From contig JADZAQ010000090.1 of assembly GCA_020852555.1 (NCBI GenBank), forward strand, positions 1 through 35,506: 35,506 bases of DNA. Direction: 5' to 3'. The notes under the pieces are model-generated. The model ran no database searches. It had not been told where the DNA came from and saw only the letters and a program-made list of their open reading frames with translations. A program made the translations under genes and the position numbers. Positions 1-35,506 of the stretch are shown piece by piece. This DNA comes from Burkholderiales bacterium (lineage in GTDB: Bacteria > Pseudomonadota > Gammaproteobacteria > Burkholderiales > Casimicrobiaceae). How positions within the stretch are numbered: the first letter of the stretch is position 1; each line of letters starts with the position of its first letter.

Positions 1-84
1 GAGGAGCGCGGCATGCAGATCGGGGCGCGCGGCGAGGGCGCGAGTGAAGAGCCCTGCTGCGCGGGTGAACTCTCCCACCTGCAC
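1..84 (-). CDS. Possible 5' end of an unidentified gene (TPR-like), cut by the window edge
   Basis: Reading the minus strand after the HipA stop, an open frame from a GTG at 84 (or 78) runs off the left edge. It translates roughly as VQVGEFTRAAGLFTRALAAR and continues with PDLHAALL. The spacing of small, aromatic and Ala-Leu positions resembles the start of a tetratricopeptide repeat, and most third positions are G or C, as in coding sequence here. No convincing ribosome binding site is visible and only about 28 codons are present. It could equally be non-coding sequence after hipA. The function is unknown. Confidence 0.28.
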   Translation of the reverse strand, partial: MQVGEFTRAAGLFTRALAARPDLHAALL

Positions 85-105
85 GCATGCCTGAGCGAAC
101 CGCGA

Positions 106-1350
106 TCATGCACCGCGCGGCCCCGCCCCCGCCAGCAACCGCACGCGCCGTCCGATGTCGGACCCGATCTCGTCGATGTTCGTCTTCGGCACCCGACGTG
201 ATTTCGCGACGGCCGGGAACGTGGCCACGCCGGCAACGACCGCATCGAGGATGGACGCGGCATCGCGCACGTCCCAGCGCGCTGCGATCGCCAGCAATTC
301 TGCGCGGGTCGGCGCGGCCCGCCCGTACTCGAATGCGAGGCAATGCTCGCGACGTTCGCCGACATCGGGAAGCAGATCGAAAGCCTCGCTCAACCGATAG
401 CCGGCGTCGTCGTGAACCATCCAGAAGTTCTTGAGATGGTCATCGGTATTGCCGAACGCGGCGTTGAACGCCATCCAGCGGAACATCCGAGCGACGTCCT
501 CCCGTGGCTGCGCGGAGGCGCGGCGTACGGCTTCGGCGAGTTCGGTGTACGACAATGCGTAGATCCCCGGGCGCTCCTTGCACAGCGTACGCAGCGAGAT
601 CATGTGGCGGCGGCCGCCCGCGGGCGTCACGTCGAAGCGGCGTACGAGCAGCGCGCGCCGTCGCGCCGTGCCGAGGGTGGCCAGGCGATGCCCGGGCACG
701 GGCAGTCCCGCCCGCGCGGCGAGGTCGAGACCGGTGGTCTCGAGGCCGACGACATCGAAGCGCCCATCGCGGCGCGAGCTCGGCAACTTGGCAATCCACT
801 CGCCACCTCGGTCACGGACGAGTACCTTGGGGCGTGCGCCACCCGGGGAACTGCCCGCCGCGAACAGTGCCTGCAACGCGTCAGCGTCCACGCCCAGCCC
901 GGCCTCGAACCGTTCGGCAGCAACGGCAAGGCGACCGAGACTCGTTCGCGCACCCGAAAGCGGCATCCGGTTGGATCGGGACGATTCCGAGAATGAGAGT
1001 GCACCGAGGCCCAGCCCGTGCTCCGCCATCACCTTCAGCAGGTACGGCGCCCCCTGCTGGCGATGCGGCAGGCGGCGTGCACGAACGATGAGCTCGCGCC
1101 CCCAGTCGTCGGGCAGCGCATCGTCGAAAATCGCCAGCGGCGGCTCGAACTGGCGTGCGCGAAAGCGCCCCGCACCGAGTGGCAGCGACAGCGGGTCGAG
1201 AGGGAAACGATCGGGATCACGCAGCCAGCCTTCGTCATACGCGAACTCGCTTTCGAACCTGCCAGCCTCGTCGGGCTCGCTGCACGCGAGCGTACCCACG
1301 GCGAGCGTGCGGCCGTCGGGCAACGTGACCCAAACCGGCAGGACAATCAA
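106..1350 (-). CDS. hipA: HipA-type serine/threonine kinase toxin
   Basis: HipA toxins phosphorylate a translation target (glutamyl-tRNA synthetase in E. coli) and cause dormancy; the cognate HipB neutralises them. I chose the TTG start at 1350: it lies in a TTGA overlap with the antitoxin stop and has GGAGG five bases upstream. That gives 414 residues, close to the usual ~440. An open frame extends 39 codons upstream but overlaps the antitoxin gene and reads as Arg/Ala-rich shadow. Seen in this numbering: the phosphate-binding loop GSSPGGARPK (about 166-175), the catalytic block GNTDDHLKN (about 300-308, likely catalytic Asp303), and the Mg-binding EAFDLLPD (about 322-329). All kinase motifs look intact. 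The target cannot be told from sequence. Confidence 0.88.
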   Translation of the reverse strand: MIVLPVWVTLPDGRTLAVGTLACSEPDEAGRFESEFAYDEGWLRDPDRFPLDPLSLPLGAGRFRARQFEPPLAIFDDALPDDWGRELIVRARRLPHRQQGAPYLLKVMAEHGLGLGALSFSESSRSNRMPLSGARTSLGRLAVAAERFEAGLGVDADALQALFAAGSSPGGARPKVLVRDRGGEWIAKLPSSRRDGRFDVVGLETTGLDLAARAGLPVPGHRLATLGTARRRALLVRRFDVTPAGGRRHMISLRTLCKERPGIYALSYTELAEAVRRASAQPREDVARMFRWMAFNAAFGNTDDHLKNFWMVHDDAGYRLSEAFDLLPDVGERREHCLAFEYGRAAPTRAELLAIAARWDVRDAASILDAVVAGVATFPAVAKSRRVPKTNIDEIGSDIGRRVRLLAGAGPRGA

Positions 1351-1652
1351 ACGCGCCTCCGGCTGGCGCGCTGGCGTCGCGGCTGCTGCTCGAGTCGTGC
1401 GCGGTCGAGCAGCGAGAGCGACGGCGCGAGCACCGACGAGAGCTCGTGCAAGCGATCGAGCGCCCACAGCGCGTTGGCCCAGTGCTTGATGGCAACGGTG
1501 TCGGCACCCTGCTCCATGGCGCGTAGCGTCGGCACCGAGACACCGATGCGCTCGGCGAACACGCGCATCGGCTCGTCGCGTTCGATGCGCGCCTCGCGCA
1601 GGCGGCGGCCGAGGGAGGCGAGCGCGTCGGAAGATGCAGTGATGGAAATCAT
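1347..1652 (-). CDS. hipB: HipB-like XRE-family antitoxin and autorepressor
   Basis: A 101-residue protein with an N-terminal Cro/C1-type helix-turn-helix. The segment around residues 13-50 (LGRRLREARIERDEPMRVFA, then ERIGVSVPTLRAMEQG) has the usual pattern, with recognition helix near SVPTLRAME. The C-terminus is Arg-rich. HipB proteins bind HipA and repress their own promoter. The stop overlaps the hipA TTG start by four bases, so translation is probably coupled. The ATG at 1652 lies inside a perfect 14-base palindrome (1645-1658) and only about ten bases after the predicted transcription start, so the mRNA is nearly leaderless. The call rests on both domain and context. Confidence 0.85.
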   Translation of the reverse strand: MISITASSDALASLGRRLREARIERDEPMRVFAERIGVSVPTLRAMEQGADTVAIKHWANALWALDRLHELSSVLAPSLSLLDRARLEQQPRRQRASRRRV

Positions 1653-1700
1653 GATTTCTCTAGGCGGCCATTATAGGCCTCTTTAGAAACCATAGTTTCT
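1645..1700 (-). promoter_or_regulatory. hipBA promoter with twin palindromic operators
   Basis: A perfect -10 hexamer TATAAT lies at 1675-1670 on the minus strand; no good -35 is evident. It sits between two related palindromes: GAAATCATGATTTC (1645-1658, perfect, covering the hipB start codon) and AGAAACCATAGTTTCT (1685-1700, six-base arms, four-base spacer). Aligned over 16 bases they share nGAAAyCATrrTTTCT. Their centres are 41 bases apart, about four helical turns. This fits a HipB dimer pair repressing its own promoter, as known for E. coli hipBA. The local sequence is AT-richer than its surroundings. Confidence 0.7.
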
Positions 1701-1752
1701 GTTCTGTAGGTCGAAATCCTCCGGCCGCGTGTGCCGGGCCGCCGCCCCGACG

Positions 1753-1777
1753 CCTCCCGCGCGCGGTGTCCGGGAGG
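1753..1777 (-). terminator. Hairpin just after the Fic gene, possible terminator
   Basis: CCTCCCG (1753-1759) and CGGGAGG (1771-1777) form a perfect seven-pair stem with an 11-base loop. It starts five bases beyond the Fic stop codon. No U-run follows on the minus strand, so intrinsic termination is not assured. Confidence 0.35.
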
Positions 1778-1781
1778 GCTC

Positions 1782-3113
1782 CTATGCCCCCTTCTCGGGG
1801 AACAACCCGGGCATCCAGCGGCTGGCAAGTGACGCCGGAAAGGCGAGGCGCAACGGTGCCCGCGTGCTGGCGGACGTGATCGCGCCGATGTCGATCAAGG
1901 CCGCAACCACCCGACGCGCGCTGCGTTCGCTGGCATCGACGATGGCGGCGGTGTCGGCGCGCAGCACCTCCCCGCGGTGGAGAATCGCATCGAGAATACG
2001 CTGCGACTTCGGCGGCAATCGCGAAAGACGCACCTCCTCGTCAGCCCAGATCAGGATGCGCATGCGCAGTTCGCGTGGCCGCATGAGGGATTCCATGAAA
2101 GAGACCTGGTCGAGGCAGGTGGCAAGGAAGTAGCGCGTGAACTCGGCGAGACTCTCTTCACTCAGGTTTCCGCGTCCATCGAGATCGTTGCGACGCGTGA
2201 GGTCGCATCGGGCGAGATGCTCTTTGTACGTGTCCGCGCTACGCGCGAGCCCGCGCGCCACCGACCATAGCGAACCCGTATCCAACGCCTCGCGCAGCGT
2301 CGCGTGCGACAGCAACCGCGCAACGCGGCCATTCCCGTCGACGAAGGGGTGGATCCACAGCAGACGGTGATGTGCTGCCGCTGCAGCCAGGATGGACTCG
2401 GTCTTGCCGAGGGAACCATAGACGGTTGCATAGCGCTGGAGGAAGCGCGGCACGGCAAGCGGGCTGATCGCGACGTGCGCGCCAACCTTGACGTCACGGT
2501 CTCGCAACGCACCGGGAATCACCTTGACGCGTTGCCTCGTCGCAGGATTCTCGACCCGAAGGAGGTCATCGGGGAGAAGCGCGCAAAACCGGCGATGGAT
2601 CTCGCGGATGGCGTCCACGCTCACCGTGCGGCCGGTGAGCGTGTCGCCGTCGATCCACTGCTGGACGGCGATGTGCGCCTTGGCTTCGAGTTGGAGGCTG
2701 CGCTGTCGAGCGTCGACGCTGTAGTCGTTCCGGAGCGCGCGCTCGATGTCCACAGGATGCGTGTCATGCCCCTCGATCAGGTTGCTGTAATAGCAATTCA
2801 TCGCGCGCACAAGGTCGGCGAGCGGAGTCAGCAGAGCCGCGGGGAGAGAATGCCGCAAGCCGGCGCTCGCTTGTGCCAGTTCGAGAACGAGGTCGGTCAA
2901 CGGCGTGCGATGGCGCGACTCCTGACCGATCAGCAGTGGCTCCATCCGGGACGTGGGCTCGCCGCGATCCTCCGCTGCATCGCTGTCCGGGGTCCTGGCC
3001 GGGTTCTTGGCCGGGCGCGCGACCGGCTTCCCGGGCGGTCTCGTGGCCGCCGATTTGGCCGGATGGGTGGCCCGTTCGGTGGCCGGTTGCTCGGGATGCG
3101 GATGACGGGCCAT
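1782..3113 (-). CDS. Fic-domain AMP-transferase with built-in inhibitory helix
   Basis: Fic enzymes usually transfer AMP from ATP to a hydroxyl of a target protein. The catalytic motif HPFVDGNGR is at residues 255-263 and is intact, with the catalytic His. Upstream, SNLIEG at 110-115 matches the (S/T)xxxE(G/N) inhibitory motif whose Glu blocks ATP binding. Its place N-terminal to the Fic core makes this a class II, self-inhibited enzyme. Residues from about 365 on (RILDAILHRGEVLRADTAAI and after) look like a winged helix, common in this subfamily. The first ~50 residues are Pro/Ala/Arg-rich and disordered. M57 (2945) is an alternative start; neither start has a clear ribosome binding site. 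The gene lies upstream of hipBA on the same strand. The target is unknown. Confidence 0.88.
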   Translation of the reverse strand: MARHPHPEQPATERATHPAKSAATRPPGKPVARPAKNPARTPDSDAAEDRGEPTSRMEPLLIGQESRHRTPLTDLVLELAQASAGLRHSLPAALLTPLADLVRAMNCYYSNLIEGHDTHPVDIERALRNDYSVDARQRSLQLEAKAHIAVQQWIDGDTLTGRTVSVDAIREIHRRFCALLPDDLLRVENPATRQRVKVIPGALRDRDVKVGAHVAISPLAVPRFLQRYATVYGSLGKTESILAAAAAHHRLLWIHPFVDGNGRVARLLSHATLREALDTGSLWSVARGLARSADTYKEHLARCDLTRRNDLDGRGNLSEESLAEFTRYFLATCLDQVSFMESLMRPRELRMRILIWADEEVRLSRLPPKSQRILDAILHRGEVLRADTAAIVDASERSARRVVAALIDIGAITSASTRAPLRLAFPASLASRWMPGLFPEKGA

Positions 3114-3210
3114 ACGCCATGTTACATCAAGGCGTTAGGCGCGAAGCAACATCGCGGCAAAGGCCCCGAATGGCCGCTTCGTTGGCCGGATTCCGGGCAA
3201 GCCGACAGTG

Positions 3211-3232
3211 GCGCGGCGGGCGCCCGCCGCGC
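3211..3232 (-). terminator. GC-only palindrome after sucD, candidate terminator
   Basis: A perfect 22-base palindrome of G and C only, centred on GGGCGCCC, lies 15 bases past the sucD stop. It would form a very stable hairpin in the sucCD transcript. There is no U-tract, so it may act as a 3'-end stabiliser or with Rho. Confidence 0.4.
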
Positions 3233-3246
3233 CCGCCGGGGCGACG

Positions 3247-4122
3247 CTACAGCACCGACTTCAGGAGCTTGCCCATCTCCGCGGGATTCTTGGTGACCTT
3301 GATGCCCGAGGCCTCCATCACGTCGAGCTTCTCCTGCGCGGTGCCCTTGCCGCCGGAAATGATGGCACCCGCGTGACCCATGCGCTTGCCGGGCGGCGCG
3401 GTGACGCCGGCGATGAAGCCGACCACGGGCTTTTTCATGTGCTCCTTGGCCCACAGCGCCGCGGTCTCCTCGTCGCTGCCGCCGATCTCGCCGATCATGA
3501 TCACGGCGTCGGTATCGGGATCGTCGTTGAAGAGCTTGAGGATGTCGATGTGCTTCAAGCCGTTGACGGGATCGCCGCCGATGCCGACCGCGGTCGATTG
3601 TCCTAGCCCGAGTTCAGTCAACTGACCCACCGCCTCGTAGGTCAGCGTGCCCGAGCGCGAGACGACGCCGATGCGGCCCTTCTTGTGGATGTGGCCGGGC
3701 ATGATGCCGATCTTGATCTCGTCGGGGGTGATGACACCGGGGCAATTGGGGCCCAGGAGCAGCGTCTTCTTGCCCTGCATGCGGTAGCGCGTATTGATCA
3801 TGTCGCGCACCGGGATGCCCTCGGTGATGCACACCACGAGATCGAGTCCGGCGTCGACCGCCTCGTCGATGGCGGCGGCCGCGAACGGCGGCGGCACGTA
3901 GATCACGCTCACCGTGGCGCCGGTGGCCTGCTTCGCCTCCTTCACCGTGGCGTAGATCGGGATGCCCTCGAAATCCTCACCCGCTTTCTTGGGATTGACG
4001 CCGGCGACGAAGCAGTTCTTGCCGTTGGCGTATTCGCGGCACATCCGCGTGTGGAACTGGCCGGTCTTGCCGGTGATCCCCTGCGTGATGACCTTGCTGT
4101 TCTTGTTGACCAGGATGCTCAT
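3247..4122 (-). CDS. sucD: Succinyl-CoA synthetase (ADP-forming) alpha subunit
   Basis: With SucC it converts succinyl-CoA to succinate while making ATP or GTP in the TCA cycle (cytosolic). The protein has 291 residues from the ATG at 4122; GGGGAG precedes it, and residues from there read [10 protein letters not shown], the family's normal N-terminus. An upstream in-frame ATG at 4146 is not supported. Seen: the CoA-binding Rossmann start ([15 protein letters not shown]), [28 protein letters not shown], and the phosphohistidine loop [13 protein letters not shown] with the active-site His at about 250. Length and all motifs match the family. It lies 70 bases after sucC with a hairpin between them. 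Confidence 0.97.
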
Positions 4123-4155
4123 GGGTGCTCCCCAGAAATTCCACAAAGAGGCGCA

Positions 4156-4192
4156 GAGACGCCGAGGCGAGCTTGCTCCGTGTCTCGGCGTC

Positions 4193-4194
<2 letters not shown>
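4156..4194 (-). repeat. Perfect 11-bp inverted repeat between sucC and sucD
   Basis: GAGACGCCGAG (4156-4166) is mirrored by CTCGGCGTCTC (4184-4194), with a 17-base loop. The right arm overlaps the sucC stop codon (4195-4193). The flanking word AAAGAGGCGCAGAGACGCCG looks like the GCAGAG-type intergenic repeats seen in several environmental bacteria, from memory and unverified. In the mRNA it forms a stable hairpin that could set the sucC:sucD ratio or protect a processed end. Only one copy is in this window. Confidence 0.65.
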
Positions 4195-5367
<1,173 letters not shown>

Positions 5368-5371
<4 letters not shown>

Positions 5372-5958
5372 GAACGTTCCTCCTCGGTGACGCGGGAATC
5401 GGTGGCAACCGGCGTGCCGCCCCGGTACCACTGCGGATAGTGGCGACGCACGTTGTCGCTGGTGGTCGCAAGCGCGTGACAGCGGTCGAGCTGGAAGGGC
5501 TTGCCCGGGCCCGAGTCTTCCCGGCGCAGGCCGGCGAAGGTCTGGATCGCCGCGGTGGGCAGGTACGAGAGCATCTCGGTGAGATGCGTGCAGCCCTTCG
5601 CGCCGCCCAGCACGTCGTGCACGCGCTTGCGGAAACCGTCGACCAGATTCGCCCCGACGAGCTTGCGGTACGCCGGCGCGATGGTGTGGCACACGCCGGG
5701 ATAGGGCGCGCTGTCGGTCGCCGCCTCGATCGCGTGGATCACGAAGTTGCGATCGATCGTCGCACGGATCCACATGTCGTGCACCGGGGCACCCGCCGGA
5801 CGCACGCCGGTGAGCAGCGTGAAATCGTGGTCCTTGGCGTCAATGAGGTGCGCCTCGATGTCGAAGAGCCCGTCGGCGCGCGCGAAGCCGTCGAACGTCA
5901 CCGTCCGCCGATGCAGGCGCTCGCGCGGTACGGTGGACAGGGGTAATGGATGCGACAC
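5368..5958 (-). CDS. DUF2889 protein, first gene of the sucCD operon
   Basis: A 196-residue protein of the DUF2889 family, with no signal peptide or membrane segment. Seen: the N-terminal [20 protein letters not shown], the middle [31 protein letters not shown], and CTHLTEML (a Cys-Thr-His motif). This layout fits the family as I know it; its biochemical role is not established. It starts with GTG at 5958 without a clear ribosome binding site. Its TGA overlaps the sucC GTG by four bases, which implies one transcript and translational coupling. The tail TEEERS is encoded over the sucC Shine-Dalgarno region. The family name is fairly sure; the function is unknown. Confidence 0.85.
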
Positions 5959-6046
5959 GGTGGGTGCTCGCTCGGGTCTTGGTGGAAGACCGCTCCCGCG
6001 CGGACCCGCGTGGTCGACGGCTGGCTAGAATGGCGACAACGGGCCG

Positions 6047-6076
6047 ATTTTACGATGCGGCGCACAAGACCCGCAA
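6047..6076 (-). promoter_or_regulatory. Candidate sigma-70 promoter for DUF2889-sucC-sucD
   Basis: On the minus strand TTGCGG (6076-6071) is followed, after 18 bases, by TAAAAT (6052-6047). The -10 matches five of six consensus positions, the -35 three. The predicted start leaves a leader of about 80 bases before the GTG at 5958. The element overlaps the leader of the divergent glpK gene. On the other strand TAGAAT at 6026-6031 is a possible glpK -10 without a good -35. Confidence 0.5.
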
Positions 6077-6089
6077 CCGGAGCCGAATG

Positions 6090-7571
6090 ATGCCGTCTTA
6101 CGTCCTCTCCCTCGACCAGGGCACCACCAGCTCGCGCGCGATCATCTTTGCGGCGGATGGCACCATCCGCGCGCAGGCGCAACGCGAGTTCCGGCAGATC
6201 TTCCCGCAGCCGGGCTGGGTCGAGCACGACGCCACCGAGATCTGGGCGACGCAGTCCGGCGTCCTGCACGAGGCGCTTGCGAAAGCCCGCATTCCGGCGA
6301 CGGCGATCGTGGCGCTCGGCATCACCAACCAGCGCGAGACGACGCTGCTGTGGGAGCGCGCCACCGGCAAGCCGATCGCCAATGCGATCGTCTGGCAGGA
6401 CCGGCGCACGGCGGACCTCTGCGAAGCGCTGCGCGCGCAGGGCCACGCCGCGACGTTGGCGCGCAAGACCGGACTCGTGCTCGATGCGTACTTCTCCGGC
6501 ACCAAGCTCAAGTGGCTGCTCGATCACATCCCCGGAGCGCGGGCGCGCGCCGAACGCGGCGAGCTCGCCTTCGGCACGGTCGATTCGTGGCTCGTCTGGA
6601 ACCTGACCGGCGGCAAGGTGCACTGCACCGATGCGAGCAATGCGAGCCGCACGCTCCTCTTCGACATCCACAGCGGCGCGTGGGACGACGAGTTGCTGCA
6701 CCTTCTCGACGTGCCGCGCGCGGTGCTGCCGCGGGTCGTCGCCTCGTCGGGGGTCGTCGGCGAGACGATGCTCGATGGTCATGCGGTGCCGATCGCCGGC
6801 ATCGCCGGCGACCAGCAGGCGGCGCTCTTCGGGCAAGCCTGCACCACGCCGGGGCTCGCCAAGAACACCTACGGCACCGGCTGCTTCCTGCTGCTCAACA
6901 CCGGATGCGAGGCGGTGGCCTCGCGCAATCATCTCGTCACGACCGTCGCCTGGCAACGCGATGGCCGGCTCGATTACGCGCTGGAAGGCAGCGTCTTCAT
7001 CGCCGGCGCGGTCGTGCAGTGGCTGCGCGACGGCCTGCAGATCATCCGTCACGCCCGCGAGATCGAGGCGCTCGCCACGAGCGTTCCCGACAACGGCGGC
7101 GTCTACCTCGTGCCGGCCTTCGCGGGCTTGGGTGCGCCGCACTGGGATCCGCACGCGCGCGGCGGCATCTTCGGCCTGACGCGCGGGGCGACGCGCGGCC
7201 ACATCGCGCGCGCCGCGCTCGAATCGATCGCCTTCCAGAGTGACGAAGTACTGGCGGCGATGCAGCGCGACGCCGGCCTCTCGCTCGCCGAATTGCGCGT
7301 CGACGGCGGCGCCGCCGCCAACGACCTCCTCATGCAGTTCCAGGCCGATCTCCTCGGTGTGCCAGTGGTGCGACCGAAGGTCCTCGAGACGACCGCGCTC
7401 GGCGCCGCTTACCTCGCGGGACTCGCGGTCGGCTTCTGGAAGAACGACGACGAGGTCGCCCGCAACTGGCAGGTCGACCGGCGCTTCACGCCGGCGATGC
7501 CGCGCGAGCGCGCCGCTGCGCTGCGCGGCGAATGGGCGCGCGCGGTCGAGCGGGTGAAGAGCGGGGGGTGA
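6090..7571 (+). CDS. glpK: Glycerol kinase
   Basis: Phosphorylates glycerol to sn-glycerol 3-phosphate with ATP in the cytosol (FGGY carbohydrate kinase family). Two adjacent ATGs (6087 and 6090) follow GGAG at 6079-6082; 6090 has the better spacing and gives [11 protein letters not shown], 493 residues against 502 in E. coli. The open frame extends to 5946 but has no family sequence there. Seen: the phosphate loop [40 protein letters not shown], the [15 protein letters not shown] block, [22 protein letters not shown], and [12 protein letters not shown] with [13 protein letters not shown] at the adenine site. No glpF or glpD lies nearby. It ends seven bases from the convergent antitoxin gene. 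Confidence 0.96.
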
Positions 7572-7578
7572 GGCAACG

Positions 7579-7923
7579 TCAACGAGAGACACTCGCGCGG
7601 CCGCCCTTCGTGCCACGACCGCTTGGCTCAGACCCGCCAGGCGCCTTCACGCGATCCCTGCGCTCCACCAGTCGTCCCGATATGAACTTGTGGAGGACGC
7701 TCGCGATCAGCGTCTGATAGGGGACTCCTTCTTCCAAGGCACGCGCCTGGATGCCGAGCAGATCGCTCGTGGACAGCCGGATATTCACACGGCGATCCTT
7801 GATGGAGGTGGCTCGCGCGGCCGCCCGAAGCTTGCCGAGCTCCGTCTTCGTGGCTACGGACTTGAGCTTGCCTGCCTCGTACGCAGCGAGCACATCCTTC
7901 TCGTAGCGCGCGTCAGTCGACAT
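7579..7923 (-). CDS. CopG-type ribbon-helix-helix antitoxin
   Basis: A 114-residue protein from the ATG at 7923; AGGTGG and GGGAAG lie just upstream. A GTG at 7932 is a possible earlier start. The centre, DRRVNIRLSTSDLLGIQARA followed by LEEGVPYQTLIASVLHKFI, has the beta strand, helix and G-x-x-YQTLI helix of CopG/RHH antitoxins that pair with BrnT-like toxins. The N-terminal part (YEKDVLAAYEAGKLKSV) is also typical of that group. The C-terminus is a basic, Gly/Arg-rich tail. It follows the toxin gene with an 11-base overlap; toxin-first order is the rule for BrnTA. It likely neutralises the toxin and represses the pair. Confidence 0.8.
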   Translation of the reverse strand: MSTDARYEKDVLAAYEAGKLKSVATKTELGKLRAAARATSIKDRRVNIRLSTSDLLGIQARALEEGVPYQTLIASVLHKFISGRLVERRDRVKAPGGSEPSGRGTKGGRASVSR

Positions 7924-8203
7924 TCTTCCCACCTCGCTTCAGATAATCACGTGTGGCCTTTCGGCTCGGGATGACGGTCTTGAGATAGTAATGATCGGCT
8001 TCCTCGACAAAAGGGACGAGATAGGCGTATCCATCCCAACAGACAACCATGATCCGCTGATTCGGATATTTCTCCTGGTTCGGATGACCGAGGATGTCGA
8101 CGAGACCGCCGGACTCGATGCCGACCACGACTTGCTCGAAACTCACGCCTCGCTGGACCAGCAGATCAGCGTTCTTCTGGATCGACCAGCGAAATGGCTT
8201 CAC
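7913..8203 (-). CDS. BrnT-like toxin of a type II toxin-antitoxin pair
   Basis: A 96-residue protein starting with GTG at 8203 (only a weak GGTAGA upstream). The reading FRWSIQKNADLLVQRGVSFE resembles the BrnT opening (W/D..KN..L....GVSFE). It continues with DILGHPNQEKYPNQRIMVV, AYLVPFVEE and the ending YLKTVIPSRKATRDYL, which characterises the COG2929-like branch. BrnT proteins are RelE-fold ribonucleases that inhibit translation; no catalytic residue can be assigned here with certainty. The gene overlaps its antitoxin by 11 bases and is divergent from the MFS gene, with 85 bases between them for both promoters. Confidence 0.75.
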   Translation of the reverse strand: MKPFRWSIQKNADLLVQRGVSFEQVVVGIESGGLVDILGHPNQEKYPNQRIMVVCWDGYAYLVPFVEEADHYYLKTVIPSRKATRDYLKRGGKNVD

Positions 8204-8288
8204 ACGGGCATTCTACCGAAATGTGTGCCGTTTGTCATCAATCGATGGTCGCTGCGGCTGCGCGTTGCGATGTTACGATTCTCCGCCC

Positions 8289-9500
8289 ATGAGCCCCCGC
8301 AGCGCCGACTGGCGTACCCCCACCGCGGTGCTCGTCGCCGCCTCGATCATCCTCTCGCTGTCGATGGGGATCCGGCACGGCTTCGGGCTCTTCCTGCAGC
8401 CGGTATCGAGCGAACTGGGCTGGGGCCGCGAGACGTTCGCGCTGGCGCTCGCGGTGCAGAACCTCACCTGGGGCGCGACGCAACCCTTCACCGGCATGAT
8501 CGCCGACCGGTTCGGCTCGGCACGCGTGCTCGTCGCGGGTGCGGTCCTCTATGTGATCGGCCTCACGACGATGTCGGTGTCGACGTCGCCGTGGCTCTTC
8601 ATCCTGACCGCGGGTGTGCTGATCGGCGCCGGCCAGTCGGGGGTGACGTACAGCGTGGTCTCCGGCGTGCTCGGCCGCAAGTATCCGCCGGAGAAGCACA
8701 GCATGGTGCTCGGCATCTCGGCCGCGGCAGGATCGTTCGGCCAGTTCGCGATGCTGCCGCTCACCCAGTGGCTGCTCTCGCACGTCGGCTGGCACGCCAC
8801 GCTCTACGCGCTGGCCGCGGTGGCGCTCGCCGTCGTGCCGCTCGCCGCGGTCCTCGTCGAGCGCCGCGGCGCGGTGAGCCATGCCTTGCAGCAATCGGCG
8901 GGTCAGGCGATCCGCGAGGCGTTCGGGCACCGTCCCTACGTGCTGCTCACCGTCGGCTACTTCGTCTGCGGCTTCCAGGTGGTGTTCGTGGGCGTCCACC
9001 TGCCGGCGTATCTCGCCGACCACGGATTCGCACCGCACGTGGCGGTGACGGCATTGGCGCTCGTCGGGCTCTTCAACATCGTCGGCACCTACACGGCGGG
9101 CTGGCTCGGCAGCCGCTTCGCCAAGCCCTACCTCCTCTCGGGCATCTACTTCGGGCGCACGCTCGTCTTCGCGCTCTTCTTCTTCCTGCCGCTGTCGCCG
9201 CTGACGGTGTATCTCTTCGCGATCACATTGGGCCTTTTGTGGCTGTCGACCGTGCCGCTCACCAACTCGCTCGTGGGACAGATCTTCGGGGTGCGCTACA
9301 TGGCGATGCTGACCGGCTTCACGTTCTTCTCGCACCAGGTGGGAAGCTTCCTCGGCGCGTGGCTCGGCGGCAAGCTCTACGACAGCACGGGCAGCTACGA
9401 CGTGGTGTGGTACCTCGCGATGGCGCTGGGAATCGTCGCCGGCCTGCTCAACCTGCCGATCGACGACCGCGCGATCAAGCGGCCGGCGCTGGCGGCGTAA
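8289..9500 (+). CDS. MFS transporter, substrate unknown
   Basis: A 403-residue inner-membrane protein of the major facilitator superfamily with about twelve hydrophobic segments. The start is the ATG at 8289 (MSPRSADWRTPTAVLVAASI); no strong ribosome binding site precedes it. Seen: the first helix IILSLSMGIRHGFGLF and the motif A loop GMIADRFGSARVLV between helices 2 and 3. The sequence GIRHGFGLFLQPVSSELGWG is characteristic of the monocarboxylate-transporter-like group common in betaproteobacteria, often annotated as YbfB/oxalate:formate-like. The substrate cannot be told. It stands alone, 118 bases before phaA. The second half is less conserved, as usual. Confidence 0.88.
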   Translation: MSPRSADWRTPTAVLVAASIILSLSMGIRHGFGLFLQPVSSELGWGRETFALALAVQNLTWGATQPFTGMIADRFGSARVLVAGAVLYVIGLTTMSVSTSPWLFILTAGVLIGAGQSGVTYSVVSGVLGRKYPPEKHSMVLGISAAAGSFGQFAMLPLTQWLLSHVGWHATLYALAAVALAVVPLAAVLVERRGAVSHALQQSAGQAIREAFGHRPYVLLTVGYFVCGFQVVFVGVHLPAYLADHGFAPHVAVTALALVGLFNIVGTYTAGWLGSRFAKPYLLSGIYFGRTLVFALFFFLPLSPLTVYLFAITLGLLWLSTVPLTNSLVGQIFGVRYMAMLTGFTFFSHQVGSFLGAWLGGKLYDSTGSYDVVWYLAMALGIVAGLLNLPIDDRAIKRPALAA

Positions 9501-9618
9501 GGCGCCGCCGGCACCACGCGCCGCGACGCAACTGCCGCGCGCGGCCGGGCAGGTGCGCTACCATTCCCGGGGTAGCGGCCGCCGACGCGGCACGCGTTCA
9601 ACGAAGGAGTGAATTTCC

Positions 9619-10797
9619 ATGACCGATATCGTGATTGCGGGCGCGCTGCGTACCGCCATCGGCAAGTTCGGCGGTGCGCTCGCCAAGATTCCCGCGCCGG
9701 AATTGGGCGCCACCGTCATCCGGGCGCTGCTCGCCCAGGGCAAGATCGCGCCGGACCAGGTCTCCGAGGTGATCCTCGGGCAAGTCCTGGCGGCCGGCAG
9801 CGGGCAGAACCCCGCGCGGCAGGCGCTCCTCAAGTCCGGCATCCCGAACGAAGTCCCCGGGATGACGATCAACATCGTCTGCGGCTCGGGCCTGAAAGCC
9901 GTCATGCTCGCCGCGCAGGCGGTGCAGGCGGGTGACGCCGACATCGTGATCGCCGGCGGCCAGGAGAACATGAGCGCGTCGCCGCACGTACTGCCGGGCT
10001 CGCGCGACGGCTTTCGCATGGGCGACGCCAAGCTCGTCGACACCATGATCGTCGACGGCCTGTGGGACGTCTACAACCAGTACCACATGGGCGTGACCGC
10101 CGAGAACGTCGCGAAGAAGTACGCGATCAGCCGCGCGCAGCAGGACGAGTTCGCGGTCGCCTCGCAGAACAAGGCGGAGAAGGCGCAGAAGGCCGGCGCC
10201 TTCAAGGACGAGATCACGCCGGTCATGATCCCGCAGCGCAAGGGCGATCCGGTCGCCTTCGACACCGACGAATTCCCCAAGCACGGAGTGACACTCGAGT
10301 CGATCGCCGGTTTGCGGCCGGCGTTCCAGAAGGACGGCTCGGTGACGGCCGCCAACGCGTCGGGCATCAACGACGGCGCGGCGGCAGTGCTCGTCATGAC
10401 CGCCGAGCGCGCCGCCAAGCTGGGGCTGACGCCGCTCGCGAAGATCAAGGCGTTCGCCACTGCCGGTGTCGATCCGGCGATCATGGGCATGGGTCCGGTG
10501 CCGGCGTCGACGCGCTGTCTCGCCAAGGCCGGCTGGCGCGCCGCCGACCTCGACCTCATGGAGATCAACGAGGCGTTCGCGGCGCAGGCCTGCGCGGTGA
10601 ACAAGGAGATGGGCTGGGATACGTCGAAGATCAACGTCAACGGCGGCGCGATCGCGCTCGGCCACCCGATCGGCGCTTCCGGTTGCCGCATCCTCGTCAC
10701 GCTGCTGCACGAGATGCGTCGGCGCAACGCGAAGAAGGGCCTCGCCTCGCTGTGCATCGGCGGCGGCATGGGGGTCGCGCTCGCGGTCGAGCGCTGA
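9619..10797 (+). CDS. phaA: Acetyl-CoA acetyltransferase (beta-ketothiolase)
   Basis: Condenses two acetyl-CoA into acetoacetyl-CoA, the first step of PHB synthesis. It has 392 residues, the normal length, and starts at an ATG eight bases after AAGGAGT. Active-site residues are visible: Cys88 in [11 protein letters not shown] (acyl acceptor), His349 in [14 protein letters not shown], and Cys379 in [15 protein letters not shown] at about 317-324 is the fourth conserved block. Placement directly upstream of phaB supports the biosynthetic role over fatty-acid degradation. The 118-base upstream gap has only a weak -10-like TACCAT at 9559. Confidence 0.96.
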
Positions 10798-10811
10798 CGC
10801 ACAGCATCAGT

Positions 10812-10831
10812 CGCCGGGGGTGACCCCGGCG
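10812..10831 (+). other. GNRA-type tetraloop hairpin between phaA and phaB
   Basis: CGCCGGGG (10812-10819) and CCCCGGCG (10824-10831) form a perfect eight-pair stem closed by GTGA. It sits 14 bases after the phaA stop and 46 before phaB. It could stabilise the phaA 3' end or partly attenuate phaB; there is no U-run. Confidence 0.5.
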
Positions 10832-10877
10832 GCACGGTCCGGCAACGACAACGCGAAGACGAAAAGGAGGACGCATC

Positions 10878-11630
10878 ATGGCAGGCGACAAGCATCGCGT
10901 GGCGCTCATCACCGGCGGCATGGGTGGTCTGGGTGAGGCGATCTGCATCAAGATGGCGGCATTGGGCTACACCGTGGTCACGACGTACTCGCCGGGCAAC
11001 ACCAAGTCGGCCGACTGGCTCGCGGCGATGAAGCAGCAGGGCTACACCTTCCGCGCCTATCCGTGCGACGTGGCGGACTGGGATTCGGCGGTCGCCTGTG
11101 TCGCCAAGGTCACCGCGGAGGTAGGCCCGGTCGACGTGCTGGTCAACAACGCCGGCATCACGCGCGACATGACGTTCAAGAAGATGGACAAGGCGAACTG
11201 GGACGCGGTCATGAAGACCAACCTCGATTCGTGCTTCAACATGACGAAGCAGGTCTGCGACGGCATGGCCGACCGGGGCTGGGGCCGCGTCATCAACATC
11301 TCGTCGGTCAACGGCCAGAAGGGCGCGTTCGGACAGACCAACTACTCGGCGGCGAAGGCCGGCATGCACGGCTTCACCAAGGCGCTGGCGCTCGAGTACG
11401 CGCGCAAGGGCGTCACCTCGAACACCATCTCGCCGGGCTACATCGGCACCAAGATGGTGATGGCGATCCCGAAGGAAGTGCTCGACGGCAAGATCATCCC
11501 GCAGATCCCGATGGGACGCCTCGGCAAGCCCGAGGAAGTCGCCGGTCTCGTCGCGTATCTCGCGAGCGAGGAAGCGGCATTCCTGACCGGTGCCAACATC
11601 GCCATCAACGGCGGCCAGCACATGTTCTGA
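10878..11630 (+). CDS. phaB: Acetoacetyl-CoA reductase (NADPH)
   Basis: Reduces acetoacetyl-CoA to (R)-3-hydroxybutyryl-CoA, the monomer for PHB synthase. A short-chain dehydrogenase of 250 residues. The start ATG follows AAAAGGAGGA, a near-perfect ribosome binding site. Seen: the cofactor loop TGGMGGLGE at 13-21, NNAGITRD at about 90-97, and the catalytic Ser-Tyr-Lys in NISSVNGQKGAFGQTNYSAA then KAG. The C-terminal PMGRLGKPEEVAGLVAYLAS and INGGQHMF are typical of PhaB. It forms an operon with phaA. phaC is absent from this window, so it is encoded elsewhere or upstream of another gene set. Confidence 0.96.
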   Translation: MAGDKHRVALITGGMGGLGEAICIKMAALGYTVVTTYSPGNTKSADWLAAMKQQGYTFRAYPCDVADWDSAVACVAKVTAEVGPVDVLVNNAGITRDMTFKKMDKANWDAVMKTNLDSCFNMTKQVCDGMADRGWGRVINISSVNGQKGAFGQTNYSAAKAGMHGFTKALALEYARKGVTSNTISPGYIGTKMVMAIPKEVLDGKIIPQIPMGRLGKPEEVAGLVAYLASEEAAFLTGANIAINGGQHMF

Positions 11631-11641
11631 TGCAGCACGCA

Positions 11642-11671
11642 GGCCCGTTCATGCAGGTGCGTGAATGGGCC
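11642..11671 (+). terminator. Hairpin after phaB, candidate terminator
   Basis: GGCCCGTTCA (11642-11651) pairs with TGAATGGGCC (11662-11671): ten pairs including one G-U, with a ten-base loop. It starts 12 bases past the phaB stop, where a terminator is expected. Only a single T follows, so it is not a textbook intrinsic terminator. Confidence 0.45.
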
Positions 11672-11794
11672 TCGTGCCCGCACCCGGCGGACGGTAAGCG
11701 CGGGCCGGCCCGATGATCCATTAGAATCGCCGGCCATCGCGCATCGCGCCATGGCGGTCGGTAGCGATGCCACGAATCGCTATCGGAGGCGCCG

Positions 11795-14374
11795 ATGTTT
11801 CTCATGTCACCCGCAGTCCGCCGTCCTGGCGGGGAATGCCGGATCACGTCGACCGCACGCCGCACGGGCGCGAGCGGATTCCTCGCGGCCGCACTCCTCC
11901 TTCCCCTCGCCGGCGTCGCGCCGGCGGCGACCGGAACCACGTCCGCGCCGAACGCCGCCGCGCCGCTCGTCGTCGACGCGGCCGCCCGCTGGCCGCACAC
12001 GGTCAGCGGCCCGAACGGCACCGCCACGATCTACCAGCCGCAGGTGATCGCGTGGCCCGAGCGGCGCACGCTCGAGGCACGGGTCGCGGTGGGCATCACG
12101 CCGAACGGCGCCAAGGCGGCGACCCTCGGCGTGGTCGAGATCCGTTTCGCCACGTACACCGATCTCGCGGAGCGCACCGTCGTGCTCACCGAGCCGCGGC
12201 TCGTCTCCGCGCGGTTCCCGTCGCTCGATGCCGCGCGCCAGGCGCAATTCGAGGAGCGCATCCGCGAGGCGTTGACCAACCTGGGGGTGAAGCGCGTGCC
12301 GCTCGCGATGGTGACCGCGAGCCTGCACGAGCAGCAGAAGCCGCGCGAGGCCGCGGTCGACAACAGTCCGCCGCGCATCTTTGCGAGTTCGCGTCCGGCG
12401 AGCCTGGTGGTCTTCGACGGCGACCCCGTGTTCGCCCCGATCCAGGGGACCTCGCTCGCGGCGGCGGTCAATACCAACTGGGACGTCTTCCGCGACAGCG
12501 CCACCAGCACGCTCTATCTCCTCGACAACGGCGGGTGGCTGATGGCTGCCGACGTCAAGGGGCCCTGGATGCCGGCCGGCACCTTGCCGGCGGTCTTCGG
12601 CGCGCTGCCCAACGACGGGAACTTCGCGGCGGTGAAGCAGCAGATACCGGGCCGCTCGTTCACTCCCGCCACGGTGCCGACGATCTTCGTATCGACGACG
12701 CCGGCCGCGATCATCGTCACCAACGGACCACCGCAGTACGCGGCGATCGCGGGAACGTCGCTCGCCTACGTCGCGAATACCGACGCGGCGCTCTTCCGCG
12801 ATCGCGCCGGCACCTACTACTACCTCGTCTCGGGCCGCTGGTTCTCGGCCAAGAGTCTCGACGGCCCGTGGACCTTCGCCACCGCGACGCTCCCCGACGA
12901 CTTCCGGCGCATTCCGGCCGACGGTCCGCGCGGCTTCGTGCTGGTCTCGGTGCCGGGAACGCCGCAGGCCGAGCAGGCGCTCATCGAGGCGCAGATTCCG
13001 CAGCAGGCGACGCTGTCGCGCAGCACGGCATCGCTCACCGTCACTTACGCGGGCGAGCCGAAGTTCGTGCCGATCGAGGGCACGCCGCTCTTGTACGCGG
13101 CCAACACGTCGTACCGCGTGATCCAGTCCGGCACCGTCTTCTACTCCTGCTACCAGGGCGCGTGGCTCACCGCGACCGTCGCCACCGGGCCGTGGACGCT
13201 CGCCGCCACGGTGCCGGAGGTGATCTACACGATCCCGCCGGCGAGCCCGCTGTATCCGTGCACCTACGTGCGCGTCTACGCCGCGACGCCCGAGACGGTG
13301 ACCTTCGGCTACACGGCGGGCTACACGATGGGTTTCGTGAGCGCCGGCGTCCTCGTCTACGGCACCGGCTACTACTACCCGCCGTACCTCTATCCCGGCC
13401 CGATCCCGATCTACTATCCGCGCCCGTATTCGTATGCCGGCGCCACCTACTACAACCCGACGACCGGCGCCTGGGCGCACGGCGGCGCGATCTACGGCCC
13501 GTACGCGGGCGCGCGCGGCGGCACGGCGTACAACCCGTCGACGGGCGCCTGGGCGCAGGGCGGCGCCATCTACGGACCCAACGGCGGTGCCGGCGCCTTC
13601 TCGGCGTACAACCCGTCGACCGGCAGTTACGCGCACGGCAGCGCGGCGTGGGGTCCCGGGGGCGGGGCCGCCAACGCGGATTGGTACAACGCCAATACCG
13701 GACGCTCGGGATCGACGCAGCAGAACGCCAATGCCTACGGCCGCTGGGGCTCGTCGACGGTGAGCGGCCCCAACCAGACGGTACACACGCAAAGCCAGAG
13801 CAATGCGCGCGGCAGCGCAGGATCGTTCACGTCATCGAGCGGCGCGCGCGGCGCCGGGGCCTCGGGCTCGGGCGGCAACCGCGGCGGCGTGGTGCAGACG
13901 TCGGGTGGCGACGTGTACGCCGGCGCCGACGGCAACGTCTACAAGAAGACCGACAGCGGCTGGCAGAAGTACGACAACGGCTCGTGGAACAACGTCGAGA
14001 AGCCGTCGACGCAGCGAGCCGGACAAGCCAGCGGTGCGCCGCCGGCAACACCCGGTGGATCGGCCAGTGCGCCCGTCCAGCCGCGGGCGTCGACGACGGC
14101 CGCGGGTGGATCGCGTGCATCATCCATGACCGGGGGGGCTCCCGCCCGCAACGGCGCGCAACCGGCGGCTGCCGCGCGCGAAGGCGGGTACCGCGCCGGC
14201 GGCGCGGCCGGTGGCGATGAAGGGCGCTTCGCGGGCTACGGACAACTCGAGCAGGATCGCAGCGCGCGAATGATGGGCGGCCAACGCCAGGGCGAATTCG
14301 AGGGGATGCGCGGTGGCGGCTTCGAAGGGCGCGGTGGTGGCTTCGAGGGCCGGGGCCGCGGTGGGCGTCGCTGA
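11795..14374 (+). CDS. Large secreted repeat protein, function unknown
   Basis: An 859-residue exported protein; GGAGG lies six bases before the ATG. Residues 28-46 (GFLAAALLLPLAGVAPAATG region) are a signal peptide with likely cleavage near 45. Residues 60-185 form a conserved-looking N-terminal domain. Three modules of about 100 residues follow (about 193-290, 296-400, 408-510). Each has a (P)x(Y/F)(A/V)xIxGTxL.Y.xNT core and a (G)xW..A....GPW line (GPW at 256, 357, 465). Next comes a Tyr/Pro-rich hydrophobic stretch (505-545), then a strict 26-residue repeat (551-654). The last 200 residues are Gly/Ala/Ser-rich and disordered, ending in GGGFEGR repeats. Similar proteins have been labelled carbohydrate-binding, from memory and without evidence here. 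Surface or matrix attachment is an inference. Confidence 0.8.
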   Translation: MFLMSPAVRRPGGECRITSTARRTGASGFLAAALLLPLAGVAPAATGTTSAPNAAAPLVVDAAARWPHTVSGPNGTATIYQPQVIAWPERRTLEARVAVGITPNGAKAATLGVVEIRFATYTDLAERTVVLTEPRLVSARFPSLDAARQAQFEERIREALTNLGVKRVPLAMVTASLHEQQKPREAAVDNSPPRIFASSRPASLVVFDGDPVFAPIQGTSLAAAVNTNWDVFRDSATSTLYLLDNGGWLMAADVKGPWMPAGTLPAVFGALPNDGNFAAVKQQIPGRSFTPATVPTIFVSTTPAAIIVTNGPPQYAAIAGTSLAYVANTDAALFRDRAGTYYYLVSGRWFSAKSLDGPWTFATATLPDDFRRIPADGPRGFVLVSVPGTPQAEQALIEAQIPQQATLSRSTASLTVTYAGEPKFVPIEGTPLLYAANTSYRVIQSGTVFYSCYQGAWLTATVATGPWTLAATVPEVIYTIPPASPLYPCTYVRVYAATPETVTFGYTAGYTMGFVSAGVLVYGTGYYYPPYLYPGPIPIYYPRPYSYAGATYYNPTTGAWAHGGAIYGPYAGARGGTAYNPSTGAWAQGGAIYGPNGGAGAFSAYNPSTGSYAHGSAAWGPGGGAANADWYNANTGRSGSTQQNANAYGRWGSSTVSGPNQTVHTQSQSNARGSAGSFTSSSGARGAGASGSGGNRGGVVQTSGGDVYAGADGNVYKKTDSGWQKYDNGSWNNVEKPSTQRAGQASGAPPATPGGSASAPVQPRASTTAAGGSRASSMTGGAPARNGAQPAAAAREGGYRAGGAAGGDEGRFAGYGQLEQDRSARMMGGQRQGEFEGMRGGGFEGRGGGFEGRGRGGRR
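13445..13756 (+). repeat. 78-bp coding tandem repeat (26-residue unit)
   Basis: Within the secreted protein, units begin at residues 551, 577, 603 and 629 with an exact 26-residue period. Each starts (T/S/D)xYNPxTG; the first two continue AWA(H/Q)GGAIYGP. The fourth unit is degenerate. DNA identity between the first two units is visibly high, suggesting recent duplication or conversion. Confidence 0.8.
14312..14353 (+). repeat. 21-bp tandem repeat at the 3' end of the secreted-protein gene
   Basis: Two adjacent 21-base units (14312-14332 and 14333-14353) encode GGGFEGR twice, preceded by a partial copy (FEGMR). They differ at a few, mostly synonymous, positions. Such repeats can change copy number by slippage. 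Confidence 0.65.
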
Positions 14375-14396
14375 CCGGGGCGGCGGGGGCGAGACG

Positions 14397-14864
14397 ATGC
14401 AGACCATGAGCCGCCATACGCGACGCCTGGCGCTGGCCGCGATCGTGCTGACGTGCGTGTCGTCGATCGCCGAAGCGCAGTGGGTGATGCTCGCGCGGCG
14501 CGCCGTCGGTCGCGTCGAGCAGATGTCGCAACAGGCGGGTGCCGCCAACGGCCCGGCCTACGACACGGCGGCGGTCCTCCTCGAAGCGCCACCCGACAAG
14601 GTCTACGCGGCGGTGCTGCGCGGCCTGCGCGGACGCACCGACCTCTCCATCACCCGCGAGGACGCGCCGGCGCACATCGTGCAGTTCACCAACGGCGCGC
14701 AGATCGCCGGCATCAACGTCACCGGCGTCGGCGACAACCTCACGCACGTGATGATCACCTCGGCACACGTCGGCGCACAACCGGATGCCGCGGCACTGGT
14801 GCTCAATGCCGTGCTGCGCGTGTGCAAGGACATGAACGTGGAGTGCTCGCAGGCGCGGCAGTGA
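14397..14864 (+). CDS. Small exported protein downstream of the repeat protein
   Basis: A 155-residue protein from the ATG at 14397; a second in-frame ATG is at 14406. Residues SRHTRRLALAAIVLTCVSSI followed by AEAQ form a signal peptide with cleavage likely after AEA. The mature part has AAVLLEAPPDKVYAAVLRGL, then TDLSITREDAPAHIVQFTNG and GVGDNLTHVMITSAH. This alternation of strands and helices looks like a small alpha/beta domain. Three late Cys-containing positions (VCKDMNVECSQ) could allow a disulfide. It starts 22 bases after the repeat-protein stop and is probably co-transcribed. I do not recognise a named family. The frame also opens upstream (14313), inside the previous gene, which I discount. 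Confidence 0.75.
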   Translation: MQTMSRHTRRLALAAIVLTCVSSIAEAQWVMLARRAVGRVEQMSQQAGAANGPAYDTAAVLLEAPPDKVYAAVLRGLRGRTDLSITREDAPAHIVQFTNGAQIAGINVTGVGDNLTHVMITSAHVGAQPDAAALVLNAVLRVCKDMNVECSQARQ

Positions 14865-14956
14865 CCGGTGGCGAGACTGCTTGCCGCCATTGCATGCCGC
14901 GCACGGGCCCGACGCCCGGGCGGCGCTCGTCACGGTACGGCAGCGATTCGCGGCCG

Positions 14957-16048
14957 CTACGCGCGCGGCGGTCGCGCGCGGCGCACGAGGTCGAGCGCGA
15001 GCCCGACGAAGGCGAGCGTCCAGGCGGCGAGCGCGATCCAGAAGAAGAGCCGCGGCACCCAGATCAGGAAATCGAAGCGCATCGCCAGCACGAGCTCGTG
15101 CGTGCTGGCGGCGTACATGCCGAGCGGAAAGACGGCGCCCCAGTACAGCGGGTCGTAGCGCAGCGGAAACCGGCGTACCAGGTGGCGCCACACGCCGAGG
15201 ATGAGGAGCATCGGGATCCACCACGTCCCCGTCGCCCAGTAGAACACCGTGAAGCCCTTGATGAAGGGCAGCAGCGAGGCGAGGAACGGCGCGTCGTTCA
15301 CGTTGACGATGAGCAGCGACCCTGCCAGCGTGGAGATCGCCATCGCGCCCATGTTGATCCAGTACGGCGGGGCGAGATCGCCCGGCGCCAGTGGAAAAAA
15401 CGTGTAGCGATAGAAGATGAGCGACATCATCCAGATGTAGAGCATGCCACCCCACAGCCACATCGACAGCGCGAGGAAATTGAGTTCGAGCCGGTACTGC
15501 GGCGTGAGTCCTGGGGCGAGGAGCGCGGCGAGCACGGCGATCGATTGGGTGGCGACGACGGCAAGGAGCCAGGCGCCGCTGATGCCGTCGCGCAGGCTCG
15601 GCTTGTGCGCCTTCACCGTGAGGCCGGTGAAGATCGTGTACATCAGCACGACCCACAGCACCACCGCGGCAAGCCACAGCACCATCGCGCTGCCCCGATC
15701 GGCGTGCAATACCATGACCTGGCTGCCGAGCACGCCGGTGCCGGCGACCGTGGTGAAGAACCCCGGGCCGCGCAGGTGGTCGACCATGTCGCCGAAGAAG
15801 CGCCGCGGATACCACGCCGCGCGCAGCAGGGTCAGCACCCAGAGCACCGCGTAGGCGACGACGTTGAGCCAGAAAAGAGCGTGGGCGAGCTCGGCAAACC
15901 CAAGAAGGTGCGCCGCCAGCGACACGATGCCGGTCGCCATGACCATGCCGAAGTACGCCGGCGACAGGCGCGCGAGGTCGGCGAACGACGGCGGCGGCGT
16001 GGCGGTGGGAGGAAAAGGCGCGGCGTCGGGGGTCGGCTCGGCGGTCAT
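14957..16048 (-). CDS. SLAC1/TehA-type transporter (TDT family)
   Basis: A 363-residue inner-membrane protein of the tellurite-resistance/dicarboxylate transporter family (SLAC1, TehA, Mae1 relatives). These are anion channels or carriers. Ten hydrophobic helices can be picked out, starting with SPAYFGMVMATGIVSLAAHL, where the F-x-M-V-M-A-T-G-I-V-S opening is the family signature. Others include GTGVLGSQVMVL, FLALSMWLWGGMLYIWMMSL, PPYWINMGAMAISTLAGSLL and YWGAVFPLGMYAASTHEL. The N-terminal 25 residues are Pro-rich and cytosolic. Its ATG overlaps the stop of the upstream four-cysteine gene as ATGA. Substrate is not predictable; tellurite resistance should not be assumed. Confidence 0.9.
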   Translation of the reverse strand: MTAEPTPDAAPFPPTATPPPSFADLARLSPAYFGMVMATGIVSLAAHLLGFAELAHALFWLNVVAYAVLWVLTLLRAAWYPRRFFGDMVDHLRGPGFFTTVAGTGVLGSQVMVLHADRGSAMVLWLAAVVLWVVLMYTIFTGLTVKAHKPSLRDGISGAWLLAVVATQSIAVLAALLAPGLTPQYRLELNFLALSMWLWGGMLYIWMMSLIFYRYTFFPLAPGDLAPPYWINMGAMAISTLAGSLLIVNVNDAPFLASLLPFIKGFTVFYWATGTWWIPMLLILGVWRHLVRRFPLRYDPLYWGAVFPLGMYAASTHELVLAMRFDFLIWVPRLFFWIALAAWTLAFVGLALDLVRRARPPRA

Positions 16049-16386
16049 CGCCGTTCCGGTGCGGCCGTGGCGGAGGAACGGGCTGCCTCACCCGTGAGCT
16101 CGGCGTAGCGCGCAAGCGCCGCGCGCGCCCGAACCTGCAGCGCGCGATACGAGCGCTCCCACTCGCCCTCGCGCGGCGTGATCGTGGCGAGCTGGCGCAC
16201 GATGCCTTCGAGGGTCGCCACCTGCCGGCGCGCCTCGTCGCCTTGGGCGAGTGCCGCCTCGTAGTCGGCGACGTAGACGAACTCGACGCGGACATCGCGG
16301 CATATGCCCACACAAGTCTGCGGCGCCTCGATCTTGCCGCAGCCGATGCACTGCCACGCCTTCACGTACTCGACCGTCGACTCCAT
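16045..16386 (-). CDS. Small four-cysteine (zinc-ribbon-like) protein coupled to the TDT transporter
   Basis: A 113-residue cytosolic protein, function unknown. Near the N-terminus, WQCIGCGKIEAPQTCVGIC places Cys at 13, 16, 25 and 29 (C-x2-C-x8-C-x3-C), a likely zinc or iron-sulfur site. Residues 45-110 are predicted to be mostly helical, with Ala/Arg/Glu-rich periodicity (DEARRQVATLEGIVRQL), possibly a coiled coil. The stop overlaps the transporter start by four bases (ATGA), so the two are one translation-coupled unit. The start at 16386 has only a weak site upstream. A regulator or redox partner for the channel is an inference from context. Confidence 0.72.
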   Translation of the reverse strand: MESTVEYVKAWQCIGCGKIEAPQTCVGICRDVRVEFVYVADYEAALAQGDEARRQVATLEGIVRQLATITPREGEWERSYRALQVRARAALARYAELTGEAARSSATAAPERR

Positions 16387-16499
16387 GGCTCACACCACAC
16401 CGAAAACGGACGCCGCGCAGCGGCGGCTCCTGCGCCATCTTGCCACGAAGTCCAGCAACGGTCGCGCTCCGGCGCCGCCGCCGATGCGGCGCACCATAG

Positions 16500-16532
16500 A
16501 AAAAGCGCCCCACGACTTGCATCGCGGAGCGC
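16500..16532 (-). terminator. Strong intrinsic terminator ending the phasin transcript
   Basis: On the minus strand GCGCTCCGCGA pairs with TCGTGGGGCGC (11 pairs, two of them G-U) around a six-base loop TGCAAG. It is followed directly by five U residues (A-run 16500-16504 on the plus strand). This is the best intrinsic terminator in the window. It lies about 140 bases past the phasin stop, so phasin mRNA has a long structured 3' UTR. Confidence 0.82.
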
Positions 16533-16572
16533 CGGAGGCTGTATCGGTCAGGAGGAGGCGATCGATACAGTA
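16500..16572 (-). ncRNA. Candidate small RNA with anti-Shine-Dalgarno loop in the phasin 3' UTR
   Basis: CTGTATCG (minus strand, 16570-16563) pairs perfectly with CGATACAG (16546-16539). The 16-base loop presents CCTCCTCCT (plus-strand AGGAGGAGG, 16550-16558). A second CCTCC follows the stem, and the intrinsic terminator comes next. Hairpins that display CCUCC-type loops ahead of a terminator are the known layout of Rhodobacter CcsR RNAs and Neisseria NmsR RNAs, which pair with ribosome binding sites. No convincing promoter is visible just upstream, so it may be cut from phasin mRNA. The 5' end is uncertain (it could reach about 16615). Existence as a separate RNA is an inference. Confidence 0.5.
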
Positions 16573-16639
16573 GGAGACATCACCATCAGTCTACGATGTG
16601 GGGGCTTGCAATTTGCTTTCAACCCCAGGTCGTATTGCT

Positions 16640-16661
16640 GCCGCCGGACGGGCCCGGCGGC
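16640..16661 (-). other. GC-rich hairpin just after phasin
   Basis: GCCGCCGG (16640-16647) and CCGGCGGC (16654-16661) form a perfect eight-pair stem with a six-base loop, ten bases past the phasin stop. With no U-run, it is more likely a 3' stabiliser than the terminator, which lies further on at 16500-16532. Confidence 0.5.
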
Positions 16662-16670
16662 GGCATTGCC

Positions 16671-17213
16671 TTACGCCTTCTTGGCGCCCTTGACCACCTT
16701 GGTCGCGGTAGCGGCCGCGGCACGGACGTTGGCGTCGGCGAGGCTCGCGACCTGCTTGGTCGCCTTCTGGAACTGGTCGAACGCGGCGGTGGTGGCGGCC
16801 AGCGACGACTTGAACGCGTTCACCGCGGCGTCCGAGCCGGCCGGCGCTGACTTGCTCGCCTTGTCGACGAATGCGGCGACGCCCTTGCTGTAGACGCCGA
16901 ACGACTCTTCGGCGAGCGCCGAGTACTCGGCCTGCACTTCGCTGGCGAGCTCATACAGGTTGCGCGAATAGCCCATCGCGGTTTGCATCTGCGCTTCGGC
17001 GAGCTTGCTGCGCAACTCGATCAGCTCCTGCACATCCTTGATGCCGGCGACGGCGTTGGCATTCTCGACCGACTGCGCGAACACGTTGCGCGCGGTGCCG
17101 AGTTGGAACTTCATGAGCTTCTCGGCGTTGTCGAGGGAGAGCGCGGCGAACTTGGTCGCTTGGGCGACGTTGGCGCGATTGATCTCGGCGAAATCCTGAG
17201 TCGGGTTGTACAT
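16671..17213 (-). CDS. phaP: Phasin, PHB granule-associated protein
   Basis: Phasins coat PHB granules and control their size and number. The protein has 180 residues, normal for the family, almost all amphipathic helix without cysteine. It starts at ATG 17213 after AAAGGAA. Seen: the typical opening QDFAEINRANVAQATKFAAL, LDNAEKLMKFQL, NAVAGIKDVQELIELRSKLA, and a Lys/Ala-rich C-terminal segment (ATKQVASLADANVRAAAATA). The ending KVVKGAKKA is usual for betaproteobacterial phasins. It is divergent from phaR with 399 bases between; a good promoter at 17460-17488 gives a leader of about 240 bases. PHB binds PhaR and lifts repression in known systems. Confidence 0.94.
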   Translation of the reverse strand: MYNPTQDFAEINRANVAQATKFAALSLDNAEKLMKFQLGTARNVFAQSVENANAVAGIKDVQELIELRSKLAEAQMQTAMGYSRNLYELASEVQAEYSALAEESFGVYSKGVAAFVDKASKSAPAGSDAAVNAFKSSLAATTAAFDQFQKATKQVASLADANVRAAAATATKVVKGAKKA

Positions 17214-17442
17214 GGTGCTTCCTTTCGAGGTGAGTGAGGGGTCGAGAGACGGTCGTTCGTTGCAACGTCCTGTCGAACTGCCGCACCTTGCCGATAGACA
17301 GCGGACTGCCGGTGCGTGAGCGGTCCCAGAACGTCACGGGAAGGCCGCTCGCGGCGAGCGTCTCGGGGTGAGGCCATCGGGCTCAGGACCGACGCTCGCT
17401 GGCGTCTTTCCAGTGCCGCCTGGCTGTCGCCGTCCTCTTTGC

Positions 17443-17510
17443 TGCACCGCACAATTGCCATTGTAGGTACGAGATGAATGCAAGTCAAGGCTTTTTTGAT
17501 GCGTTGCACA
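17443..17510 (-). promoter_or_regulatory. Two candidate PhaR operators flanking the phasin promoter
   Basis: The minus strand carries TGTGCGGTGCA (17453-17443) and TGTGCAACGCA (17510-17500), sharing TGTGC-NN-YGCA. The first covers the predicted start of transcription; the second lies 11 bases upstream of the -35. Both are preceded by GCAAT. PhaR proteins are known to bind TGC-rich sites at phasin promoters. Assignment to PhaR is by context; a related word, GTTGCAACG, occurs at 17258-17266 in the leader. Confidence 0.55.
17460..17488 (-). promoter_or_regulatory. Sigma-70 promoter of phasin
   Basis: On the minus strand TTGACT (17488-17483), a 17-base spacer, then TACAAT (17465-17460): five of six matches in each hexamer. 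The predicted start is near 17453, leaving about 240 untranslated bases before phasin. The element lies between two similar TGC-rich sites. Confidence 0.75.
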
Positions 17511-17564
17511 ACGATTGCGTCACCCCACCGCAGCTTGGGGCAAACACCAGGGAAATCAGCGGGT

Positions 17565-17570
17565 TATAAT
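17565..17570 (+). promoter_or_regulatory. Candidate -10 of phaR
   Basis: A perfect TATAAT lies 42 bases before the phaR ATG. No good -35 is at the right spacing, so an activator or extended contact may be needed. The rest of the 17214-17612 gap holds the phasin leader, the phasin promoter and the TGC-rich sites. Confidence 0.5.
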
Positions 17571-17612
17571 TGACCTGCGCTGGAACCCGGCGCCAGCGAG
17601 GAGAGCCACGCG

Positions 17613-18176
17613 ATGACCACTGCGGTACGCACCATCAAGAAGTACCCCAATCGGCGACTCTACGACACCGCCAACAGCGGCTACATCACGCTTGCAGACG
17701 TGAAGCAGATGGTGCTCGAGCACATCGAGTTCGTGGTCGTCGACGCCAAGAGCGGCGACGACATCACCCGGTCGATCCTGTTGCAGATCATCCTCGACGA
17801 GGAAGGCGGCGGCGTTCCGATGTTCAGTTCCGAGATGCTCGCGCAGATGATTCGTTTCTACGGCTCCGCGCAGCAGACGGTCATGGGCCAGTACATGGAG
17901 CAGAACGTCAAGGCGTTCCTGGCGATCCAGAAGAAGCTCCAGGACCAGGCCAAGCAGGTGTACGGCGACAAGATGATGTTGACCCCGGACCTGTGGAAGC
18001 AGTTCATGCAGATGCAGGCGCCGGCGATGCAGGGCATGCTCGGCAACTATCTCGAACAGAGCGCCAAGCTCTTCATGGACATGCAGCAGCGCATGCAGGA
18101 CCAGACGCGCGGCATGTTCACCTCGTTCCCGTTCCCCAATTTCGCGACGCCCTCCGACGACGAGCGCAAGCGCTGA
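17613..18176 (+). CDS. phaR: PHB-responsive repressor PhaR
   Basis: A DNA-binding repressor that also binds PHB granules; it represses phasin and often itself. It has 187 residues, starting at ATG after GAGGAGA. The N-terminal domain VRTIKKYPNRRLYDTANSGY with ITLADVKQMV is the PHB/PHA accumulation regulator DNA-binding domain (about residues 5-65). A second domain follows (IILDEEGGGVPMFSSEMLAQ, then MIRFYGSAQQTVMGQYMEQN). The C-terminal half is rich in Met and Gln (MQMQAPAMQGMLG, MDMQQRMQDQ), amphipathic and suited to granule binding. Divergent placement from phasin, with shared sites between, supports the role. Confidence 0.95.
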   Translation: MTTAVRTIKKYPNRRLYDTANSGYITLADVKQMVLEHIEFVVVDAKSGDDITRSILLQIILDEEGGGVPMFSSEMLAQMIRFYGSAQQTVMGQYMEQNVKAFLAIQKKLQDQAKQVYGDKMMLTPDLWKQFMQMQAPAMQGMLGNYLEQSAKLFMDMQQRMQDQTRGMFTSFPFPNFATPSDDERKR

Positions 18177-18331
18177 TTGCGCGTGGCTGGTTGGGCGAAG
18201 GCGGAACCGCCAATGCGGCGCAGCAACCGCATGTTTGCGTCGTGCGGTGTTGCGTCGCGTGATGCCCGCATCGCACCGGCCCGGATGAGTCGGCGCCCCC
18301 CGCCGGTCGGGTACGCGGCGGACCCACGATC

Positions 18332-19687
18332 GTGAGTCGCCGGCGCCGCACCGCCCACCCGCCTTCGCCGCGCGTCGGCTTCGTCTCGCTCGGCTGCCCC
18401 AAGGCACTCGTCGACTCCGAGCGCATCCTCACCCAGTTGCGCGCCGAGGGCTACACGATCGCGCCCGACTACGGTGGCGCCGACCTGGTGGTCGTCAACA
18501 CCTGCGGCTTCATCGACGCCGCCGTCGCCGAATCGCTCGACGCGATCGGCGAAGCGCTCGCCGAGAACGGCAAGGTCATCGTCACCGGCTGCCTCGGCGC
18601 CCGCGAAGGCGGCGAATTCGTGCGCGAGGCGCACCCCCGGGTGCTCGCGGTCACCGGTCCGCACGCGACCGCCGAAGTGATGCACGCGGTGCACGCGCAC
18701 CTGCCGAAGCCGCACGATCCCTTCGTCGACCTCGTGCCGCCGCAGGGGATCAAGCTCACCCCGCGCCACTACGCGTACCTGAAGATCAGCGAGGGCTGCA
18801 ACCACCGCTGCACGTTCTGCATCATCCCGTCGCTGCGCGGCGATCTCGTCTCGCGGCCGTTGGGCGAAGTGATGCAGGAAGCGGAGAACCTCGTGCAGGC
18901 GGGCGTGCGGGAGCTGCTCGTCGTGTCGCAGGACACGAGCGCCTACGGTGTGGACGTGCGCTATCGCACGGGCTTCTGGCAGGGGCGGCCGGTGAAGACC
19001 CGGATGAAGGAACTCGTCGCCGCGTTGGGGAGCCTGGGCGCCTGGGTGCGGCTGCACTACGTGTACCCCTACCCGCACGTCGACGAGGTGCTCCCGCTCA
19101 TGGCCGACGGCAAGGTCCTGCCGTACCTCGACGTGCCGTTCCAGCACGCGAGCCCGCGCATCCTGAAGCTCATGAAGCGCCCGGCCAACGCCGAGAACAC
19201 GCTCGCCCGCATCCGCGCGTGGCGCGCGATCTGCCCCGAACTCACTCTCCGCTCGACGTTCATCGTCGGCTTTCCGGGCGAGACCGAAGCCGAATTCGAG
19301 GAACTCCTCGCCTTCCTCGAAGAAGCGCAGCTCGACCGCGTCGGCTGCTTCGCGTACTCGCCGGTGACCGGTGCCGCCGCCAATGCGCTGCCCGATCCGC
19401 TGCCTGAAGAAGTGCGCGAGGAGCGGCGCGCGCGCTTCATGGCGGTGCAGGCGCGGATCAGCGCCGCGCGGCTCGCGCGCAAGGTCGGCAGCACGCTCGA
19501 CGTGCTCGTCGACGAAGTGACCGGCGCGCGCGCCGTGGCTCGCTCGAAGGCGGATGCGCCCGAGATCGACGGCGTGGTGCACGTCACCGGCGCCGAGGGC
19601 CTGCGTGCCGGAACGTTCGCACGCGTCACCGTGACCGGCACCGACACTCACGACCTCAACGCCACTCTTTCCGGCCACTGCCCATGA
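18332..19687 (+). CDS. rimO: Ribosomal protein S12 methylthiotransferase RimO
   Basis: Radical-SAM enzyme that methylthiolates the conserved Asp of ribosomal protein S12. It has 451 residues, normal length, from a GTG at 18332 with a weak upstream site. The UPF0004 domain has Cys22 ([12 protein letters not shown]), Cys58 (VNTCGF) and Cys87 (VTGCLGA) for one 4Fe-4S cluster. The radical SAM motif CNHRCTFC places Cys at 156, 160 and 163. [22 protein letters not shown] and [17 protein letters not shown] follow, then a C-terminal TRAM domain. The stop overlaps the next gene's ATG by four bases, an unusual link to an efflux operon. Confidence 0.97.
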
Positions 19688-20844
19688 GCCTCTGCCGCCC
19701 GGGTCCGTACGCCCGCCTCGCCACCCTCGTTGCCGCTGTGCTCCTCGTCGCGGCGTGCAGCAAGGAAGCACCACCGCCGCCGCGGCCCGCCCCCGAGGTC
19801 GGCGTGCTCACCATCGAGCCGCAGACGATTCCGTACACGCCAAGCTTCGTCGCGCAGACCGAGAGCTCCCGCCAGGTCAACATCGTGGCGCGCGTGTCCG
19901 GCTTTCTCGACAGCATCGCCTACTCCGAAGGCGACCTCGTGAAGCAGGGCCAGCTCATGTTCAAGCTGGACCCGAAGCCCTTCCTCGCCCAGCTCAACGC
20001 CGCCAAGGGCGAGCTCCAGGCGCAGCAGGCGCGACTCGACACCGCCGAAGTCACGTATCAACGCGTGAAGCCGCTCGCCGATCAGGACGCGCTGCCGCAG
20101 ATGGACCTCGATCGCGCCAAGGGCGAGCGTGACGCCGCGCGCGCCGCCGTCTTCTCCGCGCAGGCCAAGGTGGAGGAAGCCACGCTGAATCTGGGCTACG
20201 CGACGATCACCTCGCCGGTGACCGGGGTCGCGAGCCGCTCGCTGCAGCGCCAGGGCGCGTACGTGAATGCGCTCGCCGACAGTGCGAACCTCACCTACGT
20301 GGCGGCGCTCGATCCGATCTGGGTGAACTTCAGCATCTCGCAGAACCAGATGGCGCACTTCCAGGAACTCGCCGAGAAGAAGCTCGTGGTGGCGCCCAAG
20401 GATGACAACTTCGACGTCGAGATCATCCTCCCCAACGGCACACCGTTCGCGAAGCGCGGCCAGATCGGCTTCGCCGATCCCTCGTTCAGTCCCGATACCG
20501 GCTCGTTCATGGTGCGCGCGGTGATCCCCAACCCGAAACAGGAGCTGCGGCCCGGAATGTTCGTGACCGCGCGGCTGCTGGGCGCCGTGCGGCCGGATGC
20601 CATCGTCGTTCCCCAGCTCGCCGTGCAACAGGGAAGCAACGGCCATGCGGTGTACGTGGTCAATGCGAGCGGCGTCGCCGAAGTGCGCCCGGTGATCGTC
20701 GGTGACTACGTCGGCGACAAGGACATCGTGATCCGCACCGGACTCGCCAAGGGTGATCGCCTGATCGTCGACGGCGTGATGCGCGTGGTGCCCGGACAGC
20801 CGGTGCGGGTCGCCGCGACGGCTTCCGACGCCAAGAAGAAGTAG
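19684..20844 (+). CDS. RND efflux periplasmic adaptor lipoprotein, system 1
   Basis: A membrane fusion protein of the AcrA/MexA type that links the inner-membrane pump to the outer-membrane channel. It has 386 residues; the ATG overlaps the rimO stop (ATGA). The lipobox LLVAAC puts lipid attachment at Cys25. Seen: the lipoyl half-motif [20 protein letters not shown] and [12 protein letters not shown], a helical hairpin around 95-165, the second half-motif [20 protein letters not shown], then [11 protein letters not shown] and the C-terminal barrel with [20 protein letters not shown]. The pump gene follows after three bases. Substrates are unknown; close relatives carry out multidrug efflux. 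Confidence 0.93.
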
Positions 20845-20847
20845 CCG

Positions 20848-23800
20848 ATGTTCACGCACTTCTTCATCGACCGGCCGATCCTGTCGTCGGTCATCTCGAT
20901 CCTGTTCGTGCTCGCCGGGCTGGTCGCGATGTCGGTCGCGCCGATCGAGCAGTACCCCGAGCTCGCCCCGCCGTCGGTGTCGATCTCGGCTTCCTACCCG
21001 GGCGCCACCGCCGAGGTGATCGCCAATCAGGTGGCTGCACCCATCGAGGCGCAGATCAACGGCGTCGACAACCTCCTCTACTTCTCGTCGACCTCCTCGT
21101 CGTCGGGCAGCGTGTCGATCCAGGCGGTGTTCGCGCCGGGGAGCGACCCCGACATCAACCAGGTGAACGTGCAGAACCGCGTCAACCAGGCGTTGGCGCA
21201 GTTGCCGCAGACGGTGACGCAGCAGGGGGTCACCGTGGAGAAGGTGTCGTCGGCAATCATGATGGTGCTGTCGGTCTACTCCAACGACGACCGCTACAGG
21301 TCGACCTACGTCGACAACTACACCAACCTCTACGTCCTCGACGAGTTGAAGCGCGTGCCGGGCGCCAACCGCGCCTCGGTGCTCGGCATGCCCGACATCG
21401 CGATGCGCGTGTGGCTGCAGCCCGATCGCATGGCGCAGCTCGGCATCACCGTGCGCGAGGTGGCGAACGCGCTGCAGAGCCAGAACCAGACTTTCGGCAT
21501 CGGCCAGATCGGCGGCCAGCCGGCGGTCCCCGGCACGCAGCAGACCTTCGTGATCACCGCGCAGGGGCTGCTCACCCGGCCCGAGGAATTCGAGGACGTG
21601 ATCATCCGTGCCGACAAGACCGGTGCGGCGACGGTGCGCCTGCGCGACATCGGCCGCGTCGAGCTCGACAAGCGCGACTACTCGGTGGTGAGCCGCATGA
21701 ACGGCAAGATCTCGACCACCATCGCGATCTATCAGCAGCCGGGGGCCAACGCGGTAGCCACCGCCAAGGCGGTGCGCGCGCGGCTGGCCGAGCTCAAACC
21801 GTCGTTTCCCACCGGGCTCGACTACCGCATCGCGCTCGATACCAGTCTCTTCACGCTCAATTCGATCGAGAAGGTCATCCACACGTTCTTCGAGGCGGTG
21901 GTGCTCGTCGTGCTCGTCGTCTTCGTGTTCCTGCAGTCGCTGCGCGCGACGGTGATCCCGATCCTCGCCGTGCCGGTGTCGATCATCGGGACGTTCGTGG
22001 GGATGCACCTGCTCGGTTTCTCGATCAACATGCTCACGCTCTTCGGCATGATCCTCGCCATCGGCCTCGTGGTCGACGACGCTATCGTGGTGGTGGAGAG
22101 CGTCGAGGCCAACATGGCGGAGCGCGGCATCGGACCGCTCGAAGCCGCCAAGCTCACGATGACGCAGATCGCCAGCGCGCTCATCTCGATCGTGCTGGTG
22201 CTGGTCGCGGTCTTCCTGCCGGTCGCGTTCCTGGGCGGTGTCACCGGCAAGCTCTACCAGCAATTCGCGGTGACGATCGCGATCTCGATGGTGATCTCCG
22301 GGATCATGGCGCTGACCCTCTCGCCGGCGCTCGCGGCGCTGATCCTCAAGGCGCAGCACGGGACGAAGGGCCGCTTCTTCCGCGCCTTCGAGCGCGGCTT
22401 CGAAGCGCTGCGCGACGGCTACCTCGGGGTGATCGCGCGGGCGCTGCGCGGCTGGCCGCTGGCGCTGGTCGCCTTCGCCGGCATCCTCGCCGGCGTCTGG
22501 TACATGTTCCACACGCTCCCATCGAGCTTCGTGCCCGAGGAGGATCAAGGCTACTTCTTCACGGCGATCGTGGCGCCCGACACGGCGAGCCTCGAGATCA
22601 CCACGGCGGTCACCCGACGGGTGCAGGAGATCGTATCCGCCGATCCCGCGGTGCAGGACGTGGCGTCGGTCGCGGGGTACAGCCTCCTCGACGGCCAGCT
22701 CGCCAACAACGGCGCGATCCTCTTCGTGTCGATGAAGCCCTTCGAGGTGCGCACCGACCCCTCGCTGCTGTCGTTTGCCGTGCTGCCCCGGCTCAACGCC
22801 AAATTGGGTGAGATCCGCGAGGCGTTCACGCTCGCCATCAATCCGCCGTCGATCCCCGGCATGGGCTCGATCGGCGGCTTCGAGTTCTACCTGCAAAGCC
22901 GCGGCAGCGGCGACCCCCGCGTGCTGGGCGCCGCGGTGAACGATTTCATCGCCAAGGCGCGCGCGCGCCCCGAACTGCAGGGGGTGTCGACGACGTACCG
23001 GCCGGCGACGCAGCAGCTCTTCGTCGATCTCGACCGCAGCAAGGCCGAGGTGCTCGGCGTGACGGTCTCGGAGGCGTTCGCCACCATGCAGGCGTTCTTC
23101 GGCTCGCAGGTCGTGGGCCAGTTCTCGCAGTTCTCGCGCGTATGGTGGGTGATCCTGCAGGCGGACGCCGACTACCGCATGCGCCCCTCCGACTTCGACA
23201 AGATCTTCGTGCGCTCGAAGTCCGGCGCCAACGTCCCGCTTTCCGCGCTCATCACCACGAAGTACGTAGCCTCGCCCAAGCTCGTCACGCGCTTCAACGG
23301 CTTCACCGCGGTGAAGATCACCGGTTCGCAGGCGCCCGGTTACAGCTCGGGGCAGGCGCTCGCGGCGATGGAAGCGGTCGCGCGCGAACTTCCCGGCGAC
23401 TTCTCGTACGCGTGGGCGGGACAGGCGCTGCAGGAGAAGCAGTCGGGCAGCACGTCGAGCTCCGCGTTCATCTTCGGCCTGATCCTGGTGTTCCTGCTGC
23501 TGGCGGCGCAGTTCGAGAAGTGGACGCTGCCGATCGCCGTGGTGCTCACGATTCCGGTCGCGGTGCTCGGCGCGCTGCTCCTCACCTGGGCGGTGGGACT
23601 CGAAAACGACGTCTACTTCCAGGTGGGACTCGTCACGCTGGTCGGACTCTCGGCCAAGAACGCGATCCTCATCTGCGAGGTCGCGATCGAGCACGTGCGC
23701 GAAGGCATGCCACCGCGCGAGGCGGCGCTTACCGCGGCCAAAGCACGATTGCGCGCAATCGTCATGACCTCGCTCGCCTTCGGATTCGGCTGCGTGCCGC

Positions 23801-24021
23801 TGGCGATCGCCACCGGTGCCGGCGCCAACAGCCTGCGCGCGATCGGCACCGGCGTGATCGGCGGCATCCTGGCATCGATGCTGGTGGCGGTGATCTTCGC
23901 GCCGCTCTTCTTCTTCCTGCTGGAGTCGCTGTCGCAACGGGTCGCGCGCCGCGGCGCGGCCGTATCCGCGACGGCATCCACCGAGGCGGCGGCGCCGACC
24001 CCGGCGAGCGAGGGCCATTGA
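20848..24021 (+). CDS. RND multidrug efflux pump (HAE-1 family), system 1
   Basis: A 1057-residue inner-membrane proton-driven pump related to AcrB/MexB. The N-terminus MFTHFFIDRPILSSVISILF is helix 1. Proton-relay Asp410-Asp411 lie in GLVVDDAIVVVES (helix 4) and Lys937 in LSAKNAILICEVAIE (helix 10), all intact. Also seen: QYPELAPPSVSISASYPGAT, SSSGSVSIQAVFAPGSDPDI, the FVPEEDQGYFF signature, the porter-domain segments, and FGFGCVPLAIATGAGANSLR. Twelve membrane helices and two large periplasmic loops are present. The gene is preceded by its adaptor and followed after two bases by its outer-membrane factor. Substrate range is not predictable from sequence. Confidence 0.95.
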   Translation: MFTHFFIDRPILSSVISILFVLAGLVAMSVAPIEQYPELAPPSVSISASYPGATAEVIANQVAAPIEAQINGVDNLLYFSSTSSSSGSVSIQAVFAPGSDPDINQVNVQNRVNQALAQLPQTVTQQGVTVEKVSSAIMMVLSVYSNDDRYRSTYVDNYTNLYVLDELKRVPGANRASVLGMPDIAMRVWLQPDRMAQLGITVREVANALQSQNQTFGIGQIGGQPAVPGTQQTFVITAQGLLTRPEEFEDVIIRADKTGAATVRLRDIGRVELDKRDYSVVSRMNGKISTTIAIYQQPGANAVATAKAVRARLAELKPSFPTGLDYRIALDTSLFTLNSIEKVIHTFFEAVVLVVLVVFVFLQSLRATVIPILAVPVSIIGTFVGMHLLGFSINMLTLFGMILAIGLVVDDAIVVVESVEANMAERGIGPLEAAKLTMTQIASALISIVLVLVAVFLPVAFLGGVTGKLYQQFAVTIAISMVISGIMALTLSPALAALILKAQHGTKGRFFRAFERGFEALRDGYLGVIARALRGWPLALVAFAGILAGVWYMFHTLPSSFVPEEDQGYFFTAIVAPDTASLEITTAVTRRVQEIVSADPAVQDVASVAGYSLLDGQLANNGAILFVSMKPFEVRTDPSLLSFAVLPRLNAKLGEIREAFTLAINPPSIPGMGSIGGFEFYLQSRGSGDPRVLGAAVNDFIAKARARPELQGVSTTYRPATQQLFVDLDRSKAEVLGVTVSEAFATMQAFFGSQVVGQFSQFSRVWWVILQADADYRMRPSDFDKIFVRSKSGANVPLSALITTKYVASPKLVTRFNGFTAVKITGSQAPGYSSGQALAAMEAVARELPGDFSYAWAGQALQEKQSGSTSSSAFIFGLILVFLLLAAQFEKWTLPIAVVLTIPVAVLGALLLTWAVGLENDVYFQVGLVTLVGLSAKNAILICEVAIEHVREGMPPREAALTAAKARLRAIVMTSLAFGFGCVPLAIATGAGANSLRAIGTGVIGGILASMLVAVIFAPLFFFLLESLSQRVARRGAAVSATASTEAAAPTPASEGH

Positions 24022-24023
24022 CC

Positions 24024-25490
24024 ATGTACCGGGTGCGCCGCATCGTGATCGTGGTACTCGGCACCGCGCTCGGCGCCTGCACCGTCGGCCCCGACTACGT
24101 GCAGCCAGCCGTCGAGGCGCCGCCGGCGTGGCGCATCAGCTACGACACCGCTGCGGACGTCGCCAATACGCGCTGGTGGGAGCGTTTCGGCGATCCGGTG
24201 CTGACCGACCTCGTCGACTCGGCGCTGCGCGAGAACCGCGACCTCGTGATTGCCGCGGCGCGCGTCGATGCCTTCATCGGACAGCTCCAGTCCACGCGCG
24301 CGCAGTACTACCCGCAGGCGAACTACAGCCTCGAGGCGAGCCGCAACCGCACCACGCGCGTGGGAGCTTCGCCGTTGCCGGAAGGCGCGGACCCCTACTA
24401 TTCGCTCTACCAGGGATCGCTGAGCGCCGGGTGGCAACTCGACCTCTTCGGTCGCGTGCGGCGGCAAACCGAAGCCGCGCAGGCGCGGGTGTACGCCACC
24501 GAGCAAGGGCGGCGCGGGGTGGTGCTGTCGGTGGTGACGAGCATCGCCGCGAGCTACATCGGTCTGCGCGCCCTCGACAAGCAACTCGAGGTCTCGCAGC
24601 ACACCGCGCAGAACAATGCCAATACGCTGCGCATCTTCGAGCTGCGACACAAGGGCGGCGTCGTCTCGCGCCTCGAACTCGAGCAGGTGCAGTCGCAGTA
24701 CCAGCAGGCGCTGGCGGCGATCCCCGCGCTCGAACAGCGCATCGCCGCGCAGGAGAACCTGATCGCCACGCTGCAAGGCCGCAATCCGTATCCGATCCCG
24801 CGCGGCAAGGCGATCGACGAACTCGTGCTGCCGCCGATTCCCGCCGATCTGCCGGCCTCGCTCCTCACCCGCCGGCCGGATCTCCTGCAAGCCGAGCAGG
24901 ACATGATCGCGACCAACGCCGACGTCGGCGCCGCCGTCGCGCTCTACTACCCGCAGATCAACCTCACCGCCTCGCTGGGCTCGGTGAGCGCCGCGCTCGG
25001 CAACTTCCTCAGCGGACCGGCATCGGTATGGGCGCTGGCCGCCGGCTTCGGCGGGCCGCTCTTCACCGGCGGTGCCATCCAGGGACAGGTCGCCGCCGCC
25101 GAGGCCAACTCGGCGGGGGCGGTCGCCGCGTACCAGCAGACCGTCCTCATCGCCTTTCGCGAAACCAACGACGCGCTCGTCGGCACGATCAAGAAGCGCA
25201 GCGAGGCCGCGGCGCAGGCGAAGCGGGTCGCGTCGCTGCGCGAGTACGCGCGGCTGTCGCGGGTGCGCTTCAACAACGGCTACGCGAGCTACCTCGAGGT
25301 GCTCTACGCCGAGAACGAGCTCTTTGCCGCCGAACTCGCCGCGGTCCAGGCGTATGCCGACGGCTACACGCAGCTCGTCGCCGTGTACCGCGCGATGGGC
25401 GGCGGCTGGATCGACCTCGCCGATGCCGCGACGGCCGCGGGGGCGGCGCCGCCGGTACGGGAGCGCGCCGCGAAGCAGCCGTTGTTCTAG
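24024..25490 (+). CDS. NodT-type outer-membrane efflux lipoprotein, system 1
   Basis: A TolC-like channel component anchored by lipid. It has 488 residues from ATG 24024, two bases past the pump stop. The lipobox LGAC gives Cys19, followed by TVGPDYVQP, the standard start of this family. Two outer-membrane-efflux repeats are visible: one with WWERFGDPVLTDLVDSALREN and WQLDLFGRVRRQTEAAQARV, and one with LLTRRPDLLQAEQDMIATNA then VGAAVALYYPQINLTASLG. GGPLFTGGAIQGQVAAAEA and FNNGYASYLEVLYAENELF complete the pattern. The frame is open far upstream within the pump gene, but that part is not protein-like for this family. Confidence 0.94.
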   Translation: MYRVRRIVIVVLGTALGACTVGPDYVQPAVEAPPAWRISYDTAADVANTRWWERFGDPVLTDLVDSALRENRDLVIAAARVDAFIGQLQSTRAQYYPQANYSLEASRNRTTRVGASPLPEGADPYYSLYQGSLSAGWQLDLFGRVRRQTEAAQARVYATEQGRRGVVLSVVTSIAASYIGLRALDKQLEVSQHTAQNNANTLRIFELRHKGGVVSRLELEQVQSQYQQALAAIPALEQRIAAQENLIATLQGRNPYPIPRGKAIDELVLPPIPADLPASLLTRRPDLLQAEQDMIATNADVGAAVALYYPQINLTASLGSVSAALGNFLSGPASVWALAAGFGGPLFTGGAIQGQVAAAEANSAGAVAAYQQTVLIAFRETNDALVGTIKKRSEAAAQAKRVASLREYARLSRVRFNNGYASYLEVLYAENELFAAELAAVQAYADGYTQLVAVYRAMGGGWIDLADAATAAGAAPPVRERAAKQPLF

Positions 25491-25538
25491 CCTGTCGGGA
25501 CCCGCGACGCTCCTGCTATCCGAAGCTCGAGTTGCTCT

Positions 25539-25558
25539 GCCCGCGAGGGGTAGCGGGC
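25539..25558 (+). terminator. Weak hairpin after the system 1 operon
   Basis: GCCCGC (25539-25544) and GCGGGC (25553-25558) form six pairs with an eight-base loop, without a U-run. Nearby AGTGC/GCACT (25571-25585) forms a shorter stem. The 161-base gap also holds a -10-like TATTCT at 25602 with no good -35. Confidence 0.3.
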
Positions 25559-25651
25559 CGCGGCACGTCCAGTGCTATCCGCACTGTGTCGAGAAACGCG
25601 ATATTCTTGCGGCCGGCTCCTGCCTACCATGGCGCACCCGAGCGACTTGGC

Positions 25652-26173
25652 ATGCGTGTTTCGATCCTCTTGGCGGCTTTGCTCGCCGTGTGCGCCCCCG
25701 AGGCGCACGCGTCGTTCCTCTCCGGGGATACCCTCGATGCGGTCGCCGACTGGATCGCGATCGTCGTCCTGATCGCGGTGCCGGTGGTCGTCATCGTCGT
25801 CTTCTGGCTCGTGCACGTGTTGCCCGAGCGCTTCGCCGAGAAGTACCACCACCCGCAGGCGAAGGCGATCCAGGTACTGTGCCTGCTGTCGCTCGTCTTC
25901 GGCGGCCTGCTGTGGCCCATCGCGTGGCTGTGGGCGTTCACGCGCCCGGTCACCTACAAGATGGCCTACGGCACCGACAAGCACGAGACCTGGCACGAGG
26001 CGATGGGCGACAAGGCGCGGGCCGGCGAACTCCTCGGGCACGAACTCGACCACCTGCGCACCGAGCTCGACCAGATGGCGGCCAAGGGGTCTCTGACGCC
26101 GAGCCTGCGGCAGTTGCGCACCGACCTCGATGCGCTGGCGGCGCCAGCGACCGACCGCGGAGGACATCCGTAA
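25652..26173 (+). CDS. DUF3302 (YiaW-like) inner-membrane protein
   Basis: A 173-residue membrane protein. An N-terminal signal-like segment (MRVSILLAALLAVCAPEAHA) is followed by two hydrophobic helices, WIAIVVLIAVPVVVIVVFWL (about 34-53) and VLCLLSLVFGGLLWPIAWLW (about 75-94). The conserved VLPERFAEKYHHPQAKAIQ lies between them. A charged, helical cytosolic tail has LGHELDHLRTELDQMA. Together with the following HlyD gene this matches the E. coli yiaW-yiaV pair, whose function is unknown. The ATG at 25652 gives the family N-terminus; no strong ribosome binding site is visible. Its stop and the next start overlap as TAATG. Confidence 0.8.
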   Translation: MRVSILLAALLAVCAPEAHASFLSGDTLDAVADWIAIVVLIAVPVVVIVVFWLVHVLPERFAEKYHHPQAKAIQVLCLLSLVFGGLLWPIAWLWAFTRPVTYKMAYGTDKHETWHEAMGDKARAGELLGHELDHLRTELDQMAAKGSLTPSLRQLRTDLDALAAPATDRGGHP

Positions 26174-27396
26174 TGGAAGTCCTCCTGCTCGGCATCTATT
26201 CGTTCTTCGTCTGGCTCGTCTTCATCAAGTTCAAGTGGCTGCCGTGGAACATCTATTCGCAGGTCACCGTCGTCGTCATTCCGATCGTCGCCCTGACCGC
26301 GCTCATCCTCGCGCTCAACGTGTTCGCACCCTCGTCGTCCGACCTGCGGGTGTTTCGCTACACGGTGCCGATCGTGTCGCAGGTGCGGGGGCGGGTGATC
26401 GAGGTCGCGGTGGAGGAAGGCAACCGCCCGGTCAAGAAAGGTGACGTCCTCTTTCGCATCGACCCGGCGCCGTTCCAGCAGCAGGTCAATACCCTCAAGG
26501 CGCAGCTCGCCAACGCCATCGCGGGACAGAAGGAAGTCGAGGAGCAGTTGAAAGGCGCGGAGGCAAAGATCGACGAGGCGCGCGGCAGCATCGCGCAGGC
26601 GACGGCGCGCATCGCCGAGGTGAACGCCAAGGTGGCCCTCGCGGAGAAGCGGGTCGCGCAATACCGCGAGCTCGCAGCGACCGGCGCTGGCAGCAAGTTC
26701 GACCTCGAGCAGGCCGAGACGAGTCTCGCCGAGCTGACCGGACAATTGGCCTCCGCGCGCAGCGCCGAGGCGCAGGCGCGCGCCGCCGAGGGGCAGGCGG
26801 TCGCCGGCCGCGCGCAGGTGCTGCAGAAACTCGCGGCGAAGAGCGGCGGCGAGTATGCGAACGTCGCGCAGATCCGCGCGCAGCTCGACAACGCCGAATG
26901 GGACCTCGATCAGACGACGACGCGTTCACCCTGCGATTGCTACGTCGTGAACCTGCAACTGCGGCCCGGGGGCTTCGTCGCTGCGCTGCCGGTGGCGCCG
27001 GTGATGACGCTCGTCGAGACCACCGGCAGCGTGGTCGCGCTCTTCGCGCAGAACGAGTTGCACCAGGTCGCGCCCGGCAACGAGGCAGAGTTCGCGCTGC
27101 AGACGCTGCCCGGCAAGGTCCTCAAGGGGACCGTGGATTCGGTGGTCTGGGCGTCGGGCGCGGGGCAACTCTCGCCGAGCGGCTCGGTGCCGATGACCGG
27201 CGTGCTGACGGCACCGGCGCAGCGCTTCGCGGTGAAGTTCGACGTCGCCGAGCGCGACCAGGGCCAGTTTCTCGCCGCGGGTGCGGCCGGCGCGGCGGCG
27301 ATCTACACCGAGCATGGGGCGATGATCCACATCATCCGCAAGGTGATCCTGCGCGTCGGGTCGTACCTCAACTTCCTGGTGCTCAAGCTGCACTGA
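26173..27396 (+). CDS. HlyD-family membrane fusion protein (YiaV-like)
   Basis: A 407-residue adaptor with two N-terminal hydrophobic segments (about 4-19 and 31-52), unlike the single anchor of most HlyD proteins but like YiaV. GGAGGA lies eight bases before the ATG, which overlaps the DUF3302 stop by one base. Seen: first lipoyl half VRGRVIEVAVEEGNRPVKKG with FRIDPAPFQQQV, a long Ala/Glu/Gln-rich coiled coil (about 105-240), second lipoyl half TTTRSPCDCYVVNLQLRPGG, and a C-terminal beta barrel. The NAEWDLDQTTTRSP signature is intact. The partner pump is not obvious; the module contains only DUF3302, this adaptor and an outer-membrane factor. Confidence 0.88.
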   Translation: MEVLLLGIYSFFVWLVFIKFKWLPWNIYSQVTVVVIPIVALTALILALNVFAPSSSDLRVFRYTVPIVSQVRGRVIEVAVEEGNRPVKKGDVLFRIDPAPFQQQVNTLKAQLANAIAGQKEVEEQLKGAEAKIDEARGSIAQATARIAEVNAKVALAEKRVAQYRELAATGAGSKFDLEQAETSLAELTGQLASARSAEAQARAAEGQAVAGRAQVLQKLAAKSGGEYANVAQIRAQLDNAEWDLDQTTTRSPCDCYVVNLQLRPGGFVAALPVAPVMTLVETTGSVVALFAQNELHQVAPGNEAEFALQTLPGKVLKGTVDSVVWASGAGQLSPSGSVPMTGVLTAPAQRFAVKFDVAERDQGQFLAAGAAGAAAIYTEHGAMIHIIRKVILRVGSYLNFLVLKLH

Positions 27397-27401
27397 CCGC
27401 C

Positions 27402-28823
27402 ATGCGCATGCGGCATTGCGCGTTGCTCCTGGGCGTGGCGGCACTCGCCGGGTGCGCTCTCAAGGATCCGCTTCGCCACGAGGATACGGTGGCGCAGGCG
27501 CTGCCCAACGTAGCGCTGCCGGCGCAGTATGCCGCCGGCGGCCTTGCCGCGCCGATCAGCGACGACTGGCTCGCGGCCTTGCGCGACCCCGCGCTCGCCG
27601 CGCTGGTGGCCGAGGCCATCGCGTACAACCCGGACCTCAAGGTCGCCGCGGCGCGCGTCGACCAGGCCGCGGCCTACCTCGCAGGCGCCAAGTCACCGCT
27701 GTGGCCGCAGGTGAGCCTGGTGGCCCGCGGTGGCGGCAAGATGAGCGGCGATGCGACGGGCCTCCAGGGCGTGGGTCTCTTCGCGTCGTGGGAGATCGAC
27801 CTGTGGGGCCGCGTGCGCGCGACGGCGCGCGCGACCGAACTCCAGTACGAATCCACGCAGCTCGAGGCCGAGTACGCGCGGCAATCACTCGCGGCACTGG
27901 TGGCCAAGGCGTGGATCACGGCCATCGAGGCGCGGCTGCAGATGGCGCAGGCCGCGGACATGCTGCGCGCCGCCGTCCAGCTCGCCGGACTCGCGCGCGA
28001 TCGGCAGCGCGTCGGCATCGGCAACGAATACGACGTCGCGCTCGCGCAGGCCAACGTCGAGACGCTGCGCGACAGCGTGCGCAGCCTCGAACTTGCGTAC
28101 GGGAACGCGCTGCGCGCGCTGGAAACGCTCGCCGGCCGCTATCCCGCGGCGGCCGTCGAGGTGGCGGCAGCACTCCCCGCGTGGCCGGGCGAATTGCCGA
28201 CCGGCGTCCCCGCGGAGCTCCTCGAGCGGCGCCCCGACGTGGTCGCCGCCGAGCGGCGGGTGGCGGCGGCGTTCTACCGCGTCGAGGAGGCCAAGGCCGC
28301 GCGCCTGCCGCGCATCACGCTGGTCGCCAACCTGACCTCGATCTCGTCCGAGCTCTTCGTGCTGCAGAGTCGGAACAACCCGGTGGTGAGCTTCGGCGCG
28401 GGACTGGTGCAGCCGCTCTTCCTCGGCGGGCTCCTGCAGTCGCAGGTCGACGCCCGCACCGCGGAGCAGCAGGCGGCGATCGCCGAGTACGGCAAGGTCG
28501 GCGCACGCGTCTTCGGCGAGGTCGAGAATGCGCTCGCCGCCACCGCGGCGGCGGCCGACCGCGAGACGATCCTCGTGCGCTCGGTGCAGGAGAACGCGCG
28601 TGCGCTCGAACTCGCCAACATCCGCTACCGCGTGGGGTCCGCCGACCTGCGCGCGGTGCAGCAGCAGCAGCTCGACCTCACGTCGGCGCGGGCGGCGTTG
28701 CTGCGCGTGCGCGCCGATCGCCTGGTGCAGCGCGTCAACCTGCACCTGGCGCTCGGCGGCAGCTTCGACGCGCAGCCGGTGGCGATCGTCGGCCGCCGTG
28801 CACCTGCCGCAAGGTCACCCTAA
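27402..28823 (+). CDS. NodT-type outer-membrane efflux lipoprotein of the DUF3302-HlyD module
   Basis: A 473-residue TolC-like lipoprotein starting at ATG 27402 (a second ATG is at 27408), five bases after the HlyD stop. The lipobox LAGC gives Cys18. It differs from the other two OMFs here: no TVGPDY after the Cys but ALKDPLRHEDTVAQ. Seen: DWLAALRDPALAALVAEAIA, SWEIDLWGRVRATARATELQ, LLERRPDVVAAERRVAAAFY, and GLVQPLFLGGLLQSQVDART. Both efflux repeats are present. Its position makes it the exit duct for the HlyD adaptor before it. It is followed by a good promoter for the next operon, so it likely ends this one. Confidence 0.92.
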   Translation: MRMRHCALLLGVAALAGCALKDPLRHEDTVAQALPNVALPAQYAAGGLAAPISDDWLAALRDPALAALVAEAIAYNPDLKVAAARVDQAAAYLAGAKSPLWPQVSLVARGGGKMSGDATGLQGVGLFASWEIDLWGRVRATARATELQYESTQLEAEYARQSLAALVAKAWITAIEARLQMAQAADMLRAAVQLAGLARDRQRVGIGNEYDVALAQANVETLRDSVRSLELAYGNALRALETLAGRYPAAAVEVAAALPAWPGELPTGVPAELLERRPDVVAAERRVAAAFYRVEEAKAARLPRITLVANLTSISSELFVLQSRNNPVVSFGAGLVQPLFLGGLLQSQVDARTAEQQAAIAEYGKVGARVFGEVENALAATAAAADRETILVRSVQENARALELANIRYRVGSADLRAVQQQQLDLTSARAALLRVRADRLVQRVNLHLALGGSFDAQPVAIVGRRAPAARSP

Positions 28824-28851
28824 CAGGGCCGCTGCACGCGTCCACTCGCGA

Positions 28852-28880
28852 TCGACAAACGGCGACGGCTGCGGTAAAAA
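28852..28880 (+). promoter_or_regulatory. Sigma-70-like promoter for efflux system 2
   Basis: TCGACA (28852-28857), a 17-base spacer, then TAAAAA (28875-28880): five and four of six consensus matches. It stands in the 137-base gap before the adaptor-OmpA gene, giving a leader of about 75 bases. No operator palindrome is obvious. Confidence 0.55.
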
Positions 28881-28960
28881 GCCGAACCGCATCGGCAAGC
28901 CGCGTGCCGTCCGAGAAGGGTGCATCATGCGCCCTGCCCGCCGCCCTCGATCCGTCGCCC

Positions 28961-30508
28961 ATGAAGCCATCGCCCCTCCGGCCGCGCCATCCTGCGCTAC
29001 GCGTCGTCGTGCCCACGCTGGCGGCGCTCCTGCTCGTCGCCGGCTGCGGCCGGGAGGCGCCGAAACCGCCCGCGAAGGGTCCCGCCGAGGTGTCGGTCGA
29101 GATCATCAAGCGGCAGGACGTCCCGGTCACCGCCGTCTACGTCGCGCAGACGCAAAGCTCGCAGGCGGTGAACATCCAGGCGCGGGTGGCGGGCTGGCTC
29201 GACCGGCGGACTTACGTCGAAGGCGCGGTGGTCAAGCGCGGCCAGGTGCTCTTCCAGATGGACCCGAAGCCCTTCCAGGCGCAGCTCGACGCCGCGAAGG
29301 CCGCGCTGCAACGCAATCAGGCGGCGCTGCAGGTGGCCACCGCCAACCTCAACCGGACCAAGCCGCTCGCGCAGCAGAATGCACTGTCGCAGAAGGATCT
29401 CGACGACGCCACGGGACAGTACGAGCAGGCCGGCGCCGCCGTGGAACAGGCGCGCGCGCAGGTCACGCAGGCCGAGCTCAACCTTTCGTACACCACGATC
29501 CGCTCGCCGGTCGACGGGGTGTCGAGCTTTGCCGTGGTCGCCGACGGCACCTATCTGTCCCCCACCAATTCGCAGCTCACCACGGTTTCGGTGCTCACCC
29601 CGATGTGGATCAATTTCAGCGTCTCGGAAAACGAGATGGAGCGCATCCGCAACGAGGTCCGCGCCGGCCGCCTGCGCCTGCCCGAGGGCGGGCGCTTCGT
29701 GGTCGAGATCGAGATGGTCGACGGCAACCTTTTCCCATACACGGGCGCGATCACCTTCGCCGATCCCTCGTACAACGCGACCACCGGTACCTTCATGCTG
29801 CGCGCGACGGTCGACAACCCCACCGGCGTGCTGCGTCCCAACCAGTACGTGCGGGTGCGCCTGAACGGCGCCACGCGCCCCAATGCCATCGTCGTCCCGC
29901 AGCGCGCCGTGCAACAGAGCGCCAAGGGCCATTTCGTGTGGGTCGCTGATGCCGGCGGCAAGGCCGAGTTGCGCCCCGTCGTGGTCGGTGACTGGAAGGG
30001 TGAGGGCTGGCTCGTGAGCGATGGACTCCACGACGGCGATCGCGTCGTCGTCGACGGTGGCATCCGGCTCGCCGAAGGTGCCCCGGTCAAGGCGACCCCT
30101 TACGTGCCGCCGGCGCCGCGAGCCCCGGTCGGCCGCGCGGCGGGCGGTGCGGCGGCGGCGGGAACGCCGCTGCCGGCACCCTATCCCGCGGCGACACCCT
30201 CCGCGGTATCGGTCTACTTCCCGAGCGGCACGGCGGTGCTCGATACCGGCGCCCAGCGCACGCTGCGCCTCGCCGCCGCGGCTTACGTCGGCATCGGCTC
30301 CAAGATCATCGTCACCGGCTACGCCGACCGCACCGGCACCGCGCAGGGCAACGTCGAACTGGCGAAGAAGCGCGCGCAGGCGGTACGCGACGAGCTCGTG
30401 AGTCTCGGCATCGAGACACGGCGCATCGAGCTCGCACCGCCGGCGAACGCCACCGGCACGGGTACCGACGACCAGGCCCGCCGCGTCGACCTGCGCGTGC
30501 AGCAGTAG
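28961..30508 (+). CDS. RND periplasmic adaptor fused to an OmpA-like domain, system 2
   Basis: A 515-residue lipoprotein (typical adaptors have 370-400). LLVAGC gives lipid anchor Cys29. Residues 40-390 are a normal AcrA-like adaptor: ARVAGWLDRRTYVEGAVVKR, FQMDPKPFQAQLDAAKAALQ, helical hairpin, LSYTTIRSPVDGVSSFAVVA, WINFSVSENEMERI, and IVVPQRAVQQSAKGHFVWVA. A Pro/Ala/Gly linker (about 385-413) leads to an OmpA-like domain (414-515): SAVSVYFPSGTAVLDTGAQR, TGYADRTGTAQGNVELAKKR and AQAVRDELVSLGIETRRIEL. This keeps the Asp and Arg that in OmpA domains bind the diaminopimelate of peptidoglycan. There is no stop or frameshift between the parts, so this is a true fusion. Start at ATG 28961; the upstream frame is a shadow. 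Confidence 0.93.
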   Translation: MKPSPLRPRHPALRVVVPTLAALLLVAGCGREAPKPPAKGPAEVSVEIIKRQDVPVTAVYVAQTQSSQAVNIQARVAGWLDRRTYVEGAVVKRGQVLFQMDPKPFQAQLDAAKAALQRNQAALQVATANLNRTKPLAQQNALSQKDLDDATGQYEQAGAAVEQARAQVTQAELNLSYTTIRSPVDGVSSFAVVADGTYLSPTNSQLTTVSVLTPMWINFSVSENEMERIRNEVRAGRLRLPEGGRFVVEIEMVDGNLFPYTGAITFADPSYNATTGTFMLRATVDNPTGVLRPNQYVRVRLNGATRPNAIVVPQRAVQQSAKGHFVWVADAGGKAELRPVVVGDWKGEGWLVSDGLHDGDRVVVDGGIRLAEGAPVKATPYVPPAPRAPVGRAAGGAAAAGTPLPAPYPAATPSAVSVYFPSGTAVLDTGAQRTLRLAAAAYVGIGSKIIVTGYADRTGTAQGNVELAKKRAQAVRDELVSLGIETRRIELAPPANATGTGTDDQARRVDLRVQQ

Positions 30509-30515
30509 GGCGGCG

Positions 30516-33500
30516 ATGCTGTCGCGCTTCTTCATCGAGCGACCGGTCTTCGCGGCCGTCGTCGCGCTCATCATCGTTCTCGCCGGCGTCGTGTCGATGA
30601 CGCAGCTGCCGGTCGCGCAGTATCCGTCGATCACCCCGGTGCAGGTAACCGTGAGCGCCACCTATCCGGGTGCCGACTCGCGCACGCTCGCCGATTCGGT
30701 GGCGGCGCCGATCGAGCAGCAGATCAACGGCGTGGACAAGATGCTGTACATGACGTCGACGTCGAGCTCGACCGGCCAGCTCACGATGACGATCTACTTC
30801 TCGCTCGACACCGATCCCGACATCGCGCAGGTGCAGGTGCAAAACCGGGTGAACCTCGCGCTGCCGCAACTGCCGTCGGCGGTCGTCCAGCAGGGCGTGA
30901 ACGTGCAGAAGAAGTCGTCGTCGATCATGATGCTGGTGGCGATCTACGCGAAGGACAGTCGCTACGGCGCCAACTACATCGCCAACTACGCGAACGTCTA
31001 CGTCCTGGAGGCGCTGAAGCGCGTCAACGGCGCCGGCCAGGCGCAGATCATGGGGGTGCCGAACCAGGCGATGCGCATCTGGATGAATCCCGACCGCATG
31101 GCGTCGCTCGGCATCACGACCTCCGACATCGCCAACGCGATCAACCAGCAGAACCAGCTCTTCGGCGCCGGACAGATCGGCCAGCAGCCCAACGCGGGGC
31201 CGGTGGAGCTCACCTTTCCGGTCGTCACCCAGCCGCAGTACACCGACCCGCGGCAGTACGAGAACATCATCCTGCGCGCATCGCAGGATGGCAGCGCGAT
31301 CGTGCGCGTCGGCGACGTCGCGCGCGCCGAGATCGGGCTCCAGCAGTACATCGTCGACAGCCAGATGAACGGCACGCCGGCGACGATCATCGCCGTCTAC
31401 CAGCAGCCGGGCGCCAACGGCCTCGCCGTCTCGCAAGCGGTACGCGCCACGCTCGCGCAGATGAAGGACAAGTTTCCGGACGGGATGGAGTACGTGGTGG
31501 CGCTCGACACCAACGACTTCGTGCGCCTGTCGATCAAGGAGGTGATCAAGACGCTCTTCGAGGCGATCGCGCTGGTCGTCCTCGTCGTGTACCTCTTCCT
31601 GCAGAGCTTCCGCACCACGATCATCTGCTCGGTCGCGATCGTCATCGCGCTCGTCGCCACCTTCACCGGGATGCTGGCGCTCGGCTTCTCGATCAACCTG
31701 CTCACGCTGTTCGGACTGGTGCTCGCCATCGGCATGGTGGTCGACGATGCCATCGTCGTGGTCGAGAACGTGGAGCGCAACATGCAGCAGCACCACCTCG
31801 AGCCCCGGCCGGCGACGATCCGCGCGATGGGCGAGATCGCGAGCTCGCTCGTCGCGGTGGTGCTGGTGATGTGCTCGGTGTTCATTCCGGCGGCGTTCCT
31901 GCCGGGAACCACCGGCCAGCTCTACAAGCAGTTCGCGATCACCATCGTCATCTCGGTGTCGGTGTCGGGATTCATCGCCCTCACCGTGACGCCGGCGATG
32001 TGCGCGGCGCTGCTCAAGCACAACCCGCCGCCGGCGCGGGGGCCGTTCGCGTGGTTCAACCGGCAGGTGGATCGGGTTACCGCGGCGTTCGGCGCCGCGG
32101 TGGCCTACGTCATCAAGTACGCAGCGGTCGCGCTCGTCCTGCTCGCCGTCTTCCTGTATTCGATCTACCACCTCTTCACGGTGCTGCCGACGAGCTTCGT
32201 GCCGAATGAGGATCAGGGCTATGCCTTCGCCGCGATCATCATGCCGCAGGCAGCGAGCCTCGCACGGGCGCAGGCGATCGCCGATCGGGCCGATGCGATC
32301 TTCAAGGAGATCCCGGGCGTCAAGACGCGTACCGTGGTCACCGGCTACAGCCTCCTCGACAGCGGCTTCAAGACCAACGCCGCGACGATCTTCGTGACGC
32401 TGGACGATTTCGACAAGCGCTACGCCGACCTCGCGACGACGAAGGCGCAGAATGCCCGCGCGATCCTGCAGGCGTTCTATGCGAAGGCGAGCCAGATCGA
32501 GGAAGCCATCGTGGTGCCGATCGCACCGCCGGCGATTCCCGGCATCGGCACCACCGGCGGCTTCGAGTTCTGGATCCAGGACACCGGCACCGGCGACCCG
32601 GTGGCGCTCGGCGCCGTGCTGCAGGACTTCCTCAAGGCAGCGCGGCAGCGGCCCGAGCTTACCGGCCTCGCGACGACGTATTCGGCGTCGACGCAGCAGC
32701 TCAAGGCCGAGGTCGATCGCGAGAAGGCGCAGCTCCTCGGCGTGCCGATCCAGGACGTGTACAGCGCCATTCAGGCGCAGTTCGGCTCGCTCGCGGTGAG
32801 CCAGTACAACCTGTTCTCGAACGTGTGGTGGGTGATCCTGCAATCGGATGCGCCGTACCGGCAGACCCCGGACGACCTGACGCGTCTGTACACGCGCAAT
32901 GCCCAGGGCCAGATGGTGCCGCTTTCCGCGCTGGTCTCCACGCGCTGGACATCGGGCCCCGACGTCCTGCCGCACTTCAACGGCTTCGCCGCGGCGAAGA
33001 TCAACGGCAACGCGGCGGCGGGCTACAGCTCGGGCGATGCGATCAGGACCATGGAGGACGTCGCGAAGCAGGTGCTCCCGCCCGGCTACGCGGTCGGCTG
33101 GTCGGGGCTCGCCTTCGAGGAGAAGCAATCGGGCGGCACCTCGGGGCTCGCCTTCGTATTCGGCTTCGTCATCGTCTTCCTGGTGCTGGCCGCGCAGTAC
33201 GAGTCCTGGACGCTGCCCGGCGCGGTGATGTCGGCGGTACCGTTCGGCATCCTGGGTGCGCTGCTCACCAATCACCTGCGCGGGCTCGACAACGACGTCT
33301 ACTTCCAGATCGGCCTCCTGGTGCTCATCGGTCTCGGCGCCAAGAACGCGGTGCTGCGCGTCTCGGCGGCAATCGACTTTCGCAAGCAGGGCAAGTCGAT
33401 CATGGAGGCGACGATCCTCGCCGGCGAGCAGCGCCTGCGGCCGATCATCATGACCTCGCTCGCCTTTGCCGTGGGCTGCCTGCCGTTGGCGCTCGCGGTC

Positions 33501-33767
33501 GGCGCCGGCGCCAATGCGCGGCACTCGATCGGCACCGGCATCATCGGCGGCATGTTGGGCGAGACGACGCTCGCCATGCTCTACGTGCCGCTCCTCTTCT
33601 ATCTCTTCGATCGCATGCAGGAGGGCAAGGAAGGGAAGCGGCATGGTGACGAGGCGACGCACGCCACCGCGGCCGCGGGGCGCGGTGGGGATGCGTCTGC
33701 CGAGGCGGGCGGCGCACCCGGCAGCGATCCAGCGCCGCCGCACGACGGGCCCCGCTCCGATGCGTGA
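30516..33767 (+). CDS. RND multidrug efflux pump (HAE-1 family), system 2
   Basis: A 1083-residue AcrB-like proton-driven pump, seven bases after its adaptor. Helix 1 is in MLSRFFIERPVFAAVVALII. Proton-relay Asp410-Asp411 lie in GMVVDDAIVVVEN and Lys943 in GLGAKNAVL. FVPNEDQGYAFA and PAIPGIGTTGGFEFWIQD are usual. Odd: after the Lys motif the sequence is LRVSAAIDF where most relatives have LIVEFA, placing Arg948 and Ser950 at positions usually Ile and Glu in helix 10; there is no sign of a frameshift. A hydrophilic tail of about 45 residues (Gly/Ala/His/Asp-rich) follows the last helix. Its last codons overlap an alternative start of the next gene. Confidence 0.95.
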   Translation: MLSRFFIERPVFAAVVALIIVLAGVVSMTQLPVAQYPSITPVQVTVSATYPGADSRTLADSVAAPIEQQINGVDKMLYMTSTSSSTGQLTMTIYFSLDTDPDIAQVQVQNRVNLALPQLPSAVVQQGVNVQKKSSSIMMLVAIYAKDSRYGANYIANYANVYVLEALKRVNGAGQAQIMGVPNQAMRIWMNPDRMASLGITTSDIANAINQQNQLFGAGQIGQQPNAGPVELTFPVVTQPQYTDPRQYENIILRASQDGSAIVRVGDVARAEIGLQQYIVDSQMNGTPATIIAVYQQPGANGLAVSQAVRATLAQMKDKFPDGMEYVVALDTNDFVRLSIKEVIKTLFEAIALVVLVVYLFLQSFRTTIICSVAIVIALVATFTGMLALGFSINLLTLFGLVLAIGMVVDDAIVVVENVERNMQQHHLEPRPATIRAMGEIASSLVAVVLVMCSVFIPAAFLPGTTGQLYKQFAITIVISVSVSGFIALTVTPAMCAALLKHNPPPARGPFAWFNRQVDRVTAAFGAAVAYVIKYAAVALVLLAVFLYSIYHLFTVLPTSFVPNEDQGYAFAAIIMPQAASLARAQAIADRADAIFKEIPGVKTRTVVTGYSLLDSGFKTNAATIFVTLDDFDKRYADLATTKAQNARAILQAFYAKASQIEEAIVVPIAPPAIPGIGTTGGFEFWIQDTGTGDPVALGAVLQDFLKAARQRPELTGLATTYSASTQQLKAEVDREKAQLLGVPIQDVYSAIQAQFGSLAVSQYNLFSNVWWVILQSDAPYRQTPDDLTRLYTRNAQGQMVPLSALVSTRWTSGPDVLPHFNGFAAAKINGNAAAGYSSGDAIRTMEDVAKQVLPPGYAVGWSGLAFEEKQSGGTSGLAFVFGFVIVFLVLAAQYESWTLPGAVMSAVPFGILGALLTNHLRGLDNDVYFQIGLLVLIGLGAKNAVLRVSAAIDFRKQGKSIMEATILAGEQRLRPIIMTSLAFAVGCLPLALAVGAGANARHSIGTGIIGGMLGETTLAMLYVPLLFYLFDRMQEGKEGKRHGDEATHATAAAGRGGDASAEAGGAPGSDPAPPHDGPRSDA

Positions 33768-33831
33768 GCGCGCGCCATTGACGCCGCGCTTGCGCGACGC
33801 GCGAAGCACGCCGCCAGGCGTCCACGTGGAC

Positions 33832-35295
33832 ATGCGGCGCGTCGTCGCGGCGCTCACCGTCCCGCTCGCCCTCGCCGGCTGCACCGTCGGCCCCGACTAC
33901 GCGCGACCGGCAATCGAGACCCCAGCCTCGTTCCTCTATGCGCCGAAGGATGCGGCCGCCACGGTCAACCTCCGCTGGTGGCAGCAGTTCGGCGACCCCG
34001 TCCTCGACGCGCTCATTGCCGAGGCGCTCGCCCACAACCAGAGCGTGAAGGTGGCCGCCGGCAACGTCGAGCAGGCCGCCGGCATCCTCACCCAGACGCG
34101 CTCGGCGGCGTTCCCGCAGGTGGGCTACAACGCGAGCGCCGGCCGCGCGCGCAGCAGCGAAGCGGGGGTGGCGCCCGAACTCGCCGGGCGCCTGCCCAAT
34201 CCGCAGAGCGCGTACCAGGCGCTCCTCTCGGCGAGCTGGGAGCTCGACCTGTGGGGCCGCATCCGCCGCCTCTCCGAATCCGCGCGGGCGAACCTGCTCG
34301 CCACCGACGAGGCACGCAAGGGCGTGATTCTCTCGCTCGTCGCGGGTGTGGCGTCCAATTACCTCACGCTGCGCGGGCTCGACCAGGAGCTCGTCATCGC
34401 GCGACAGACACTCGCTGCCTACGGCGAGTCGCTGCGCCTGTTCGAGCTGCAGTTCCAGTACGGCCAGATCTCGCAGATGAACGTCGCGCAGGTGCGCTCG
34501 CAGTACGAGACCGCCGCCGCGCAGATCCCGCAGATCGAGCTGCAGATCGCGCAGACCGAGCTCGCGCTCTGCGTGCTCGTCGGTCGCGATCCGGGTCCGG
34601 TCGCCCGCGGCAAGTCGATCTACGAGCTCGGGCTGCCGGCGGTCCCCGCGGGCGTGCCCTCGGAGCTTTTGACCCGGCGACCCGATCTCGTGCAGGCCGA
34701 GAACCAGCTGATCGCCGCCAATGCGCAGATCGGCGCGGCGCGCGCGCTGTACTTTCCGACGATCTCGCTCACCGCGGGCGGCGGCAGCGCCAGCGCCGCA
34801 CTCGCCGATCTCTTCACCGGCCCGGCGCGCGTGTGGAGCTACGCGGGCACCCTCGTCGGACCCATCTTCACCTTCGGCGCGGTGAGCGGCCAGGTCGCAC
34901 AGGCCGAAGGCGCGCGCGAGGCGATGCTCGCCAATTACCGCTACGCGATCCAGAACGCGTTCTCCGAGGTCGATACCGCGCTCGTCACCGGCCAGAAAGT
35001 GCAGGCGCAGCTCGTCGCGCAGGAGCGCCTCGTCGCCGCGCTCAAGGACTACGCGCGGCTCGCGCACCTGCAATACGACGGCGGTTACACCTCGTACACC
35101 ACCGTGCTGCAGGCCGAGCAGCAGCTCTTCCCGGCGGAGCTCAGCCTCGCCGCGGTGCGCGCGGCGACGTTCAGCTCGAGCGTCGCGATCTACAAAGCGA
35201 TGGGCGGCGGCTGGGTGATCGAGGCGGCGCAGATGACCGGCGACACGGCCGCGCCGCCCGCGACGCGCGATCGCGGCCTGCCGTCGCCGTTCTGA
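33832..35295 (+). CDS. NodT-type outer-membrane efflux lipoprotein, system 2
   Basis: A 487-residue TolC-like lipoprotein. I chose ATG 33832 because it gives a clean lipoprotein signal, MRRVVAALTVPLALAGC (Cys17), then TVGPDYARP. An in-frame ATG at 33760 overlaps the pump stop and would add 24 residues; it cannot be excluded. Seen: LRWWQQFGDPVLDALIAEAL, SWELDLWGRIRRLSESARAN, LLTRRPDLVQAENQLIAANA, GPIFTFGAVSGQVAQAEGAR, and YDGGYTSYTTVLQAEQQLFP. It resembles the system 1 OMF more closely than the middle one. Last gene of the block; it converges on an unidentified gene. Confidence 0.94.
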   Translation: MRRVVAALTVPLALAGCTVGPDYARPAIETPASFLYAPKDAAATVNLRWWQQFGDPVLDALIAEALAHNQSVKVAAGNVEQAAGILTQTRSAAFPQVGYNASAGRARSSEAGVAPELAGRLPNPQSAYQALLSASWELDLWGRIRRLSESARANLLATDEARKGVILSLVAGVASNYLTLRGLDQELVIARQTLAAYGESLRLFELQFQYGQISQMNVAQVRSQYETAAAQIPQIELQIAQTELALCVLVGRDPGPVARGKSIYELGLPAVPAGVPSELLTRRPDLVQAENQLIAANAQIGAARALYFPTISLTAGGGSASAALADLFTGPARVWSYAGTLVGPIFTFGAVSGQVAQAEGAREAMLANYRYAIQNAFSEVDTALVTGQKVQAQLVAQERLVAALKDYARLAHLQYDGGYTSYTTVLQAEQQLFPAELSLAAVRAATFSSSVAIYKAMGGGWVIEAAQMTGDTAAPPATRDRGLPSPF

Positions 35296-35319
35296 GAGCC
35301 TCCGCTGAACGTCCGAGAG

Positions 35320-35335
35320 GCGCCAACGATGGCGC
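35320..35335 (+). terminator. Short hairpin after the system 2 operon
   Basis: GCGCCA (35320-35325) and TGGCGC (35330-35335) form a six-pair stem with an ACGA tetraloop, 24 bases past the OMF stop, in the gap between two convergent genes. No U-run on either strand. Confidence 0.3.
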
Positions 35336-35405
35336 TGCACCCGGCCACGCGGGCACGTCCCCCGTGAATCGATCTCGACCGCATCGTCGCCGGTAATGCC
35401 GCGGA

Positions 35406-35506
35406 TCAGCGGCGCGCGATCACCTGCACGACATGACCCTCGCCGTGGTGCGCGCTGCCTTCCTGCACCAGGCGCGGACCCGAGAACCGGTGCTCGATGG
35501 TGCAAC
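35406..35506 (-). CDS. C-terminal end of an unidentified gene, cut by the window edge
   Basis: A minus-strand frame entering from the right edge reads CTIEHRFSGPRLVQEG, then SAHHGEGHVVQVIARR and a TGA at 35408-35406. Nearly every third base is G or C, which marks it as coding in this genome; the competing frames do not show this. About 32 residues are visible. The family is not recognised. It converges on the efflux operon. Confidence 0.6.
   Translation of the reverse strand, partial: CTIEHRFSGPRLVQEGSAHHGEGHVVQVIARR

Follow-up and report, generated by a model that had tools for sequence, protein, structure and literature searches.

A periplasmic adaptor of an RND efflux pump is fused, within one gene, to an OmpA-like domain in the stretch of DNA analysed here (35,506 nucleotides, contig JADZAQ010000090.1 of an uncultured Burkholderiales bacterium of the family Casimicrobiaceae; hereafter the window). 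The fusion is a real, rare and recurrent variant of a well-known kind of protein. Sequence comparison and structure prediction together make it probable that the product is an inner-membrane RND adaptor with an added, mobile OmpA-like tail, and that this tail is a transferable module by which inner-membrane complexes, here an RND pump, would be anchored to peptidoglycan.

The fusion gene and its operon

The gene occupies positions 28961–30508 of the forward strand as a single unbroken frame, with an ATG start at 28961, a stop codon ending at 30508 and no internal stops in its 515 codons. The translated product matched the NCBIfam profile RND_mfp (TIGR01730) at residues 44–378 (E = 6.5e-80; 268.5 bits against a cut-off of 94.9) and the Pfam profiles HlyD_D23 at residues 63–297 (E = 4.7e-17) and OmpA (PF00691) at residues 419–491 (E = 1.3e-12; 48.3 bits against a gathering score of 27.2), the last match covering profile positions 1–76 of 98. 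The preliminary description of this DNA, which had placed the gene at these positions and read it as a complete AcrA-like adaptor followed in frame by a C-terminal OmpA-like domain with the conserved Asp and Arg, was therefore right; the two residues are D456 and R471. Its remark that standard adaptors end after the barrel has to be corrected, since they end after the membrane-proximal domain. The features of the gene, its operon and the neighbouring RND system (system 1) are as follows:

28961..30508, + strand: RND periplasmic adaptor ending in an OmpA-like domain, 515 aa (open reading frame, TIGR01730, PF00691)
28961..29047, + strand: signal peptide and lipobox LLVAGC, with predicted lipidated Cys C29 (sequence)
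29090..30094, + strand: adaptor core, residues 44–378, with membrane-proximal, barrel, lipoyl and alpha-hairpin parts (TIGR01730, AcrA, AlphaFold2)
Residues 103–138 and 144–176: hairpin helices of the adaptor core
30101..30202, + strand: Ala/Pro-rich disordered linker, residues about 381–414 (pLDDT <50 at 386–413)
30203..30505, + strand: OmpA-like domain, residues 415–515 (PF00691, E = 1.3e-12; fold match Z 13–15)
30326..30328, + strand: codon of D456, equivalent to Asp271 of A. baumannii OmpA (alignment)
30371..30373, + strand: codon of R471, equivalent to Arg286 of A. baumannii OmpA (alignment)
30476..30484, + strand: A506-R507-R508 motif in place of the usual NRR, marking the tail subfamily
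30516..33767, + strand: RND permease partner, 1083 aa (ACR_tran, 1035 bits)
33763..35295, + strand: outer-membrane factor, probably encoded as the third subunit in the fusion operon, start codon uncertain (OEP, E = 4.2e-46)
19684..20844, + strand: system 1 adaptor, 386 aa, without OmpA domain
20848..24021, + strand: system 1 permease
24042..25490, + strand: outer-membrane factor following system 1, start codon uncertain (OEP, E = 8.5e-43)

C29 is nearly invariant in the homologue alignment. Relatives show the same succession of adaptor, permease and outer-membrane factor genes, and an RND permease lies downstream of the fused adaptor gene at every locus whose downstream DNA was checked. As had been stated before, the adaptor of system 1 lacks the OmpA domain: a PF00691 search of the product of 19684–20844 gave no match. 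A second species of the genus (L130) has kept the tandem of unfused system 1 and fused system 2, and in a genome of another genus (G004) fused and unfused adaptors lie about 6 kb apart.

Three outer-membrane factor genes are found inside 12 kb of the window (24042–25490, 27501–28823 and 33763–35295). The middle one sits after an HlyD-type gene (about 26182–27396) and a DUF3302 frame; it lies upstream of the fusion (at about 27.5–28.8 kb) and may belong to this HlyD-type/DUF3302 unit. At the start of the window, a gene for a HipA-like kinase (106–1467, reverse strand) adjoins a Fic/DOC family gene (1782–3113, reverse strand).

Fold and candidate peptidoglycan site

The fusion protein was modelled with AlphaFold2 using 22 aligned sequences, and a single-sequence AlphaFold2 model (mean pLDDT 42.6) was set aside. 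The pLDDT was mostly 85–96 in the adaptor and mostly 75–95 in the OmpA part (residues 415–515), and fell below 50 in the linker (386–413). Because the best 50 Foldseek matches of the model were adaptors only, the OmpA part was judged by a second structure alignment, which matched the predicted C-terminal domain to solved domains of the OmpA/Pal/OprF type with Z 13–15 and an rmsd of mostly 2.0–3.0 Å. These included A. baumannii OmpA in complex with a stem peptide (3td5; Z 13.3), Pal (Z 13.5) and OprF (Z 13.4); the peptidoglycan-binding domain of TagL from type VI secretion gave Z 12.5–12.6. By both the model and the alignment, the OmpA part is predicted to have the binding fold.

The counterparts of D456 and R471 in A. 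baumannii OmpA are Asp271 and Arg286, for which PMC5974059 cites a role in binding diaminopimelate. Among the 17 fused adaptors that we collected (see below), the Asp is present in 16 tails and the Arg in all 17, and an Asn is almost invariant too. Two tails are degenerate and provide natural controls for the binding site: in L012 (1060–2583) the Asp is replaced by Glu (ASAER), and in L068 (1489–3057) the Asn and a portion of the loop are missing. At the C-terminus, the window protein has ARRVD rather than the canonical NRRVE, which is usual in such domains, not required; nearly the whole tail subfamily has this ARR-type end (ARRVD/E). Judging from the fold and the two residues, the function of the tail is most likely tethering to peptidoglycan.

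The fusion protein shares its lipobox, domain order, hairpin, and permease and outer-membrane factor partners with adaptors of the AcrA/MexA/TMexC type, and its core is 34% identical to AcrA (202 bits). Unlike the fusion, the solved adaptors that it matched stop before the OmpA domain, with alignments reaching no further than residue 392, and in AcrA it is the core itself that makes the peptidoglycan contact (PMC6570770). The tail has the fold and the Asp and Arg of the diaminopimelate site in common with Pal, OprF and the C-terminal domain of OmpA, but it is carried by an inner-membrane adaptor, ends in ARRVD/E rather than NRRVE, and falls on a separate tree branch. OmpA-like domains also fix envelope machines to the wall in TagL (type VI secretion) and MotB/MotY (flagellar stator). 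The window tail resembles TagL in fold, at the Z scores given above, and MotY in sequence, but these proteins belong to other machines and other OmpA subfamilies.

Distribution of the fusion

A total of 17 fused adaptor genes, all with the same order of parts, were found in about 15 genomes. This is far above chance, since all 17 genes share that order. The set consists of the window gene, loci from genome contigs (L009, L010, L011, L012, L016, L018 and L019), L066, L068, L072, L073 and L074, two extra copies in genome G043 (L128 and L129), and two loci from other families of the order (L135 and L136). In all, G043 has three fused adaptors (L012, L128 and L129) from two lineages of adaptor, and the end of the contig truncates L129. 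L136 (G254:C328) has a TAA stop inside the adaptor part, reflecting either a broken gene or an assembly error.

Of the 64 genomes of the GTDB family, at least 10 carry the fusion. In the sample of the order it was found in 4 of 399 genomes (G000, G044, G093 and G254) with only the top few candidates of each genome scored, and a profile spanning the adaptor end, linker and OmpA domain found it in 3 of 300, corresponding to about 1% of genomes. One locus is labelled Gammaproteobacteria (L016) and another Thiobacillus (L019), and because of these labels the fusion may extend beyond the family. When the fusion protein was searched against 369 class genomes and 398 phylum genomes, no additional fused protein turned up among the best few candidates of each genome, a procedure that distant adaptors with other OmpA types could escape. 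The spanning profile found nothing beyond the window's own fusion in 299 phylum genomes, and none of 1780 plasmid records with a matching adaptor covered 80% of the fusion protein query. The samples of order, class, phylum and plasmids rule out that the fusion is a common adaptor architecture, and the contrast with standard adaptors drawn in the preliminary description is upheld.

Related tails on other inner-membrane proteins

A tail profile, built with this genome's single pyrophosphatase tail among its sequences, was searched against 150 genomes of the order. The scores fell in two groups, the upper of which represents a subfamily separate from ordinary OmpA domains. With a profile made from adaptor tails alone, the pyrophosphatase tail scored about 93 bits, compared to 31–45 for the ordinary OmpA domains of the genome. 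All subfamily tails were placed on one branch of the tail tree, apart from OmpA, Pal and MotB-like domains (support 95/89).

The subfamily tail ends several kinds of protein. It is found on membrane proton pyrophosphatases (L127 from this genome, L146, L151, L153, L160 and L161), where L127:1390–3843 (G000:C264, about 17.4–19.8 kb) has a similar Ala/Pro linker before its OmpA-like end; on subunit II of cytochrome c oxidase, in forms that have a cytochrome c domain (L145, L147, L149, L155, L198, L199, L207 and L208, from other genomes of the order); on the photosynthetic reaction-centre cytochrome (PF02276; L158, 430–1800, and L159); on a DUF937 protein with a membrane helix (L148, 697–1800); and on small single-TM proteins of the order. 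Several inner-membrane energy machines that are unrelated to one another carry a closely related tail, which thus has the appearance of a reusable, transferable anchor for inner-membrane complexes in this order.

An OmpA-like tail on the pyrophosphatases of this group was noted in a 2024 PeerJ review, which left its role open (PMC11210485); no mention of efflux adaptors was found in it. These Burkholderiales pyrophosphatases, with one copy in this genome, have the same tail subfamily as the window adaptor, but there the carrier is a proton pump rather than an efflux adaptor. Literature searches for an adaptor–OmpA fusion and for cytochrome oxidase with OmpA, whose coverage excluded most subscription journals, returned no paper on either subject. 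In the searchable literature, the tail shared across these complexes appears to be unrecognised so far as one family.

Gain, loss and selection

On a tree of 104 adaptors, calculated with the tail columns left out, the fused state requires eight changes, at least six of which are forced by well-supported branches. Two unfused adaptors (L013 and L014) are 68% identical to the window adaptor and lie near it on the tree. Together, these changes and the unfused near relatives indicate that the tail is easily gained or lost. Pairwise NG86 estimates, which are rough at these distances, gave dN/dS of 0.31–0.51 for the tails, consistent with purifying selection, and 0.10–0.27 for the adaptor part, which is under stronger constraint. 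The tail is dispensable, because it evolves faster than the adaptor and is absent from close relatives. The adaptor tails do not form one clade on the tail tree; a single clade was not rejected (p-AU 0.43). Four unfused adaptors from other lineages (L026, L030, L032 and L035) have long Pro/Ala/Lys ends without a domain, resembling an empty linker.

Proposed anchoring and alternative explanations

In the proposed mechanism, the adaptor would link the permease (30516–33767) to the outer-membrane channel, while the flexible linker would leave the membrane-proximal end of the adaptor and carry the OmpA-like domain into the periplasm. There, D456 and R471 would most likely grip diaminopimelate in the stem peptides of peptidoglycan and so anchor the pump to the wall. 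AcrAB-TolC contains six adaptors per pump, and with the same number here there could be up to six anchors. By analogy, anchoring is favoured by E. coli AcrA, which touches peptidoglycan in a contact proposed to stabilise the AcrAB subcomplex (PMC6570770). The sharing of the tail subfamily with other inner-membrane complexes also argues for it, as do the domain matches and predicted fold, the retention of the Asp and Arg, the purifying selection on the tail and the RND permease downstream of the fused loci that were checked. The preliminary description had suggested either fixing the pump in place or helping it through the peptidoglycan. The latter is weakened by the tails on pyrophosphatase, cytochrome oxidase and reaction-centre cytochrome: none of these complexes crosses the wall, and general anchoring or positioning therefore fits better than a pump-specific passage.

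The main weak point of the anchor is the reach of the shorter linkers. From AcrA, we take the tail to originate at the membrane-proximal end of the adaptor, opposite to the peptidoglycan contact, so that the linker must bridge roughly the length of the adaptor, which we estimate at ≈100 Å. Linkers range from 20 to 91 residues across the homologues. Assuming 3.6 Å per residue, the 35-residue window linker would reach about 126 Å and those of 86–91 residues far beyond that, while the 20-residue linkers of L016, L018 and L019 would reach at most about 72 Å. The latter are perhaps too short if, as in E. coli, it is the tip of the hairpin that meets the peptidoglycan, and these forms would thus need a nearer wall or a different target. 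The degenerate sites of L012 and L068, the altered NRRVE motif, and the faster evolution and dispensability of the tail also count against anchoring.

Instead of peptidoglycan, the target of the tail might be a common protein partner or the like tails of other complexes, in which case the tail would cluster inner-membrane complexes. This would account for the split of the subfamily from ordinary OmpA, Pal and MotB domains, its own ARRVE end, the linkers that seem short for reaching the wall, and the predominance of proton-coupled or electron-transfer complexes among the carriers. Nevertheless, it is an unlikely explanation: the Asn and both residues of the diaminopimelate site hardly vary, a degree of conservation that a protein–protein site would not call for, and the top fold matches include domains solved with bound peptidoglycan pieces. 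A related proposal, that the tail is a common wall anchor or docking tag for proton-coupled complexes (proton pyrophosphatase, cytochrome c oxidase, reaction-centre cytochrome and RND pump), grouping producers and users of the proton-motive force in wall-linked zones, is similarly unlikely.

Somewhat less likely still, the tail may be an evolutionary passenger with weak or residual affinity for the wall and little effect on efflux. Its repeated gain or loss, the selection that is relaxed relative to the adaptor, and the degenerate tails would be expected of a passenger; a dN/dS well below 1, the retention of D and R in almost every copy, and the repeated attachment of the tail to several complexes would not. 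The source assembly is fragmented (282 contigs), and two adjacent genes might in principle have been read as one through a frame or assembly artefact. This explanation is refuted, with hardly any probability left to it, because the fusion was found independently in many separate assemblies, at a constant place in the operon and with an in-frame linker of varied length.

Significance

It is an open question in the field how RND pumps get past the peptidoglycan layer and make use of it. A natural adaptor with a domain of the wall-binding type, together with close relatives that lack it, offers a ready experiment on how anchoring relates to pump assembly, mobility and output. An anchor function of the fused adaptor is plausible, and would be part of a larger pattern across complexes: the presence of the same kind of tail on other complexes suggests a general route for fixing inner-membrane machines in these bacteria.
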